From positions 1,558,116-1,622,115 of the forward strand of contig CP070835.1 in the NCBI GenBank assembly GCA_020341775.1: a stretch of 64,000 nt of DNA. The letters are read 5' to 3'. A program made the translations under genes and the position numbers. Shown in pieces: positions 1-64,000 of this stretch (the first letter of the stretch is position 1; each line of letters opens with the position of its first letter). Under the pieces are notes generated by a model, which saw only the letters and a list, made by a program, of their open reading frames with translations, was not told the DNA's origin and searched no databases. This stretch comes from Candidatus Bathyarchaeota archaeon (lineage in GTDB: Archaea > Thermoproteota > Bathyarchaeia > Bathyarchaeales > SOJC01).

Positions 1-1
1 C

Positions 2-1045
2 ATAGCTCTCAGTCTGGCATACTATCTTATCCCAGTCAAACTCTTGCCCCTTTATGGCCAAGATCTTGACAGTAATCCTTTGACCCCACCACAAGTAAGA
101 GTTGCTGTAATCGCCGAAGATCTTACCTGGACCCTAGAGATGTATACCGCACTAACCCACCCGGCAATATACCCAAGCGTTCTGGGACCCTACGCCAACG
201 TAACTTATGCGGGTCGAATACCTGACGGCACTACCGATTGCTCATCATGGCTGAACGATGTGAAGGCCAGCGGCGCTCGACTTCTAATTCACATATTCTC
301 TGGAGCCACTGGAGTACCATTCATAATGCAATGGAAAGCACTAAACGTTAGCGCGTTGCCAGTAGGCATCAACGTCATGGGACAATTGCAGAGCCACTGG
401 GCGACAACAGGAGGCACCTGCGAGTATGAATCAATACTTGCCTTTTCAGGAACAAGAACCCCAATCATACCGGGATTGACAGAGGTGTTCTGGGACAACT
501 TTGTAGCTCTAACAGGTACATGGCCACTCTACACAGCATGGGGAGCATACGACGGCATTTATGGACTGAAAGAAGCTATTGAGGACATTGACACCACAGA
601 TAAGGACGCATTGGTGGCCTACTACGAAAACCCAGCCTACATGAGACAAGGCTTGAACGGAATATTCAAATACACAAATTCAAGTGCATCTCGGCATGAT
701 GTTGTTGTCTACGATCTAGGTCCAACGTGGGATTATGGATTCGTAAGAGCCTTTATTTCACAATGGACAGCCGAAAGACTGGAAGTTGTGATTCCTCTCG
801 ACCAAGTCTATTCTAAGAAGTGGGCAATACCGCCAAATATGTATCCACTCATCGAAGACATCAATTATGACGGAAAAGTTGACATCAAAGACGTAGCCCT
901 CGCCGCCAAGGCTTTTGGTACAGTTCCAGGCGACCCGAGATGGGAAAAAGAAGCTGACATCAACTTCGACGACAAGGTTGACATCAAGGACATCGCAACG
1001 ATCGCGAAGCAATTCGGAACAGTTATCAGTCTGCCTCTGCCCTAG
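2..1045 (+). CDS. ABC transporter substrate-binding protein (LivJ/K-like), C-terminal part, with dockerin-like tail
   Basis: The frame is open to the left edge, so the N-terminus, including any signal peptide, lies outside the window; an internal TTG at 44 is not a credible start. The visible ~350 residues resemble the second lobe of a type 1 periplasmic-binding fold, as in branched-chain amino acid or aromatic-acid binding proteins (for example the stretch around TWPLYTAWGAYDGIYGLKEA). The last ~55 residues hold two acidic calcium-loop repeats, DINYDGKVDIKD and DINFDDKVDIKD, each followed by an AKxFGT segment, which is the pattern of dockerin type I repeats. Four liv transporter genes follow on the same strand, so this should be their extracytoplasmic receptor. 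The ligand cannot be read from sequence; the surrounding catabolic genes suggest a carboxylic acid. Confidence 0.85.
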   Translation: MALSLAYYLIPVKLLPLYGQDLDSNPLTPPQVRVAVIAEDLTWTLEMYTALTHPAIYPSVLGPYANVTYAGRIPDGTTDCSSWLNDVKASGARLLIHIFSGATGVPFIMQWKALNVSALPVGINVMGQLQSHWATTGGTCEYESILAFSGTRTPIIPGLTEVFWDNFVALTGTWPLYTAWGAYDGIYGLKEAIEDIDTTDKDALVAYYENPAYMRQGLNGIFKYTNSSASRHDVVVYDLGPTWDYGFVRAFISQWTAERLEVVIPLDQVYSKKWAIPPNMYPLIEDINYDGKVDIKDVALAAKAFGTVPGDPRWEKEADINFDDKVDIKDIATIAKQFGTVISLPLP

Positions 1046-1067
1046 AAGTCCTATCCTTTCATCTTCC

Positions 1068-1075
1068 TTTTTTTT
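1068..1075 (+). terminator. Oligo-T terminator candidate after the binding protein
   Basis: A run of eight T residues lies 23 bases past the stop of the substrate-binding protein, followed by C/G bases. Archaeal RNA polymerase terminates at T-runs without needing a hairpin, so this could separate the receptor transcript from the permease operon that starts at 1188. Confidence 0.5.
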
Positions 1076-1117
1076 CCGGTATTCCCTTGAAGCAGACAAA
1101 TTTTGATCGTCTCAAAT

Positions 1118-1139
1118 GCTTAAGAAAAGTATTTTAAGC
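1118..1139 (+). promoter_or_regulatory. Inverted repeat with TATA-like core upstream of the liv permease operon
   Basis: GCTTAA (1118-1123) and TTAAGC (1134-1139) form six-base arms around a ten-base AT-rich centre that contains a TATA-like GTATTTTAA. It lies 48-70 bases upstream of the LivH start, a sensible place for a promoter and/or operator. Only the symmetry is seen; regulator binding is inference. Confidence 0.35.
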
Positions 1140-1187
1140 CGGTTTCCTTATTAGTCGAAAAATGCGGATTGAGTCAGAGCTAGCTTA

Positions 1188-2117
1188 GTGGTGAGACATG
1201 ATTTGCTTAATGATCTTATTGAGATTTTCTTATTAGGAGGTCTCCAGAGTGGGATGTACTCGTTGTTGGCCCTTGGATTTACGTTGATCTATGGAATCTC
1301 TGGTGTTGTAAATCTCGCCCATGGATCCTTCTACATGCTTGGCGCCTACATGTTTGTCACCTTAGGAGCTATCGGTTTTCTTGGGGCCGGCACTATGCTG
1401 AACGCAGTTTTTGTCTTAGTTCTTGCAGCAATAGTTGTAGGCATTATAGCAAGCATGATCTATAGAGTTACAATTCATCCTGTCCTTGGCGATGAAGTTG
1501 CCATAATGGTAGCCACAGTTTGCATAGCCTTGATAATGCAACAATTTGTCATAATCTTCTACGGCGTCACTTTCCCCCGAGTAGCCTGGCCTGAAGATTC
1601 TATCTTAATGAATACAGCAAACATATTGGGAGTAACCATAGAGTATTCATATATAGCTGCATTTGTAGTATCGCTAGCTCTTTTCGGGACCTTGATGTTG
1701 ATCATAACTAAAACAAAAATGGGAAAGGCTATGAGAGCAGTATCGCAGGACGTTGAAGCTGCAATGTTGATGGGAATAAACACTGAGAGGCTCTACATGC
1801 TAACAATGGGTTTGTCTGCAATGTTAGCGACTTTTGCCGGTATACTGATTACATCATCTACGACAAAATCGGCGGGAGCTTGGATGTGGCTACAGCCTCT
1901 TGCGCTATCCTTTGCAATTGTCATTCTCGGTGGGTTGGGAAGCATCAAAGGAAGTCTAATTGGTGGCTTCATCCTCGGATATGCCGAGCAAACGGTTAAG
2001 ACTACAGTTCCAGAAGGCGGTGCAATTGTGGGAGTTGTCCCATTGATTGTAATGGTTTTAGTCTTGCTTTTAAGGCCAAAGGGATTGTTTGGAAAACGTG
2101 TGGAGCTGGAGGAATAG
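1188..2117 (+). CDS. livH: LivH-type ABC transporter permease
   Basis: Inner-membrane permease of a branched-chain amino acid type (HAAT) ABC importer. The 309-residue protein is almost entirely hydrophobic, with about eight to nine membrane segments. It carries the LivH signature near residues 36-54 (YGISGVVNLAHGSFYMLGAY) and a C-terminal ILGGLGSIKGSLIGG loop typical of the family. Two adjacent GTG codons (1188 and 1191) can serve as start. It is followed three bases later by LivM and then the two ATPases, a complete transporter operon. The substrate could be amino acids or, given the neighbours, aromatic or short-chain carboxylates. Confidence 0.93.
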   Translation: MVRHDLLNDLIEIFLLGGLQSGMYSLLALGFTLIYGISGVVNLAHGSFYMLGAYMFVTLGAIGFLGAGTMLNAVFVLVLAAIVVGIIASMIYRVTIHPVLGDEVAIMVATVCIALIMQQFVIIFYGVTFPRVAWPEDSILMNTANILGVTIEYSYIAAFVVSLALFGTLMLIITKTKMGKAMRAVSQDVEAAMLMGINTERLYMLTMGLSAMLATFAGILITSSTTKSAGAWMWLQPLALSFAIVILGGLGSIKGSLIGGFILGYAEQTVKTTVPEGGAIVGVVPLIVMVLVLLLRPKGLFGKRVELEE

Positions 2118-2120
2118 AAA

Positions 2121-3227
2121 ATGGTTAGAAGCTATTTTCGAAGAGCATATTCAAGTTTTACTGCACACGTGTTTGACATCCCACCGAGATTCATGGCTTT
2201 TCTTTTTTTTCTGCTTCTATTGACCGTTCCAGCAATGCAATTAGGCTCATACGTTCTGCGGTTGCTGATTATGGCGAACATATTTGCGATTTTTGCAGTA
2301 AGTTGGGATCTTTTAGTTGGTCGCACAGGACAGATTAGTCTTGGTCATGCTCTCTTCTTTGGAATTGGTGGCTACACGTCTGGACTGCTGTTCCAATTCT
2401 TTGCGCTCCCGATATGGGTCACAATACCTGCGGCTGTTGCGATAGGCGCTTTAGCTGGTTTTCTAATTGGATTTCCTTGTTTAAGAGTGAAGGGCCCTTA
2501 CCTAGCCTTGATAACGATGGCTTTTCCCTTAATTTTGTCCAATCTAGTCAAATGGTCTCCACTTGAACCTATTTTTGGGGGCGAACTTGGATTTCGCAGT
2601 CTTCCCCCTTTCTTCCCCTTTTTACCCTTTACTCAGGCCATCATGGCTGAATATTATCTGATATTGCTCTTGCTTTTTGTATCCTCAATTGTAATCTATA
2701 AGATAGCAAACTCTAAAACAGGGATTGTGTTTGTATCGATCCTTGACGACGAAGTAGCGTCGAAAGCCTGTGGGATAAACGTAACTAGATATAAAATCTT
2801 CGCCTTCACCATTAGCAGTTTCTTTGCGAGCTTGGCTGGTTGTCTTCAAGCTCACATCTTAAAATTGGCAAATCCTCCAATGTTCTCTCTTGACATTTCT
2901 TTCCTCCCTGTGATTCTGACATTTCTAGGGGGAATAGGCACGATTTATGGACCAATTGTAGGATCCTATATCTATGTAATCTTGGATAGATATATTATGT
3001 CTATCCTACTACCCAAAGCATTTGAATCAGTAGGATGGACACTCCCCAGAGAGTTTGATTTTGCCAAGTTGCTGATATTTACACTAATTGTCCTTGTTCT
3101 CATAATTAAATGGCCAAGAGGCTTGGCCAGATTTGCGACTGATGAACTTCAGAACCTTGAAGAAGCAAGAGACCTTGATGAACGAGGACCTAGAATTTGG
3201 AAGAGATACAAGAAAACTAAACACTGA
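2121..3227 (+). CDS. livM: LivM-type ABC transporter permease
   Basis: Second membrane permease of the importer, 368 residues. The diagnostic LivM segment WDLLVGRTGQISLGHALFF lies at about residues 62-80, followed by GIGGY, and a second conserved loop near LTFLGGIGTIYGPIVGS is present. The charged C-terminal tail (RDLDERGPRIWKRYKKTKH) is cytoplasmic in the family. The gene begins three bases after livH and ends 19 bases before the likely livG start, which indicates co-transcription. Confidence 0.93.
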   Translation: MVRSYFRRAYSSFTAHVFDIPPRFMAFLFFLLLLTVPAMQLGSYVLRLLIMANIFAIFAVSWDLLVGRTGQISLGHALFFGIGGYTSGLLFQFFALPIWVTIPAAVAIGALAGFLIGFPCLRVKGPYLALITMAFPLILSNLVKWSPLEPIFGGELGFRSLPPFFPFLPFTQAIMAEYYLILLLLFVSSIVIYKIANSKTGIVFVSILDDEVASKACGINVTRYKIFAFTISSFFASLAGCLQAHILKLANPPMFSLDISFLPVILTFLGGIGTIYGPIVGSYIYVILDRYIMSILLPKAFESVGWTLPREFDFAKLLIFTLIVLVLIIKWPRGLARFATDELQNLEEARDLDERGPRIWKRYKKTKH

Positions 3228-3246
3228 GGTGAAAGGTGGGTCCGCA

Positions 3247-3993
3247 ATGCAAGTACTTGAAGTTGAGAACATAACTAAAAGCTTTGGAGGGCTGAAAGCA
3301 GTAGATAATGTAAGCTTTCACATCGACGAAGGGGAACTAGTCGGCATCATTGGTCCAAATGGTGCAGGAAAGACAACACTCTTTAACTTATTGAGTTGCT
3401 TCCTTAGCCCCGATTCAGGTACTATAAAATTCAAAGGAGAAAACATAATTGGAATGGCCCCACACAAAGTCGTTAATTTGGGAATCGCTAGAACGTTCCA
3501 AGTTGTCAGACCTTTTCGCCACCTACCAGTCATTGCAAATGTCATGGTCGCACTCAAATCACCAAGAGGCGCAAAAAAAATCGAATGGCTCAAAACAATG
3601 GAGAGAAAGGCCGCAGATCTACTAGAGGATGTAGGCCTCTCAGAGCTGATGCTTGAACCCGCAGAGAACGTAGGGCACGGAGACCTAAAGCGACTAGAAA
3701 TTGCAAAGGCTCTTGCCACAGAGCCAGATGTCCTCCTGTTAGATGAACCATTTGGGGGATTAAATCCACTTGAAGTTGATTTCCTCACCAAGTCAATATT
3801 GAGGATGCATTTGGATGAACCTCGTCGCAGTATAATCATAGTTGAACACAAACTTTATGCTCTCATGAAGCTGGTAAAGGAAGTCAAAGTTCTTCATAGA
3901 GGAAAAAAAATAGCGGAAGGAACGCCAGAAGAAATAGCCAATAACAAAAAAGTCGTAGAAGTTTACATGGGAGGCCCAATCAAGCATGCTTGA
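3247..3993 (+). CDS. livG: LivG-type ABC transporter ATP-binding protein
   Basis: Cytoplasmic ATPase of the importer, 248 residues from the ATG at 3247. Walker A GPNGAGKT is at 36-43, the Q-loop RTFQVVRPF at 82-90, and Walker B VLLLDEP near 162-168. The signature motif is an atypical VGHGDLKRLEIAKAL in place of the usual LSYGxQRRLEIARAL. An upstream in-frame ATG at 3133 exists but would overlap livM by 95 bases; the start at 3247 has GGTG-rich sequence before it and gives the standard LivG N-terminus (MQVLEVENITKSFGG). The end overlaps livF by eight bases. Confidence 0.92.
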   Translation: MQVLEVENITKSFGGLKAVDNVSFHIDEGELVGIIGPNGAGKTTLFNLLSCFLSPDSGTIKFKGENIIGMAPHKVVNLGIARTFQVVRPFRHLPVIANVMVALKSPRGAKKIEWLKTMERKAADLLEDVGLSELMLEPAENVGHGDLKRLEIAKALATEPDVLLLDEPFGGLNPLEVDFLTKSILRMHLDEPRRSIIIVEHKLYALMKLVKEVKVLHRGKKIAEGTPEEIANNKKVVEVYMGGPIKHA

Positions 3994-4720
3994 AGTACAA
4001 GACCTCACTGTCCATTATGATGGAGCAATGGCATTAAACCGAGTTAACCTTGAAGTAGGCGATGGCCAATTTGTTGGCGTTGTAGGTCCAAATGGTTCTG
4101 GAAAATCAACGTTGCTTCGCGCATTATCAGGTATACTAACAGAAGTTGAACCTGGCAAGAAAGAGAGACCAAGCCTCTCAGGCTCGATACTGTTTGAGGG
4201 TAAAGAAATAAGCAAGTTGAAAGCATGGCAAATCACAAAATTGGGAATAATTCATTGCCCCGAAAGGCGTCGCCCTTTTGCAGAAATGACCACGCTCGAG
4301 AATTTGGAGATGGGAGCCTATCTGCGAAAAGACAAGAAGGACGTTAGGAAGGACTTGGAACGAGTCTACGAGCTCTTCCCAATACTGAAAGAAAGAGCAA
4401 ACCAAATGTCTAGAACCTTGAGCGGGGGGGAACAACAGATGCTTGCCATAGCAAGAGCGTTGATGTCAAAGCCTAAACTCTTGCTCATAGATGAACCTTC
4501 ACTTGGGTTGGCGCCCATACTAAAAGAGACGGTGTTAAAGACAATAAAAGAAATCTGGAGCTCAGGAGTCACGATTTTGCTAGTCGAGCAGGATGTGGCA
4601 ATAACCCTCGCAACAGCCCAGAAAATCTACATTTTGGCACATGGAAGAATGGTAACCCATGGAGCCAAAGAAGAATTAATGAAAGACAGAGACATTAGAG
4701 AAGTATATTTAGGGCTCTAG
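3986..4720 (+). CDS. livF: LivF-type ABC transporter ATP-binding protein
   Basis: Second ATPase of the importer, 244 residues. Walker A GPNGSGKS is at 34-41, the LivF-typical CPERRRPFAEMTTLENLEMG at about 91-110, signature LSGGEQQ at 145-151 and Walker B LLLIDEP at 165-171. It overlaps livG by eight bases, consistent with translational coupling. It completes a five-component transporter together with the binding protein at the left edge. Confidence 0.93.
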   Translation: MLEVQDLTVHYDGAMALNRVNLEVGDGQFVGVVGPNGSGKSTLLRALSGILTEVEPGKKERPSLSGSILFEGKEISKLKAWQITKLGIIHCPERRRPFAEMTTLENLEMGAYLRKDKKDVRKDLERVYELFPILKERANQMSRTLSGGEQQMLAIARALMSKPKLLLIDEPSLGLAPILKETVLKTIKEIWSSGVTILLVEQDVAITLATAQKIYILAHGRMVTHGAKEELMKDRDIREVYLGL

Positions 4721-4779
4721 AGAGCCATCCGTATCGGACAGATTTTTATGCTCCTTTCACAATAGATTCCGTGATCCAC

Positions 4780-6498
4780 ATGAAACGCAAGTCCGAATCA
4801 GCTTTAGCTGAATATGAGAAGAGACCTTGGCTCAAATGGTATGCCAAAGGCGTTCCCGCTGACGTTGAAATCCCAGAAAAATCAATACCTGAAATGATTG
4901 ATGAAGCGGTCGAAAAGTGGGGTAACAAACCCGCAATTGTCTTCTATGGCAATAAAATGAAACACAAAGAACTGCACGAATTATCTTTAAAATTTGCCAC
5001 AGCGCTACACGAGTTGGGAGTCAGAAAAGGAGACAAAGTTGCCATTCTACTCCCAAACTGCCCACAGTTTATAATCACTTACTTTGGGATTCTTCGTTTG
5101 GGTGCAGTTGCCTCACCTATGAGTCCGCTATACTCCCCAAGAGAAATTAAGTATCAATTGAATGACAGTGGAAGCAAGATCATTGTCTGCCTCGATCTTC
5201 TCTACGAAAATGTGGATAGAATCTGGAGCGAAACAGGCCTGAAGCATGCTATCATAACAAGCGTAGCAGAGTATTTGCCAACGACCCGACGCTTCTTCTC
5301 AAAAGCCCTCGGGAAAGCCCCCTCTCTTGAGCTTCCGGAAAGAGAAGGAATCCTAAGCTTCCAAGAGTTGCTCAAGAAATCCCAGCCAAATCCGCCTAAT
5401 GTTAAAATCAACCCAAAAGAGGATTTAGCAGCACTTCCTTACACCGGAGGAACCACTGGAGTGCCCAAAGGAGCCATGCTCACACACTATAACGTTGCTG
5501 CAATTCAAGAGGAGATGTACTGCTTCTTCCCTGACATGTATAGAGGTTACGAAGAATGCACGGTGGCGCTGCTGCCCTTCTACCATATTTACGGCCAGTC
5601 TGTGATAATGATGACTGGAGTCATGCGAGGCGGGCTTGGAATATTATTCGCGAAGCCAGATTTAGAGCAGATCATCACAGCCATGGAAAAGTATAATGTC
5701 ACATTATTCTACGGAGTCCCAACTCTCTACAAGTACTTCTTAGACGTGAAGCGGGCAAGAAGGTTCAATTGGAAAAAGTTGAAATACATCTTTTGTGGCG
5801 CAGACACCCTCCATAAAGAAGTGCGGGAAGATTGGATGAGATTCATGAATAAGGAAATTCGCGAAGGTTATGGACTGACTGAGACGACAGCAGTGACCCA
5901 CACAAATCCGCCTTCTAGGAACAAGCCGGGTTCATTCGGAGTTCCATTGCCCAACACACACGTGGCAATACTTGATTCTGAAACTCTTGAGTTCGTCCCA
6001 CCAGGCCAAGAAGGAGAGTTAGTGACCAGCGCTCCCCAAATAATGAAAGGCTACTGGAACAAACCCGAAGCCAACAAAGAGAGCTTCTTTGAAGCAGGAG
6101 GAAGGAAGTGGTTCAGAACGGGCGACATAGCAAGGATGGATGAGGAAGGATACTTCTATTTTGTTGAAAGGACAAAGGACATGATCAAATACAAGGGCTA
6201 TTCAGTCTTCGCTCACGAGATTGAAGAAGTGTTATATAATCATCAAAAAATCAAGGAAGCAGCAGTCATCGGAGTTCCAGATCCAGATGTTGGAGAACGC
6301 GTCAAAGCTATCGTGGTTCCAGAAACCGATTACCGAGGAAAGCTTACAGAGGAAGAAGTAAGAGAGTGGTGTGAGAAAAACCTAGCCCACTACAAGGTCC
6401 CCAAAATCGTCGAATTTCGGGGCGAAATACCTAAGACAGACGCCTTCAAGATAGACCACAAGAAGCTGAGACAAGAACTCTTCCTAGTAAAGGAATAG
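4780..6498 (+). CDS. AMP-forming acyl-CoA ligase (long-chain/aromatic acyl-CoA synthetase family)
   Basis: Activates a carboxylic acid to its CoA thioester through an acyl-adenylate (ANL superfamily). The P-loop YTGGTTGVPKG is at about residues 222-232, the GYGLTE motif near 364, the hinge-region RTGDIARMDEEGYFYFVER near 450, and the C-terminal catalytic lysine in TDAFKIDHKK near 557, where the usual TxxGKI glycine is replaced by Phe. The ATG at 4780 has a GTGATC Shine-Dalgarno-like element just upstream; a GTG at 4771 would add three residues. It lies 59 bases after the liv operon, so uptake plus activation is a natural pairing. Substrate (benzoate, arylpropionate, fatty acid) cannot be decided by motifs. 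Confidence 0.88.
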   Translation: MKRKSESALAEYEKRPWLKWYAKGVPADVEIPEKSIPEMIDEAVEKWGNKPAIVFYGNKMKHKELHELSLKFATALHELGVRKGDKVAILLPNCPQFIITYFGILRLGAVASPMSPLYSPREIKYQLNDSGSKIIVCLDLLYENVDRIWSETGLKHAIITSVAEYLPTTRRFFSKALGKAPSLELPEREGILSFQELLKKSQPNPPNVKINPKEDLAALPYTGGTTGVPKGAMLTHYNVAAIQEEMYCFFPDMYRGYEECTVALLPFYHIYGQSVIMMTGVMRGGLGILFAKPDLEQIITAMEKYNVTLFYGVPTLYKYFLDVKRARRFNWKKLKYIFCGADTLHKEVREDWMRFMNKEIREGYGLTETTAVTHTNPPSRNKPGSFGVPLPNTHVAILDSETLEFVPPGQEGELVTSAPQIMKGYWNKPEANKESFFEAGGRKWFRTGDIARMDEEGYFYFVERTKDMIKYKGYSVFAHEIEEVLYNHQKIKEAAVIGVPDPDVGERVKAIVVPETDYRGKLTEEEVREWCEKNLAHYKVPKIVEFRGEIPKTDAFKIDHKKLRQELFLVKE

Positions 6499-6523
6499 CA
6501 AGAGAAACATCAGCTTTCCCAAA

Positions 6524-7954
6524 CTAGCTGTCCTTTATTCCAGCCAAATGCTTGGCAATCTTTTTCTTTTCTTCGAAGTCGTAAGTAGCAGCTATGACGA
6601 TTTCCTCCATAATTGGTGAACCACCTCCGTGGATTCCAGCGTTGGCTGAAACGCCACTCAATGATGAACACAGCATATCTGAGAGAAGACGGAAGCAGAG
6701 ATGAACATTTTCAGGAGAAACATCCTTCTTTCGCATAATATACTTCTCAAGATACTTCCTGGTGTCGGGATTTACGAAGTCCCCTTCAAATGGAAGAGTT
6801 GCAGGCAATCCTCCCGCCAAATCTGTGAGTATCTCATACTCGTGGTAGATGTTGACGCCTGCATGACGTCTGCCAACATTTGCATAGATCGTGTTAGGGA
6901 TGTATGTGCCAGATTCGTGTTGTTGTCCCTCAACTGCAGCAGCGATGCCCGCTGAAAACACAAGCTCTGCCACGGCTGCGAGGTGAGTCAGCTTCGATCT
7001 GACGTGCTGTTTTTTAGCAATCCCTTGATACTCAGCAACGAGAGCTGATGCGCCCGTCACGATGTCGGTGAGTGCGGGTTTGCATCCGGTGTAGCTGTGC
7101 CGGTGAAAAAGAGCAAAACCGTGAGCCAACAAAGCCGCAAACGGCCACTCGCCACACATGAATACTCGGTCCCAAGGCACAAAAAGATCGTCAATGACCA
7201 CAAAGGAGTCTGCAAACCCAAAATCTGATACTGGCGCCTTGAAAGTCTTCCTTGGTCTAGGGTTTGCCACGTGAGTTACTAATTTGACATTTTCGCTGTC
7301 TGCAGGAATTGCAAAAGCCAATGCATAATCAGCTTCTGCTTCTTTCATAGCTCTAGTGGGTAGACAGATTATTTCATCCGCAATCGCAGCCATGGTGATG
7401 TGATTTTTGGCGCCCCTCACAACTATGCCGTCCTCCCTCTGCTCCACCACATGCAGATAAAGGTCGGGGTCTTCCTGCTCATGCGGCCTAAGGCTTCGAT
7501 CTCCCTTAACGTCCGTCTGCGCTGCCGCAGCGGTTAAATCATTTTCTTGGAAATACCTAAGGTACTTGTCCAATCTTCTTGCATACTCAGTCCCATAAGC
7601 CTTATCCAATTCGAAAGTGACAAACGAGAGGGCGTTTATAGCATCGCAACCCATACAACGCTGTATACAACCTCCCGTTAGATGGCAGACTTTCCTTGTC
7701 AGTCGCTGCTTCTGCAGCAAATCATTAGCGTTTTGATTTATGTGAGTGAAACGATTTATAGTCGCTCCTGTTAAATGAGAGGTAACTGTCATTGCGTCCT
7801 TGAATTGAGCGTCTTCTGTGAGATCGAAGGTTTTTGAAAGCACTCTAATAGAAGGTAAGAGTTCAGAGCCATCACGTACAACTAATTGCCCATCGATATA
7901 CACGTTTTTTTTCATTTTGCGAAGTTTGTCAACATACTCGGCTGAGGTTCTCAT
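6524..7954 (-). CDS. abfD: 4-hydroxybutyryl-CoA dehydratase / vinylacetyl-CoA isomerase family (AbfD-like)
   Basis: Member of the 4-hydroxyphenylacetate hydroxylase/4-hydroxybutyryl-CoA dehydratase flavoprotein family, 476 residues. In the Clostridium enzyme the [4Fe-4S] cluster is held by Cys99, Cys103, His292 and Cys299. The same spacings occur here as Cys96-x3-Cys100 (GGCIQRCMGC) and His284-x6-Cys291 (HRHSYTGC), so the protein is likely the dehydratase and not a monooxygenase. Expected reaction: 4-hydroxybutyryl-CoA to crotonyl-CoA. It is transcribed alone and divergently from the thiolase/DUF35 pair. In archaea this enzyme serves 4-hydroxybutyrate CO2-fixation cycles or 4-aminobutyrate fermentation; no other cycle genes are visible, so a catabolic role is at least as likely. 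Confidence 0.82.
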   Translation of the reverse strand: MRTSAEYVDKLRKMKKNVYIDGQLVVRDGSELLPSIRVLSKTFDLTEDAQFKDAMTVTSHLTGATINRFTHINQNANDLLQKQRLTRKVCHLTGGCIQRCMGCDAINALSFVTFELDKAYGTEYARRLDKYLRYFQENDLTAAAAQTDVKGDRSLRPHEQEDPDLYLHVVEQREDGIVVRGAKNHITMAAIADEIICLPTRAMKEAEADYALAFAIPADSENVKLVTHVANPRPRKTFKAPVSDFGFADSFVVIDDLFVPWDRVFMCGEWPFAALLAHGFALFHRHSYTGCKPALTDIVTGASALVAEYQGIAKKQHVRSKLTHLAAVAELVFSAGIAAAVEGQQHESGTYIPNTIYANVGRRHAGVNIYHEYEILTDLAGGLPATLPFEGDFVNPDTRKYLEKYIMRKKDVSPENVHLCFRLLSDMLCSSLSGVSANAGIHGGGSPIMEEIVIAATYDFEEKKKIAKHLAGIKDS

Positions 7955-8070
7955 CTAAATCACGCAGAAGCTAATTTGAAGGAGAAGCAAAATAAAAAGC
8001 TTCACAGTAAGGCACAAAAAGAGATAAATTCCGCAACCATTGTTAAATCAAGTCAAACACCTGGAGAAAT

Positions 8071-9300
8071 GTGGAATTGCGTGATGTTGCCATTGTTGGA
8101 GTTGGACACAGCAAGTTTGGGAATAGATTTGACTTGAGAATTGATGAGCTTGCATGGGAAGCTGCCAGTGAAGCACTAAAAGATGCAAGCCTCTCAGCAA
8201 AAGACATGGAATTCGTAGTTGTGGGATGTTCAGGCGGTTGGAGTGCTGAATCCCTGCCAGCAGTAATCTGCTCAGAGTATTGTGGCACTCTTCCAAAGGG
8301 GAGTATGCGAGTCGAGGCTGCATGCGCTACCAGTAGCGCAGCTGTCGCTGTTGCATACAATCTTGTAGCCAGCGGGTATGTTGATTTGGTGTTGACTTTA
8401 GGTGTGGAGAAAATGCACGAGTCTCCAAATCCTGTCCAAATCGAGTTTATCGGAAGAGCGGGAAACTATTTTTGGGAATTCGAAAATTTTGGAATGACTT
8501 TCCCAGGATACTATGCTTTGCATGCCACAAGCTACATGTGGAAACACGGATTAAAAGAGGAAGACTTGGCAGAAATAGCCGTAAAAAATCATCACTATGC
8601 GTCGAAAAACCCAAAAGCTCAATTCACAAAAGAGATAAGCGTAGAAACCGTGATGCAGTCAAGGTATGTTGCTTGGCCTCTGAAGCTTTTTGATTGCTGC
8701 CCGTTGACTGATGGCTCAGCCGCCCTAATACTAGCTGCTGAAGATGTCGCAAAGAAGATCACTGACACGCCAGTATGGATAAATGGGATAGGAGCTGCAA
8801 CTGGAACAGGAAACCTCAGCAGACGAGACATGCATCTGAAACTTGAATATTCTGGATTAGAGTCAGCCGTGTATGCAGCCAAACAAGCATACAAGCAAGC
8901 GGGAATAACCTACAACAATGCCGCTAAACATTTAGACGTGGCCAGTGTGCATGACTGTTTCACCATTGCTGAGCTGATGGCCTACGAAGACCTTGGTTTC
9001 TGCGGGCGTGGAGAAGGATTGAAACTTGTAAGAGAAAAACAAACCTACAATGGTGGACTCATCCCTGTCAACTTAGATGGAGGATTAAAGGCTAAGGGAC
9101 ACCCCATAGGCGCGACGGGAACCTCAATGATATACAGCTTGACCAAACAACTGCGCCAAGAATATGGGAAAATCGGAGGCAAAGAAGCACAAGCAACTAT
9201 CAGAAAAGGAAGGGCTGTAGCCCACAACATCGGAGGCACAGGACACTACGCCTACGTAACAGTACTCTCATTAGAGAAACCACAAAGCGGGAGTGGATGA
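8071..9300 (+). CDS. Thiolase-family acyl-CoA acetyltransferase (SCP2/BbsB-like)
   Basis: Thiolase of 409 residues in the subgroup that pairs with DUF35 proteins. The nucleophile is Cys85 (VEAACATS). The conserved VHDCFT motif is at 293-298 and GHPIGATG at about 343-350 with the catalytic His344. The C-terminal HNIGGTG has the His-Asn form of SCP-2 thiolases in place of the second Cys of classical thiolases. GTG start at 8071 with GGAG just upstream. Its stop overlaps the ATG of the DUF35 gene (ATGA), so both products are probably made together. In benzylsuccinate degradation the homologous BbsAB pair is a thiolase complex; here the acyl substrate is unknown. Confidence 0.88.
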   Translation: MELRDVAIVGVGHSKFGNRFDLRIDELAWEAASEALKDASLSAKDMEFVVVGCSGGWSAESLPAVICSEYCGTLPKGSMRVEAACATSSAAVAVAYNLVASGYVDLVLTLGVEKMHESPNPVQIEFIGRAGNYFWEFENFGMTFPGYYALHATSYMWKHGLKEEDLAEIAVKNHHYASKNPKAQFTKEISVETVMQSRYVAWPLKLFDCCPLTDGSAALILAAEDVAKKITDTPVWINGIGAATGTGNLSRRDMHLKLEYSGLESAVYAAKQAYKQAGITYNNAAKHLDVASVHDCFTIAELMAYEDLGFCGRGEGLKLVREKQTYNGGLIPVNLDGGLKAKGHPIGATGTSMIYSLTKQLRQEYGKIGGKEAQATIRKGRAVAHNIGGTGHYAYVTVLSLEKPQSGSG

Positions 9301-9809
9301 GAAAAATGCCAGAGTTGCCTGAAAACGTAAAGCAGAACATCAGAGAAGAAGGATTGCCGATAGTTTTGGAACCAAAAACACGGTTACCACTCTACATAAG
9401 TGTAAGAGAGCTTTCTCTGAGATATCAGTTTGGAACTACAAAAATCCAGAAATTCTTCGAAGGGCTGAAAGAAGGAAGAATCTACATGACCCAATGCAAA
9501 AAGTGTGGCCAAAAATTCTTCCCACCACAAGGAGACTGTCCAATTTGCATAGAATCTGATGTGAGATGGATCCCTCTAAACGGTGAAGGAGAACTTCTAA
9601 CGTGTACAATGATCTTGGTGAAACCGCCAACCTACGCACATCATGATAATTACATAGTGGGCATCGCCAAAATGAAAGAAGGAGTAAGAGTTCTCGCGTG
9701 GTTGAAAATTGACGATCCTAAAAAAATCAAGCCCAAGATGAAAGTACGCTTAGAAACTGTAAAAAGAGAACCTGAACAGTTCATCACCTACGAGTTCACA
9801 CCCATTTAA
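9297..9809 (+). CDS. DUF35 zinc-ribbon/OB-fold protein, partner of the upstream thiolase
   Basis: Zinc ribbon of four cysteines, Cys67-x2-Cys70 and Cys81-x2-Cys84 (CKKCGQKFFPPQGDCPIC), followed by a beta-rich OB-fold half, the DUF35 architecture. At 170 residues it has a longer N-terminal extension (~50 residues) than the other two DUF35 proteins in the window. Such proteins bind CoA thioesters and form complexes with thiolases or HMG-CoA synthase in archaea, and BbsA is an established example with a thiolase. The four-base overlap with the thiolase supports a complex. Confidence 0.85.
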   Translation: MRKMPELPENVKQNIREEGLPIVLEPKTRLPLYISVRELSLRYQFGTTKIQKFFEGLKEGRIYMTQCKKCGQKFFPPQGDCPICIESDVRWIPLNGEGELLTCTMILVKPPTYAHHDNYIVGIAKMKEGVRVLAWLKIDDPKKIKPKMKVRLETVKREPEQFITYEFTPI

Positions 9810-9893
9810 GCTGTACACGCACGGGAAAAAGGACAGGGAATGCACACGCAACTGGTGCCACATTCAATCCGCGCGTGTGGTTGAGCAAAAAAC

Positions 9894-11138
9894 TCACTCA
9901 TAGACTTTTTCAACTACTTTATACCAGTCAATCGCATCTTTTTCTACATCTCGACCCAACAATGGAGACTCGACCGTTTTATACACTTCATGTTGTATGA
10001 GAAGCTTCATTATCTCATTGCTCCCCGTCCATATTGGAGCCAACCGCATGTCCCGCAGGAGCCGCTCCAACGGATAGACTTGAGTGTAGCCTATTCCACC
10101 CAAGATTTGCATAGATACATTAACGACATCCCACCCTGCGTCAGTGGCAAAGCATTTTGCCTTACTCACTACGCTTCGAGGATCAATCGAAGTGTCTTTT
10201 TCTGCGGCATCTGCGGCCCGAGCAGCTGTGTATACGAGGGCTCTTGCAGCATCAAGTTTCGTTACGCTCTCAGCTATCTTGAAATTAATAGCTTGGAAAC
10301 GGCGTATAGGCACGCCAAACGCCTTTCTTTTTGCAGAGTACCGTATAGCTATTTCCAAAGCTGCTCTGGCTGTTCCGATTGCTCCAGCTGCTGAGGTCAG
10401 CCTTTCTGGAATCATCATTCGGTTAAATATGTCTGCGCCACCATTAATTTCTCCCACCCTATACTCATCTGGCACTTCGGCGTCTTTGAATACTATCCGG
10501 GCAGTTCCCATCCCCCGGAACCCAAGCAGGTTGTAGACCTCTTCAACTTCGACACCCATGTCTCTTTCAATCAGAAACGTTGTTAAGGCTTTATGTCCAG
10601 GCGCTTTCGGGTCCGTTCGCGTATAAATTAAAAAAAAGTCCGCGACTTTCCCACCCGCAATGAACCGTTTTTCTCCATTGATTATCCACCTCTTGCCCTT
10701 CTTTGCAGCACTCGTGGTTGTTCCAAAGAAGTCACTTCCTCCTCTCGGCTCAGTTAATCCTTCGGCAGAAAGTTTCTCTCCCCTAATTACAGGCTTCAAG
10801 AACTCCTGTTTCTGCCAATCCGCACCAAACCGACTTATCGCTTCACCCACAATACTTGGCATTGCATAACTGCATCCCAGTCCCATACCTAAAACTCCAA
10901 CCTCTTCCACAGCGGTCATCTCGGCAGCCCACGTCAACTCCCTTCCTCCAAATTGCTTAGAGAAACGAAGCCCTAAGAGCCTTTTTTTAGCTGCCTCTTG
11001 GATAAATTCGAAAGGGTAGTCTATCTCGTTCCTATCCATCTTTCTCAGAAGCTCAGGATCCACTTCTCTTACGAACTCCTTTACTTCTTTCCTCAACCGG
11101 ACCTCTTGGTCACTGCTCAGAAAATCATTCTCTATCAT
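9894..11138 (-). CDS. Acyl-CoA dehydrogenase (isovaleryl/long-chain-type active site)
   Basis: FAD-dependent acyl-CoA dehydrogenase, 414 residues; the FAD/substrate motif LTEPRGGSD is at 128-136. At the position where short- and medium-chain enzymes have the catalytic Glu (usually YEGTxEI) it has Trp-Thr-Gly-Ser (WTGSNEI, Thr371). A glutamate does occur at Glu245 in IPERLTS, the place where isovaleryl-CoA and long-chain dehydrogenases carry the base. This suggests an active enzyme of the latter type, perhaps on branched or bulky acyl-CoAs. It is transcribed alone, opposite to its neighbours. No ETF genes are in the window. Confidence 0.87.
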   Translation of the reverse strand: MIENDFLSSDQEVRLRKEVKEFVREVDPELLRKMDRNEIDYPFEFIQEAAKKRLLGLRFSKQFGGRELTWAAEMTAVEEVGVLGMGLGCSYAMPSIVGEAISRFGADWQKQEFLKPVIRGEKLSAEGLTEPRGGSDFFGTTTSAAKKGKRWIINGEKRFIAGGKVADFFLIYTRTDPKAPGHKALTTFLIERDMGVEVEEVYNLLGFRGMGTARIVFKDAEVPDEYRVGEINGGADIFNRMMIPERLTSAAGAIGTARAALEIAIRYSAKRKAFGVPIRRFQAINFKIAESVTKLDAARALVYTAARAADAAEKDTSIDPRSVVSKAKCFATDAGWDVVNVSMQILGGIGYTQVYPLERLLRDMRLAPIWTGSNEIMKLLIQHEVYKTVESPLLGRDVEKDAIDWYKVVEKVYE

Positions 11139-11309
11139 GATGTTCTCTCCTAGACTATCTCTTGAAGCGCTTGTGAGTGTATATATGAATGTTGAGTCAT
11201 GATAAGATTTTGCACAATTAGTGGCAACTGATAGTTCTTTAGCAGCAGTATTTGATGAAAAAGTATTTTAGAGAAAGTGGTGTAATTCCTTTTCTTCACG
11301 GGATGCAAT

Positions 11310-12503
11310 ATGGAAATAAAAAAAATCGCGGTCATTGGCGCTGGTGCGATGGGACATGGAATTGCACAGCTCGCAGCGATGAGCGGTCTTGACACCGTCA
11401 TGAGAGACATTAACAAGGAATTTGTCGAAGCAGGAATGAAGAATATCAGGTGGAGTATAGGAAAGCTCATTGGAAGAGGCAAAATTTCGCCGCTTGATGG
11501 CGAAAAAGCCTTGAAAAGATTAAGCCCTATTGTTTCGTTGAAGGACGCGGTTGAAGGCGCTGATTTTATCATTGAAGCAATACCCGAAAAATTGGCGCTG
11601 AAACAGCAAGTTTTCAAAGAAATCGACGAATCTGCACCTTCTCAAGCAATTCTGGCAACTAACACAAGTGCCTTGCCAATCACAGAAATTGCGGCAGCAA
11701 CAAAGCGCCCGGACAAAGTGATTGGTATGCACTTTTTCAATCCGCCAGTACTTATGCGGCTTGTCGAGGTTGTGATGGGTCAGAACACAAACACTGAAAC
11801 CCGCGACGCAACATTAAGTCTCTCCAAGAAATTCGGCAAAGAACCGGTCCTATGCAACAAGGATGTTCCCGGCTTCATTGCAAACAGAATCACCATATCT
11901 GGTACAAATCTTGTGGCGTGGATGGTCCACAAAGGAGAGTACACGATCGAGGAAATAGATGCAGCAGCGATGTACAAAGCAGGAATGCCAATGGGAACGT
12001 TTGCCCTGCTAGACTTCACAGGCTTAGACATAGCTTATCATGTTATGAAGTTCATGGAAGAGAGAGAGCCATTCTTCGAAGTCTCCCCGTTGATAAAGGC
12101 AAAAATGGAGAGCGGTGAAATCGGAGTGAAAGCTGGAAAAGGATTTTACAACTACCCAGAGAAAGGAAAATTCGTTATGCCACAGATATCTGAAGACAAA
12201 TCTGAGAGATTCGATCCGATGACCCAGACCTACGTGATGACCAATGTTGCTGCAGAGCTGATAAGAAACAACGTCGCTACGGCTGAAGACATCGACAAGA
12301 CGTTGAAACTTGGTTTTAACATGCCGATAGGCGTTCTAGAGCTAGCTGACACATTAGGTATAGACATTATGGTTTCAAAGTTACACGAGATAGCAGCTAA
12401 GTACGGAGAATTCTATAAACCAAGTCCACTTCTGACGCAGATGGTTGACAGTAACAAGCTTGGCACAAAGACAGGAGAAGGATTTTACAGCTACAAAAAA
12501 TAG
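11310..12503 (+). CDS. 3-hydroxyacyl-CoA dehydrogenase with duplicated C-terminal domain
   Basis: NAD-dependent oxidation of 3-hydroxyacyl-CoA. The Rossmann motif GAGAMGHGIAQ is at residues 10-20 and the catalytic histidine lies in GMHFFNPP near residue 141. At 397 residues it is ~110 longer than single-domain enzymes, because two 3HCDH C-terminal domains follow in tandem (about 185-285 beginning NKDVPGFIANR, and about 300-395 with GFNMPIGVLELADTLGID). Each ends in a GxGFYxY motif. This layout is common in archaeal FadB-like enzymes. It starts at the ATG at 11310 and runs toward the second acyl-CoA dehydrogenase. Confidence 0.9.
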   Translation: MEIKKIAVIGAGAMGHGIAQLAAMSGLDTVMRDINKEFVEAGMKNIRWSIGKLIGRGKISPLDGEKALKRLSPIVSLKDAVEGADFIIEAIPEKLALKQQVFKEIDESAPSQAILATNTSALPITEIAAATKRPDKVIGMHFFNPPVLMRLVEVVMGQNTNTETRDATLSLSKKFGKEPVLCNKDVPGFIANRITISGTNLVAWMVHKGEYTIEEIDAAAMYKAGMPMGTFALLDFTGLDIAYHVMKFMEEREPFFEVSPLIKAKMESGEIGVKAGKGFYNYPEKGKFVMPQISEDKSERFDPMTQTYVMTNVAAELIRNNVATAEDIDKTLKLGFNMPIGVLELADTLGIDIMVSKLHEIAAKYGEFYKPSPLLTQMVDSNKLGTKTGEGFYSYKK

Positions 12504-12520
12504 GAATCCACACAATTCCT

Positions 12521-12532
12521 TTCTATTTTTTC
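12521..12532 (+). terminator. T-rich terminator candidate
   Basis: The sequence TTCTATTTTTTC starts 17 bases after the stop of the 3-hydroxyacyl-CoA dehydrogenase and contains a six-T run, which would suit archaeal intrinsic termination before the next gene at 12698. Confidence 0.4.
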
Positions 12533-12697
12533 TAAACAATGCAATCGCAACGCAGAAGCAACGTCACTGACGACTTCAAATCCAGTAGCTTTGTAGGCAA
12601 GAGTACAATCCAAAGGAAATATGTGTATACAATATGCATAAAAGGAAGAGTTAAGTAGGCGAATTGGAGAACATGTTTAAGAACGGAAGGTATAGAC

Positions 12698-13876
12698 ATG
12701 AGATTTGAATTCACAAAAGAACAAGAAGAGATTAAAAGAGCAGCACGCGAATTCGCAGAGAAAGAATTCACACCCGAGAAAGGACGAGAGCACGATGCGA
12801 AATATAAGTTCCCATGGGAGTTCTATAAGAAAGCCGGGAAGCTAGGCTTCATAGGTGCAGCATTTCCCGAGAAATATGGTGGACAAGGATTAGGCTGTCT
12901 GGAGGCCTGCATAGTCGCAGAGGAGTTCAACAGAGTCGATTCTACCCTAGCTTCAATACTAGGCGGCGTTGGCTTCGCTGGATTAATCGAAAAATATGGC
13001 ACTGACGAACAAAAAGAAAAGTATATCCCGCGTATATGCAGCGGCGAGATAACTTGCGCAATGGCTCTCACAGAACCTGGACATGGTTCCGACGCTGGAA
13101 TGGTGGGATTAGACACCAAAGCAGTAAAAGAAGATAACGGCTGGAAAATTGACGGCGTCAAAACCTTCATCACTTGCGGGGACATCGCCGAATTCACAAT
13201 AGTTTGTTGCCAGACAGATCCAAGCGCAGCCCCTCCTTACAGAGGAGTCAGCCAAATCGTCGTTGAAAAGGGAACGCCAGGACTCGAAACCACGTCTTTA
13301 GAGCCAAAAATGGGATTCAGAGGAGCGCCACAAGCGGAAATGTCATTCAACAACGTCAAGGTGCCACTTACCAACGTTCTCGGCCAGGAGAACAAAGGAT
13401 TTCATCAAATAATGTCATATTTCGACTTCAGCAGAACACCAATCGCAGCTGGAGCTGTGGGAATAGCCCAAGGCGCCTTCGAGAAAGCTTTGAAGTACTC
13501 CACTGAACGAGAGCAGTTCTTCCAGCCAATCCACAGGTTCCAGATCACGCAGCTTAAAGTGGCCGAAATGACGATGCGAATCGAAGCTGCAAGACTACTC
13601 ACATATAAAACAGCTTGGCTCATCGACCACAAACCAGAAGAATCAAAATTAATCACAAAATTCGCATCTATGGCAAAGGCCTACGCAGCGAGAACTGCAA
13701 TAGATGTAACAGATGAAGCCCTACAAATCTTTGCAGGTTATGGCTACGTAGATTCTGACATGGAACGCTTCTATCGAGACGCAAGAATCCTAGACATCAT
13801 AGAAGGAACCGGTGAGATTCAAAAGTACATTGTTGCCAGAGAATGCTATCGCGAAAGAAACTTGCCTATGCCTTAG
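12698..13876 (+). CDS. Acyl-CoA dehydrogenase (medium/short-chain type)
   Basis: FAD-dependent acyl-CoA dehydrogenase of 392 residues. It has LTEPGHGSD near 125-133, the ATTR-like helix of the family, and the canonical catalytic glutamate Glu369 in IIEGTGEI. The other possible base position is occupied by Ser-Arg-Thr, as in medium-chain enzymes. The contrast with the gene at 9894, which has the opposite arrangement, suggests that the two act on different chain types. It could supply enoyl-CoA for the crotonases or act on glutaryl-CoA in the lower benzoyl-CoA pathway; sequence alone does not decide this. Confidence 0.9.
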   Translation: MRFEFTKEQEEIKRAAREFAEKEFTPEKGREHDAKYKFPWEFYKKAGKLGFIGAAFPEKYGGQGLGCLEACIVAEEFNRVDSTLASILGGVGFAGLIEKYGTDEQKEKYIPRICSGEITCAMALTEPGHGSDAGMVGLDTKAVKEDNGWKIDGVKTFITCGDIAEFTIVCCQTDPSAAPPYRGVSQIVVEKGTPGLETTSLEPKMGFRGAPQAEMSFNNVKVPLTNVLGQENKGFHQIMSYFDFSRTPIAAGAVGIAQGAFEKALKYSTEREQFFQPIHRFQITQLKVAEMTMRIEAARLLTYKTAWLIDHKPEESKLITKFASMAKAYAARTAIDVTDEALQIFAGYGYVDSDMERFYRDARILDIIEGTGEIQKYIVARECYRERNLPMP

Positions 13877-13945
13877 CACTCACGCTGCGGACTAGCTAGC
13901 CTGCACGAACACCCTCTCTTTTTATGTTCGTATGTACACTTCTAA

Positions 13946-14905
13946 ATGGATGTGCGGGCACGTTTGATCATCGACTTTCACGTACATCCATTCTACGACG
14001 AAGCCAACATTCAAAAAGAAATGGAAAAAGCAAATGTCGACGTCTGCGTCCTCCTGGCTATCGACGCAGACCCCTTGGACATTGAAAAACCGAAAATACA
14101 AGAGAAACTCAAAAGGCGGCATCTGAAATCCCTACTAGGATTTCGCACATTTCAATCTACCTCTATCGAAGACGAAATTAGGAAATTCTATCAAGCGCTC
14201 ATCAATTACTACCCTGAACTGAAAACAACGAATCAGGAAATAGCTGATCTCGTGGAAAAAAACAAAAACGCATTCATTGGGTTTGGTTCAGTCAATCCAA
14301 ACAAAGACGAAGAATATGTGGCGAAGGCGCTGGATCAGATTAGAAACCTTGGACTGGCAGGAATAAAAATGCTGCCAACCCTCCAATTCTTCTCCCCCAG
14401 CGAAAACGAAAACTTCGAAATGATCTGTGAGTTTTGCGAACAAAACAAAAAAGTCATGCTTTATCATACTGGATGCGACCCAGGTCCTTGGGAGGACCCA
14501 CATCTTTCAGAAGATGCTAATCCCCTCTACTTGGAACCAGTCCTAGAACACTATCGCCCCGCCATAGTTTTGGCACATGCAGGAAGTTACAGCGCTTTCA
14601 AACCGGGAATATGGTTTGATGAAGCGGTCGAGTTGGGAAGCAAGTTTGACAACGTATATTTTGACTCATCAGCTGTGTCGAGCTTCATCTTTTCCAAAAA
14701 GTCCGTGGATCGAATAAGAAAAAGCATTGGTTTAGACAGGCTTCTGTATGGCTCCGACTACCCAGCAGTGTGGGGTAGTAACATGAGATACGAAGTAGAT
14801 GTGATCAAGAGATGCAGCCACTTGACTGACGATGAAAAGGCGAAGGTGCTTGGCTTGAACGCAGCAAAACTTCTGAATGTGCCGTTTGATGGAGCCGTTA
14901 TATGA
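13946..14905 (+). CDS. Amidohydrolase-family metal-dependent hydrolase/decarboxylase
   Basis: TIM-barrel amidohydrolase_2 protein, 319 residues. Metal ligands are visible: His12-x-His14 (IIDFHVHPF), a histidine in YHTG near 173, one in LAHAG near 210, and the aspartate in YGSDYP near 270. The family includes ACMSD-type and aromatic-acid decarboxylases and lactone hydrolases. The gene overlaps the MBL hydrolase that follows by four bases (ATGA), so both may act on one substrate. The specific reaction is unknown. Confidence 0.82.
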   Translation: MDVRARLIIDFHVHPFYDEANIQKEMEKANVDVCVLLAIDADPLDIEKPKIQEKLKRRHLKSLLGFRTFQSTSIEDEIRKFYQALINYYPELKTTNQEIADLVEKNKNAFIGFGSVNPNKDEEYVAKALDQIRNLGLAGIKMLPTLQFFSPSENENFEMICEFCEQNKKVMLYHTGCDPGPWEDPHLSEDANPLYLEPVLEHYRPAIVLAHAGSYSAFKPGIWFDEAVELGSKFDNVYFDSSAVSSFIFSKKSVDRIRKSIGLDRLLYGSDYPAVWGSNMRYEVDVIKRCSHLTDDEKAKVLGLNAAKLLNVPFDGAVI

Positions 14906-15909
14906 AAACCGAAATCTTTCCCAACATTTTTAAAATAAGAATCCCACTACCTCACAGCCCTTTGAAACACATCAATTCGTACTTAATAAGAGCCGAGGAA
15001 GGAAGTCTCCTCATCGACACTGGGCTGAATTTCCCCGAGTCCCTCAAAGTTTTATGGGAAGCCCTCTCAGAAGCAGGGGTCTTGGCGCGCGCGCAGCTGG
15101 AGAAAATTCTACTAACGCACTTCCACGTGGACCATGTTGGACTAATTCCTCGCATCAAAGAAGTGTTTGATGATGTCGAACTGCTCTTGCATCCCACTGA
15201 AGTCGAGCTTTCGAAGTTGATGTTGGAAGATTCGGGGAGCTATAAGCAAGATATTGAGGACTTTCTTGTGGCACACGGCGCACCTCTTTCGATTGCCCAA
15301 AGGCTTCAAGACTTTCATCCCGCATTTTCTGCCCCCGAAGCATACAAGGAGCTGGTGTGTGCAGCGTCCCCAATCGATGATGGACAAGAAATAATGGTAG
15401 GCAACTACAGGTTTCAAGCCTTATGGACTCCTGGACATTCGCCGGGTCACACCTGTCTTTACGAACCTTCAAAACGAGCGTTTTTCTCCGGTGACCATCT
15501 GCTGCCGACCATCACATCGCATGTTTCCCAGTTCATGGAAGACATGGATCCGCTCACGGATTACTTGAACAGTCTAAAAAAAATCAAGAAACTCAACGTT
15601 GAAGTGGTGCTTCCAGCTCACGAAGAAGTGTTTAGAAACTATCTTGTGCGGATAACACAACTTGAGGTCCACCATAAAAGGCGGCTGGAAGAGATAGTAA
15701 TCAAACTTGAAGAAGCACGTTTAACAGCGTACATGTTAGCCTCGCGTCTTCAGTGGGACATTAGTTACGAGTCGTGGAACCAGTTTCCTCCGTTCCAGAA
15801 GTATTTGGCCTTTGGAGAAGCATTAGCACATTTGAAAATCCTCGAAAGACGAAGACTTGTACAGAAGGTTGAGGTTGACGATATAATCTTCTACGAAAGG
15901 ACTCGTTAA
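14902..15909 (+). CDS. Metallo-beta-lactamase-fold hydrolase with C-terminal winged helix
   Basis: MBL-fold hydrolase, 335 residues. The motif THFHVDHVG gives His73, His75, Asp77 and His78. Further ligand positions are the His in TPGHSPGHT, the Asp in FSGDH, and the His in LPAHEE. The last ~85 residues look like the small helical domain of LACTB2-type proteins. ATGA overlap with the amidohydrolase indicates coupling. Thioester or lactone hydrolysis is plausible in this acyl-CoA context, but not shown. Confidence 0.82.
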   Translation: MKTEIFPNIFKIRIPLPHSPLKHINSYLIRAEEGSLLIDTGLNFPESLKVLWEALSEAGVLARAQLEKILLTHFHVDHVGLIPRIKEVFDDVELLLHPTEVELSKLMLEDSGSYKQDIEDFLVAHGAPLSIAQRLQDFHPAFSAPEAYKELVCAASPIDDGQEIMVGNYRFQALWTPGHSPGHTCLYEPSKRAFFSGDHLLPTITSHVSQFMEDMDPLTDYLNSLKKIKKLNVEVVLPAHEEVFRNYLVRITQLEVHHKRRLEEIVIKLEEARLTAYMLASRLQWDISYESWNQFPPFQKYLAFGEALAHLKILERRRLVQKVEVDDIIFYERTR

Positions 15910-15929
15910 ACAGTTCAGCGCTGAAGCTG

Positions 15930-16709
15930 TCAAGGCTTTTCTTTGTGTTTTTTCATTGCTAACAGCGCCGCTCCAAAGGCGCAGACTATTTGAGGTTCTT
16001 CTGGCAAAACAGGACTTAAACAAATTTTCTTTCTCAAGGCGTCGACAAAACCCTTGTTTTTCGAAACTCCTCCTGTGAATGCCACGTCCTGTTCAAACCC
16101 TATCCGGCTAGCCATGGTATAGATTCTTTCCGCAATTGCTTCGTGGAGACCAGCTATCACGTCTTCAATTTTAATTCCTTGACTCATCTGAGAAACCACT
16201 TCGGATTCAGCGAAAACTGTGCAGGTGCTGCTCATTTTTACGGGCTTCTTTGCTTTGAAGTGCAACATAGATAGCTCCTCTATTGGCCTCTGCAAAGTGT
16301 TTGACATGATTTCAAGAAATCTTCCGGTTCCAGCTGCGCATTTGTCATTCATAACGAAGTTTAACACCTTTCCATCCTTGCTGATTCTAATGGCTTTGGA
16401 GTCTTGACCTCCAACGTCGATTATCGTTCTGGCTGAGGGGATAAGCCGATAAACACCACGAGAAATGCAGGCTATTTCAGAGGATTTTGAGGTTGAGTTT
16501 ACTAACGCTTTTCCGTACCCAGTCGAAACAACGTATAACATATCCTCCAGGTCAAGTCTAACTGCATCCAAGGCTTTTTTAGCTGCCATCTCCGATGAAA
16601 CTTTGAAGTTGACCCCTGATGGAACGATTGCTTGCGAAGCAATCTCACCTCGGCGATCCACTATTACAGCCTTTGTTGCTGAAGCTCCGGTGTCTATCCC
16701 TAGGTACAT
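15930..16709 (-). CDS. 2-hydroxyacyl-CoA dehydratase activator ATPase (HgdC/BadF-BcrA family)
   Basis: ATPase of the acetate kinase/actin fold that injects one electron into a 2-hydroxyacyl-CoA dehydratase or a benzoyl-CoA reductase. DTGAS is at 6-10, DVGGQDSKAI at 98-107, and the two cluster cysteines are Cys124 (NDKCAAGTGR) and Cys163 (SSTCTVFAESE), matching the dimer-bridging [4Fe-4S] of HgdC. Length 259, usual for HgdC. It is the last gene of a three-gene minus-strand operon with two dehydratase subunits and touches the upstream gene end to start. Confidence 0.9.
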   Translation of the reverse strand: MYLGIDTGASATKAVIVDRRGEIASQAIVPSGVNFKVSSEMAAKKALDAVRLDLEDMLYVVSTGYGKALVNSTSKSSEIACISRGVYRLIPSARTIIDVGGQDSKAIRISKDGKVLNFVMNDKCAAGTGRFLEIMSNTLQRPIEELSMLHFKAKKPVKMSSTCTVFAESEVVSQMSQGIKIEDVIAGLHEAIAERIYTMASRIGFEQDVAFTGGVSKNKGFVDALRKKICLSPVLPEEPQIVCAFGAALLAMKKHKEKP

Positions 16710-17929
16710 TAGCTTTCACTTAGCATTTCCATAAACGCGTCAATTCTGCCTTTAACTTGGGCTTCTGAATACTGCCGTGGATCAGCCATGTCACCTTCAA
16801 ACATTAGGTATGGAATGTTGAGTTGATTGTTCAGAGTTTCAGCAGTCACAAGTTGTGGGGCCGACCATGACTTGCAGCTCCTGTTAGAGAACAAGATTGC
16901 CCCATCTATATGGTAGTCTTCAATGGTGTCGGCGAATTTTTCCATTCGCAAGTCTATGTCGGTGTTTAAACCCATAGATAGTACTTTTCGAGCTATGCTT
17001 TCCAAGGGCTTTGATGAGTCAAGTCTGAACGCCCAAGCTTCGCTGTAGGGTTCATGCACGAAAACTGCGCCTTTGTCCTCGAAGTATTTTATGATGTCAA
17101 ACGCATGCCAAAGCCATATTCCGTCGAACATCAATCGGAACTCTTCTTTTTCGATTACGCCCTCCTTTCTTTTCACTCTATCTCTGACTTCAGCTAACAG
17201 CTCATCATAAAATTCTACAGCTTCTTCTGTGCCTTGCATAACTACAAGTGGAAAAATGTCGGAAGCGGAGTCTCTTCCGCCGAGTGGACAAGGTCTTACT
17301 CTTCTAAGTTTCAATGTTTGAAGCCACAGCTCGCTTGCCTTGTCAGAAAGGTTCACAGCGTTCACCAGTTTTTCCATGTCCAGCTTCACCCCGAATTTAT
17401 TCTGAGTCAACTCTATGAGCTGCTCCAACTGTTTTACGACATAATCCAAGACGTAGTTGTTCAGGTCGTCGTAAGTTAAGACATAGGGAGCTTCACCGAT
17501 AAACATAGGTGTTCCAAGATGAATGTGAAGGCTCTGCCACCACTTGACGTACACGTCACAAGCATTTCGAAAGGTCACCAACATGTCAGGCGCCGGCATG
17601 GGTCCATTCAATCCGCTGAGGGCATACCCCAAACAGCATCTGCTGTATGAGCATAAATCCTGCGAATAGCCTTCTTTCTCAGCTTCTTTAAGATAGTCTA
17701 GAATGGTTCCACGAGCGCTACACAACGCTCCAAAATGCTCTGGAGCAATTGGGTAAACATCTAAAGCGTAGAGCAACTCAACTGGAGTGAACACAGTTAT
17801 CCATGCAACCGGCTTATCCTGAGTTTTCACGTCCCAAGCTTTGGAAAAGTAATTCACAATCAGTTCGCCTATTTTTCTCGTTGTTTGAAGGACACGTGAA
17901 CGTTTTTTCTTGCGAGAGTTCAGTTTCAA
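16709..17929 (-). CDS. 2-hydroxyacyl-CoA dehydratase/benzoyl-CoA reductase family subunit (BcrB/HgdA-like)
   Basis: 406-residue HgdB/BcrB-fold protein. Family features are PVAWITVFTPVELLYALDVYP near the N-terminus, Cys-containing segments DLCSYSRCCLG and NRSCKSW that can hold a [4Fe-4S] cluster, and the C-terminal PYLMFEGDMADPRQYSEAQ. It overlaps the partner subunit upstream (17926-17929) and abuts the activator. Compared with the Bcr set at 33-37 kb it lacks the BcrB-specific AGGAW and QPPWGF stretches, so I call it a generic 2-hydroxyacyl-CoA dehydratase subunit, probably acting on a different acyl-CoA. Confidence 0.83.
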   Translation of the reverse strand: MKLNSRKKKRSRVLQTTRKIGELIVNYFSKAWDVKTQDKPVAWITVFTPVELLYALDVYPIAPEHFGALCSARGTILDYLKEAEKEGYSQDLCSYSRCCLGYALSGLNGPMPAPDMLVTFRNACDVYVKWWQSLHIHLGTPMFIGEAPYVLTYDDLNNYVLDYVVKQLEQLIELTQNKFGVKLDMEKLVNAVNLSDKASELWLQTLKLRRVRPCPLGGRDSASDIFPLVVMQGTEEAVEFYDELLAEVRDRVKRKEGVIEKEEFRLMFDGIWLWHAFDIIKYFEDKGAVFVHEPYSEAWAFRLDSSKPLESIARKVLSMGLNTDIDLRMEKFADTIEDYHIDGAILFSNRSCKSWSAPQLVTAETLNNQLNIPYLMFEGDMADPRQYSEAQVKGRIDAFMEMLSES

Positions 17930-19014
17930 TCACCTAAGGTTTCTATGAATGCCTCAACTCGGTTCCTAATTCGATTAATTTCCTGGGTCGGGCTCTCATA
18001 GTCCACTAGTAAACTGGGAATTCCGTCAGAAGCCAATTTGTTTCTTATGTGCACAAAGTCGTATAAGATCGGGTCGCAGAACTTTTCAGCATATGTTATC
18101 ACTCCCCGAGCATTGAAAGAAGCTACCATGTCGCTTAAGTAGCGTAGCCGGTCGTCAAGAGGGTTTTGAGCTGGACAAGGAGTTCTCGTAAGATATCTGC
18201 TGGTCAACGCTGAAAGAGGATCCTGAGACGGTTCAACATTGTCCCAGAAGTATCTTGAACCAGTGCACAGGTCGTCCGACACCACGAAACCTCCGGAGTC
18301 CTCTATAACCGTTATTAGGTTGAGATCATAAATGGCTGTGCCGTTTACATGCAGCCTGATGTTGCCTTGACCCTTGCCACTTCCGAATTCTGAAGCTTCG
18401 ACCAACGCGTTGAATTCCTGCTTCGACATCCATGCGCTGGCTAGGACCAGGCTGAAGTAATCTGATGCCTTGACCTTGTATTCGTTGTTTCGGTTCAACA
18501 AGTAGATGTTTCTGAGCAGATCTCTAGTGTGGTTGCACAATTCAATAGCGCTCTGCAACGAGTTATTATTGATTTCCGTGACAAAATTCCTTTCCAGAAA
18601 CATTTTCAACCTCCTAAATTCCATTCTCATAAAATCAAACGACAGCTCATTCTTCGTATTGTGGGGTACGCGAAGGAAAAACAGGGGTTTGTTGACTTTC
18701 TTTTTTAGGATGTCGAAAATTCTCCACATAGGATCACAGGTGTGCGCGACGATGAAGCCCTGGAACAGGTCTTCAAGCCTCAAGATGTTTTCTAACACAG
18801 CGCTCGCGAAGGGACAAATGAAACTCGGCGTGAGAGAACTTGTGTGTTCCCCTATGTTTGAGATTCTGTAGGGCTGAAGACCTGCTGCGATAATTATCTC
18901 TTCCGGAATACCACTGCACATGTACCCAACAACTTTAGCCTCCCCGTCGTTGTGTCGACGTAGTAAGGAAGTGGGGTCCCGGGAGAACTCGCGCATTTTC
19001 CTTTGTATTTGCAT
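17926..19014 (-). CDS. 2-hydroxyacyl-CoA dehydratase/benzoyl-CoA reductase family subunit (BcrC/HgdB-like)
   Basis: 362-residue HgdB-family protein, first gene of the minus-strand dehydratase operon. The characteristic start of the fold, KVVGYMCSGIPEEIIIAAG, is at about residues 26-44, then HTCDP, the DDLCTGSRYFWD motif shared with BcrC, and a C-terminal EKFCDP segment. The three cysteines in these motifs are the usual [4Fe-4S] ligands. The pair plus its dedicated activator forms a complete dehydratase system that would convert an (R)-2-hydroxyacyl-CoA to a 2-enoyl-CoA; substrate unknown. Confidence 0.83.
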   Translation of the reverse strand: MQIQRKMREFSRDPTSLLRRHNDGEAKVVGYMCSGIPEEIIIAAGLQPYRISNIGEHTSSLTPSFICPFASAVLENILRLEDLFQGFIVAHTCDPMWRIFDILKKKVNKPLFFLRVPHNTKNELSFDFMRMEFRRLKMFLERNFVTEINNNSLQSAIELCNHTRDLLRNIYLLNRNNEYKVKASDYFSLVLASAWMSKQEFNALVEASEFGSGKGQGNIRLHVNGTAIYDLNLITVIEDSGGFVVSDDLCTGSRYFWDNVEPSQDPLSALTSRYLTRTPCPAQNPLDDRLRYLSDMVASFNARGVITYAEKFCDPILYDFVHIRNKLASDGIPSLLVDYESPTQEINRIRNRVEAFIETLGD

Positions 19015-19107
19015 CGGTAAGAATACCCGATGAAGTTAGATAAAAACTAGTTGTTGACGTTGAATCGCAGCTTAAAGATTAGAGGAAGAGGAAAATAACG
19101 TGATTGA

Positions 19108-19911
19108 TTACTTTCCTGTGAATTTTGGCGTTCTCTTCTCAAAGAAGGCTGCGACGCCCTCAATGATGTCGTCAGATTTCGCGCAGGTGATGCCGCCTTC
19201 AACCATCATCTTGTTTCCTTCTTCCATGCCAATTTCCATTGCCTTCGAGAGTATTTCCTTGGCTAAGCGTACTGCTATGGGTGCTTTGGTTGCTAGTTGA
19301 CCTGCAAGATAAGCAGCTGTTGACTGTAACTCGTCGGGGGGGACAACCTTGTTGACAAGGCCGATTTTTTCTGCTTCTTTCGAGTCGATTCGTTCGCCTG
19401 TCAGGATGATCTGGGCAGCTTTAGCTTTTCCAATGAGTTTAGGAACACGAACACAACCACCCCAAGACGGAATCAAACCTATGTTAACTTCGGGAGCTCC
19501 AAAACTCGCCTTTTCTGATGCAATTCTCATGTCGCACGCTGCAGCCAATTCAAGTCCTCCACCTAGTGCATACCCATTTATCGCGGCAATCACAGGCTTA
19601 TCGAAAGTTTCAATCCTATCGAAGACATTTTGGCCAAGTTCCATGCGAGCCTTCATATCAGTCTCATCGCCCGACCCAGCTTCACTCAAATCAGCTCCAG
19701 CGCTGAAAGCTCGTCCAGCTCCAGTGATAATGACGCTTCTAATTTTGTTGTCCTTTCTTATCTCTTCGAGCAGGTTACCTAATTCTGCAAGTATGCCTTT
19801 GTTAAGGGAGTTCAAAGCGTCTGGCCTGTTTAAAGTGATAATAGCTATGTTTTCTTCTTCCGGCGTCAAGAAACTTGCAGCTTTTTCGTAGGTTAGGTAC
19901 TCGTATCCCAT
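19108..19911 (-). CDS. Enoyl-CoA hydratase (crotonase family)
   Basis: Crotonase-fold protein with both hydratase glutamates: one in YALGGGLELAAACD and one in GAPEVNIGLIPSWGG, corresponding to Glu144 and Glu164 of the rat enzyme. The oxyanion-hole segment FSAGADL is present. The ATG at 19911 has AAAGGTGG six bases upstream, better than the ATG at 19917. It lies upstream of the dehydratase operon with a gap of ~90 bases and would hydrate the enoyl-CoA formed there, giving a 3-hydroxyacyl-CoA. Confidence 0.88.
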   Translation of the reverse strand: MGYEYLTYEKAASFLTPEEENIAIITLNRPDALNSLNKGILAELGNLLEEIRKDNKIRSVIITGAGRAFSAGADLSEAGSGDETDMKARMELGQNVFDRIETFDKPVIAAINGYALGGGLELAAACDMRIASEKASFGAPEVNIGLIPSWGGCVRVPKLIGKAKAAQIILTGERIDSKEAEKIGLVNKVVPPDELQSTAAYLAGQLATKAPIAVRLAKEILSKAMEIGMEEGNKMMVEGGITCAKSDDIIEGVAAFFEKRTPKFTGK

Positions 19912-20079
19912 GTTCATCCACCTTTTGCTTTACTTAATCACAAATTCCATAAAAACCTTCTCATACAGTGCATCTGGTCAAACCAACGCTTAAAACTGGG
20001 AGCATATGCACACGAGTAAACAGGATGCACGTTTTGCAAGCAAAAATGAAAATAAGTGTAACCATACAAAGATTCAAGT

Positions 20080-21147
20080 GTGAGACCCATGACCCCTGAT
20101 CAAAGCGACATCAGGTTTGGCTGTTTTCTACCCATTCCAGCTGCGCCAGTGGACAAATTGCTGAAGATCGCCAAAATCAACGAAGAAGCCGGCTTCGATT
20201 CTATTTGGGCACCAGACCATCTTCTGTTTATTCCTCCCGGAATCGTGCCCGAAGCTTGGTCAATGCTAGCCGCAGCTGCAATAGTCACAGAGAAGGCTAC
20301 ATTAGGAACCTGTGTCAGCGACCCACACAGACATCATCCCGCCGTCCTCGCACAAAAAGTCGCCACCGTAGATCAAATTTCAGGAGGCCGTGTAACTCTT
20401 GGACTCGGAGCAGGAGAAGCCATGAATCTAGAGCCTTATGGAATAGACTGGAAGAGACCGGTCTCGAGATTGATCGAATTCACCACAATTGTGCGCAAGT
20501 TCTGGAGCGGCGAGACCTTCAATTATGAAGGAGAGTTTTGGAAATTACGGGACGCTTTTCTCCAGATTCGCCCCTCGAGAGGCACCATACCCATATATTT
20601 CGGAGCAAACAGCCCTCGCATGCTTGAAGTGACGGGGGAAATAGCTGATGGTTGGCTTTCAACTCCGCTTTCGCCCACGTTGTTCAACAAGCGACTTAGC
20701 CTAGTCAAAAAGGGCGCGGAAAAGGCAAACAGACCTTTAAACGAAATTGATGTGGGAGCCTATCTTTACACTTCAGTAACCGAAAAATCTGAAGACGCTT
20801 CGAAGCAAATCGAAAAAATGAAGGCTCAAGTAATCCCGTCGCCCCAACTGCTAAAGGAGGCGGGCTACCATGTCGAACTCTCAGAAGAACTTCAGTCAAT
20901 CTCTTACTTCAAAGCCCTTCTAAACTCTGAGTGGCTGGAAAAGTTTTTGACCTTTGCTGAGAGCATCCCGCTGAACGCTGCAATCGAGTTTTCCATTACC
21001 GGAACTACGGAGGATTGCATAGAAAAGATAGAGGCATACATCAAAGCAGGGGTTAAACATTTCCTGCTTTTAAATGCGGGACCTGACCCCCGCAGTGTGG
21101 TGAAGGTCTACCGGGAAGAGATAATACCTTACTTCAAGAAAAGCTAG
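20080..21147 (+). CDS. Luciferase-like (LLM, probably F420-dependent) oxidoreductase, copy 1
   Basis: 355-residue TIM-barrel protein of the bacterial luciferase/Mer family. Shared features are DSIWAPDH, GTCVSDPHRHHPAVLAQ, the loop GRVTLGLGAGEAMNLEPYG and a C-terminal CIEKIEAYIKAGVKHF. The GEAMNL-PYG form resembles F420-dependent methylenetetrahydromethanopterin reductase relatives. Start may be the GTG at 20080 or the ATG at 20089. The next gene is a clear paralogue, so this is a tandem duplication. Likely cofactor is F420 or FMN; substrate unknown. Confidence 0.83.
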   Translation: MRPMTPDQSDIRFGCFLPIPAAPVDKLLKIAKINEEAGFDSIWAPDHLLFIPPGIVPEAWSMLAAAAIVTEKATLGTCVSDPHRHHPAVLAQKVATVDQISGGRVTLGLGAGEAMNLEPYGIDWKRPVSRLIEFTTIVRKFWSGETFNYEGEFWKLRDAFLQIRPSRGTIPIYFGANSPRMLEVTGEIADGWLSTPLSPTLFNKRLSLVKKGAEKANRPLNEIDVGAYLYTSVTEKSEDASKQIEKMKAQVIPSPQLLKEAGYHVELSEELQSISYFKALLNSEWLEKFLTFAESIPLNAAIEFSITGTTEDCIEKIEAYIKAGVKHFLLLNAGPDPRSVVKVYREEIIPYFKKS

Positions 21148-21331
21148 ACACCCACCACCGCTCTTGAAACAACAAACCCTGATCCTCTATTGAACGCCAT
21201 ACACACGCCATATTGCACTTCAGCGAACACCTCCTTGAGTCATGATCCACATTTAAAATGAGACAGTAGCGAAATTGGAGGGAAAACGCCTAAAAGGTAA
21301 GCTGCTTTTCTACTTTGGATGAGATGAACTC

Positions 21332-22426
21332 ATGAGAGCGGGTCTTCCAACAGAAATCAAGTTTGGCTATGAAAGTGCACCATATCCTTGGGAAATCATA
21401 CGTGAACTGGCAATCTATGTTGAAGATCAAGGCTTCGACTCCTTCTGGATGCCCGATCACACGGTTGGCTTTGGCATAAGAAGATGGGATTCTCTGGAAG
21501 CCTGGACGGTGCTATCTGCAATTGCTTTGCAGACAAAACGCATTCTTCTTGGAACCTGTGTAAGCGATACATACAGACATCACCCAGCTGTTCTTGCACA
21601 GATGGCGGCAACTTGCGACATTATTTCACGTGGACGAGCCATTCTTGGAATAGGTGTCGGAGAAGCTATGAATTTGAATCCTTATGGAATATCGTGGAAC
21701 AAGCCGGTTTCACGGACTATTGAAGCGTTAAAAGTCATAAAAAAACTTTGGACAGAGGATGTTGTCGATTATAAGGGCCAGTTCTATACGCTAGATGGAG
21801 CTTTTCTTCAACCAAAGCCGCTTCAAAAACCTCATGTTCCAATATTTGTAGCTGGAAACTCGCCGAGGACTATGAAAATGGCCGCGAATTATGGAGATGG
21901 TTGGGTTCCCGCGTCCATGCAGCCGGACGAGTATTGTGAAAAGTTAGAGCACGTCTTTGAAGTAGCAAGCAAAGCAGGGAGATTTTGGGATGGACTGGGA
22001 GGGGATAATCCTCCAGAGATAGACCCCGCACTCTTTGTTTACGTGGTTATTGCTAAGGATTTTGACGTGGCAAGAAGGCTTGTGCTGCTGCCAGCAAAAC
22101 TCTACCTGTTATCAAGACCCCGAATTATAGAACGTCTTGGTTATCCCGTCCCCACAAAAGAGTTTGAAATGACTTCAAACCTAGTGTTCAACTCTGCAGT
22201 TTCCCGGCGTCTTTTAGAAGTGGCTCACACACTGCCTGACGAAGTGGTTGATAAATCACCTGTGATCTTTGGCGCTCCAGACGACGTGATCGGAAGGATC
22301 GAGGAGTATGTAGATGCTGGTGTTCGTCACTTTATTTCGCCTTTCTTCGTTTCGCCTAAGCTTATGAAAGAAACCTGCAAACTTTTTGCAGAGAAGGTAA
22401 TCGTCTATTTCAAAGACAGAGAGTAG
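21332..22426 (+). CDS. Luciferase-like (LLM, probably F420-dependent) oxidoreductase, copy 2
   Basis: 364-residue paralogue of the preceding gene, sharing GTCVSDTYRHHPAVLAQ, LGIGVGEAMNLNPYGI, and the C-terminal arrangement IGRIEEYVDAGVRHF. The start at 21332 has a purine-rich GATGAGATG upstream. It is separated from copy 1 by 184 bases that contain no gene, so it may have its own promoter. Function is as open as for copy 1; the pair sits between a crotonase and a thiolase, suggesting redox steps on acyl-CoA or cyclic ketone intermediates. Confidence 0.83.
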   Translation: MRAGLPTEIKFGYESAPYPWEIIRELAIYVEDQGFDSFWMPDHTVGFGIRRWDSLEAWTVLSAIALQTKRILLGTCVSDTYRHHPAVLAQMAATCDIISRGRAILGIGVGEAMNLNPYGISWNKPVSRTIEALKVIKKLWTEDVVDYKGQFYTLDGAFLQPKPLQKPHVPIFVAGNSPRTMKMAANYGDGWVPASMQPDEYCEKLEHVFEVASKAGRFWDGLGGDNPPEIDPALFVYVVIAKDFDVARRLVLLPAKLYLLSRPRIIERLGYPVPTKEFEMTSNLVFNSAVSRRLLEVAHTLPDEVVDKSPVIFGAPDDVIGRIEEYVDAGVRHFISPFFVSPKLMKETCKLFAEKVIVYFKDRE

Positions 22427-22586
22427 AATAACCGGATAGCCCTGATGAATAGGCTACGCCGCGCAAGGTTGGGTTGACAGGGTGTGGCATGTTTCATTGC
22501 AATACAGATAAGGCAAGTGTCTGTTCCTTAAAAAAGGAAATAAATTAAAACATCGACTTCAATAGACTGTCTCGGTGAAATTATCG

Positions 22587-23741
22587 ATGAGAAATGTTGC
22601 TGTTATCGGAGTAGGGCAGTCAAAGTTTGCTAGGAGACCTGACGCGTCAATCCGAGAAATCGCCTTTGAAGCATTTAAAGAAGCTGTCGAAGACGCTCAG
22701 ATAACGAGGGAAGAAATTCAGGCGTCTCTTGTCTGTTCTGCTACGCACTATGATAAACAGAGAACCCCTGCTGGTATAATAGCCGAATACCTCGGGCTGA
22801 ATCCCCAACCAACTTTTAATGTAGAGGCCGTTTGTGCGTCAAGCGGCGTAGGAGTGCGAATAGGTTGGTCTTTTATAAACTCTGGTTTGCATGACATCGT
22901 GGCAGTTGTAGGCTTTCAAAAGATGACTGAGCTGAGCTCTGCGGAAGTCCAAGAAGTGATGGGGCGATCAGGCGACGTGATGTGGGAATCGCCTTTCGGA
23001 ACTACTATGCCTGCTTACTTCGCCTTATACGCCCAATCGCACATGCAGAAACATGGAACGACGCAGGAGCAAATGGCAAAGGTGGCGGTGAAAAACCACT
23101 TCTACGCAACTAAGAATCCCAAAGCCATGTTCCAAGAAGAGATTACGATTGAGGATGTGTTAAAATCGAGAATTATCGCAAGTCCTTTGAAACGGTATGA
23201 TTGCTGCGCCAATTCTGATGGTGCTGCATGCTTGATATTGGCGAGTGAAGACGTTGCTGCCAAAATTGCGGACAAGCCAGTTTGGGTTGCTGGACTGGGA
23301 CTTGCATCAAGCCCTATGACTTTGACAGGCAGAGACACATCTTACGACTCCTTCGACTGCACGGTTGAAGCTGCAAAGCAAGCCTATAGAATGGCGGGAG
23401 TTGGACCAGACGATGTAGATTTAGCTGAAGTCCACGACTGCTTCACTATAACAGAGATTTTAAATTATGAAGATCTGGGTTTTTGCGAGCGAGGACAAGG
23501 AGGCAAGTTGGTTGAGGAAGAGCAGACTTACTTGGGCGGCAAAATACCCGTTAATATTGATGGAGGCTTGTTGGCGAAGGGCCACCCTGTTGGAGCAACA
23601 GGTGCCTCCCAAATTAGAACGCTCGTGAAGCAGCTGAGAGGAGAAGCAGGTGCGACTCAGGTTGAAGAAGCCAAGGTGGGATTAGCTCACAATCTCGGCG
23701 GAATAGGAATGTATTGCGCGGTGACGATTCTAAAAACATGA
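22587..23741 (+). CDS. Thiolase-family acyl-CoA acetyltransferase (SCP2/BbsB-like), copy 2
   Basis: 384-residue thiolase of the DUF35-partner subgroup. It has VEAVCASSG with the nucleophilic Cys, VHDCFTITEIL, GLLAKGHPVGATG and AHNLGGIGMY. The ATG at 22587 is preceded by GGTGA eight bases upstream, so it is preferred over the in-frame GTG at 22575. One base separates its stop from the DUF35 gene. It is the second of three such pairs here; the separate copies suggest different acyl chain preferences. Confidence 0.88.
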   Translation: MRNVAVIGVGQSKFARRPDASIREIAFEAFKEAVEDAQITREEIQASLVCSATHYDKQRTPAGIIAEYLGLNPQPTFNVEAVCASSGVGVRIGWSFINSGLHDIVAVVGFQKMTELSSAEVQEVMGRSGDVMWESPFGTTMPAYFALYAQSHMQKHGTTQEQMAKVAVKNHFYATKNPKAMFQEEITIEDVLKSRIIASPLKRYDCCANSDGAACLILASEDVAAKIADKPVWVAGLGLASSPMTLTGRDTSYDSFDCTVEAAKQAYRMAGVGPDDVDLAEVHDCFTITEILNYEDLGFCERGQGGKLVEEEQTYLGGKIPVNIDGGLLAKGHPVGATGASQIRTLVKQLRGEAGATQVEEAKVGLAHNLGGIGMYCAVTILKT

Positions 23742-23742
23742 G

Positions 23743-24171
23743 GTGAGAGGCGTGGGATTCGCAAGATTTGGTAAAATCAGCTATGTTTCGGAGACCAAGC
23801 TGCAGGACTTCGAGAAAAGCCTTGAAGCAGGCAAGATAATGGGAACCAAATGTAAAAAGTGTGGGCGATTATATTTTCCACCTCGGGTTGACTGCGGTTG
23901 TATGAAGGGTGAAATAGAATGGGTAGAGTTGGGTGGTGATTGCAGGCTGAAGACGTTTACTACTCTTCATTTTGCGCCTGCGAGTTTCCGTTATGAGGCT
24001 CCTTATACTCTTGGAGTGGCGCAATTTGAGGAAGGTCCTACAGTGTTAGCTCCTCTAAGCAAAGAAATCAGAGAAGACGAGATAAAGATAGGTATGAGTC
24101 TGAGGCTTGTTCCAGTTGAGCTTATGGGCGGTAGAATGATCTATGAATTAAGACTGCCAGAAAGCCGGTAG
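23743..24171 (+). CDS. DUF35 zinc-ribbon/OB-fold thiolase partner, copy 2
   Basis: 142-residue DUF35 protein: zinc ribbon CKKCGRLYFPPRVDCGC followed by an OB-like beta domain. The second knuckle reads Cys-Gly-Cys rather than Cys-x2-Cys, a small deviation that may still bind zinc. GTG start one base after the thiolase stop. Expected to form a complex with that thiolase, by analogy with BbsAB. Confidence 0.83.
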   Translation: MRGVGFARFGKISYVSETKLQDFEKSLEAGKIMGTKCKKCGRLYFPPRVDCGCMKGEIEWVELGGDCRLKTFTTLHFAPASFRYEAPYTLGVAQFEEGPTVLAPLSKEIREDEIKIGMSLRLVPVELMGGRMIYELRLPESR

Positions 24172-24201
24172 TCCTGTTCACTAGGCGACAGTTGGTTCGC
24201 A

Positions 24202-25734
24202 TTGACTTTACGAGCCAAAACAATCAACCTCCTTCAGGAAATCGTTGGACCAGCAAACGTTCTAACAGACATCGAAGACATTTATGTATATTCTTTTGAG
24301 CAAATCTATCGAGAACAACGCATACTTAAGTTAGATGCGGTGGTCAGAACAGAGTGTCCAGAAGAAATTAAAAAAGTAGGGAAACTGGCTGATGAAAACG
24401 GTTTCATAGTTGCTCAACGAGGAAAGGCTTTTGATTTGAAGAAGATTTCCAAGCCCATAGTTGTCTTAGATGATTTTAAACCACTCAATCTTGAACCCTT
24501 GAAAGAATCAGAAAAAGTCTCAACAGAAGCCATCAACAAATTTCGAAAAACTGAAATTGGCACATTAAAAAAACTTGCTTTTGCACAAAAACTAATGTTT
24601 TTAAATAAACCAACAACTAAATGCCAAGAATGCGACGCCTGTAGCAGCTATTGCACCGCAGCCTCTTCCTTTAACAATATTGAAACGTGGTCAGCGAAAG
24701 GAAGATTGCTCTTAATAAAGGCCATGTCAGGAGACGAGTTATCCGTTTCTCCAAAACTTGTCGATGTTATATATACCTGTAGTAACTGCGGACTCTGTTT
24801 CTCAGAATGCCTGCAACATTCAGAGTTTCAAGAAGCCATAAGAGCTGCTCGCAGAAAAATCGTGCTCAAAGATTTGGCCCCACAGATTTTCAAAGCTGCT
24901 GCTGAGAATATTCTGGAAGTTGGAGATCCAGGTGGAGTGGTTTCTCAGAAGCGGCGTCTTTCTTGGTTAAGAACGGTGTCGAAACCAGGTTCTAGTCAGG
25001 CTAGTCTTCTTTATTGGGTCGGTTGCACTGTGGCTGCACGCACCCCAAACACGGCTAAAGCAGTCATAAATATCCTGAATAGCGCCGGAGCCAGTTTTGC
25101 ACTTCTCGGCGAGAGAGAGGGATGCTGTGGCTACCTTCTTTTGGCATCAGGTTTGTGGGATGAAGCCAAAAAGAATGCGATTAGGATTATTGAACGAGTG
25201 AGGCAAACTGGGGTAGAGTTGATGGTTACGTCTTGTGCTGGATGTTATTACACGTTTTCTAGGCTTTTTCCTGAAATATTGGATGTTGAAATGCCGTGTA
25301 GATTGCTTCATGTTTCACAATTTCTAGAGGACTTGTTGGGAGAAGGAATGCTTGACCTTAAAGGTGTTGAATCGACGGTTACTTATCATGACCCGTGCTC
25401 TTTGGGTCGTCACTCGGATGTGTATGATGCTCCGCGAAATGTTTTAGCCAAAATTCTAGAGCTTCAATTTGTTGAGTTGCCTTTGAGTAAAAGTCGCTCT
25501 CGTTGTTGTGGAGGTGGTGGGGGGCTTTGGTCGTATAATAATCGGGTTAGTTTGGATTCAGCGTCTACTAGGTTAATGAAAGATGTTGTTCCGCTGAATG
25601 TGAATGTTTTAACAACAGCATGTCCAGTATGTCTAATGAATCTTCGTTATGCTTCGATTAGAAATTCCATCCCGGTCAAAGTCTGTGATATCGCCGAAAT
25701 TGTCGAGATCGCTATGGGTAAAGATTATTCTTAG
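24202..25734 (+). CDS. GlcF/HdrD-like Fe-S oxidoreductase with truncated FAD-domain remnant
   Basis: 510-residue protein. Residues ~1-75 look like the beginning of a GlcD/FAD_binding_4 domain (VLTDIEDIYVYSFE ... LDAVVRTECPEEIKKV), but the large FAD-binding part is missing. From ~140 onward it has two 4Fe-4S motifs (CQECDACSSYC and CSNCGLCFSEC) and two CCG domains with the CCGG-type motifs GCCGY and RCCGGGGG, as in glycolate oxidase GlcF and heterodisulfide reductase HdrD. TTG start without a clear Shine-Dalgarno site. It overlaps the convergent ferredoxin gene by four bases. Likely passes electrons between a flavoprotein and a quinone, disulfide or ferredoxin partner. Confidence 0.8.
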   Translation: MTLRAKTINLLQEIVGPANVLTDIEDIYVYSFEQIYREQRILKLDAVVRTECPEEIKKVGKLADENGFIVAQRGKAFDLKKISKPIVVLDDFKPLNLEPLKESEKVSTEAINKFRKTEIGTLKKLAFAQKLMFLNKPTTKCQECDACSSYCTAASSFNNIETWSAKGRLLLIKAMSGDELSVSPKLVDVIYTCSNCGLCFSECLQHSEFQEAIRAARRKIVLKDLAPQIFKAAAENILEVGDPGGVVSQKRRLSWLRTVSKPGSSQASLLYWVGCTVAARTPNTAKAVINILNSAGASFALLGEREGCCGYLLLASGLWDEAKKNAIRIIERVRQTGVELMVTSCAGCYYTFSRLFPEILDVEMPCRLLHVSQFLEDLLGEGMLDLKGVESTVTYHDPCSLGRHSDVYDAPRNVLAKILELQFVELPLSKSRSRCCGGGGGLWSYNNRVSLDSASTRLMKDVVPLNVNVLTTACPVCLMNLRYASIRNSIPVKVCDIAEIVEIAMGKDYS

Positions 25735-26219
25735 ATTGTAGCTAGCATTTTTTTCAGAATATCCGAGAATCTTTTGGCTGCTGCTCTTCGTTTCCGTGTA
25801 TTCAGAGTATTCGCGTCAACATACTGCAAAGCCATTGGTTGACAAAACTTTACACAGATTGGTTCACCGTTGCACAGGTCGCATTTGATGATTTTCTTGG
25901 TTTCATCATCAACTCCAATACCACCAAAGGGGCAGAATTGCATACATAACCTGCATCCAACACACAGCTCTTTATCGATGACTAAGGCTTGTGTGTTGGA
26001 ATCTCTTTTTATAGCATGCATGGGACAAACAGATTCGCAAATCGGTATGTCGCATTGTTGGCAAACCATTGGGATGTAAATGCCTTCATTTTCCCATTTT
26101 GTCACGCGGATTCTTGCTTTTTCAGGTGTACATGTTTTTTCGTTATAGATAGAGCATGATGTTTCGCAGAGTCGGCAGCCTGTGCATTTTTCAGGGTCGA
26201 CGGCTAACATTTTTTGCAT
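25731..26219 (-). CDS. Ferredoxin-type electron-transfer subunit with four [4Fe-4S] motifs (AOR partner)
   Basis: 162 residues with four cysteine groups: CTGCRLCETSC, CQQCDIPICESVCP, CVGCRLCMQFCP and CDLCNGEPICVKFC, enough for four [4Fe-4S] clusters, as in DmsB/HybA-like subunits. It directly follows the AOR gene on the minus strand (11 bases), so it is probably the electron acceptor of that tungstoenzyme, comparable to the ferredoxin-like AorA subunits of bacterial AOR complexes. Confidence 0.88.
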   Translation of the reverse strand: MQKMLAVDPEKCTGCRLCETSCSIYNEKTCTPEKARIRVTKWENEGIYIPMVCQQCDIPICESVCPMHAIKRDSNTQALVIDKELCVGCRLCMQFCPFGGIGVDDETKKIIKCDLCNGEPICVKFCQPMALQYVDANTLNTRKRRAAAKRFSDILKKMLATI

Positions 26220-26230
26220 GCCATGTCACC

Positions 26231-28120
26231 TTATATTAGGTTTGATGGCTCTTTGTCGAGACCTAGCTTCTTCAGCGTTCCCGCTGTGGGAATGCCATCA
26301 TTGCCCCATCCGTGAAGTTTGTAATACTCATCCAGCATTTTACTGAATTTCTCTCTATCGATTTTCTTGTTTTTAGCAACTGGCAGTCCAATGGGTGTAG
26401 GTTCTTTGAAGTAACGTTCTGGTAGGTTGTCATCTTTTCTTGAAAAGCCTTCGCGCAGGTTGAACAGTCTTTCGATGGTGTAGATTCTTTCTCCGATTTC
26501 CATGAGTTGTGTCTCTGAAATTTCCACTCCTGTTGCTAGTTGAATGAGCTTTGAGAATTCCTTCCATTGAGGGGCATGCACTGAGCAGAAAACTGTTTGG
26601 AACTTGCATAATCCAATTGAGTCTGTCACGGCGTAGAGTCGTTCTTGCCACCAAACCATTCTGGGTTTTCCGTAATAGGAATTATATTCAGAAGCGACGG
26701 GACCGCCATATACTTCTTCCAAAAGGTCTTCAGGCAAACCATACATGTCTATGGCGGGGCGGCTTCGTAGGTGGTCGGCACCTCTTGTGGAGGTTGCGAT
26801 GCCCAAGGCAAAGCTTGGTGTTGGGCGTTCGTCTGAGTGGAGGTTGCTCATGCCTTTTACTTGAATGGCATAATACTCCGAGCCGTTGCCGATTTTGGCG
26901 ATTGCTTTTTTGAATCCGTCTGCAAGCGTATTTCCGAAGCCCTTTCGGTGGGCGATGTTAGTTATCATTTCATACAGGGCTTCTTCGTTGCCCCACTCTA
27001 GCTTTAGTCCATCTGTCATTTTGTCGTTGAGTATTCCTTTTTCATAGAGCTCCATGGCCCATGCAATTAGTCCTCCAGTTTCTAATGTGTCAACGCCATA
27101 TTTGTTGACTAGGTGATTTGCTACTAGGATTGTTTCCATTTTCCTGCAGTCAATCATTGTGCCAAAGGCTCCTAGCGAAGTGTATTCCGGGCCTTCTCCA
27201 TAAAGCGGGGCATGTGGACCTTCTCTAAGTACGTAGCGGTGTCGGCAGTGGACAGCACATCCGTAGCACCCTGATGTTCCGATGGAGTAGCGGTCTATGT
27301 TCTCTGGTTCTAGGTCTTGTCCTTCTTCTAGTCTATTGAGTTGGAAGTTTCTTGTTCTGATTAAACCAGTGGTGTTTGTGTTGCTATAGATTATCATTGT
27401 GCCCCATCGCGATTGTGCCTTCGACCAGCGGGTGCTTGTGATCATGTCGTTCATTTGTCTGCAGTATTCAAGAAGTCTGTCTGGATGAGCAAACTCGAGG
27501 GGAGTTGTTCCTCTGGCTGCGATTGCTTTGAGATTCTTTGAGCCCATCACGCAGCCCATGCCTGTTCTACCGGCAGAGTTTTTCATTCCAGTTAGTATAT
27601 TAGCGAATTTCACCAAGTTTTCGCCAGCAACGCCGATGACTAGAGATTTTATGTTCTCGTCATCTTGGTCTTTTCTTATGATTGTCTGTGTCTCGAAAGT
27701 GTCTTTGCCCCAAAGGTGCGAGGCTTCTTTAATTTCGATTTCATCATTCTTGACTAGAAGATAAACTGGTTTCTCGGCTTTTCCTGTTATGGCAAGGTGG
27801 TCGAAGCCTGTGAATCTTAGTTCGGGTGCAAAGAAGCCTCCTATGTTTGAATCGCCGACCGCACCTGTGAGTGGTGACTTGGCTGCTATATCGCATCGTC
27901 CTGAGCCTAGGCAGGGTATTCCACCTAATAGTCCCGCTCCAACTAGCAATACGTTTTGGGGGCTTAGTGGGTCGATTTTTGGCTTTAAATGGTTGTAGAG
28001 CATGTACATGTCGATGCCTCTGCCTCCGATGTACATGGTTCGGATTTTTTTGGGCATTGCTTTTTGAGAAAGTTTTTTTGTTGTAAGGTTTATGTATGCT
28101 ATTTTTCTTTTCTGGACCAT
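26231..28120 (-). CDS. Aldehyde:ferredoxin oxidoreductase family tungstoenzyme
   Basis: 629-residue AOR-family protein. N-terminal GGRGIDMYML and GDSNIGGFFAPELRFTGFDHL match the tungstopterin-binding domain. The [4Fe-4S] ligands are visible as GCYGCAVHC near 280 plus a later Cys in DSIGLCKF. RTGMGCVMGSKNLKAI is also family-typical. Expected reaction is oxidation of an aldehyde to an acid with reduction of ferredoxin, or the reverse. Genes for a MoaD-like protein, a small zinc ribbon and a ferredoxin flank it in one operon. BamB, the class II benzoyl-CoA reductase subunit, is also in this family, but the other Bam subunits are absent, so an aldehyde enzyme is preferred. Confidence 0.88.
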   Translation of the reverse strand: MVQKRKIAYINLTTKKLSQKAMPKKIRTMYIGGRGIDMYMLYNHLKPKIDPLSPQNVLLVGAGLLGGIPCLGSGRCDIAAKSPLTGAVGDSNIGGFFAPELRFTGFDHLAITGKAEKPVYLLVKNDEIEIKEASHLWGKDTFETQTIIRKDQDDENIKSLVIGVAGENLVKFANILTGMKNSAGRTGMGCVMGSKNLKAIAARGTTPLEFAHPDRLLEYCRQMNDMITSTRWSKAQSRWGTMIIYSNTNTTGLIRTRNFQLNRLEEGQDLEPENIDRYSIGTSGCYGCAVHCRHRYVLREGPHAPLYGEGPEYTSLGAFGTMIDCRKMETILVANHLVNKYGVDTLETGGLIAWAMELYEKGILNDKMTDGLKLEWGNEEALYEMITNIAHRKGFGNTLADGFKKAIAKIGNGSEYYAIQVKGMSNLHSDERPTPSFALGIATSTRGADHLRSRPAIDMYGLPEDLLEEVYGGPVASEYNSYYGKPRMVWWQERLYAVTDSIGLCKFQTVFCSVHAPQWKEFSKLIQLATGVEISETQLMEIGERIYTIERLFNLREGFSRKDDNLPERYFKEPTPIGLPVAKNKKIDREKFSKMLDEYYKLHGWGNDGIPTAGTLKKLGLDKEPSNLI

Positions 28121-28141
28121 TTTCTTCGCCCTGATCGATGC

Positions 28142-28285
28142 TTATGCGAGTCCTCTTATTTTGGCTTGGTTGGGTGTTGGCCATGATATTCGATATTTTG
28201 TTTTGCATTTTGGGCAGGTTGCTGTTTCTGCTTTTTGTCGAACTGAGAATCTCTTTAGGCAGTTTAGGCATCGGACTTCGCTCAT
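28142..28285 (-). CDS. 47-residue zinc-ribbon microprotein in the AOR operon
   Basis: Found by reading the gap between the MoaD-like gene and AOR. An ATG at 28285 opens a 47-codon frame with two knuckles, CLNC (residues 6-9) and CPKC (24-27), spaced like a rubredoxin or zinc ribbon, followed by a basic tail. It starts 13 bases after the MoaD-like stop and ends 21 bases before the AOR start, all on the minus strand, so the spacing fits an operon gene. Function is unknown; it could be an assembly factor or a small metal-binding partner of AOR. The gene is short, so chance is possible, but four ordered cysteines argue against it. Confidence 0.72.
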   Translation of the reverse strand: MSEVRCLNCLKRFSVRQKAETATCPKCKTKYRISWPTPNQAKIRGLA

Positions 28286-28298
28286 TTTGTCAGACCTC

Positions 28299-28589
28299 TC
28301 AACCTCCGCCTACCGGGGCTGTGATTATTATCAAATCGTTGTCTCTTAATTTTAGATTAGTGTCTCTTACATTTTGGCCGTTTACCATGACGAGTGCGTT
28401 GATGTCGATTTGTCCGGTTTTTTTGTCCACTACTTCTTCAAAGTCTTTTCCATACGTTTTCGCCAATTTTTCAAGAACTTCTCCAAGCGTAGTTTCTGAC
28501 TGAATGTCATGCAAGATTTCTTTTTTGCCAGCTATTTCTTTGAACATAGCAAAGAGCTGGATCTTGACGCGAGCATTCATGAGTTTCAC
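28299..28589 (-). CDS. MoaD/ThiS-family ubiquitin-like sulfur carrier
   Basis: 96-residue beta-grasp protein starting MKLMNARVKIQLFAMFKEIAG and ending in PVGGG, the diglycine tail that is adenylated and thiocarboxylated in sulfur carriers. It is the first gene of the AOR operon, so it most likely supplies sulfur for the pterin dithiolene of the tungsten cofactor used by AOR. The extra third glycine at the C-terminus is slightly unusual. Confidence 0.87.
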   Translation of the reverse strand: MKLMNARVKIQLFAMFKEIAGKKEILHDIQSETTLGEVLEKLAKTYGKDFEEVVDKKTGQIDINALVMVNGQNVRDTNLKLRDNDLIIITAPVGGG

Positions 28590-28665
28590 AGGTTGACAAG
28601 TTCTAGAAGTATTAAAATTTGTTGAGCTTTATTATTGTTGCGGAATTAATATTACTGAGACCGCA

Positions 28666-28674
28666 TTTATATAA
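28666..28674 (+). promoter_or_regulatory. TATA box of the PhoU-AbrB gene
   Basis: TTTATATAA lies about 38 bases upstream of the ATG at 28709 in the divergent region next to the AOR operon. Initiation about 25-27 bases downstream would leave a leader of roughly 10-15 bases that contains AAAGG just before the start codon. Confidence 0.5.
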
Positions 28675-28708
28675 CTTATAGAATTAGTGTAACTCTTTGA
28701 ACTAAAGG

Positions 28709-29743
28709 ATGGTAGGATTTCTGGAAATCAGAAAGCTGCAGAAAATTAAGGGAGGAAGTTTCACACTTTCAATTCCCAAAAAGTGGGTGGACCAAAGAAA
28801 ACTAAAGGGTGGTCAACAAATGGTGATTTCAGAGGAAGATGATGGATCTCTTAACATTTATCCCGTGACCACTCCATCAGAGAAACCATTAAGAGCCACG
28901 CTTCACCTGGAAGAGTCTCCTGACATCAAGGCCCTTGAATATAATGTTGCCACTTATTATATTCAGGGGGCAGACAGAATCGATATTATATCTAAGAAAA
29001 TTATTCCTGCCGAACAGAAGAGAAAATTGAAGTTCTTTCGTCTCTCTATGCCCGGCGTCGAGGTTTCTGAAGAAGGGGCAAACAAAATCAGCTACCAGGC
29101 TTTGATTGATCCTGCTGCATTTCGCTTAGAGTCGTTGCTGAGTAAGACATCTGCATTTTCTTTACATTTGCAGGAAGATGCTGTGAATTCTGTGATGAAT
29201 TGGAATTTTCCTCTTGCACGAGAGGTTATTGAACGTAGTGGAGAGGCGTTACGGCATTATCGGCTTACAATTAGGCAGGTCGCTCTAGCTAGCATAAGTA
29301 AAACGATTGCAAAGGAAATAGGCGTGATTAACTGTCGTGAATGCGTCACCTTTGCGTTAATGGCAAGGGACCTCAGTAGGCTTGTCTATCATTGTTCCCA
29401 GATTGCTAGGCACGTTCTCGCGCTTGAGCACAAAAAGAAAGTAAGTCGTGGAATTCTGAGTCTGATGGAAGCCTTGTCTGAACTCGTGTATACTATGCAG
29501 AAGGATGCTGTTCAATCGTTTTTAGATAAAGATACGAGGCTTGCTGTTCAAGTTCTCCTTAGAATGAGTGACGCTAGAAAGAAGGAGGAAGATCTTTTGA
29601 AAGAAGTTATAGCCAAAGTCAAGGACATTGACACCGCCGTTACTATGGGTCTAATAGGTAGAGATCTACGAAGGATAGCTGGCTACTCAGTTGCAATAGC
29701 AGATGATGGCATGAATCGAGTACTCACTCCATCCTTAGTTTAG
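28709..29743 (+). CDS. PhoU-like regulator with N-terminal AbrB/SpoVT DNA-binding domain
   Basis: 344 residues. The first ~50 form a SpoVT-AbrB swapped-hairpin domain (EIRKLQKIKGGSFTLSIPKKWV ... GGQQMVISEEDDGSLNIYP). The remainder is alpha-helical, resembling PhoU repeats. Such AbrB-PhoU fusions occur widely in archaea, often by phosphate genes, but no phosphate transporter is here. It sits between the AOR operon and the benzoyl-CoA genes and is a candidate local regulator; that is inference from position only. Confidence 0.82.
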   Translation: MVGFLEIRKLQKIKGGSFTLSIPKKWVDQRKLKGGQQMVISEEDDGSLNIYPVTTPSEKPLRATLHLEESPDIKALEYNVATYYIQGADRIDIISKKIIPAEQKRKLKFFRLSMPGVEVSEEGANKISYQALIDPAAFRLESLLSKTSAFSLHLQEDAVNSVMNWNFPLAREVIERSGEALRHYRLTIRQVALASISKTIAKEIGVINCRECVTFALMARDLSRLVYHCSQIARHVLALEHKKKVSRGILSLMEALSELVYTMQKDAVQSFLDKDTRLAVQVLLRMSDARKKEEDLLKEVIAKVKDIDTAVTMGLIGRDLRRIAGYSVAIADDGMNRVLTPSLV

Positions 29744-29837
29744 AGTTGGTTGGTGCACACGCAGAGTTTTAATCACACTTGAGGATTTGAATTTTTTGGA
29801 TTTTCGTAGGATTAACGCGCAAGTGTAAACACTGAAT

Positions 29838-29904
29838 TTTTATATAGTAATCCACTGCTATTAGCGTCAACATGAAAAGGGGATATTGGGCTATATGGCT
29901 TTGA
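29838..29904 (+). promoter_or_regulatory. Promoter and possible 10-codon leader ORF before the ring hydrolase gene
   Basis: TTTTATATA at 29838-29846 would place transcription start near 29869-29872. An ATG at 29872 opens a ten-codon frame (MKRGYWAIWL, stop at 29902-29904) that overlaps the ring-hydrolase start in another frame. Its AAAGGGGA also serves as a Shine-Dalgarno site for the main gene. The leader peptide may be accidental. Confidence 0.35.
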
Positions 29905-31052
29905 ATTGGCTACCCAGAGAAAAAGAGCTTAGGAGCCATGATCTCCATGGTAAGCAGCATTGGGGAAGCACGGCTCCACGCACTGTTTACGAGAAGCGAC
30001 CCTTAAGAGACCTTGATGGAAAGGTTGTTGATGATCTTTTTGTCTCTTGGATTATCTTAGACAATCCTCGGCAATACAACTCATATACTACAGAAATGGT
30101 GAAAGGCGTTATAGCAGGTTTTGAAAACGCTTCACTTGACAGAAGCGTCGTGGCAGTTATTTTTACAGCAGTTGGTTCATTGGCATTTTGCACTGGAGGA
30201 AACACAAGAGAATATGCCGAATACTATACAATGCGACCCCACGAATACGGCGAATACATGGAACTCTTCAATCACATGGTTGACTCCATCCTCATGTGCA
30301 AGAAACCAGTAATAAACCGAGTAAACGGCATGCGCGTCGCTGGAGGACAAGAAATTGGAATGGCTTGCGACTTGGCTGTTACTTCCGACCTAGCAATTTT
30401 TGGCCAAGCAGGTCCCAGACATGGCTCATCGCCAGATGGTGGGTCCTCAGACTTTTTACCATGGTACTTGAGCATTGAAGATGCTATGTGGAACTGTGTT
30501 TCCTGCGAGTTATGGAGCGCCTACAAAATGAAAAGACTCGGATTAGTGAGTAAAGTTGTTCCCGTAATCAAGGATGGAAACAAATGGGTCCGCAACCCTG
30601 CTGTTATCCTAGACAAGTATGTGGAAGACGGTGAAATCGTATTCGGCGAGTTCAAGAAAAGCGAAGAAAACAAGAAAGCTATGGCTTACATAAAAGAATC
30701 ACAAGAGCTGAACAAAATTAGTTTCGAACTTCTAGACAAAGAGATGAGCAAAATAGTCTGGACATTCGCAAATCTGTTCCCAGGCTGCTTGATCAAAGCA
30801 ATGGATAGCATACGCGCTAAGAAAAAGTTCTTCTGGAATCACACAAAGGACTACAACCGCCATTGGTTAGCAGCTAACATGAACTATGAGGCATTTTTAG
30901 GCTTCCAAGCTTTCAATACCAGAAAAATCACAGGAAAAGACACAATTGACTTCATTAAATTCCGGCAACTGCTTGCAAAGGGAAAGCTCTCAAATGAAGA
31001 AATGTTTGAGGCGGTTTTACCCAAACCGAAAAGTCAACGAACAGAAAAATAG
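29895..31052 (+). CDS. oah: 6-oxocyclohex-1-ene-1-carbonyl-CoA hydrolase (BamA/Oah family)
   Basis: Crotonase-superfamily ring hydrolase of the benzoyl-CoA pathway: adds two waters to 6-oxocyclohex-1-ene-1-carbonyl-CoA and opens the ring to 3-hydroxypimelyl-CoA. Segments I recognise from Thauera Oah/BamA are APRTVYEKRPL, NPRQYNSYTTEMVKGVIAGF, FCTGGNTREYAEYY, RVNGMRVAGGQEIGMACDL and FGQAGPRHGS. Length 385, as expected for this family and much longer than normal crotonases. ATG at 29895 or TTG at 29886. Forty bases downstream lies the dehydrogenase that makes its substrate. Confidence 0.93.
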   Translation: MALNWLPREKELRSHDLHGKQHWGSTAPRTVYEKRPLRDLDGKVVDDLFVSWIILDNPRQYNSYTTEMVKGVIAGFENASLDRSVVAVIFTAVGSLAFCTGGNTREYAEYYTMRPHEYGEYMELFNHMVDSILMCKKPVINRVNGMRVAGGQEIGMACDLAVTSDLAIFGQAGPRHGSSPDGGSSDFLPWYLSIEDAMWNCVSCELWSAYKMKRLGLVSKVVPVIKDGNKWVRNPAVILDKYVEDGEIVFGEFKKSEENKKAMAYIKESQELNKISFELLDKEMSKIVWTFANLFPGCLIKAMDSIRAKKKFFWNHTKDYNRHWLAANMNYEAFLGFQAFNTRKITGKDTIDFIKFRQLLAKGKLSNEEMFEAVLPKPKSQRTEK

Positions 31053-31091
31053 GCGGAAAATTACACGACATAATATCGAAATAGACAGGGA

Positions 31092-32207
31092 TTGATAAAA
31101 ATGGAGAAAGCCCCAGACAAAATACAAACTTGGCAGATGACTAGACCCTGGATAAAAGACCAGGAAACTGGAAAGACTATTGAAGGTGAACTTAGATCTA
31201 CTGAGATTCCAGTTCCCCAACTTCAACCAACTGAAGTATTGGTCGAAATCGCTGGCTGCGGAGTATGCCACACAGACCTGGGATACTTCTATGGAGGAGT
31301 ACCAACAGTCACGAAGCCACCTCTAACCTTGGGACATGAAATCAGCGGCGTCATCGTAGCTGGAGATAATAATCTCATTGGGAAAAAAGTCATAGTGCCA
31401 GCTGTAATGCCATGTAGAAATTGTTCCATTTGTGCCACTGGAAGAGGAAATCGATGTCTAGCTCAGAAGATGCCTGGAAACAGCTTAGGAATTTACGGCG
31501 GATTTTCCAGCCACATTCCAGTTCCGTCTGCGGATCTGTGCATAGTAGAAGATTGCGGAGATTTTCAACTGCCTGAACTAGCTGTGATCGCAGACGCGGT
31601 GACAACTCCCTATCAAGCCTGTGTGAGAGCAGGTCTTAAGCGAGGAGACAACGTTGTCGTGGTGGGGATAGGGGGCGTAGGAAGCTATGTGGTTCAAATG
31701 GCAAAAGCCTTTGGCGCCAAAACTGTGATTGGCATTGACATTGTTTCCGAGAAACTTGAAAGAGCCCTTCAAAATGGTGCCGATTTTGTCATAAACTCAA
31801 AGGGAAGAGATGCAAAAGACGTTCGTGACGAATTTCAAGAAATCTGTAAGGCTAATAAGCTACCAAGCAAATATGGATGGACAATTTTTGAAGTTACTGG
31901 AATCGCTCCTGCACAAGAAATTGCACTCAACTTATTATCCTTCATCGGGAAATTGATTATCATTGGATTTGGCCCCCAAAAAAATGAGTATAGCATATCA
32001 AGGTTGATGGCATTTGACGCAGAAATCCGAGGCACTTGGGGCTGTTTGCCCGAATACTACGCCAAAGTATTAGAATTGGTCTTAAACAAGACTATCAAGA
32101 TTAGACCTTTCACTGAAACTCGACCAATGAGCAAAATAAAAGAAGTTTTCGAAGAAGCTCATTCTGGCAAACTAATGAAGAGAATTGTCCTTACTCCAGA
32201 CTTCTAA
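31092..32207 (+). CDS. had: 6-hydroxycyclohex-1-ene-1-carbonyl-CoA dehydrogenase (Had family)
   Basis: Zinc-dependent medium-chain alcohol dehydrogenase, 371 residues from the ATA/ATG region; the ATG of MEKAPDK lies at 31101. Catalytic zinc ligands are in GCGVCHTDLGY and LGHEISG. The structural-zinc cysteines are CRNCSICATGRGNRC, the NAD fold is VVVGIGGVGSYVVQ. AGCGVCHTDLGYFYGGV, QKMPGN and GGFSSHIPVP resemble the Thauera Had enzyme. Oxidises the 6-hydroxy group formed by dienoyl-CoA hydratase with NAD+. It lies directly after the ring hydrolase and converges on dienoyl-CoA hydratase. Confidence 0.9.
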   Translation: MIKMEKAPDKIQTWQMTRPWIKDQETGKTIEGELRSTEIPVPQLQPTEVLVEIAGCGVCHTDLGYFYGGVPTVTKPPLTLGHEISGVIVAGDNNLIGKKVIVPAVMPCRNCSICATGRGNRCLAQKMPGNSLGIYGGFSSHIPVPSADLCIVEDCGDFQLPELAVIADAVTTPYQACVRAGLKRGDNVVVVGIGGVGSYVVQMAKAFGAKTVIGIDIVSEKLERALQNGADFVINSKGRDAKDVRDEFQEICKANKLPSKYGWTIFEVTGIAPAQEIALNLLSFIGKLIIIGFGPQKNEYSISRLMAFDAEIRGTWGCLPEYYAKVLELVLNKTIKIRPFTETRPMSKIKEVFEEAHSGKLMKRIVLTPDF

Positions 32208-32208
32208 A

Positions 32209-32985
32209 CTATCTACCTTTCCAATTCGGCTTCCTCTTTTCCAAGAAAGCCTTCAAGCCCTCCACAGCATCTTCAGTTTGCATCAGCTGCTCTAAATATA
32301 TATCAGTTACACCATCCAATGCCTTCTTAAAATCCACATCAATTCCCTGATAAACAGCTTTTCTCACCAGCTTAAGCACAATTGGGCTCAAATTCTTCAA
32401 TTTGTCCACCAACTCATCAACAGCCTTTGTTAATTTTCCTGCAGGAACCACCTTGTTTACCAGTCCCCTCTCTTTTGCCTCAGCTGCACTGATCGTGTCA
32501 CCTAAGAAAATAAGTTCTAAAGCTTGCTTTCTTCCAATTAATCTGGGCATTAATGCTGCGGCTACAGTAGGGATTGCCCCGACTTTGATTTCAGGCTGTC
32601 CAAACTTGGCTTGGTCAGAGGCAATAACAATGTCACAAGCCATCGCCAGCTCACAACCACCACCTAAGGCCAGACCATTAACCATGGCTATCGATGGCTT
32701 ATGAAGATCAGTCAGCAAGTGAAATATCTTGTGAAACTTGGCGAGCGTATTGTCGATTTTATCTGGAAGGTGAGCACCTATATCAACACCAGCTGAAAAG
32801 GCACGGTCACCAATACCAGTAATGACTACAGCATAGATTACTTTGTCAACATTGGCTCTCTCAAGAGCAGATATAATCTCTTCAATTGCCTCAACCGTGA
32901 GAACATTAAGCGGAGGCTTGTTAACGGTTATTTTGGCAACTCCATTCTCCACCTTATAAATAATGCTTTGGAAATCTTGGCTCAA
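32209..32985 (-). CDS. dch: Cyclohexa-1,5-diene-1-carbonyl-CoA hydratase (Dch family)
   Basis: 258-residue crotonase-fold hydratase. Glutamates are present in ALGGGCELAMACD and FGQPEIKVG. The usual GGTQRL after them is replaced by PTVAAALMPRLIG, as in Thauera Dch, and FSAGVDIGAHLPDKID also matches that enzyme. It hydrates the diene product of benzoyl-CoA reductase to 6-hydroxycyclohex-1-ene-1-carbonyl-CoA. TTG start at 32985 with GAGGGT upstream. Transcribed divergently from the reductase genes, with a shared 153-base control region holding a perfect palindrome. Confidence 0.9.
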   Translation of the reverse strand: MSQDFQSIIYKVENGVAKITVNKPPLNVLTVEAIEEIISALERANVDKVIYAVVITGIGDRAFSAGVDIGAHLPDKIDNTLAKFHKIFHLLTDLHKPSIAMVNGLALGGGCELAMACDIVIASDQAKFGQPEIKVGAIPTVAAALMPRLIGRKQALELIFLGDTISAAEAKERGLVNKVVPAGKLTKAVDELVDKLKNLSPIVLKLVRKAVYQGIDVDFKKALDGVTDIYLEQLMQTEDAVEGLKAFLEKRKPNWKGR

Positions 32986-33011
32986 AGTATACCCTCTTAA
33001 GCTGCTATAGT

Positions 33012-33028
33012 TTAGCCAGTTTGGCTAA
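33012..33028. promoter_or_regulatory. Perfect 7-3-7 palindrome, candidate operator between dch and bcr
   Basis: TTAGCCA-GTT-TGGCTAA is a perfect inverted repeat 27-43 bases upstream of the dch start codon, immediately downstream (in dch sense) of an AT-rich CATATTA element. That position overlaps the expected dch transcription start. It is also ~85 bases upstream of the bcr TATA box, so one regulator could control both. No regulator gene is adjacent. Confidence 0.5.
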
Positions 33029-33111
33029 TATGATTTACCTCAGCAGAAACCATGTTGCTTCCCATTTCAGAAAAATATAAATGAGAAGAATTTTATATTT
33101 TCCTCAGCGAA

Positions 33112-33120
33112 TTTATATAA
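33112..33120 (+). promoter_or_regulatory. TATA box of the benzoyl-CoA reductase operon
   Basis: TTTATATAA (33112-33120) lies 19-27 bases upstream of the TTG start at 33139. This spacing is that of archaeal TATA to transcription start, so the mRNA would be leaderless or nearly so. The AT-rich surroundings from 33070 on have other TATA-like stretches. Confidence 0.55.
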
Positions 33121-33138
33121 TAAAATTGAAGTGGTTGC

Positions 33139-34278
33139 TTGACCGAGGAAATATTCCAGCAATTCAGAGATTGGATAGACAACCGACATGAATACGCCAA
33201 AGAATGGAAAGAAAGAACAAATAAAAAAATCATAGGATACCTCTGCACGTATGTACCCGAAGAAATCCTCTATGCTGCTGACATGCTTCCTGTCAGAATT
33301 CTCGGCAGCCACGAACCACCTACTGTTACAGAACCCTATATATTCGCAATGTTTTGCCACCTTTGCAGAGATTGCCTAGCTCAGGGGCTTAAAGGAAGAT
33401 TCAACTACATCGATGGAATCGTGGAAGGACAGTCATGTTTACATCTAAGACAAACCTTCAACGCTTGGAGACTACACATTCCCACAAACTTTGCCCATTA
33501 CATTCACATACCTCACGGAATTCAAAACCCCCACGCAATTCCATACCTCGCACAAGAACTTGCCAAATTCAAGAAGACTCTTGAAGACTGGACTGGCAAA
33601 AAGATAACCAACGAGGGCTTGGACAAAGGAATAAAAATCATGAACAAAAACAGAGAGCTAATGCGGAAAGTCCACGAGTATAGAAAACTGGATAACCCCA
33701 AAATAACTGGTATAGAAGCAATGGAAATGGTTCTTTCAAGCCAAATGGTTGACAAACAGGAACACAGCAAGCTGCTAAACAAGCTTTTGGAAGAATTGCC
33801 AAATAGAAATCTTAACCGAAACCCAGGAACAAGATTAATGATTATTGGAAGCGAAGACGACGACCGAGTATTCATGAAAAACGTTGAAGCCTTAGGCGCA
33901 ACGTTTGTAATTGAGGAACATTGCACTGGTTCACGATACCTATGGGATGATGTAGTCCCAAGTGAGGATAGGTTGATGGCTATAGCTTCTCGCTATGTAA
34001 ACAGAGTCCCATGCCCCAGCAAAGACTGGCCAGAATTCACCAGAATCCAACATGCTGTCAAACTTGCTAAGGATTTTAACGTTCAAGGCGCACTTGTAAT
34101 TCAAAACAAGTTCTGCGACCCACATGGAATTGAAATTCCACCGCTAAGAGAAGCTCTAAAACAAGTTGGCGTTCAAACATACCCTCTGGAATTTGATGTT
34201 ACAGTTCCATGGGGACAATTCCGAACCAGAGTTGAAGCTTTCCTTGAAACCCTAACAGGATTGGAGGAACTTTTCTAA
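33139..34278 (+). CDS. bcrC: Benzoyl-CoA reductase subunit C (BcrC/BzdN-like)
   Basis: One of the two subunits of the substrate-reducing module of ATP-dependent class I benzoyl-CoA reductase, HgdB fold, 379 residues. GYLCTYVPEEILYAADMLPVR is at ~34-54, followed by FCHLCRDCLAQGLKG, EEHCTGSRYLWDDV and QNKFCDPHG, which supply the conserved cysteines. TTG start; no other in-frame start precedes the conserved region. Gene order C-B-D-A-like, a ferredoxin, and pathway enzymes next door support benzoyl-CoA as substrate over a 2-hydroxyacyl-CoA. Confidence 0.9.
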   Translation: MTEEIFQQFRDWIDNRHEYAKEWKERTNKKIIGYLCTYVPEEILYAADMLPVRILGSHEPPTVTEPYIFAMFCHLCRDCLAQGLKGRFNYIDGIVEGQSCLHLRQTFNAWRLHIPTNFAHYIHIPHGIQNPHAIPYLAQELAKFKKTLEDWTGKKITNEGLDKGIKIMNKNRELMRKVHEYRKLDNPKITGIEAMEMVLSSQMVDKQEHSKLLNKLLEELPNRNLNRNPGTRLMIIGSEDDDRVFMKNVEALGATFVIEEHCTGSRYLWDDVVPSEDRLMAIASRYVNRVPCPSKDWPEFTRIQHAVKLAKDFNVQGALVIQNKFCDPHGIEIPPLREALKQVGVQTYPLEFDVTVPWGQFRTRVEAFLETLTGLEELF

Positions 34279-34292
34279 AGAGGCTTTTAAAA

Positions 34293-35624
34293 ATGACTCA
34301 AAAATATCCAATAGAACCATTGAAAATCTGGAACGAAGCCAAGCAGCTCAGAGGAAAGTACTACGAAAATTATCTAGCCGCCCACGAGCTTGGAGGGCTT
34401 CGCTGGGCAGGAGGAGCCTGGTCTTTCAGTGCTATACCTGCTGGTCTTGGTGAGGATGTTTACAGTATAACTGGAGAACCTCATGGAGCCACAATCGCCT
34501 TCTTCAAGGATTTCACTGCCAAATGCCATGATGCTGTTGAAGCCGCAGGTTTTCCGCGAACTCTTTGCGCTTACATGAGAAACTATTGGGGATCCATCCT
34601 GCTTGACAAGTACATTCAAGCAGATGGCAATGTGGTTGATGAGCATCCAGTCCCTGACTTCATATGGCAAGACCACATCTGCTGCAGCCATGCGAAATGG
34701 TATCAGGTAGCAAGATGGCTTGAAGAAAAGAAGGGAAAAAAGGTTCCAATGTACTGCGTAGATGTTTCGGTTGGCTACTCAATGGATAAACCTCTAGAAG
34801 ATTACAAGATAAACTACATCGTTCAACAATTAAACGACGGAATTGAATGGCTAGAGAAAGTCACTGGAAGAACATACAACGACAAACTGCTCTGTGAAGC
34901 CGTCTGGAATGAGATCAATGCTACAAAGATCTGGGCTGAAATATGCACCTTAAACCAAACTATTCCAGCACCCCTCGATGAAAAAACGATGTATTCGCTC
35001 TATGTTATGGGAACACTTATGAAACATCGACCAGAATGCGTCGACATTTACAGGAAGTTAAAGGCTGAGGTAGAAGACAGAGTAAGAAGAGGAATAGCGG
35101 CAGTAGCTAACGAAAAATACAGAGTAATTACCGACACACAGCCTCCTTGGGGTTTTCTAAAGATTTTCAGAGAAATGGAAAAATATGGGGTTGTTTCGCT
35201 TGGCTCCCTCTACACATTTGGACTGATTGGAATGTGGAAATATCGCCCAGACGGAACATGGGCTCCAAAAGATCTCCCACTTGAAAAACCTCAGACAAGA
35301 GAAGAAGCAGTGAAAATGATTGTTGAATGGACTGTTGACCGACCTGAATGGGCCCACTTCTATCTACCAGAGGTGAAGACAAAAATGATCTTAAGCATCG
35401 TTAAGCAGTGGAAGGTTGACGCGGTTCTGCTTCATTACAACAGAGGCTGCGAAGGCTTAAGCGTCCACATAGCTGAAAACCGCCACGGACTAGTAAAAGC
35501 TGGCGTGCCAGTCTTCCCATTTGAGGGAAATATGGGTGACGAAAGAGAATTCGATTTCCCAGGAACCCTAGCTCGGCTAACAGCCTTCTTCGAAAGTATG
35601 GGATTAAAAAAACTAAAGGAATAG
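34293..35624 (+). CDS. bcrB: Benzoyl-CoA reductase subunit B (BcrB/BzdO-like)
   Basis: 443 residues, second subunit of the benzoyl-CoA-binding module. Recognisable BcrB segments are GGLRWAGGAWSFSAIPAGLG near 30-50, TLCAYMRNYWGS, DHICCSHAKWYQ, TIPAPLDEKTMYSLYV, TQPPWGFLKIFREMEKYG and PFEGNMGDEREFD. These are more specific than the general HgdA/B fold and separate it from the other two dehydratase-family pairs here. Cysteines in CAYMRN, ICCSH and RGCEG would bind the cluster. Starts 15 bases after bcrC. Confidence 0.93.
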   Translation: MTQKYPIEPLKIWNEAKQLRGKYYENYLAAHELGGLRWAGGAWSFSAIPAGLGEDVYSITGEPHGATIAFFKDFTAKCHDAVEAAGFPRTLCAYMRNYWGSILLDKYIQADGNVVDEHPVPDFIWQDHICCSHAKWYQVARWLEEKKGKKVPMYCVDVSVGYSMDKPLEDYKINYIVQQLNDGIEWLEKVTGRTYNDKLLCEAVWNEINATKIWAEICTLNQTIPAPLDEKTMYSLYVMGTLMKHRPECVDIYRKLKAEVEDRVRRGIAAVANEKYRVITDTQPPWGFLKIFREMEKYGVVSLGSLYTFGLIGMWKYRPDGTWAPKDLPLEKPQTREEAVKMIVEWTVDRPEWAHFYLPEVKTKMILSIVKQWKVDAVLLHYNRGCEGLSVHIAENRHGLVKAGVPVFPFEGNMGDEREFDFPGTLARLTAFFESMGLKKLKE

Positions 35625-35637
35625 GAGAAAACAAAAA

Positions 35638-36441
35638 ATGATAACAGCTGGAATAGACGTAGGAGCCAAATACGCAAAAATCGTGGTCCTTGAAGATGGA
35701 AAAAGTATACTCACACGAGCTAACGGCATAGTCGGATTTGACATTCTAAAATCTGTAACAGCAGTCTCTGAAAAAGCCTTGGACGGCACAGGTTTGAAGC
35801 GCGACCAGATCACTCGCATAGTAGCAACGGGAATGGGAAGAAAAGCCATCCATAGGACACCTCCAATAAACGCTGAAGAAATAGTACCAGATGTAATCGC
35901 AGACGCAAAAGGAACACACCATCTAATCTCAACGGTCAAAACAGTAATTGATGTTGGAGCTGAAGAAGGAAGGGGAGTCAAAGTCGATGAAAACGGGAAA
36001 GTGAGAGACTTCGTCATCAACGAAAGATGCGCCGCAGGGGCTGGAACATTCATCGAAACCATGGCTAGAGCCCTAGAAGTAAAAGTCGAAGATATGGGCC
36101 TCCTAGCACTAAAATCCACAGAAGCCATACCAATGAACGCCCAATGCTGCGTCTTCGCCGAATCAGAAGTGGTTACCCTCATTCACTCAAGAGTCACAAA
36201 AGAAAACATATCAAAAGCAATCCACGATGCCATGGCAGGGAGAATAGCTTCAATGGTGCTGAGGGTGGGCGTAGAAAAAGACGTAGCATTAATTGGAGGA
36301 GTAGCGCAAAATCCGGGATTCTTGCCGCCCCTGAAAAAGGAGTTGAACACCGAAATCATTGTTCCTGAACACCCTCAATATGTAGGTGCTTTTGGAGCTG
36401 CTTTGCTTGCACTTGAAATGGAGGGACACCAAAATGAGTGA
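35638..36441 (+). CDS. bcrD: Benzoyl-CoA reductase ATPase subunit D (BcrD/BzdP-like)
   Basis: 267-residue ATPase of the activator module. Cluster cysteines are Cys131 (NERCAAGAGTF) and Cys170/171 (NAQCCVFAESEVV). In place of the GGQDSKAI loop of HgdC it has DVGAEEGRGVK, the form I associate with BcrD/BzdP subunits. It forms a heterodimer with the following ATPase, sharing one [4Fe-4S] cluster and coupling ATP hydrolysis to electron transfer into BcrBC. SD ATAGGAGA upstream; overlaps the next gene by eight bases. Confidence 0.92.
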   Translation: MITAGIDVGAKYAKIVVLEDGKSILTRANGIVGFDILKSVTAVSEKALDGTGLKRDQITRIVATGMGRKAIHRTPPINAEEIVPDVIADAKGTHHLISTVKTVIDVGAEEGRGVKVDENGKVRDFVINERCAAGAGTFIETMARALEVKVEDMGLLALKSTEAIPMNAQCCVFAESEVVTLIHSRVTKENISKAIHDAMAGRIASMVLRVGVEKDVALIGGVAQNPGFLPPLKKELNTEIIVPEHPQYVGAFGAALLALEMEGHQNE

Positions 36442-37315
36442 AAAATCCAAGGAATTTTGGAGATGGCGAGAATATAGACACACAATGCCAAACATGGATT
36501 GGCACGACGCAAAAATGGTCACAGCTGGCGTGGACATAGGATCAGTAGGTAGCAAGGCTGCGGTCATGCTTGACGGAGAACTTTACACATACGCAGCCAT
36601 GCGAACAGGCGGAGTAAGTGAAGAAACTGCAGTCAAAGCCATGAACTGGGCTATTGAAGAGACAGGGCTAAAAACCGAAGATATTCATTACGTCGTTGGA
36701 ACTGGCTATGGCCGCGTAAATGTTCCGTTCGCAAAAAGAACGATAACAGAAATTGCTTGCCACGCAAGAGGAGCCCATTACATTTATGGACCAACTGTTC
36801 GAACAGTTCTCGACATTGGAGGACAAGACTGCAAAGCCATAAGATGCGACGAAAAAGGAAAAGTCATGTCCTTTCTCATGAACGACAAATGTGCAGCTGG
36901 GACAGGAAGGGGTCTTGAAGTCTTCGCGGATTTGATTAGAACTCCAATCGAAGAGCTTGGAAAGACTTCATTGAGCGTGCAAGATGAACCTCAACCAGTA
37001 AGCAACACTTGCGTGATTTTTGCAAAAGCAGAATCTGTAGCTCTTCTGCGCCAAGGATGGCCAAAGGAAAAAGTTTCAGCAGCCTACCATCTCGCTATGG
37101 TTAACCGCATAATCGACTTACTTACAAAGGTTGGGATCGAAAAAGACTTCGTCGTCACAGGAGGAGTCGCGAAAAACACAGGAATAGTTTCCAGGCTTGA
37201 GCGAAATCTCAAACTGAAGCCCCTTGAACCCAAGTTGGATCCAATTCTGGCCGGAGCCATAGGATCCGCACTGTTCGCTAAGGCTCTTTATGAAAAAGAA
37301 ATAGGCCTACGTTAA
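36434..37315 (+). CDS. bcrA: Benzoyl-CoA reductase ATPase subunit A (BcrA/BzdQ-like)
   Basis: Second ATPase of the activator heterodimer, 293 residues from the ATG at 36434; an in-frame ATG at 36386 would add 16 residues inside bcrD. The N-terminal extension FWRWREYRHTMPNMDW precedes the ATPase core, as in BzdQ. DIGSVGSKAAVM is at 34-45, DIGGQDCKAI at 127-136, and the cluster cysteines are Cys153 (NDKCAAGTGRG) and Cys193 (SNTCVIFAKAE). The eight-base overlap with bcrD indicates coupled synthesis of the two partners. Confidence 0.92.
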   Translation: MSEKSKEFWRWREYRHTMPNMDWHDAKMVTAGVDIGSVGSKAAVMLDGELYTYAAMRTGGVSEETAVKAMNWAIEETGLKTEDIHYVVGTGYGRVNVPFAKRTITEIACHARGAHYIYGPTVRTVLDIGGQDCKAIRCDEKGKVMSFLMNDKCAAGTGRGLEVFADLIRTPIEELGKTSLSVQDEPQPVSNTCVIFAKAESVALLRQGWPKEKVSAAYHLAMVNRIIDLLTKVGIEKDFVVTGGVAKNTGIVSRLERNLKLKPLEPKLDPILAGAIGSALFAKALYEKEIGLR

Positions 37316-37329
37316 GGGGAGGATGCAAA

Positions 37330-37614
37330 ATGAAGGCTTATTATGGCTACAAGGACGGTTCGGGGGACTATTTCATCATCATTGACACCGACAAATGCAA
37401 TGGGTGCAGGAAGTGTGTCGACGCATGTCCTCATAGAGTTTTTGAACTAATCAAAGATGAATTCGACATTGAAGGAGGATTAATGGCGGCTGTAACTGAG
37501 GAACATCGCAAGAAAATCAAGTATAGCTGTGGACCCTGCAAACCAATGAGCGGAGAACGAAAACTTCAGTGCGTCCTGGCATGTGAAGCCAAGGCAATAA
37601 CCCATTCTTGGTAG
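37330..37614 (+). CDS. Ferredoxin of the benzoyl-CoA reductase operon
   Basis: 94-residue ferredoxin. The first motif is CNGCRKCVDACPHRVFEL; the second half is stretched, with CGPCKPMSGERKLQCVLAC, so a second cluster site is likely but with a long insert. Strong GGGGAGGAT Shine-Dalgarno site eight bases upstream. Location 14 bases after bcrA and before the large electron-transfer fusion suggests that it is the direct electron donor to the reductase, as ferredoxin is in Thauera and Azoarcus. Confidence 0.9.
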   Translation: MKAYYGYKDGSGDYFIIIDTDKCNGCRKCVDACPHRVFELIKDEFDIEGGLMAAVTEEHRKKIKYSCGPCKPMSGERKLQCVLACEAKAITHSW

Positions 37615-37623
37615 GGATAACCT

Positions 37624-40149
37624 ATCTCGGAAATCGTTACATTATTCATCAACGACATCGAAATGAAAGCCAGTAAAGGTACAACAATTCTCGAAGCAGC
37701 AAGAAAGATAGATGTTTACATCCCTGCTATTTGCTTTCATCCTGACCTACCTTCTCCCATCAAGGCTAAATCCATAAAAGCAGTTTACCGTGGCACCCAG
37801 AAAATCGACAATCGTTCCTCAGAAAAGGAGTTTGAAGGCTGTAAATTATGCCTAGTCCAAGTTGAGGGCCGAGAAGAACTTGTTCTCGCATGCTGTACAC
37901 CAGTTTCTGAAAACCTGAAAGTTCGCACCGAAACGCAGCAAGTTCAAAAGGCAAGAAAAACTCAACTAATGCACATTCTAGCCAAACACCCACACGCATG
38001 CCTAATCTGCGCCCAAAAGGAAGGCTGCACAACAGAGCCATGTTCAACAAACGTTCCTGTAGAGGAACGTTGCTGCCCAGAGTTCGGCAAATGCGAGCTC
38101 GAGAGAGTATCAGAATACATTGGAATCAGAGAAGACACACCCAGATATATCCCGCAAAACCTACCTGTAATAGAGAATGAACCACTCTTCCTACGCGACT
38201 ACAACCTCTGCATTGGATGCACCCGATGCGTCAGAGTGTGCCAAGAAGTTCGCGGTGTTGGAGCCTTAGGTTTCGTTCACAAAAATGACGAAGTCTTAGT
38301 CGGAACTGTTGAGCCAACGTTTATCGATTCTGACTGCAAATTCTGTGGAGCGTGCGTAGAGGTCTGTCCAACTGGAGCCCTACGAGATAAGGAATTAAAA
38401 GCTGCAAAACATGAAGTTGCTTTAATCCCATGTAAATATACTTGCCCAGCAAATGTCGATGTTCCAAGATATGTCAAACTAATATCTGAAGGTAAATTTG
38501 CTGATGCCGCAGCCGTAGCAAGAGAGAAGTTGCCTTTGCCAAACGTTCTGGCTCATGCTTGTTCTCGTCCGTGCGAAAGTGCATGTAGGCGGCTAGATGT
38601 CAACGAAGCTGTTTCAATCTGTGGTTTGAAGCGCTCTGCAATGGAAAATGATGATGAAACATGGAAAGACAAACTGGAGCCTACAGAACCGAAAGGGAAG
38701 AAAATCGCTATAATAGGCTCTGGTCCAGCTGGACTAAGTGCAGCTTACTACTTGGCCAGACTAGGATATCAGGCAACCGTTTTCGAGACCATGTCAGAAC
38801 CAGGTGGAATGATGCGATACGGAGTTCAAGAGTACCGTCTGCCAAAAGAAATTGTTGAGAAAGACATTAGAGAAATCGTCAATTTAGGCGTAGAAATCAA
38901 GACCGATGCTGCCCTTGGAAAGGATTTTACAGTTGAATCTCTTAAGAATGAAGGCTATGACGCAATTCTTATTTCCGTTGGCTTGCAGACCAGCAGAAAG
39001 CTGAAAGTCGAAGGTGCCGACTTAGCAGGGATCGTAGGTGGACTAGACTTCTTAAGGAATGTTAGACTTGGCAAAGCCTCAAACCTAGAAGGAAAAGCCT
39101 TAGTAATCGGAGGAGGCAGCGTTGCAATAGACACTGCTCTGACAGCCCTAAGACTAGGAGCCAACAACGTACAACTTGCTTGCTTAGAGAAAACTGAAGA
39201 AATGCCAGCCTTTCCATGGGAGGTTCAGCAAGCCCTTGAAGAAGGAGTGAAAATTCACAACTCCTTTGGAGTCAACAAGATTTTAGGTAAAAATGGTAGA
39301 GTAGCTGCAGTTGAGCTTATGCATTGCCTTTCAGTTTTCGATAAAGAGGGAAGATTTAATCCATCCTTTAATGAAGAAGAAACAATGCAGATTGAAATTA
39401 ACACGCTTATACTTGCAATAGGGCAAGCCCCAGACCTTCCATCGCTAACAGCAAGCCAGTTGAAGCTGTCAGAGTCGGGATTAATTGATGTAAACTCCTC
39501 CACATTGGAAACCAGTATGTCAAGCGTGTTTGCATGCGGAGACATCGCAGAAGGCCCAACTTCGATAGTGAAAGCTTTGGCTTCAGGTAAGCAAGGTGCA
39601 TTTGCCATCGACAAATATTTTGGAGGAATAGGAAATCTTGAAGACAGATTTATAGAGATTGAAAAGCCAAATCCTTGGTTAGGAAAAATGGAAGAATTCG
39701 GCTACAAACAATCTATCCAAATGCCTTGCTTGCCAATTGATGAAAGAAAGGGCAATTTCTCTGAGGTTGAACTTGGATACGACGAAAAAATGGCACGAGA
39801 TGAAGCCAGTCGGTGCCTAAGATGCGATTTGAGAATGGATATACAGCAAGCTTACCAACCCCCAGAGAAATGGTTGCCACTAACAGAAGAGGGCCTAAAA
39901 ACTGTACTAGAAACAGAAGGCGTCTACCAACTTTTGAATGATGATAAGGAAATTATTTACATAAAAGGAACAATGAACCTCAAAAAAGAGTTGGAACAAC
40001 AGCTCACAACTGGCACCAAGGCAAAATACTTCATTTATGAAGAAGCAAAGATGTACACCATGAGAGAGAGTGAATCGCTTCAACAATACATGAAACGACA
40101 TGGAAAAATGCCAGAACAAAACATGGAAATTGAAGAAGATCTGTATTAA
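37624..40149 (+). CDS. NuoG/GltD-like multi-cluster flavoprotein, candidate NAD(P)H-ferredoxin oxidoreductase of the pathway
   Basis: About 840 residues. Domains in order: a [2Fe-2S] NuoG-type domain (IPAICFHP, then CKLC and a further Cys), a His-Cys3 cluster site (HACLICAQKEGC), a two-cluster ferredoxin domain (CIGCTRCVRVC and CKFCGACVEVCP), then a GltD/NfnB-like module with CKYTCPANVDVPRY, FAD site IIGSGPAGLSAAYY, NAD(P) site VIGGGSVAIDTAL, and VFACGDIAEG. The last ~75 residues form a separate small domain (GVYQLLNDDKEIIYIKG). The first ATG (37663) cuts into the [2Fe-2S] fold; homology-like sequence extends to ~37624, where the codon is ATC after AGGGA. Likely recycles the ferredoxin used by BcrCBDA. 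Confidence 0.85.
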   Translation: MSEIVTLFINDIEMKASKGTTILEAARKIDVYIPAICFHPDLPSPIKAKSIKAVYRGTQKIDNRSSEKEFEGCKLCLVQVEGREELVLACCTPVSENLKVRTETQQVQKARKTQLMHILAKHPHACLICAQKEGCTTEPCSTNVPVEERCCPEFGKCELERVSEYIGIREDTPRYIPQNLPVIENEPLFLRDYNLCIGCTRCVRVCQEVRGVGALGFVHKNDEVLVGTVEPTFIDSDCKFCGACVEVCPTGALRDKELKAAKHEVALIPCKYTCPANVDVPRYVKLISEGKFADAAAVAREKLPLPNVLAHACSRPCESACRRLDVNEAVSICGLKRSAMENDDETWKDKLEPTEPKGKKIAIIGSGPAGLSAAYYLARLGYQATVFETMSEPGGMMRYGVQEYRLPKEIVEKDIREIVNLGVEIKTDAALGKDFTVESLKNEGYDAILISVGLQTSRKLKVEGADLAGIVGGLDFLRNVRLGKASNLEGKALVIGGGSVAIDTALTALRLGANNVQLACLEKTEEMPAFPWEVQQALEEGVKIHNSFGVNKILGKNGRVAAVELMHCLSVFDKEGRFNPSFNEEETMQIEINTLILAIGQAPDLPSLTASQLKLSESGLIDVNSSTLETSMSSVFACGDIAEGPTSIVKALASGKQGAFAIDKYFGGIGNLEDRFIEIEKPNPWLGKMEEFGYKQSIQMPCLPIDERKGNFSEVELGYDEKMARDEASRCLRCDLRMDIQQAYQPPEKWLPLTEEGLKTVLETEGVYQLLNDDKEIIYIKGTMNLKKELEQQLTTGTKAKYFIYEEAKMYTMRESESLQQYMKRHGKMPEQNMEIEEDLY

Positions 40150-40212
40150 CTCATTTCTAAAGCAATCTCATCTCGGGAGCCTGGAATAAAGAAGAGAATA
40201 TTAAGTAAACAT

Positions 40213-40677
40213 CTAGTTAATTCTTCGAAACCGATAAAAAATCCGACCATCCTCAAGTTCTACGATCTTCAGTTTGACCTTTTCTCCAATCTTCAAGTCC
40301 TCGTACTTTGCGTTGTCAATTCGTGCAGAAATCAGTAGACCACCTATTTTGACTATTCCGATGCAGAAAGGTGCATCTTGTACGAACCCTAAAGGGGCCC
40401 CCAACTTGGTCTCTGTAAAAGCGTAAAGTTCACCCTCGACGCCCAAGTCAGCCCATTCAAGCTTGTCTGACAGGCAATTGGGGCACACAATTCTGGGAGG
40501 CCACAAAGATTTGCTACATTGTTGGCATTTGGTTGTTGTCAGGCGACCCTTCTTAAGATTTGCAAAGAATTGGCTGATTCTAGTATTTTTCTCGTCTTCC
40601 AAAGGATAGAAGTCCAACATGAAAGGAAGCTTTATGTTTTCAGGTCTCTTTATCTTTTCAAACTCTACATCCGCCAT
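40213..40677 (-). CDS. DUF35 zinc-ribbon/OB-fold thiolase partner, copy 3
   Basis: 154 residues; zinc ribbon CQQCSKSLWPPRIVCPNC and an OB-like domain that ends KLKIVELEDGRIFYRF. It starts three bases after the stop of the thiolase upstream on the minus strand, so this pair has the same thiolase-then-DUF35 order as the other two. Probable thiolase complex subunit. Confidence 0.86.
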   Translation of the reverse strand: MADVEFEKIKRPENIKLPFMLDFYPLEDEKNTRISQFFANLKKGRLTTTKCQQCSKSLWPPRIVCPNCLSDKLEWADLGVEGELYAFTETKLGAPLGFVQDAPFCIGIVKIGGLLISARIDNAKYEDLKIGEKVKLKIVELEDGRIFYRFRRIN

Positions 40678-40680
40678 ATC

Positions 40681-41847
40681 CTAACCCCTCGCATAAACCA
40701 TTAGACTATGAACATTAGCTGCTCCGCTTAGATTATGAGCGACAGCTACATTTCCGTCTTTAACGTGTCTTCCTTTTGGCACTTCTCCTCTGAATTGCTG
40801 CAGAATATCAAAGGTCTGAAGGATAGCCGTAGCACCTAGAGGGTGCCCACACCCTAGTAATCCACCTCGTGGGTTAACAGCGATTTTTCCCCCTATGTAT
40901 GGTCCACCGTCTTCGATGAATTTTCCACCCCTACCTTTTTCACACAAACCGAGTGCTTCGTATTCCATTATCTCGGATATTGTGAAACAGTCGTGCAATT
41001 CCGCGATATCAATTTCGTTTACTGAGATTTTTGCAGTTCTCAAAGCTTCCTTGACCGCCATTTTAAGGGGAACCCACTCTGTAAAACTTGCCAAGTTGTT
41101 TATAGCATTCCCAATATTAGCCTGCCCCGAACCAGTTATCCACATAGGCGAGTCTGTATACTTCTTCGCGTCTTCAGCGGGAACCATTATCACTCCAGCG
41201 GCTCCATCGGTTATTCCGCTGCAATCGAACAAGTTTAATGGAGGTGCTACCATGGGTGATTGGAGCGCTTTCTCAAGTGTTACCTCTTTTTGAAACTGGG
41301 CTATCGGGTTCATTGTTGAGTAGTGGTGATTCTTCACAGATACGAGTGCCATCTGCTCTTTCGTAGTTCCAAACTCGTGCATGTGCCTCTGAGCGGTCAT
41401 CGCAAAGAATGGCGGGGCAGACATGGCATTTACACCGTCCCATTCTCGATCTAACACGCATGCCATATTCGTTTGCGCTTCGGCCATGTCGGGCATGTAC
41501 ATTTTTTCCACGCCAAAAGCGACTGCTACATCGGCTATGCCGCTAGCAATGCAAGCCCATGCGTATCGGATAGCTGCTTGTCCAGATGCGCACATGAGCT
41601 CAGTTGTTGAAATGACTTTTCTTGGAATTATGCCAAGATGCTCAGCGACCATGGGAGCTACGTGGACTTGAAATGCGAATCTTTCTGGCTGAGCAGCTCC
41701 GACGAGAAGTGCTTCAACATCTTTTGGGGAAATGTTGTCAACGTTGTCGAACATTGCTTTTCCTGCTTCTTGAACCAGTTCTCTCCAAGTGGCTTCGCGC
41801 TTGCCACATTTTGTGGCTCCTCCGCCTATGACAGCGACTTTTCTCAC
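40681..41847 (-). CDS. Thiolase-family acyl-CoA acetyltransferase (SCP2/BbsB-like), copy 3
   Basis: 388-residue thiolase with STTELMCASGQ (nucleophilic Cys), LHDCFTISEIMEYEALG and GLLGCGHPLGAT, and AHNLSGAANVHSL near the C-terminus. It differs from copies 1 and 2 in having GCGHPLGAT in place of AKGHP-GATG. It heads a DUF35 pair and follows a crotonase and a 3-hydroxybutyryl-CoA dehydrogenase on the same strand, so these four genes could run a beta-oxidation spiral on pimelyl-CoA-derived or C4 intermediates. Confidence 0.88.
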   Translation of the reverse strand: MRKVAVIGGGATKCGKREATWRELVQEAGKAMFDNVDNISPKDVEALLVGAAQPERFAFQVHVAPMVAEHLGIIPRKVISTTELMCASGQAAIRYAWACIASGIADVAVAFGVEKMYMPDMAEAQTNMACVLDREWDGVNAMSAPPFFAMTAQRHMHEFGTTKEQMALVSVKNHHYSTMNPIAQFQKEVTLEKALQSPMVAPPLNLFDCSGITDGAAGVIMVPAEDAKKYTDSPMWITGSGQANIGNAINNLASFTEWVPLKMAVKEALRTAKISVNEIDIAELHDCFTISEIMEYEALGLCEKGRGGKFIEDGGPYIGGKIAVNPRGGLLGCGHPLGATAILQTFDILQQFRGEVPKGRHVKDGNVAVAHNLSGAANVHSLMVYARG

Positions 41848-41904
41848 TTAAACACCTCAGCTTTCAAAAAGAAATGGAATAGGTTTATTATTTAAGGATA
41901 GAGT

Positions 41905-42687
41905 TTATTTCCCTTTATAACGTGGCTTTCTTTTCTCGAGGAATGCGCCTACTCCTTCTCGAAAGTCTTCTGTGGAAGCTAGAACTCCAAAAGCCTCTGC
42001 TTCGTTAATTAGTCCAGCTCTCAAATCGATCTCAGTACTCTGGTTAATTAATTGCTTTGCCAGTTCAATTGCTATTGGTGGTTTGCTCATAATTTCTGAA
42101 GCAAGTTCTTTAACAACTAATTTCAATTGATCCAGCGGTACAACTTTGTTCACTAGGCCGAGTTGTTCAGCAGTTTGGGCATCAACCCTTCCGCCAGTAA
42201 ATATCATCTCTTTCGCCTTTCCTTTCCCCACAAGTCTCGGGAGACGTTGTGTACCACCCCACCCGGGAATCAAACCGACCGCTACTTCAGGCTGTCCTAA
42301 TTGTGCATTTTCTGATGCTATTCGAATGTCACATGCCATCGCTAGTTCTAAGCCGCCTCCAAGAGTGTACCCATTTAATGCTGCGATGACAGGCTTTTGA
42401 AGTTCTTCGATTTCCAAAGTTAACTGTTGCCCACGATAGGAAAGGTGCATCCCGTTGTATGCGCTCTTGCCTTTCATCATATTCAAGTCAGCACCCGCGC
42501 AGAAAGCCCGGTCTCCAGCTCCCGTGAAAACTATCACTTTTATGTTTTCATCCCGTCTAGCATCGGCTAGTCTCGATGAAATTTCTTTAAGGGTTTCCTC
42601 GTTTAGTGCGTTGAGGGCTTGTGGTCTATTGATAGTAATAGTGGCGATTCCTTCACTTTTTTCATAAAGGGTGTTCTTAAATTCCAA
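41905..42687 (-). CDS. Enoyl-CoA hydratase (crotonase family)
   Basis: 260 residues with both hydratase glutamates (YTLGGGLELAMACD and LGQPEVAVGLIPGWGG, followed by TQRLPRLVG), the full canonical pattern of short-chain enoyl-CoA hydratase, and the oxyanion segment FCAGADL. It lies between the 3-hydroxybutyryl-CoA dehydrogenase and thiolase copy 3 on the minus strand and would hydrate crotonyl-CoA or a related enoyl-CoA. Confidence 0.9.
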   Translation of the reverse strand: MEFKNTLYEKSEGIATITINRPQALNALNEETLKEISSRLADARRDENIKVIVFTGAGDRAFCAGADLNMMKGKSAYNGMHLSYRGQQLTLEIEELQKPVIAALNGYTLGGGLELAMACDIRIASENAQLGQPEVAVGLIPGWGGTQRLPRLVGKGKAKEMIFTGGRVDAQTAEQLGLVNKVVPLDQLKLVVKELASEIMSKPPIAIELAKQLINQSTEIDLRAGLINEAEAFGVLASTEDFREGVGAFLEKRKPRYKGK

Positions 42688-42709
42688 TCAACATCTCTCC
42701 CAAATATTC

Positions 42710-43576
42710 CTATCTCTTCTTTGTCCAGTCATAAAAGCCCTTTCCGCTTTTCCTTCCAAATAGCTTTGCTCTAGTCATTTGTCGCAACAATGGGCTTGGG
42801 CTATACTTAGGGCCAAGTTCGTTCTGCAGCACCTCAGCAATGGCCAGTGTTGTATCAATACCAAGATAGTCGACAAGCGTTATGGGGCCCATAGGCCAAT
42901 TCAACCCAAGCTTTATCGCCTTGTCTATGTCTTCGGGGTCTGCAATTCCTTCCCACACCAGGTTGAATGCTTCGTTCAAGGCTGGAACGAGAATTCTGTT
43001 TACAATGAAGCCAGCCGAGTCTTTCTTGACAACCACTGTTTCTTTTCCCATTCTATGAGAAACCGCAACTACTGCATCTACTGTTTCGTCTGACGTTTTC
43101 GCTCCACGAATAATCTCAACTAGCTTCATAAGTTGGGGTGGATTGAAGAAGTGCATACCACAGAACTTTTCGGGTCGTTGAATGCTTGACGCAAGTTCGG
43201 TGATACTGATGGATGATGTATTAGAAGTAATTATTGCGTCTTCTTTTGCATATCTATCGGCTTCTGTAAGCACTGCCTTCTTGATTTTAAGGTTTTCCGG
43301 GACGGCTTCAATAATGAGGTCAGCTTGCTCGACGGCTTCTTTCATGTCAAGCGTTGAATTGATTCTCGCCATAGTCTCTTTCATATGCTGCTCGGATACC
43401 ACCTGTTTCTCTACAAATTTCGCCAAGCTGTTTCTGATCATTCCCATCCCTCTGTCCAAAAATTCTTGCTTCACATCCCTAATCGCCACCTCGTACTTCG
43501 CTACCTGTGCAGACACTTGAGCAATTCCATGACCCATCAACCCAGCACCTAAAACTGCGATTCTAGTTATTTCCAT
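42710..43576 (-). CDS. 3-hydroxybutyryl-CoA dehydrogenase family
   Basis: Single-domain-length 3-hydroxyacyl-CoA dehydrogenase, 288 residues: Rossmann motif GAGLMGHGIAQ, catalytic HFFNPP (GMHFFNPPQLMKL), and C-terminal GLNWPMGPITLVDYLGID with a final GKGFYDW. Two close ATG codons (43576, 43588); the inner one gives the usual MEITRIAVLGAG. First gene of the minus-strand run with crotonase and, after a 57-base gap, thiolase and DUF35; an ordered set for oxidation of enoyl-CoA to acetyl-CoA. Confidence 0.92.
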   Translation of the reverse strand: MEITRIAVLGAGLMGHGIAQVSAQVAKYEVAIRDVKQEFLDRGMGMIRNSLAKFVEKQVVSEQHMKETMARINSTLDMKEAVEQADLIIEAVPENLKIKKAVLTEADRYAKEDAIITSNTSSISITELASSIQRPEKFCGMHFFNPPQLMKLVEIIRGAKTSDETVDAVVAVSHRMGKETVVVKKDSAGFIVNRILVPALNEAFNLVWEGIADPEDIDKAIKLGLNWPMGPITLVDYLGIDTTLAIAEVLQNELGPKYSPSPLLRQMTRAKLFGRKSGKGFYDWTKKR

Positions 43577-43773
43577 TTTGCACCACATTCACAATCTTGA
43601 AGAGAATTCTATTTCCACATCCGCCGTATTTAAGTTATAGCAGAGTCCCAACTGCTAGAGTTCACTTACACAAACATCGTATCTAAACCTCAGAACTGAC
43701 CGCACACTGGTTAGCAGCTCTCAGGTAGTTAGAAATAAATCCCACCTTCAGCACAGTATTTAATGGTTTTAAT

Positions 43774-44727
43774 ATGGAAGTTAAGAAGCCCATAATTGGG
43801 ATCATCGGTTTAGGTCCTGTGGGCTCCATTCTCGCAGCTCATCTTGCGCGACACGGCGCGGATGTTGTTGTTGAAGATGTTGTGGAAAAGCTGCTGTTCA
43901 CAATCAAAAAAGAAGGCCTGCACATCTCGGGAATCAGAGAAGTAACCGCTGCAATAGACAAAACAGCTGGTTCAATACAGGAGCTTTCCACTTTCAATCC
44001 AGACACTATTTTCATAACGACCAAAGCGTGCATTTTAGAAGCCCTTCTTCCCGAAGTCAAGGAAATCTATGATTCTGATATGAAGATAATTAGTTTTCAA
44101 AACGGACTCGGTAATGAACAACTCATCTGCAAGATTTTGGGAATTGACACAACGTACAGGGTGGTTATCAACTATGCGGGGAATAGAATCAGCTTTGGAA
44201 ACGCTAGGATGAACTGGTTCCAGCCACCCAACTATATCGGCGCATACCACAAAGGAACTTATACAATTGACGAGACAACAAAGAACATCTCCAAGTTGAT
44301 GACGGCTTCTGGGCTGGCAACGAGGGAAGCACCTGACGTCAAGAAACATGTGTGGGAAAAGACCATTTTGAACTCTGCTCTTTGCTCAATATGCGCTGTT
44401 ACAGGACAAACAATGAGAGAAGCCATGGAATTCAAGTATACGCATGATCTTGCCGTAGAGATACTCCAAGAAGGATTAGAAGTAGCAAAAGCAGATGGGT
44501 ACAGCTTTGGCAAGGATGCCCTTTTCCAGTTTTCATCATACCTAGAGAAGGGTGGGGCTCATAAACCCTCCATGCTTATAGATGTGGAAAATAAGAGACC
44601 AACCGAAGTTGACTTCATGAGCGGGGCAATAGCCAACTACGGAGAGAAACACGGAATCTCAACTCCAGTCAACACCACCTTCACCAGTTTACTGAAAGCC
44701 ATAGAAAACCGGTACGCAAATCCCTAA
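43774..44727 (+). CDS. PanE/ApbA-family 2-oxoacid (ketopantoate) reductase
   Basis: 317 residues, NAD(P)-binding GLGPVGSILAAHLARHGADV at the N-terminus, lysine-containing KKHVWEKTILNSALCSI in the centre, and a C-terminal helical domain ending STPVNTTFTSLLKAI. This is the ketopantoate reductase fold. No other pantothenate gene is near. The family includes D-2-hydroxyacid dehydrogenases, and the next two genes are a 2-hydroxyacyl-CoA dehydratase-type pair, so a role in making (R)-2-hydroxyacids is an attractive alternative to CoA synthesis. Confidence 0.85.
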   Translation: MEVKKPIIGIIGLGPVGSILAAHLARHGADVVVEDVVEKLLFTIKKEGLHISGIREVTAAIDKTAGSIQELSTFNPDTIFITTKACILEALLPEVKEIYDSDMKIISFQNGLGNEQLICKILGIDTTYRVVINYAGNRISFGNARMNWFQPPNYIGAYHKGTYTIDETTKNISKLMTASGLATREAPDVKKHVWEKTILNSALCSICAVTGQTMREAMEFKYTHDLAVEILQEGLEVAKADGYSFGKDALFQFSSYLEKGGAHKPSMLIDVENKRPTEVDFMSGAIANYGEKHGISTPVNTTFTSLLKAIENRYANP

Positions 44728-44773
44728 AACTCCTTGCAGCGACCGTTTGTGCTTGAGCAACATCCAGCCCAAA

Positions 44774-44788
44774 TCCTTAAAATAAGGA
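44774..44788. promoter_or_regulatory. Inverted repeat at the promoter of the third dehydratase pair
   Basis: TCCTTA-AAA-TAAGGA is a perfect 6-3-6 inverted repeat 47-61 bases upstream of the ATG at 44835. Its centre (CTTAAAATAAG) can also be read as a BRE/TATA element, so a bound repressor would block TBP/TFB. Symmetry is observed; function is inferred. Confidence 0.35.
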
Positions 44789-44834
44789 GTCATTCTTCTC
44801 TTTACTCCAGCCTATCTGAGACACCCCCCATGGG

Positions 44835-45962
44835 ATGCAGCCGATGGATGTTCTAAGACCATTTAGGACCCTACTTTCAATCAAACACGATGTGGCCAGA
44901 AGTTGGCAGGCCAAAGGCAAACATCTAGTTGGCTGGAGTTGTGCTTACACACCAGAGGAACTGATCTATGCTGCCAATTCTATCCCTATCATGGTCTCCG
45001 GAAGTCTTGAACCCTCAAAGCATGCTGATGTTTACTTACCCATCAACACATGTTCTTTTGTCCGCAGCTGCTTTGACTCAGCGCTTAAGGGGGATTACGA
45101 GTACCTAGACGGATTAGTTATATCCAACAGTTGCGACAACCGAAACAAGATCTTTGACCTGTGGAAACACCATGTTAAAATCCCCTATGTACACTTCATA
45201 AACACTCCCCACACCAGAACAGAAGGGACGCACAACTTCTTTTATGACGAAATTTTCCGGTTTAAAACTTCATTACAAGTGACTTTTGGAGAAAAGCTTT
45301 CAGACACCACTCTCAAGAATGCAATCAGAATTTTCAATGAGAATAGACTCCTTTTGAAGAAGGTTTATGACTTGAGGATGAAAGACCCCCCATTGATATC
45401 CGGGGCGGAAGCGCTAGAAATTGTGCTCTCCAGCATGGTGACATCAAAGGAAGAACATAATGTATTGCTGAAACGACTACTTGCGGGAGCCTCCAATCGT
45501 GCCGATCCACCAAAAGGCGGAGTCAGACTACTTGTATCGGGTAGTGTAGTGGATAACTCGAAACCAATCAGAATTATCGAAGCGATTGGCGGCAGCGTTG
45601 TTGCAGATGACTTGTGCACAGGCTCGAAATATTTTTGGGATCTTGTTAGTTCCCACGGTGACCCATTGCGAGCTATCGCAAAACGGTATTTAGATAAGGT
45701 TTCGTCGTCTTTCATGTTGGAGCCCGGTACAAATTTCAGCCACACTATTGAGATGGCAGAGCGATTTGATGTCGAAGCTGTAATAGTTTTCGCCTTAAAG
45801 TTTTGCGATACCCACATGTTTGATGCGCCACAACTCGTAAAAGAATTCGAAGCTCGAGATTTGCCCGTCTTATATTTAGAATGGGAACATTCTTTGAGCG
45901 GTTCAGCTCAGCTAAAGACAAGAATTGAAGCGTTCTTAGAAATGGTAAAGGGAGTAGGGTAG
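44835..45962 (+). CDS. 2-hydroxyacyl-CoA dehydratase/BCR family subunit (BcrC/HgdB-like), third set
   Basis: 375 residues with the HgdB-fold features HLVGWSCAYTPEELIYAAN near residue 30, NSCDNRNKIFDLW, DDLCTGSKYFWD and ALKFCDTH. It is closer in layout to the BcrC-type subunits than to BcrB. No activator ATPase is adjacent, so it may share the HgdC-like ATPase at 15930 or one of the Bcr ATPases. Two bases separate it from its partner gene. Substrate unknown; the preceding PanE-type reductase hints at a 2-hydroxyacyl-CoA. Confidence 0.82.
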   Translation: MQPMDVLRPFRTLLSIKHDVARSWQAKGKHLVGWSCAYTPEELIYAANSIPIMVSGSLEPSKHADVYLPINTCSFVRSCFDSALKGDYEYLDGLVISNSCDNRNKIFDLWKHHVKIPYVHFINTPHTRTEGTHNFFYDEIFRFKTSLQVTFGEKLSDTTLKNAIRIFNENRLLLKKVYDLRMKDPPLISGAEALEIVLSSMVTSKEEHNVLLKRLLAGASNRADPPKGGVRLLVSGSVVDNSKPIRIIEAIGGSVVADDLCTGSKYFWDLVSSHGDPLRAIAKRYLDKVSSSFMLEPGTNFSHTIEMAERFDVEAVIVFALKFCDTHMFDAPQLVKEFEARDLPVLYLEWEHSLSGSAQLKTRIEAFLEMVKGVG

Positions 45963-45964
45963 CA

Positions 45965-47212
45965 GTGGTCGAAGCGAAGCAGAAACGCAGAAGGCGACTG
46001 CAAGCCACTAAAGGCTTCTACAAAGCTTATATCAAGAAGTTTTACAGGGACGCTCACAAAGCCAAGGCTGAGGGAAAGCCGGTCGCGTGGGTTGCTTCAA
46101 CGTTTCCAGTTGAGATACTGCAGGCGATGGATATTTTTCCCGTTTGGCCTGAAAACTATGCCTCTCTGTGCGCAGCTAAACGGGTCGCTGTGAAGTTTTG
46201 TGAAATCGCGGAAAGCAGGAACTTTTCTAAAGACCTTTGCTCCTATGCAAGATGTGTGATTGGTTCACTTTCGGATAAGGAGAATTCGCCCGAGGAAGGC
46301 CTGCCGAGACCAGACATGCTTGTTGCGTCAACAGGGGCATGCGACACTCATTTTAAATGGTTTCAATATATTGGTGATCGCTTTAAGGCTCCATTGCACC
46401 TTTTAAACATGCCCTACAACATCAGTGGTGCAGACTCGGAGCATCTTGAAAAAGCACACATCGAGTTTTACATTTCTCAACTGAAAGAGCTGATTGATTT
46501 CCTCGAGGAGAAAACTGACACGAAACTGGATAAAAAAAGACTAAAAGAAATTACAGCTCTTTCTGACCGCACAAGCCAACTATGGGGGGAAATTCAACAC
46601 TATCGAAAAACCATTCCATCGCCAATGGACGCGCGCGACGCATTTTCCGCAGTGTTCTTCCTACTTAGTATTCCAGGTTCTCCAGCAGCAGTCGAATTTT
46701 ATGAAAGACTGCGAAACGAAGTTAAAGAGCGAGCAGAAAACAAGTTTGGTGCAGCAGAGACCGAGAACTACAGACTAGTTTGGGACAACCTCCCCCCTTG
46801 GTTTGACCTCAAGTTCTTTGAATATCTCAACACCCTAGGCGCAGTTGTTGTCGCAGAAACATTTTCTCATGTTTGGATGGGAAGACTAGATCCCTCTAGA
46901 CCTTTTGAGAGCTTTGCTAAGAAGTATTTACCAAACTTCGCAAATTGCAGCATAGATAGGAAAATTCACTTGATACAAGATCTTGCTGAGGAATTCAGCG
47001 CTGACGGTGTAATTCTCCCCACCAACTGGGGTTGTAGAATGATGTCCATAGGGGAAACAGCTGTTAAGGAAGAGGTTTACAGGAAGCTAGGAGTGCAAAG
47101 CCTCATAGTGAACATGGATTCCACAGATCGGAGAAACTACGATGAAGCTCAGATCAAGAGAAACATGGAAGTCTTCCTTCAGGTGTTGAATGAAAAGAAC
47201 CAGAATGGATAA
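45965..47212 (+). CDS. 2-hydroxyacyl-CoA dehydratase/BCR family subunit (BcrB/HgdA-like), third set
   Basis: 415 residues, partner of the preceding gene. PVAWVASTFPVEILQAMDIFP near the N-terminus, KDLCSYARCVIGS, TGACDTHFKWFQ, TNWGCRMM and the final IVNMDSTDRRNYDEAQIK match the family and parallel the subunit at 16709 closely. GTG start two bases after the upstream stop. Similarity between the two non-Bcr sets suggests that they are paralogous systems for different acyl-CoAs. Confidence 0.82.
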   Translation: MVEAKQKRRRRLQATKGFYKAYIKKFYRDAHKAKAEGKPVAWVASTFPVEILQAMDIFPVWPENYASLCAAKRVAVKFCEIAESRNFSKDLCSYARCVIGSLSDKENSPEEGLPRPDMLVASTGACDTHFKWFQYIGDRFKAPLHLLNMPYNISGADSEHLEKAHIEFYISQLKELIDFLEEKTDTKLDKKRLKEITALSDRTSQLWGEIQHYRKTIPSPMDARDAFSAVFFLLSIPGSPAAVEFYERLRNEVKERAENKFGAAETENYRLVWDNLPPWFDLKFFEYLNTLGAVVVAETFSHVWMGRLDPSRPFESFAKKYLPNFANCSIDRKIHLIQDLAEEFSADGVILPTNWGCRMMSIGETAVKEEVYRKLGVQSLIVNMDSTDRRNYDEAQIKRNMEVFLQVLNEKNQNG

Positions 47213-47223
47213 TTGCCTTTGCA

Positions 47224-48783
47224 TCACGGTAACGAAGTAAATCTTTCTCGAAGCTTCCTATGCAGAATCTTTCCAGTTGCGGTCCTCGGCATCTCAGACG
47301 AAGAGATGAAATCTACTGACTTGGGCTTCTTGAATCCTGCCATATTCTCGCGACACCATTCCACAATCTCCTCTTCATTGGCACTCTCACCCTTCCGCAA
47401 AATTACAAATGCTTTTACAGCCTCACCCCACTTGTCATCAGGCACACCAATCACCGCAACATCAAAAACTTTAGGGTGCTTAGAAATTATCTCTTCAACC
47501 TCAGAAGGGTATACATGCTCTCCGCCCGTAATGACCATGTTATCTTTCCTATCGACGATGTAATAGTAGCCTTCCTCGTCGCGCTTCACCATGTCTCTAG
47601 CAGTAAAGAGATCACCTTTGAAGGATTCTTTCGTCTTCTCAGGCATCTTATAATATTCATCAAACATCATAGGACCGCGAGAATATAATTCTCCAACCTC
47701 GCCAACTGACACCTCGCGTCCATTCTCATCCAAGAGTCTAATTAAATCTGTTCCGAGGCATTCTCGTCCCATTGAACCTAACTTCCTCAGCTGGTCTGCG
47801 GGCTTAAGAATTGTGACGAGACCAGCTTCTGTGGATCCATAAGCCTCATACAACTTGATGTCCGAAAAATACCTCAGGATTCCCTTCTTTATCCTGCTTC
47901 GGACAGGAGCTGAAGAACACAATAAACTTCGCATAGAACTAAGATCAAATCTCTTCTTTGTATCATCAGGAACCTCTAAGATTAGGTGATAATGGGTGGG
48001 GATCAGCGAGATGAAGGTCACCTTCTCCGCATCAATGACCCGCAGAAGCTCGACTGGGTCAAAACCCTTGTCCGAACCAACATAAAGGGACGCTCCAATG
48101 TATAAGAAGAGTAAGCCGTAAAACGTCGAGTTTACATGATATAAAGGCATGACAATCATGCCCTTATCGCCTTGTGTGAATCCAAACTCAACGGCATTAA
48201 TTAGAAAAAACGACAGGTACGATTTATGAGATCGAACAACCCCTTTCGGTGTCCCAGTCGTTCCAGAAGTGTAAATCTGAAACCACGCGTCGCTACTACT
48301 CACATTTACTAGGGGCTGACTGTCAGGAGAGCCTTCCAGAAGGTTAGCATAATTTATATAGCCCGAATGCTCTCCTCGACCTACCACTATGAAGTTTTCT
48401 TTACCTACAATCGGAAGGTTGTAGCGAATTGAGTCTACGCATTCTATAAACTCCTCATCTAAAACCACAGCCCTCGCGTCTGCATTATTAACCACAAACT
48501 TTACTTCTTTGCCGATAAAACGCCAATTAACGGTGACAACGACCACACCTATCTTCGCACAAGCACAACAGATCTCTACAAACTCAAGACAGTTATAGAG
48601 CATAACAGCAAGCCTGTCACCTTTGCGTAAACCCATCTTCAATAACCCATTTGCTAGTCTGTTTGTCCTCGAATCAAGCTCAGCATATGTCCTGCTTGCT
48701 CCACGCCAGTCTTTAGCTGCTTCCTTTCTAGGATAATTCTTCGCGTGAACCCTTAGAACATCACCTAAGCTTAGCCATTCCAT
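47224..48783 (-). CDS. AMP-forming acyl-CoA ligase, second copy
   Basis: 519-residue ANL-superfamily ligase: IYTSGTTGTPKGVVRSHKS, AYGSTEAGL, GYYYIVDRKDNMVITGGEHV and catalytic PRTATGKILHRKL, all complete. The ATG at 48783 gives MEWLSLGDVLRVHAKNYP, a typical N-terminus; an upstream in-frame ATG at 48840 would add 19 residues with no family similarity. Convergent with the third dehydratase pair (12 bases apart). It could activate 2-hydroxy or aromatic acids; the specificity is not readable. Confidence 0.9.
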   Translation of the reverse strand: MEWLSLGDVLRVHAKNYPRKEAAKDWRGASRTYAELDSRTNRLANGLLKMGLRKGDRLAVMLYNCLEFVEICCACAKIGVVVVTVNWRFIGKEVKFVVNNADARAVVLDEEFIECVDSIRYNLPIVGKENFIVVGRGEHSGYINYANLLEGSPDSQPLVNVSSSDAWFQIYTSGTTGTPKGVVRSHKSYLSFFLINAVEFGFTQGDKGMIVMPLYHVNSTFYGLLFLYIGASLYVGSDKGFDPVELLRVIDAEKVTFISLIPTHYHLILEVPDDTKKRFDLSSMRSLLCSSAPVRSRIKKGILRYFSDIKLYEAYGSTEAGLVTILKPADQLRKLGSMGRECLGTDLIRLLDENGREVSVGEVGELYSRGPMMFDEYYKMPEKTKESFKGDLFTARDMVKRDEEGYYYIVDRKDNMVITGGEHVYPSEVEEIISKHPKVFDVAVIGVPDDKWGEAVKAFVILRKGESANEEEIVEWCRENMAGFKKPKSVDFISSSEMPRTATGKILHRKLRERFTSLP

Positions 48784-49087
48784 GTCTATTCCCTTTGCAT
48801 AGAAAGGGCAGCATGAAATAATAAGATTTTTCGCAGACAAGCTAATCCCAAAAAAACCGGTTGACTCGAAGATTTCTCCTTACCAATAGAACCACCATAC
48901 ATAACAGCGCAGATGCAGATAGAACCGTCGAAGAACGTACGCAATTCCTCTGAACTCGATGCAAAAAATGGAAGCCTTTCAAAGCCCGCGCATATTATGA
49001 TGGGCAACGGTGACCAAACAGTTAGATAGGAAAACCTACCTATTTCAACCTTCGATAACAGGTTTAGATGACCAAGAGTTGCCAGCA

Positions 49088-50473
49088 ATGTTTGAACTCT
49101 TAGAAAGATGTTTAGAAACTCGGGCGACCACGAAGGCAGATTTAGTGCAGTTGCGGGGACAGACTCGAGCAATGAAAACTTGCACTGTAAAAAATGGTGT
49201 CGTCGAAGAGTGCTCCGACATCTCTCTCACTGGCCTTGGCGTCAGAACTTATGTAGACAACAAGTCTTGGGGTTTTAGTTCAACAAACATGCTTAGCTTT
49301 GAAAGCGCAAAGCAGGTCCTAGAGAATTCGATAAAACTCGCTAAGGCCTCGGCGCACTTGAAAACCCAAAAACTAAGACTCGAGTCGTCCAGGGAACACG
49401 TCGCAGATGTGTCAACTCCTGTCAAAAAGCCGATTGAAGATCTTTCCACAGAAGACATAGTAAAAATTCCCCTAGAGGCATATAGAGGTGCAAAAGAGGT
49501 GGGACAGCAAGTTGCAGATATAGAAGCAACATACATTAGCATGGAGGACGAAAAATACTTCTTAAGCTCTGAAGGAATCCGCATACGTCAAAACGCCACT
49601 CGAGTGCTGCTATTCATCACCGCCATAGCAAAAAGTAGCGGGCTACTTTGCCCTGCATCGGAAAATATTGGTCACACTGGGGGACTCGAACTCTTTGACA
49701 AAGCTTCACCATACTCCCTAGGAAAACAGGTCGCAGATGATGCAAAAAAACTTCTTAGTACAAAAGCACCACCTTCTGGAAAGTTTCGCGTCATAATCCA
49801 TCCGACCCTATGTGCAACATTGCTTCATGAGGCTATTGGGCATCCTCTCGAGGCCGATTTGGCGATGGCAGGCGGCGGTTTTGGCGATTGCATCGGCAAA
49901 GTCGTCTCTTCTAATCTCATTACCATTTACGATGATGGCCATGTTGAGGGTGGTTTAGGCTACTTTCCCTATGATGACGAAGGAGTCGAATGCAAACGTA
50001 CCACGCTTATTGAAAATGGATTGCTGAAGTCCTTCATGCACGATAGGGCAAGCGCAGCGCTCTCGAATGTCTCTGCGACAGGTAATGCCCATGCATGGGA
50101 TTACAGCGTTGAACCCCTAATCAGACAGACCAACATCGGTATTGCCGGAGGAGATTATTCCTCAGAAGAGTTGGTAGAAGATGTTAAAGAAGGGCTCTTT
50201 CTTGAAGGAACTTTCGGTGGCCAAGCTGATGTTAACGCGGATTTCACATTTGGCTTTCAAAAGGCTAAACGAATACAAGGAGGAAAAATAGTTGAAGAAC
50301 TTCGAGGAGCGAATGTGGCAGGCAACGCCATTGAAGTCTTCAAAACCATTGATGCAGTTGGTAAAGAAGTAGTTCTTCGTCCTGGTGCATGTGGGAAATT
50401 TCAGTTTGCGGTTCAAGGGCGTGTAGTTCCCGCGATTCGTTGTGAGATTCTAGTTGGAGGAATAGGAGACTAG
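49088..50473 (+). CDS. tldD: TldD-family metalloprotease
   Basis: Zinc protease subunit; the HExxxH motif is seen in TLLHEAIGHPLEADLAM. The family-typical TIYDDGHVEGGLGYFPYDDEG and the C-terminal FQFAVQGRVVPAIRCEILVGGIGD are present. The ATG at 49088 yields 461 residues, near the usual TldD length; a GTG at 49010 would add 26. The PmbA/TldE gene follows four bases later, as in bacteria and archaea where TldD/E form a heterodimer that degrades unfolded peptides. Not related to the catabolic genes to the left. Confidence 0.92.
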   Translation: MFELLERCLETRATTKADLVQLRGQTRAMKTCTVKNGVVEECSDISLTGLGVRTYVDNKSWGFSSTNMLSFESAKQVLENSIKLAKASAHLKTQKLRLESSREHVADVSTPVKKPIEDLSTEDIVKIPLEAYRGAKEVGQQVADIEATYISMEDEKYFLSSEGIRIRQNATRVLLFITAIAKSSGLLCPASENIGHTGGLELFDKASPYSLGKQVADDAKKLLSTKAPPSGKFRVIIHPTLCATLLHEAIGHPLEADLAMAGGGFGDCIGKVVSSNLITIYDDGHVEGGLGYFPYDDEGVECKRTTLIENGLLKSFMHDRASAALSNVSATGNAHAWDYSVEPLIRQTNIGIAGGDYSSEELVEDVKEGLFLEGTFGGQADVNADFTFGFQKAKRIQGGKIVEELRGANVAGNAIEVFKTIDAVGKEVVLRPGACGKFQFAVQGRVVPAIRCEILVGGIGD

Positions 50474-50477
50474 AAGG

Positions 50478-51875
50478 TTGAGGTCAAAAAAAGACTGGGC
50501 CCTTCTCAGTAACGCAGCTCGCAAAGCAATAAAAATCCTCGAAAAGAGGAACACAACACACGCAGAAGCTTTCTACACCAACACCCAAACAACCGAAGTC
50601 ACCATCAGAAATTCTGAGATCTTAGCCCAAAACAAGGTAGATGACTCTGGCGTAGGATTTCGAGTTACCATCGCTGACAATAAGACTGGATTTGCCTGCA
50701 CAAACACTCCCACCGAAAAAGCCATCTCAAAAGCTGCAGAGAAGGCGTTGGCCATAGCAAGAGTGGGCTCAGGCTCCCCCAACTTTGCGCTGCCAAAAGC
50801 AAGCCGTCCAAGGGCCGTGAAAGGATTGTTTGACCCTAGACTGGCTGACATGGCTGTCGACGAAGCGATTGATATTGCAGAACGAACGATAAGGGCAGCC
50901 GAAGAATTCGATAAACGAGTTATAGCCAAAGATGGACGTGTACTTCTCCAGTCTGGTTGGCGGGGCATCACAAACACGTTGGATGTCGATTTAGAAACGC
51001 AGGAAACCAAAGCCCTAATGTATCTTGGAGGAGCGGGCAAACAAAACAGTGAAGTGACAAGCAGTTGCTACGAGTTCATATTCACTCGAAAAGCAGACTT
51101 GGATCCAGAAAATGTTGGAGAAAGCGTTGGCAAAAAGGTAGTTACAATGTTCAAACCGCAGCCTCTCAAAGGCTTTCAAGGAGCAGTGATATTTGCTCCT
51201 GAAGCAGTTTCATATCAGCTCGTCGATGTGCTAATTGACGCTTTAAAGGGAGAAACAGTGATGGCTGGACGATCAGCCTGGACTGAAAAACTTGGACAGA
51301 TAGTGGCATCGGAGAACCTGACAATAATAGACAACGCAACGCTCGAAAATGGGTTTTCATCCAGAAGTTTTGACGATGAAGGCTACAGCTCTCAGACAAC
51401 TGTTCTAATTGAAAAAGGCAGATTGGAAAGTTTCCTCCACAACGCTACCTCCGCAGACACATTGGAAACCGAAAACACTGGAAACGCTTCTCGCTATGCC
51501 GGCGGATTTAACATGGTTCGCAGCATCATTGGCAGTGGCTACCGTACAAAACCTGAAATCTACCCCTCAAACTTAATAATTAAACCAGGAAACAAGAAAA
51601 AGGAGGAACTAATCTCAGAAATGGAGAAAGGCGTGCTGGTTGAATCGATGGCTGGCTTTCCCCAACCAGGCTCTGGGCTAATCAGCGCACAACTCTCCAA
51701 CGCATTCTTCATCCACAACGGAGAGATTCAATTTCCAATCCAAGGTGGAATGGTCTCCGGCATTGCTTATGATTGGCTACAGCAAATTTCACAGGTAAGT
51801 GAAGACACGAAGCAATTTCAAAACTCGGTTATGCCAACAATACGCATCGAAGACGTGAATTTCGTGGGTGCTTGA
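50478..51875 (+). CDS. pmbA: PmbA/TldE-family subunit
   Basis: 465-residue partner of TldD. It lacks the HExxxH zinc motif, as TldE subunits do, but has the family segments VEVTIRNSEILAQNKVDDSGVGFRV-like near residue 35, IDNATLENGFSSRSFDDEG, and the C-terminal FPIQGGMVSGIAYDWL. TTG start four bases after tldD. Confidence 0.9.
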   Translation: MRSKKDWALLSNAARKAIKILEKRNTTHAEAFYTNTQTTEVTIRNSEILAQNKVDDSGVGFRVTIADNKTGFACTNTPTEKAISKAAEKALAIARVGSGSPNFALPKASRPRAVKGLFDPRLADMAVDEAIDIAERTIRAAEEFDKRVIAKDGRVLLQSGWRGITNTLDVDLETQETKALMYLGGAGKQNSEVTSSCYEFIFTRKADLDPENVGESVGKKVVTMFKPQPLKGFQGAVIFAPEAVSYQLVDVLIDALKGETVMAGRSAWTEKLGQIVASENLTIIDNATLENGFSSRSFDDEGYSSQTTVLIEKGRLESFLHNATSADTLETENTGNASRYAGGFNMVRSIIGSGYRTKPEIYPSNLIIKPGNKKKEELISEMEKGVLVESMAGFPQPGSGLISAQLSNAFFIHNGEIQFPIQGGMVSGIAYDWLQQISQVSEDTKQFQNSVMPTIRIEDVNFVGA

Positions 51876-52010
51876 CTCGGAAGAACTTTCAATTTTACTA
51901 CATTGCTGTGTTGAGTACCAGATACAGGAAGACGTGATTAGTAATTCGTCAACATACTCGAGCGAACAGATGCTTTATTAGCCTTAGAATAAAGTAAGTA
52001 CAGAACAACC

Positions 52011-52733
52011 ATGCTTACTCTTGTTTGGATTCTGGGGTCCACAGCTCTTGTTAGCGTCATTTCACTCGTCGGAGCCATCCTCATAGCAGTGAAGGAAACC
52101 GCTCTGAAAAAGGTACTTCTAGTGTTTGTCAGCTTTGCTTCCGGCTCCCTCTTAGGAGGAGCCTTTTTCCATTTAATTCCCGAGGCCTTCTCGACACTTG
52201 ACGATGGAATATTCATTGCTGTGGTTTTTGGCCTCTTGGTTTTCTTCCTTTTCGAGAAAAGCATATGGCGCCACTGCCACGAACGAGAATGCAAAGTTCA
52301 TCCTTTCGCTTATTTGAACCTTGCAGGCGATGGAATGCACAACTTCATTGATGGAATAGCAATAGCAGCAAGTTTTCTGACATCCGAATCGTTGGGGATA
52401 ATCACCACCCTAGCAGTTCTAATGCACGAAATACCCCAAGAACTTGGTGACTTTGGCGTGCTCCTTTATGGAGGATTCAGCAAGAGAAAAGCCATCTCCT
52501 TAAATTTTCTCAGCGCAATACTAGCAATAACGGGAGCCTTAATGACCTACTTTTTCATTGGATTCCTCCCACCCAGCAAATACATACTTGCATTCACAGG
52601 CGGCGGCTTCATTTATATCGCCACCACAGACCTGATCCCTGAACTTCATAAAGAAACAGGCACAAAAATATCAATTGTCGAAGTTGCATTCTTACTCTTA
52701 GGAATTATGATAATGATACTTCTCAGAGGCTGA
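52011..52733 (+). CDS. ZIP-family divalent metal transporter
   Basis: 240-residue membrane protein with about seven to eight hydrophobic segments. The metal-binding pair of ZIP transporters is present: GDGMHNFIDGIAIAASF in TM4 and MHEIPQELGDF in TM5. A small histidine/cysteine-rich loop (WRHCHERECKVH) lies between TM3 and TM4. It imports Zn2+, Fe2+ or related ions; the direction and metal are inferred from the family. Confidence 0.9.
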   Translation: MLTLVWILGSTALVSVISLVGAILIAVKETALKKVLLVFVSFASGSLLGGAFFHLIPEAFSTLDDGIFIAVVFGLLVFFLFEKSIWRHCHERECKVHPFAYLNLAGDGMHNFIDGIAIAASFLTSESLGIITTLAVLMHEIPQELGDFGVLLYGGFSKRKAISLNFLSAILAITGALMTYFFIGFLPPSKYILAFTGGGFIYIATTDLIPELHKETGTKISIVEVAFLLLGIMIMILLRG

Positions 52734-52854
52734 AGTGAACAACTGAAAAAGGAGGCAAAAAACGCGTCTATTGCAGCAATTCCCATAGGAAAGCGAACGT
52801 GCAGAGCCGAGGGATCAAACCGTTCGCATTGAGTGAAATGGTCATTGATCTTTT

Positions 52855-53196
52855 CTATGCGTTTTGAAGCAGCTCAAGCAAGGCCATAGCCAATTTTTTG
52901 CCTTTCTCTGTAATTTTGTACTGCTTCTTAAGAGGGTCTATGGGAATGGCGTCTGCGAGGCCCAAACGAGTGATTTCAATCATACGAGCCCGGTATGTGC
53001 CGTCGCTGAGGGTGAGTTCATGTTCATTCATGTAAGATTTCGCTTTCTTCCATTTCCCTTTATCCAAGGCCAAAAGGAAGAGACAATCTATAGCGTGGTC
53101 TTTTTCCAACATTGCTTTGATTGCTGCAACTTCAGCCGTTGTAAGGATGTTAGTTATCTGCTTTTCCAGTTGCTTCTCCGATTCTTTTTCTCCCAT
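52855..53196 (-). CDS. Winged-helix transcriptional regulator-like protein
   Basis: 113 residues. An N-terminal charged helix leads into a helical region (TAEVAAIKAMLEKDHAID ... KAKSYMNEH) and a C-terminal wing KKQYKITEKGKKLAMALLELL typical of archaeal winged-helix proteins. Stop and start are well defined. A palindrome lies ~65-83 bases upstream of its start and could be an autoregulatory operator. Target genes unknown. Confidence 0.68.
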   Translation of the reverse strand: MGEKESEKQLEKQITNILTTAEVAAIKAMLEKDHAIDCLFLLALDKGKWKKAKSYMNEHELTLSDGTYRARMIEITRLGLADAIPIDPLKKQYKITEKGKKLAMALLELLQNA

Positions 53197-53614
53197 CGAA
53201 TTTCGCCTGCTAGGATGATTTGTTATTGATTAGGTTTTGGCGCTTAAAAGATTTAACCTATATTACGATATATGTAATAATACTAGGGAAATATAAGTTA
53301 TTTTAGTGTTTATTTGAGATTTCGGATTGTTTGCAGTGTCCTAGTGATCACCTGATGCTCACCATCACGATTCTTCTCGCGCGCGCGAATGTCCACACGG
53401 TAAGATGGAATGATGCCTGACAACCATGAAAGAACATACAGCAGTCGTGTGTACACAAGATTCAGTAATCGGTCTCATCTCTTCTCTGCGAAGCACACAT
53501 GTTAGGCTGCTCATCAGCTTCTTTCTAGCATCTCCAGCGTGTTGTTGCAAGCTGTTGTTTTAAAGATTTTATATCATAAGCACACCAAATCCAAGCTGCG
53601 AATCAGGTGAATTC
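53197..53614. other. 418-base intergenic region between the winged-helix and MFS genes
   Basis: No convincing gene. It contains the palindrome at 53261-53279, AT-rich promoter-like sequence near 53250-53310, a CG-alternating stretch (CGCGCGCG near 53380), and toward the right the MFS promoter: TTTTATATCATAAG near 53566-53580 and a GGTGA Shine-Dalgarno site six bases before the ATG at 53615. Confidence 0.6.
53261..53279. promoter_or_regulatory. Palindrome upstream of the winged-helix gene
   Basis: TATTAC-GATATAT-GTAATA is a perfect inverted repeat with six-base arms, 65-83 bases upstream of the winged-helix start on the minus strand. Spacing and symmetry fit a dimeric regulator; autoregulation is inferred. 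Confidence 0.4.
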
Positions 53615-54781
53615 ATGGAGAAAACAGCATTTCAACTCAAGTTACTCTTTCTCTGCATTTCCCATACTTTGCTTCATGTTTACACAAACCTTCCGCTAGC
53701 TCTGTTGCCCATTTTGATTGGCGAATATGAATTGTCTATTATTCAAGCAAGTATAATTGTGTCGATTCCTCGAGCTGTCTCACTAGTTTTTTCAGTGCCA
53801 AGCGGGCTATTTGCTGACCGTTTAGGGCACACAAAGCTAATTTCATTCAGCCTATTTTTGAATGTGTTAGCTGTTTTCCTGCTCTTCTTTATTCAGGACA
53901 TAGAGATCGTGGTCCTAAGCTTTTCCTTAATTGCATTGGCATCAACATTTTATCATCCATCAGCGTTGAGTGCAACGAGCAATATTTCCCCCTCAGATTT
54001 CCTGAGTAGGGCTTTGGGTTTCCACGGAGCGAGCGGCACTTTTGGAATCTCTCTCGGACCTATCACGTTGGGCTTGGTTCTAAATTGGCTTGGATGGAGG
54101 TTTATCTATCTCATCTGGGCTGGACCAATATTTCTCATAGCAGTGACTGCATTGTTCGTGAATGTAGATGAAGATCGAGAGGAAGATTCTGAAGAGAGGA
54201 AAAAGAAGCGTCTAACGACGCCACTTAGGGATGTCATGTCGACCACCTTCTTGTCTTTGATTTCACTTATGCTCTTTGCTAGCGCTGCGAGCGGAACAAT
54301 TTCAACATATCTAACAACTTACCTCACTGAGAGCAAAGGATTAGACGCTGGTTTAGCAAGCATCGTTTTCGGTTTGAGTCCATTAATCGGTCTGACAAGT
54401 GTTATCGTTGGAGGTTACGTGGGGGACAAAATAGGATGGAGAAAATCCCTTACACTGATTGTCTCGACGGTGACCATTGCCTTGTTTCTAATGTTTATCT
54501 CAACTTCAACGGCACAGACAGTGTCATTCTATCTTGTCTATGGCTTCTTCAACATCATGACTATGCCCATCACAACTTCGTTGGTCGCGAAAATCGTGCC
54601 CGAGAAGTCTAGGGGAACTGCTTACAGCTTACAGTTCATTCCTGAAAGTATCATAGGGATGGTGATGCCTATCGTCCTAGGTGTATTAATCAACCTCTTT
54701 GAGATCTGGATAATCTTTCCCACAGCCACGATCTTCTTTGTGATCGTTCTTTTTGTCACTCAGATTATAAGAATCGACTGA
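53615..54781 (+). CDS. Major facilitator superfamily transporter
   Basis: 388 residues with about twelve membrane helices. The MFS loop motif between TM2 and TM3 reads GLFADRLGHTKL, and a second copy, GYVGDKIGWRKSL, lies between TM8 and TM9. Between them is a charged cytoplasmic loop (EDREEDSEERKKKR). Good GGTGA site upstream. The substrate is unknown; the family includes drug and small-anion transporters. Confidence 0.88.
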   Translation: MEKTAFQLKLLFLCISHTLLHVYTNLPLALLPILIGEYELSIIQASIIVSIPRAVSLVFSVPSGLFADRLGHTKLISFSLFLNVLAVFLLFFIQDIEIVVLSFSLIALASTFYHPSALSATSNISPSDFLSRALGFHGASGTFGISLGPITLGLVLNWLGWRFIYLIWAGPIFLIAVTALFVNVDEDREEDSEERKKKRLTTPLRDVMSTTFLSLISLMLFASAASGTISTYLTTYLTESKGLDAGLASIVFGLSPLIGLTSVIVGGYVGDKIGWRKSLTLIVSTVTIALFLMFISTSTAQTVSFYLVYGFFNIMTMPITTSLVAKIVPEKSRGTAYSLQFIPESIIGMVMPIVLGVLINLFEIWIIFPTATIFFVIVLFVTQIIRID

Positions 54782-54819
54782 AAGCCCACAAAAGCGCGGG
54801 CACACGACGGATAATAAAC

Positions 54820-54828
54820 TTTATATTA
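54820..54828 (+). promoter_or_regulatory. TATA box of the OB-fold gene
   Basis: TTTATATTA lies 29-37 bases upstream of the TTG at 54857, placing transcription start only a few bases before that codon. This supports the TTG start and a near-leaderless transcript. Confidence 0.5.
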
Positions 54829-54856
54829 AACGTAATCTCCCTTCAAAACCACAAGC

Positions 54857-55243
54857 TTGCCAGAACAACAGAATGTAAATGAGTGGCGTCGGGCTGCCTT
54901 TTACATGGTTCGTCTTGGCGAGATTGTGAACAAATGGAATGGGAGACGCAAATTGCAAATAAAGGATTTAAAGAATGGAATGAAACGCGTAAACGTGGAA
55001 GCTAAGGTACTGGAGAAAGAAGGTGCTCGTGAAGTCATGTCTCGTTACAAGGACGAAACATACCGCGTGGCAAACGCCACGATCAGCGATGGCTCTGGAC
55101 AAATAAAGCTAACCTTATGGAATGACCAAATAGAGCAAGTCAGCGAAAACAATACCGTTAAAATCGAAAATGGCTATGTAACCTCTTTCCGCGGAGAAAT
55201 TCAACTCAACGTGGGCCGGTACGGAAAGCTGACTGTAACGTAA
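54857..55243 (+). CDS. RPA-like single OB-fold nucleic acid-binding protein
   Basis: 128 residues; an OB fold with the pattern IKDLKNGMKRVNVEAKVLEKE, VANATISDGSGQIKLTLWNDQ and IENGYVTSFRGEIQLNVGRYGKL, as in single-OB replication protein A-related proteins of archaea. It would bind single-stranded DNA or RNA. The start is TTG at 54857 (promoter position supports it) or the ATG at 54905. Confidence 0.83.
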   Translation: MPEQQNVNEWRRAAFYMVRLGEIVNKWNGRRKLQIKDLKNGMKRVNVEAKVLEKEGAREVMSRYKDETYRVANATISDGSGQIKLTLWNDQIEQVSENNTVKIENGYVTSFRGEIQLNVGRYGKLTVT

Positions 55244-55291
55244 ATGGGCTAAATACGTAATTGCTTTTGTGAGTTATTAAGAGGTGATAGA

Positions 55292-55573
55292 ATGCAATAT
55301 GAAAGACGCGGAAAGAGAGATTTTAGTCCTAGGCGTTTTCCACCAAAGCCTGTTGAAATTGGGAAAGAATACGATGTTGAAATTGAAGAACTTAGTCGCC
55401 GAGGCGAAGGCATCGCGCGAATCAAAGGACTCGTGTGTTTTGTACCCGATTCGAAGCCTGGCGACCATGTGAAAATTCGCATCACTAGGATCAGCAGAAG
55501 ATTTGCGGAAGCTGAGGTTGTCGGAGAGGCCAAAGAAACCAAAGTAGCAGAGCCAGAAGAAGAAAGCGAATGA
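55292..55573 (+). CDS. Small TRAM-domain protein
   Basis: 93 residues. The TRAM beta-barrel spans about 20-75: VEIGKEYDVEIEELSRRGEGIARIKG, FVPDSKPGDHVKIRITRI, FAEAEVV. Basic Arg/Phe-rich N-terminus and acidic C-terminus (EPEEESE). Such small archaeal TRAM proteins bind RNA and have been linked to RNA chaperone functions. It follows the OB-fold gene by 48 bases with AGAGGTGATAG upstream as Shine-Dalgarno site. Confidence 0.88.
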   Translation: MQYERRGKRDFSPRRFPPKPVEIGKEYDVEIEELSRRGEGIARIKGLVCFVPDSKPGDHVKIRITRISRRFAEAEVVGEAKETKVAEPEEESE

Positions 55574-55774
55574 AAAGGCATAGATAGCCGTTTCTCTAGC
55601 GCTACACCATTTATCTTCTCATCAAGAAGAGAAATGACTAGCAAGAAATGACATTTGCAAAAATTTCGCACGTCTAGTTCTAAGAAAACCTTTTCCAATA
55701 TGAAATGACATTAAGACTGCAGAAGGTGAAGTGAAACGAAGCGGAAAGACCTTTTTCAAGACGCAGTAGTTCAC

Positions 55775-56725
55775 ATGAACCTTGAATCAAAGATGACAAT
55801 TGATCAATTGATACGCGAGTTTGGAAGGTCAGGGTGCTTTGGAGCAGGACGACTGGCTACTGCGTGCGATATTTACGAACGTATGATTCGAGACAAAGAA
55901 TGCACCATTTTTATTGCCATTGCAGGCGCTGTTGTTCCAGCTGGCCTTCGGTCGATTATTGCAGATCTGATTCGCAGAAGGTTTGTAAATGCCGTGGTAA
56001 CAACAGGCGCGAACATAATTCATGATTTGCTTGAAGCCATGGGTGGTCACCACTACAAGGGTCATTGGAACATTGATGATTCATACCTCTACAAAAGTCA
56101 CATCTTCCGCATCTATGACATTTTTGTACCTGAAGAAGACTTCATGAAGGAAGACTTTGAGGTTGCAAAGATGTTCGATGAAATCGCAGAGGAAAGTAAG
56201 GGTCACATTTTTTCCTCAAACGAGTTAATGGCAGAGATTGGGAAACGTCTCAAAGACTCAGATTCAATTCTGCGAGCGTCGCACGAAGCCAAAGTGCCTG
56301 TTTTCGTTCCAGCAATACGTGACTCCGAATTCGGCTACATCCACTGGCTTCACGCTTCTCGCAACCCGCCAAAAGGTGTCCTCCAAGTCGATGCGTTTAA
56401 GGAAATGTCAGACATCATAAACTTAGCTGCTAATTCACCTCGAATGGGCATGATTGTGTTGGGAGGTGGAGTGCCCCGAAACACCGTGCAACACACAGCC
56501 GCCATCGCTAGCAAAGGGATCGATTATGCAATTCTAATTACAATGGATCGCCCAGAGACCGGCGGGCTTTCAGGTTCGACCTTGAGAGAAGCGACGAGCT
56601 GGGGAAAAATCAAAGCGCAGGCTGACAAAGTTACTATCATAGGTGACGTCTTGATAGCCTTTCCACTGATTGTGGCGTCGGTTCTCGAACGCTTGGGAGA
56701 CGAATTCGGAAGGGAGAAAAGGTGA
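55775..56725 (+). CDS. Deoxyhypusine synthase-family protein with Arg in place of the catalytic Lys
   Basis: 316 residues of the DHS fold: TTGANIIHDLLEAMG, HWNIDDSYLYKSHIFRIYD, GMIVLGGGVPRNTVQ and GGLSGSTLREATSWGKI. DHS transfers the aminobutyl group of spermidine to a lysine of aIF5A through an imine on an active-site lysine (Lys329 in human, in GGGMVKHH). Here the aligned residue is Arg235 (codon CGA). So either the enzyme works differently, it is a DHS-like enzyme of other function, or it has lost activity. The next gene overlaps by four bases. Confidence 0.85.
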   Translation: MNLESKMTIDQLIREFGRSGCFGAGRLATACDIYERMIRDKECTIFIAIAGAVVPAGLRSIIADLIRRRFVNAVVTTGANIIHDLLEAMGGHHYKGHWNIDDSYLYKSHIFRIYDIFVPEEDFMKEDFEVAKMFDEIAEESKGHIFSSNELMAEIGKRLKDSDSILRASHEAKVPVFVPAIRDSEFGYIHWLHASRNPPKGVLQVDAFKEMSDIINLAANSPRMGMIVLGGGVPRNTVQHTAAIASKGIDYAILITMDRPETGGLSGSTLREATSWGKIKAQADKVTIIGDVLIAFPLIVASVLERLGDEFGREKR

Positions 56726-56937
56726 CCAATAGGAAGCAAACAAAACATAAATACTGTGGCAGCTGCAAGTATCACTCTGCGTATAACTATCCAGATCAGG
56801 TTTTCTGCGTGTTTCATTTCTTAAACCGTAAAAATCCAATTCGCACCACATTAGATGCCTGCAGAAACTGGAGACTTGACGACCAAGGATGCTTCTGCGT
56901 CCAAAGAGCGTTGAAAAAGGATGAAAGCAGGCATTAG
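56722..56937 (+). CDS. Small cysteine-rich protein overlapping the DHS-like gene
   Basis: 71 residues from a GTG that overlaps the DHS-family stop (GTGA). Cysteines are arranged CGSC (12-15), then single Cys residues in FCVF and DACRNW and a final CFC. The CxxC-(14)-C-(17)-C pattern with ACRNW is of the type found in small archaeal metal-binding proteins. No function recognised. Coupling to the DHS-family gene is suggested by the overlap; the ordered cysteines support a real gene. Confidence 0.6.
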   Translation: MTNRKQTKHKYCGSCKYHSAYNYPDQVFCVFHFLNRKNPIRTTLDACRNWRLDDQGCFCVQRALKKDESRH

Positions 56938-56995
56938 CCAATGGTCGGTGTCGACCACAACGGGAATCCAATCGAAAAACGAATGCTAAGCGATG

Positions 56996-57313
56996 CTACT
57001 CTTTCTTTTTGCGTCTCTTGCGTGTAGTCTTTCTGCGGGTTCGCGTCTGCTTTTTTGACGATGGCTTTTCTGGCTCCTCTTCTGGCTCAGGTTGCGATGC
57101 GGCTAGCGATGATTTTACAGGAGATTGCGTTGTGGACGATGAGGGCGGTGCTGCTGGTTTTGGCTTTACTATATATCCTAGTCCTAGAAAGATTATTCCT
57201 AGCACAGCCAAGGCATAAAGATACAGCGGAGTTTGGGCCAAGGTGACGTATGCATACAGAGCTCCAATAAAGCATATGATTGCTATTAGATATAATGGAT
57301 AATCTGTTCTCAT
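56996..57313 (-). CDS. Small membrane protein with basic cytoplasmic tail
   Basis: 105 residues from the ATG at 57313, which is preceded by GAGAGGT at good spacing. Two hydrophobic segments (LYLIAIICFIGALYAYVTL and LYLYALAVLGIIFLGLGYIV) are followed by a Pro/Ser/Glu-rich linker and a Lys/Arg-rich end (RTRRKTTRKRRKKKE). An upstream in-frame ATG at 57475 would overlap the FEN-1 gene. The basic tail could touch nucleic acid or ribosomes; function unknown. Confidence 0.72.
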   Translation of the reverse strand: MRTDYPLYLIAIICFIGALYAYVTLAQTPLYLYALAVLGIIFLGLGYIVKPKPAAPPSSSTTQSPVKSSLAASQPEPEEEPEKPSSKKQTRTRRKTTRKRRKKKE

Positions 57314-57446
57314 TTTTATATACCTCTCATTAGCCCATACGTTTCCGTGGAAATAGTTAATATAACTTTCTGACGCTTTTTTGTCTTTTCTACACAGAAG
57401 GGAGGAAATCATATAAAATCTAAACACTCTAATATGAACACTCAGG

Positions 57447-58484
57447 CTACGTGTGGGCAGCAAACCATTTTTCAAGCTTCATCTGTTTTTTGCGGCTGTA
57501 AGTTTCTTTCATTCTATGGACTGCAGTTTCTACTCTCTCTCGAGCGAAATCTCTCTTGTCACAGAGAAAGTGGAAAAGCTCTTCTTCACGCACAAGATCA
57601 TAATTTAGTGCGTATTGGGGAACTATTTCTGGATGAAGGTAGATTTCTCTGACTTGCTGATATTGCGGTGTGAGCTTTGACAGAAATTCGCTTGGTAGGC
57701 TTTCGATTTCTCCATATTTCTTGACAACTCTGAGCGCAGTTTTGGGTCCAACACCCTTGATGCCTTCATTGAAATCAGTGCCAACCAGGATGGCCAAATC
57801 CACTAACTGTCGACGCGTTATGCCATGATGGTGCAGAAGTTGGCGTAGCGTGATAAGTTCAGGCTTCAGAGGTCTTGCTTTTCTCTTGCTTGGAAGATAC
57901 TCTTGCCCATAAATAGTTAGAAATCTCAGTAGCCTTGATGCCCCAAAGAGTAGGCTGTCGTAGTCTTTGCTGCTAGCTGCCCAAACATCTCCACGCATGC
58001 TCATGTAAGCGGTTTGAGCCTCTGCTTCGGTAAGCGCCTGTACATATGGAATTCCCAAGAGCGTGAGAAGCTCCTTGGCATCCTCAATCATGTGCTGTGT
58101 TAGCCGGCTTGTCATGACTGCTTTTGAGAAGGCCTTAACGTAGTCTCGATTTTTGAGGGCTTCTTTCCACTCCAAGCTAGCCTTTTCACGTTGTGCACGC
58201 CGTTTTCGAATTTCCGCTTCTTTCATGCGAGGGGGTTGCCCGTCAAAAACAAAGACTAGGTCAATGCTAAAATCGTATATTAAGCGCGTAGAACGGAACA
58301 GCAAACCTACAAGATGAGAGGTGATATTTCCCCTCGAATCCTTGAGAGGCGTTCCATCCCGTGTTCGAACCAAAGACAGAAATTGATAGAGATAATTGTT
58401 GGCATCTACAGCTAAACTTTTACCTCTCAAATCGTTCAAGGTTAAGACTCTCTTTTTTATTAATGGAGTGAGATGGACACCCAA
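57447..58484 (-). CDS. fen: Flap endonuclease 1
   Basis: 345-residue structure-specific 5' nuclease of replication and repair. It starts MGVHLTPLI, so the TTG at 58484 is the real start (the family begins Met-Gly-Val). Active-site acids appear in AVDANNYLY, FVFDGQPPRMK, TEAEAQTAYM and SKDYDSLLFG; the helix-hairpin-helix is GTDFNEGIKGVGPKTAL. The C-terminal QMKLEKWF is a PIP box for PCNA binding. Confidence 0.95.
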   Translation of the reverse strand: MGVHLTPLIKKRVLTLNDLRGKSLAVDANNYLYQFLSLVRTRDGTPLKDSRGNITSHLVGLLFRSTRLIYDFSIDLVFVFDGQPPRMKEAEIRKRRAQREKASLEWKEALKNRDYVKAFSKAVMTSRLTQHMIEDAKELLTLLGIPYVQALTEAEAQTAYMSMRGDVWAASSKDYDSLLFGASRLLRFLTIYGQEYLPSKRKARPLKPELITLRQLLHHHGITRRQLVDLAILVGTDFNEGIKGVGPKTALRVVKKYGEIESLPSEFLSKLTPQYQQVREIYLHPEIVPQYALNYDLVREEELFHFLCDKRDFARERVETAVHRMKETYSRKKQMKLEKWFAAHT

Positions 58485-58565
58485 GATTTTTCACGGCTTT
58501 TAATCGTGTATATGTTCGAGGAGATGTTAAGGTTTTTACGATGGTTAAGTGTATAGGCACTCTAG

Positions 58566-58641
58566 AGCCCGGTAGTGTAGTGGACAAGCATAGAGGGCTT
58601 TGGACCCTCTGACGAGAGTTCGAATCTCTCCCGGGCTACCA
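58566..58641 (+). tRNA. tRNA-Gln (anticodon TTG), CCA encoded
   Basis: Cloverleaf read directly: acceptor AGCCCGG (58566-58572) pairs with CCGGGCT (58631-58637); the anticodon stem GAGGG/CCCTC encloses loop CTTTGGA with anticodon TTG (Gln); the T arm GAGAG-TTCGAAT-CTCTC is perfect. Discriminator A at 58638 is followed by an encoded CCA. No intron. Confidence 0.95.
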
Positions 58642-58773
58642 CTGAACCCGAGAAAGCATGCTGCTCAAGCTCGCGTGTACATGATGAGTGGCAAAGAAGC
58701 TCAGGAAAGCCGTGTTCCTGGCAGAAATGCAGTGTAGGAACAGCAACGCCAGAGCTACGTATACATGTTGCCT

Positions 58774-59184
58774 TCACTTAAAGAATATCTCTTGGTTTGG
58801 GTAATCGATGGTAACTCGATAGTCTTTAGCGAAGTTGTAGCCTATAATTCCCGCGAATTCATCCATGCAACCACTCTTGGTCAAATTTGACAAGTCTAGC
58901 ACTCCAACTTGAATGTCTAAGGCCTCAACTTCGCCAACCTTGATCGATTTAACAGTGACTATGGAGGAAGGGAGAACACCGCCAGCGCCGTAAGCCTCTC
59001 GCGTGATTAAGGCGTTTTCACAAAGACCAAGTTCTATCGCTGTCCGTTTCTCAATAACTGTCATTGACGCTCCAGTGTCAAAAATGAAGTTGAAGGGTCC
59101 CTCCTGATTTATTGTCCCCTTGACTGTGATTACTGGTCTTTCAGGATTTGTTATGTAGAACTTCGTTGTCGATTCTCTCCTCAA
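58774..59184 (-). CDS. Retropepsin-like aspartic protease domain protein
   Basis: 136 residues, a single retroviral-type aspartic protease domain: FIFDTGASMTVIEKRTAIELGL holds the catalytic Asp-Thr-Gly, and CMDEFAGIIGYNFAKDYRVTIDYPNQ matches the second conserved ILG(x)D/N region. It would act as a homodimer. TTG start, overlapping the stop of the methyltransferase gene by four bases, so the two are probably translated together; the functional link is unknown. Confidence 0.83.
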   Translation of the reverse strand: MRRESTTKFYITNPERPVITVKGTINQEGPFNFIFDTGASMTVIEKRTAIELGLCENALITREAYGAGGVLPSSIVTVKSIKVGEVEALDIQVGVLDLSNLTKSGCMDEFAGIIGYNFAKDYRVTIDYPNQEIFFK

Positions 59185-60044
59185 GGTTTTATTGCTGAAA
59201 TACTAATGCTCAGAGTTGATGCAAGAACCTTCTCTACCATCTCCCTTGATTTTTTGTCGAGTTCGGATAAGCTCTTCAACTCTGGAGAATTAGTGTTGCG
59301 GTCGACAACAATTACTTTGGCATCAGGATCACCTAAAAGCTCCTCGGAACAGTATTCTCTTTCATCAAGGATCCTTACATCCACGAAGCCAACTGCTTCT
59401 ACAGTCTTCAAATATTTGTCTTTCAGGATCGCGGTCTTAATGCAGCTGGATGGATGGGCCTTCTCTCTTATTACAGACGGAAGTTCTTTCCTCAGGACCA
59501 AGTCCGAAACCATTATCCTTCCTCCAGGCTTCAAGACGCGGAAGGCTTCTTCGTAGACTTGCTTCTTGTTTATTGTGAGATTGATCACGCAGTTTGAAAT
59601 AATCACATCCGCAGTGTTGTCAGCTACGGGGAGATGCTCGATTTCGCCAAGCCTAAACTCGACGTTCGTGTAATCACCCTTTCGCGCATTTTCCCTCGCG
59701 CTGTCGAGCATTTCAGGTGTCATATCGATACCAATGACTTTTCCCCTTTCTCCAACCTTCCTCGCTGCGAGAAAGCAGTCAACACCAGCGCCTGACCCCA
59801 AATCGATGACGGTTTCACCTTCTCTCAAGGACGCAAAGGCAACAGGATTTCCACACCCAAGCCCGAGGTTTGACGCTTTTGGAATAGCATTCAGCTCATC
59901 GCGAGTGTACCCGAATCTCTTGCTCAGCTTATCCCGCGGCGTGGCACTCTCACAGCATGAAGCGGAAGCCGTACCACACAGCCCATCGTTAGCGATTTTG
60001 CGATATCCTTCTCTCACCCTTTTTCGATTCAAGTCTTCGGCCAT
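59181..60044 (-). CDS. arsM: ArsM-like arsenite S-adenosylmethionine methyltransferase
   Basis: 287-residue class I methyltransferase: SAM motif VIDLGSGAGVDCFLAARKVG, MTPEMLDSAREN, and ISNCVINL followed by FRVLKPGGRIMVSD, the pattern of ArsM. Cysteines that bind As(III) in ArsM have counterparts here: SCCES near 40, Cys in ISNCVINL, and Cys in HPSSCIKTAI. ATG at 60044 has GGTGTTG upstream; a GTG at 60053 is an alternative. Likely methylates arsenite for detoxification; no ArsR or arsenite pump gene is adjacent. Confidence 0.83.
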   Translation of the reverse strand: MAEDLNRKRVREGYRKIANDGLCGTASASCCESATPRDKLSKRFGYTRDELNAIPKASNLGLGCGNPVAFASLREGETVIDLGSGAGVDCFLAARKVGERGKVIGIDMTPEMLDSARENARKGDYTNVEFRLGEIEHLPVADNTADVIISNCVINLTINKKQVYEEAFRVLKPGGRIMVSDLVLRKELPSVIREKAHPSSCIKTAILKDKYLKTVEAVGFVDVRILDEREYCSEELLGDPDAKVIVVDRNTNSPELKSLSELDKKSREMVEKVLASTLSISISAIKP

Positions 60045-60074
60045 TCTCAACACCGTTTTACGAACCGCTATTAT

Positions 60075-60437
60075 TTATTCCTTGACAAGCGACCTTTTCG
60101 CCTGCTCCTTCAATTCTCTTATCTTCTCCACCGTAGGCATGACCTTAAGAAACAGATCTTTGCGAGCTTGAATGCCCTCCTTGATGAAGAATGCCGTGGC
60201 TTCCGATCTGCTTCTGAAGGCTTCAACCTCTACAAGCGCATCGATTTGCAGCAGGTCTTCATCATTCAATCTCGTCATGACCACATTACTCCGACCCTCA
60301 AGTTTCTCGCTGATTCTCAGAAGAACCTTCTCGTGAATCTTCTCCGCGCCTTCACCTTCTGGGCAACACGCTACCATTACAGCCTTGTTTTCCTTTTCAG
60401 GAACAGCGTTCTTCCTTTCACTTGCGTCTTTACCCAT
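60075..60437 (-). CDS. Ribbon-helix-helix transcriptional regulator
   Basis: 120 residues from the ATG at 60437; longer in-frame versions overlap the RNase J-like gene. The segment NVVMTRLNDEDLLQIDALVEVEAFRSRSEATAFFIKEGI is a ribbon-helix-helix motif, preceded by a charged N-terminal region and followed by a coiled C-terminal helix. It lies just upstream of the arsM-like gene on the same strand. The promoter has a tandem heptamer array that is a candidate operator. Autoregulation and control of the methyltransferase are inferred. Confidence 0.78.
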   Translation of the reverse strand: MGKDASERKNAVPEKENKAVMVACCPEGEGAEKIHEKVLLRISEKLEGRSNVVMTRLNDEDLLQIDALVEVEAFRSRSEATAFFIKEGIQARKDLFLKVMPTVEKIRELKEQAKRSLVKE

Positions 60438-60450
60438 TTTTCCCACAACT

Positions 60451-60498
60451 TGTAATTCGTAACATGTAACATGCAATGATGTAATGTATATATATAAG
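60451..60498 (-). promoter_or_regulatory. TATA box and tandem heptamer array at the RHH promoter
   Basis: On the plus strand 60451-60486 holds five consecutive near-copies of TGTAAYN (at 60451, 60458, 60465, 60472 and 60480, the fourth one base longer). They abut TATATATATAAG (60487-60498), which on the minus strand is a strong TATA box. The array covers the expected transcription start of the RHH gene. RHH proteins commonly bind tandem short repeats cooperatively. Confidence 0.6.
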
Positions 60499-60621
60499 TT
60501 TTGAGTCGTGGATTTCGTGTTACGAGTGTAGAGGGTCTCCCAAAAATGCCTGTGTAGATATCGATGTTCACTTGGATTCTCATACCTAGCAAGTGTGAAT
60601 TTGCGGGCTGCATCTTTGTCT

Positions 60622-61974
60622 CTAGATTGTGTACCGTTTACCAAATTCAATGGCTTTTGTCTGTCTGCAGCTTGCTTTGAATATTTTCTGGTTTTCCGTG
60701 TGAATTGGGAAACACGTTTGGGGCGCAACGTATTCAACCAAGTCGACCAGTTGCTGCTTATCCATGTGTCCCGATGCGTGTAATTGGTGGAAACGGATTT
60801 TAAAGTGTCTTAGCCAATTGTGCATTATCTCGTCTTCGATGTCCTCCTCGCTGAAAGGCTCACTCATGCTGTGAATGAAGTGGCTGCCTGAACTTGGTCT
60901 GATATCAATTAATTCGCCAAACTGGTAGAAACCAAGGTTCATAACAGTTTTGTTTTGGTTCTGATGCACTTGCTTGGATGTAACTTGCTTTTCTAGGAAT
61001 TTTCGTTCCCACCGGTAGTAATCTGTCTCCACGAATTGTCCCGTTTTTTTCCGTTTGTAATATACCAGAAGGTTCTCGTCTTTCATAGGGTCGGGGAGAT
61101 CAAGTTTTTTGTCTTCGACAAGCCTGTTGAGTAAGTAAGCTGCTTTGGGAGAAATGATCATTTTTCGATCATTCTTCGTAGCAGCCTGATAGAGGCTTCT
61201 GAACCGATCCATATCTCTGCTATAGTGCGTCACAAAGACTATTTTATCAGTCGAAGATACGATTTTATCGCTCATCTTCATGACTTGGCGCTCTGAGTAG
61301 TTCTTTCGCCTCTCCTTCTCGACCATTCGAGTGCCTTCGCAGATCATAGCGATGGGCTCAGAGTCCCGAGCTTTCTTCGCGAATTCCTTTGTCATATCGC
61401 TTTTAGGACCATGAGCTCTGAGATCTCCAGTGTACACTATTGTGCCTTCCTTTGTGTGAATCAGGAAGCCATAGGCCGAGGGGATTGAGTGATCAACGTG
61501 AATGGGTTCGACTTCAACGGTTCCAATTCTAATTTTCGCTCCTGTCCTAAATGTCCGATAATCATGCGCTCTATAATTGCAGAAGCTGCTGGTCTCTTCC
61601 ATGGCGCTGAGGAAAAACCTGGTTCCTTCACCCAAGTAGATTGGAATCTTGGGGTCTAGGAACTTAATATGCTCTACGTGATCAAAATGAGCATGAGATA
61701 GGAAGACTGCATCGACAAGCGGATCGGTGTATTTAAGATTCGTGAATGCAAGCTGGTCGCTGGAGTACAGCCCCTTCATTCTCGGCAGTAGCTTGAATTC
61801 AAAAAAATCTCGTAATCCACTGATGTCACGGGGAGCCAGCCAATTTGCGAAATATCTAGATCCCCAAGAGAAGGATTTGCCAAAGTCGAAGAATACTGAA
61901 CTTTCCTTATCTTTAACAAGAATCTTATTACCTCCGATCTCATTGACGCCGCCAAAGAAAGTTAATTCAACCAT
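60622..61974 (-). CDS. RNase J-like metallo-beta-lactamase-fold protein
   Basis: 450 residues starting MVELTFFGGVNEIGGNKIL, the typical N-terminus of RNase J/beta-CASP relatives. Metal-binding SHAHFDHVE is near 90-98; PIHVDHSIP, YTGDLRAHG and a C-terminal HASGHMDKQQLVDLVEYV with PIHTE follow. The ATG at 61974 is preceded by GTGATC. It could be a ribonuclease; the beta-CASP region is less regular than in true RNase J, so I keep the family call only. Confidence 0.83.
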   Translation of the reverse strand: MVELTFFGGVNEIGGNKILVKDKESSVFFDFGKSFSWGSRYFANWLAPRDISGLRDFFEFKLLPRMKGLYSSDQLAFTNLKYTDPLVDAVFLSHAHFDHVEHIKFLDPKIPIYLGEGTRFFLSAMEETSSFCNYRAHDYRTFRTGAKIRIGTVEVEPIHVDHSIPSAYGFLIHTKEGTIVYTGDLRAHGPKSDMTKEFAKKARDSEPIAMICEGTRMVEKERRKNYSERQVMKMSDKIVSSTDKIVFVTHYSRDMDRFRSLYQAATKNDRKMIISPKAAYLLNRLVEDKKLDLPDPMKDENLLVYYKRKKTGQFVETDYYRWERKFLEKQVTSKQVHQNQNKTVMNLGFYQFGELIDIRPSSGSHFIHSMSEPFSEEDIEDEIMHNWLRHFKIRFHQLHASGHMDKQQLVDLVEYVAPQTCFPIHTENQKIFKASCRQTKAIEFGKRYTI

Positions 61975-62248
61975 ATGATCACAAACCACACGCAGGAGTC
62001 GCCAGATTAATGGGGTGATTCAACCCGTATATGTTTTATTAAGGCGCGCGCAAGCCACTTGCATCAATAAAAATCGTCATTGCAATTGCGAAGGCAGGGG
62101 AAAATTTGGGCCTTTGCAGTTTTAACATGTTCAACCACTCTTCTAAGCCGTCTTTTTAGGATTTCTTATGCGAAGGCGATCGATGGTAAAGATTGAGACG
62201 ACGAACGCTGTTCTTGCTTGTAAACCGGATAAGTGATGGCCTACAGAT

Positions 62249-62881
62249 CTATGCTTTGAAGTGGTTCTCCAAGAGTCGTCGTGTTCCTCTTCGAGTTATT
62301 TCTGACAGCGTCGACATTCCCATCCTCAACCTATTTGCGAGCTGCTTCATTGTGATTTTTCTCGGAAAGTCGAAGAAGCCCATTTTCAACGCCAACCAAA
62401 GCACTCGCTCTTGTCTTTCTGTTAAAGCTTTCCCTGTAGGCACAAATTTTCCTGCTTCGAGTACTTTGGGCTCTAACCCGCTAGACTCTAATGTCGCCAG
62501 AATCTTCTTGTATGCGTCAAAGCTGGGTGTTACAAAATTGTAGATGATCGTGTAATCTTCTAGATTCTTTCCAGATATCAAAAATGAGCCGTGAGCCAAT
62601 ACTGTTTTGCAAAGGTTACAGCCCTTAACATCAAACCAAACCGAGGATTCGCCTCCAGGTTTTCGGCTCTCAAGAATTTTGATGGTTTCGCCTTCAGGCA
62701 ATTTTTGGATTTGTTTGGAAGGAGCTTTAACCAAATGTCGAGTGAGACCACCGGATACGTTTCGAACATCAATGAGTGTGCATTGTTGGACCCCAACTTT
62801 CCTCAACAGCTGCAGTCCTTTGCATCGCGGATTCACTACCTCGATGGTCACGTGATAAGGTTCATCTTCGGTTTTTTCCAT
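62249..62881 (-). CDS. HTH_10 (Bat-like) transcriptional regulator
   Basis: About 210 residues. The C-terminus (ALTERQERVLWLALKMGFFDFPRKITMKQLANRLRMGMSTLSEITRRGTRRLLENHF) is the bacterio-opsin-activator type helix-turn-helix. The N-terminal part (VTIEVVNPRCKGLQLLRKVGVQQC ... GLTRHLVKAP) has cysteines and resembles the ligand-sensing halves of archaeal members. The start is uncertain: ATG at 62881, 62935 or 62974. Possible metal or redox sensing through the cysteines (CNLC is also present) is inference. Confidence 0.82.
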   Translation of the reverse strand: MEKTEDEPYHVTIEVVNPRCKGLQLLRKVGVQQCTLIDVRNVSGGLTRHLVKAPSKQIQKLPEGETIKILESRKPGGESSVWFDVKGCNLCKTVLAHGSFLISGKNLEDYTIIYNFVTPSFDAYKKILATLESSGLEPKVLEAGKFVPTGKALTERQERVLWLALKMGFFDFPRKITMKQLANRLRMGMSTLSEITRRGTRRLLENHFKA

Positions 62882-63056
62882 ATATAATGCCACCGAACAT
62901 TTTCGGGGATGCTTGTAACTCAGGCGGCAAGACATAAAAAAGTATCGTAGTAGTTGAGCGTTCAATGACTGCACGTTTAAACGACGAAAGCGAGGGCTGC
63001 GCCCCTGAACAGCGAAGGGGTGAGAAGAATCTAGTATGCAGCATTCAGATTTCCCG

Positions 63057-63950
63057 CTAATTATAAATTCTTGTGTACCCAGTTGGCGTCTTTCTTATTT
63101 TTTGGTGTATCTCTAGTTCATTCAAATGTTTCTCAATCATTTTCTCTTCCCAGTAGCGGAGCAGTTTCGGAGCGTAAGGAAAAGCTCCATATATCGGAGC
63201 CATGTCTACAAGCTGACCCAGAGTTTTCTCGGCTTTGAGTAAAGATAAGATGTGGGCGTTTCTTTCATCGATTATGCTTTGGTATTTGGTGAACTCGGCG
63301 TCTATACGCTCATTGATGATTCCTCGGTGAGATGAAACAACAGTTTCGAGGGGTAGGGCTTTGAGTTTCATTACTGATTCCTTGAATTCTGAGATGCTGG
63401 ATTCTCTGTGACCATACCATGGAAACTCCGTCAGATCGTAGTCGAACGAGAATAGGATTTTCTCCTTCTCGATGTAAAAGCAGTAGTGATCTTTTGTGTG
63501 CCCAGGCGTGTGAATTGGTAGGATAGTTGTTTCGCCAAAATTGAAAGTGGTTCTACTGGTGTAGCTGTTCGTTGGCGTGCAGTTTTTGAAGTTCATTGAG
63601 CCCCTCACGAATTTTTGCCATGTTGGCGCCAATTCTTTGCTCACAAATCTCTGAGAAAGCGTGACCACGTTTCCACTTGTGCTGAGTCCTTCTTCAGGGA
63701 CGTAGATGGGCTTTTCGTTGAACATCCAATTGCAAGCAGTGTGATCAGGGTGTGTGTGGGAGTTGATGATGAAGTCCACGTCATAGTGTTTCTTAATGTC
63801 TTGGAGAACCTCTGGACCGCAGCCGGTGTCGATTAGCCCGCTGCTTTCGTCAAGGATTAGGATAGAGTGGGAGTTTGGGAACTTTCCTCTTCTTTCGCCA
63901 TGGATTAGCATTATGTTGTTTGTTATGGCTTCAAGTTTTGCAGGTCTCAT
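63057..63950 (-). CDS. Metallo-beta-lactamase-fold hydrolase
   Basis: 297 residues from the ATG at 63950, with GGTGA upstream; a GTG at 63959 is also possible. NSHTHPDHTACN gives the His-x-His-x-Asp-His motif, followed by HTPGHTKDHYCFY, FDYDLTEFPWYGH and VVSSHRG. The closing ~75 residues are helical. General thioester/lactone hydrolase family; no specific substrate is suggested by the neighbours. Confidence 0.83.
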   Translation of the reverse strand: MRPAKLEAITNNIMLIHGERRGKFPNSHSILILDESSGLIDTGCGPEVLQDIKKHYDVDFIINSHTHPDHTACNWMFNEKPIYVPEEGLSTSGNVVTLSQRFVSKELAPTWQKFVRGSMNFKNCTPTNSYTSRTTFNFGETTILPIHTPGHTKDHYCFYIEKEKILFSFDYDLTEFPWYGHRESSISEFKESVMKLKALPLETVVSSHRGIINERIDAEFTKYQSIIDERNAHILSLLKAEKTLGQLVDMAPIYGAFPYAPKLLRYWEEKMIEKHLNELEIHQKIRKTPTGYTRIYN

Positions 63951-64000
63951 CCTCGTCACCTTCGCGAAGCAGATTTTGCTTACATTTCGCTCATCTAAGC

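Follow-up and report, generated by a model that had tools for sequence, protein, structure and literature searches.

A one-chain NuoG-GltD-GIY-YIG flavoprotein paired with the ferredoxin of bzd-type benzoyl-CoA reductase in Bathyarchaeia and Acidobacteriota

Class I benzoyl-CoA reductase is a costly enzyme, which burns ATP and requires a ferredoxin of very low potential. It also complicates the energetics of benzoate fermentation (PMC5736913). GltD-type or related proteins have already been described at this reductase (BzdV and AadN), and a NuoG-GltD fusion has been described in a transhydrogenase (StnC). BzdV is the oxidoreductase assigned to ferredoxin regeneration in Azoarcus-type bzd clusters, and is reported together with korAB (2-oxoacid oxidoreductase) genes in Chloroflexi (PMC5736913, PMC8163825). 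AadN of Rhodopseudomonas palustris, a GltD/Nfn-type protein in the electron supply to benzoyl-CoA reductase, is required for growth on benzoate (PMC9973337). StnC carries NuoG Fe-S and GltD FAD/NAD(P)H modules in one chain of the StnABC complex (PDB 8oh5). Its FAD is non-bifurcating, and the proximal cluster is held by three Cys and Lys170, the latter being a Glu in NfnB; the bifurcation site of Stn is the FMN of the NuoF-like StnB (PMC10482914).

The protein presented here is encoded at 37624..40149 (+ strand) of a 64-kb window, the whole stretch of DNA analysed, from a Bathyarchaeia genome of 1.92 Mb in one contig with an estimated completeness of 86%. Pfam and NCBIfam searches place bzdNOPQ and a ferredoxin gene immediately 5' of it. 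The run begins with oah (29886-31052, +) and had (31092-32207, +) of the benzoyl-CoA pathway, both above the cut-offs of TIGR03200/TIGR03201, followed by a dienoyl-CoA-hydratase-like gene on the opposite strand (32209-32985, -; crotonase family match). Then come, all on the + strand, the reductase subunit genes bzdN (33139..34278; HGD-D family, PF06050, with 447.9 bits to TIGR03190, slightly below the cut-off of 453.8) and bzdO (34293..35624; TIGR03191, 559.9 bits, above cut-off), and those for two BcrAD/BadFG ATPase subunits, bzdP (35638..36441; PF01869, E 6.9e-46, and TIGR00241 above cut-off, the assignment resting on family and position) and bzdQ (36386..37315; TIGR03192, 380.9 bits, above cut-off). 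A bzdM-like 2[4Fe-4S] ferredoxin (37330..37614, +; Fer4 families) directly precedes the fusion. Downstream and on the opposite strand are genes for ChsH2-like, thiolase, enoyl-CoA hydratase and 3-hydroxyacyl-CoA dehydrogenase proteins. The predicted BzdNOPQ subunits assign the reductase to class I, bzd type. Thus, the first-pass annotation was right in placing the fusion behind the reductase and ferredoxin genes, while its name for the former, bcrCBDA, holds only generically.

The fusion is tied to benzoyl-CoA reductase, in archaea and bacteria alike. With a profile built on the C-terminal domain (A2, E < 1e-30) it was found in 22 of 257 Bathyarchaeia genomes. Among the same genomes bzdO scored above cut-off in 20, every one of which has the fusion; the two fusion-bearing genomes lacking a bzdO match are G204, whose contig starts inside bzdQ, and G184, where a run of N cuts the sequence at the fusion. 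In Acidobacteriota, bzdO was present in six of 297 sampled genomes, and all six have the fusion adjoining a ferredoxin gene. Three more genomes of the same archaeal phylum, outside the class, also carry the fusion behind the ferredoxin. A hypergeometric P of 7.6e-28 can be computed for the co-occurrence, a figure that counts related genomes as independent and is no real probability. Wherever the 5' end of the locus is readable, in 28 of 28 cases (17 from Bathyarchaeia, three from other members of the phylum and eight from Acidobacteriota), the immediate upstream neighbor is the ferredoxin gene, and this is the strongest argument for joint function of ferredoxin and fusion. The pair is intact even in G649, in which a DUF790 gene and a helicase gene, DNA-repair-like, lie between bzdQ and the ferredoxin. 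A search for conserved synteny had been suggested in the first-pass annotation; no genome tested had bzdO without the fusion. Nor does the fusion occur mainly beside unrelated dehydrogenases: no full fusion was recovered without bzd genes. The single exception is a divergent, 5'-truncated copy in G281, without bzd genes on its 17-kb contig, whose 5' part does not match the family (a rearranged gene or an assembly fault). Seven further split or truncated copies were discarded as variants, as each is cut off by a contig end or a 100-N join.

It had been claimed that one chain of about 840 residues combines a NuoG-type set of clusters with a GltD-type flavoprotein and a small C-terminal domain, and this is borne out by Pfam and by invariant residues. 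From the N-terminus the order is [2Fe-2S], His-Cys3, two ferredoxin clusters, GltD Fe-S, FAD, NAD(P), CxxC and small domain. With residue 1 at 37624, the Pfam domains are Fer2_4 (5-104), NADH-G_4Fe-4S_3 (111-135, slightly below cut-off), Fer4_Nqo3 (191-253), Fer4_20 (269-344), Pyr_redox_2 (360-655) and DUF7508 (749-816). The nearest named relatives are proteins of Candidatus Bathyarchaeota with 61-81% identity, over the full length for most, and the counts of ligand conservation that follow refer to 19 full-length relatives. Relatives L025-L036 were found partly by means of the peptide EEMPAFPW, so that the CLE motif they have in common is biased by the search. An AF2 model of the full chain from ten sequences reached a pLDDT of 53.5 and a pTM of 0.35, too poor for cluster or flavin placement.

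None of the binding motifs is disrupted, and these relatives share them all. The [2Fe-2S] domain (37636..37935, +; PF13510) has Cys 37, 73, 76 and 90, invariant except C90 (18/19), and some 25 residues inserted between its first and second Cys are specific to the family among the sequences fetched. The His-Cys3 motif H122-x3-C126-x2-C129-x5-C135 (37987..38028, +) aligns with its counterparts in NuoG, HydA and FdsA; its Cys are conserved in 19/19, and H122 is invariant in a ten-sequence alignment (A1). The two ferredoxin-like [4Fe-4S] clusters (38194..38385, +; PF22117) have eight invariant Cys, 196/199/202/206 and 238/241/244/248 (each 19/19). In the GltD-type Fe-S domain (38422..38655, +; PF14691), Cys 270, 274, 313, 317 and 321 are kept in all 19, as is Lys336. 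The FAD and NAD(P)H domains (38701..39588, +; PF07992, E 6.7e-32; PDB matches StnC, NfnA and NfnL) have the motifs GSGPAGL, GGM.RYG, VIGGGSVAID and ACGD, so that the flavin- and NAD(P)-binding residues expected by the first-pass annotation are in place. Finally, a C-terminal EASRCLRC motif (39802..39834, +; C731 and C734, 19/19) provides GltD-cluster Cys moved C-terminally, with the same placement in StnC. Identity as a glutamate synthase small subunit was considered and rejected: the NCBIfam GltD models stay far below their cut-offs (PRK12814, 441 of 916 bits; PRK12771, 429 of 516 bits), and there is no GltB-type large subunit among the annotated neighbors.

A Cys-rich insert of 22 residues (38029..38094, +) separates the His-Cys3 motif from the CEL segment and has surplus Cys 140, 150, 151 and 157, conserved in 19/19. 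Its motif occurs in fusion genes only, among the sequences fetched. These four Cys may hold an extra Fe-S or Zn site. They were absent from the list of sites given in the first-pass annotation.

StnC and the fusion have in common, besides the two modules, a Lys at the FAD-proximal cluster, the conserved Arg of a YRL motif and the displaced C-terminal CxxC. They differ in arrangement. In StnC the GltD module comes after the [2Fe-2S] domain but ahead of the ferredoxin-type clusters, which are followed by an FdhF-like domain, whereas in the fusion GltD comes after the complete N-terminal NuoG set, the FdhF domain is missing, and the chain ends in a GIY-YIG-like domain. In addition, the fusion is without a NuoF (StnB-type) partner and has Leu-Glu in place of Arg-Arg. 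NfnA (PDB 9n5u, compared by sequence only) is the best match to the GltD region and also has Lys at the FAD-proximal position. NfnL/NfnB proteins (5jca, 4ylf) match at about 220 bits and share the GltD fold and the FAD and NAD(P) sites; their Glu ligand, Arg-Arg pair and NfnS partner are all missing from the fusion. Compared with AadN, the NfnS part of a fused NfnSL is replaced by a NuoG module. BzdV, compared by description only, resembles the fusion as an oxidoreductase of bzd operons and differs in its reported association with korAB.

The NAD(P)H site suggests which nicotinamide is used. Arg-Arg follows the second Rossmann beta-strand in the five aligned PDB chains (NfnA, the 9bov molybdopterin oxidoreductase, StnC and two NfnL), where it binds the 2'-phosphate. 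In the fusion it is replaced by Leu521-Glu522 (39184..39189, +), as in 17/19 full-length members. An acidic residue at this position usually selects NADH. The fusion of the source genome and most relatives is therefore probably NADH-specific, an assignment that follows a two-residue rule. Arg-Arg is kept in three archaeal members (G186, G187 and the partial G192), which suggests that one fixed cofactor is not essential. Because G193 has Leu-Glu although it belongs to the same genus as G192, members of the family appear to have switched preference, and the two forms would make a natural experiment for comparing coupling to NADH with coupling to NADPH. NADH would also fit the benzoyl-CoA pathway, whose own dehydrogenases produce it: the Had and 3-hydroxyacyl-CoA dehydrogenase steps normally yield NADH.

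The small C-terminal domain (39859..40146, +; PF24348/DUF7508) is a degenerate GIY-YIG fold according to AF2 and Foldseek. Its model (b-b-a-b-a, pLDDT 77.6) best matches 2lwf, the N-terminal GIY-YIG domain of the plant glutaredoxin GRXS16 (TM 0.73, rmsd 1.8 A), and also the UvrC GIY-YIG domain 1yd6 (TM 0.63); Foldseek gives these GIY-YIG matches a probability of 1.00 throughout, with E slightly above 0.001. The domain profile likewise recovers a UvrC-like protein (E 2.2e-6). In most members Glu, Asp, Ala or Ser stands at the position of the catalytic Arg, no member has Arg there, and neither signature Tyr is conserved (varying to Phe, Ile, Val, Leu and Cys). Nuclease activity is thus unlikely, and the domain differs in this from the GIY-YIG nucleases with which it shares its fold. 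Most likely it would serve as a non-catalytic docking or assembly module. In GRXS16, likewise a redox protein, the GIY-YIG domain and the redox part regulate each other (PMC5890173). A redox enzyme with a recruited dead nuclease fold is an evolutionary oddity, for which GRXS16 is the sole precedent we found.

What would such a protein do for the reductase? That it serves the reductase's ferredoxin is well supported, because the fusion follows the bzd genes and the ferredoxin across genomes. The bzdM-like ferredoxin is probably both the electron acceptor of the fusion and the donor to the reductase. We consider it probable, though well short of certain, that the fusion transfers electrons from NAD(P)H to ferredoxin as a one-chain oxidoreductase devoted to the bzd-type enzyme. 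Hydride from NADH would reduce the FAD of the GltD module, and single electrons would then pass to the GltD clusters, of which the FAD-proximal one probably has Lys as fourth ligand. From there they would move to the two ferredoxin-type clusters, the His-Cys3 cluster and the [2Fe-2S] cluster, and from this to the ferredoxin encoded next door and on to BzdNOPQ. Transfer from NADH to ferredoxin is uphill at standard potentials; the reductase, by hydrolyzing ATP and draining reduced ferredoxin, would provide the pull, and no bifurcation would therefore be needed. By analogy, a GltD-type protein stands at the same step in two other lineages, BzdV with KorAB in one and AadN in the other. Against this proposal, the climb from NADH to a ferredoxin of very low potential is steep, and a one-chain enzyme that lacks a second acceptor would have nothing but the pull to rely on. 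Moreover, the source genome has five 2-oxoacid:ferredoxin oxidoreductase (POR/KOR) alpha-type genes and a separate NfnL-type gene beside an NfnS-like gene at 1.13 Mb (an NfnSL pair), which could also supply reduced ferredoxin.

These energetics favor an alternative in which the fusion belongs to a flavin-based bifurcating or confurcating complex like StnABC, where an unlinked partner, or an unrecognized site within the chain, would couple a second acceptor to ferredoxin. StnC, the closest characterized NuoG-GltD protein, works only in such a complex (PMC10482914), the surplus Cys insert might hold another cluster, and in R. palustris the same reductase is served by AadN, an Nfn homologue. We nevertheless regard this alternative as unlikely on several counts. 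Lys336, invariant in 19/19, corresponds to K170 of StnC and to Glu in NfnL chains when counted along the alignment. NuoF (PF01512) is absent from the source genome, 86% complete, and from 13 of the 22 fusion-bearing Bathyarchaeia, seven of these 13 being at least 90% complete (range 90-99%). There is no NfnS domain in the protein and no NfnS gene among the adjoining genes, and no conserved partner gene was found 3' of the fusion. The separate NfnL-type protein of the source genome, next to its NfnS-like gene, has Glu (LER) at the FAD-proximal position; judged by this residue, the genome thus has both kinds of GltD-type protein and uses the Lys kind in the bzd operon. Of the proposal in the first-pass annotation, ferredoxin regeneration for the reductase is upheld insofar as synteny ties the fusion to the reductase's ferredoxin, and bifurcation with an unseen partner is not.

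Rather improbable is a reversal of direction, in which 2-oxoacid:ferredoxin oxidoreductases would be the main source of ferredoxin and the fusion would mainly pass electrons from excess reduced ferredoxin to NAD(P)+, the role suggested for KorABC/BzdV. For Thauera, KorAB is accepted as the reductant, and in Chloroflexi it is found together with BzdV; one of the five POR/KOR alpha-type genes (1884214) lies about 3 kb from a GltD-like gene. However, no Kor genes were recognized beside the bzd operon within the 64-kb window, and a ferredoxin sink inside the reductase operon would squander low-potential electrons. That an ordinary GltD-family protein became a neighbor of the reductase by chance is hardly credible: such proteins are common, with four other strong ones in the source genome away from the bzd operon, but the co-occurrence of fusion and bzd genes in both archaea and bacteria contradicts it, and the sole bzd-free case is the truncated G281 copy.

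Ferredoxin reduction by a dedicated NAD(P)H oxidoreductase, the reading we prefer, would make the fusion a concrete candidate for ferredoxin re-reduction in fermentative or acetogenic sediment microbes. The gene occurs in some deep-sediment archaea (Bathyarchaeia) and some Acidobacteriota, always paired with the reductase's ferredoxin, and in uncultured archaea it may be used as a genomic marker of the ability to reduce aromatic rings. A more far-reaching idea, for which the chances are slim, is that the extra Cys insert opens a route to low-potential ferredoxin unlike those of Nfn, Stn and HydABC, within one chain and with no NuoF or NfnS partner, the GIY-YIG domain docking to ferredoxin or reductase; if true, ferredoxin-reducing flavoenzymes would gain a new class, one that serves benzene-ring reduction in archaea. 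Our literature search, in which coverage of subscription journals was poor, found no paper on a NuoG-GltD-GIY-YIG fusion with benzoyl-CoA reductase. Relative to the literature searched, the new features are Leu-Glu in place of Arg-Arg, the four-Cys insert of 22 residues and the degenerate GIY-YIG C-terminal domain.

The start of the fusion gene deserves a comment. No stop codon interrupts the frame between 37621 and 40149. Counted from an ATC at 37624 it has 841 codons (841 aa), and counted from the first ATG, at 37663, it encodes 828 aa; no ATG, GTG or TTG occurs between the upstream stop and this ATG. Because a start at 37663 would delete the conserved first beta-strand, and homology begins at the ATC, the true start is probably ATC 37624, the same coordinate as in the first-pass annotation. 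Six relatives have no canonical start 5' of the conserved ILEAA segment. Read-through from the ferredoxin, which is in a common frame with the fusion in the window and in several relatives, was considered and rejected, as two stops lie between them (TAG GGA TAA) and the frame differs in L015. In the window and in six relatives, four of which belong to those without a canonical start, the ATC is situated 9 nt past the ferredoxin stop, and the simplest reading would be an ATC start with translation coupled to that of the ferredoxin.

Two variants of the NAD(P)-site pair are found among relatives of the NuoG-GltD-GIY-YIG fusion (window 37624..40149, + strand). The fusions of three of the fetched loci, L105 (G192), L113 (G187) and L114 (G186), carry Arg-Arg, for which a preference for NADPH is predicted, whereas relatives have Leu-Glu, the predicted NADH-type pair, and these include a genome from within the same genus. 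Judged from sequence, the cofactor preference of the fusion apparently switches inside one operon type. The Leu-Glu motif of the window's fusion (Leu521-Glu522) also occurs in GltD proteins of mostly about 700 aa, encoded by L025:9938-12028 and by comparable genes of L026-L036 (from Bacillota and others). The L025 protein is fused to FlpD, and a methylenetetrahydrofolate reductase gene comes next.

At the 5' end of the fusion, the ferredoxin stop is followed 9 nt on by an apparent ATC start (window 37612-37626), an arrangement also found in L037, L107, L108, L098 and L018. In several relatives of the fusion an ATG, GTG or TTG start was looked for and none was available. The C-terminal domain is related to the N-terminal GIY-YIG-like domain of a separate archaeal protein family, represented in the window's own genome by L137:4698-5486 (G000 1147263). 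Other Bathyarchaeia have similar genes, encoding 250-290 aa. Elsewhere in this genome (L143, G000 1883000-1893000), a 2-oxoacid oxidoreductase gene has HdrA/FlpD-like and GltD-like genes as neighbours, a group that is possibly a KorABC-type unit.

The bzd operon is flanked on one side by an HGD-D pair with a bzd/Had-like activator ATPase gene (window 15930-19014), and on the other by a second further HGD-D pair (window 44835-47212). Both pairs may represent extra enzymes of aryl-CoA or 2-hydroxyacyl-CoA metabolism. Nucleotides 24202-28120 of the window, likewise close to the bzd operon, encode an aldehyde ferredoxin oxidoreductase together with a CCG-domain protein and a 4Fe-4S protein; an aldehyde ferredoxin oxidoreductase gene is similarly placed in L015, L037 and L107.

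In L112 and L110 (G058, G059), bzdO is divergent and belongs to the type with the higher scores, near 670 bits. L112 has a standard thiolase/ChsH2 pair immediately upstream, and another thiolase/ChsH2 pair adjoins the 3' end of the fusion, on a different scaffold piece.
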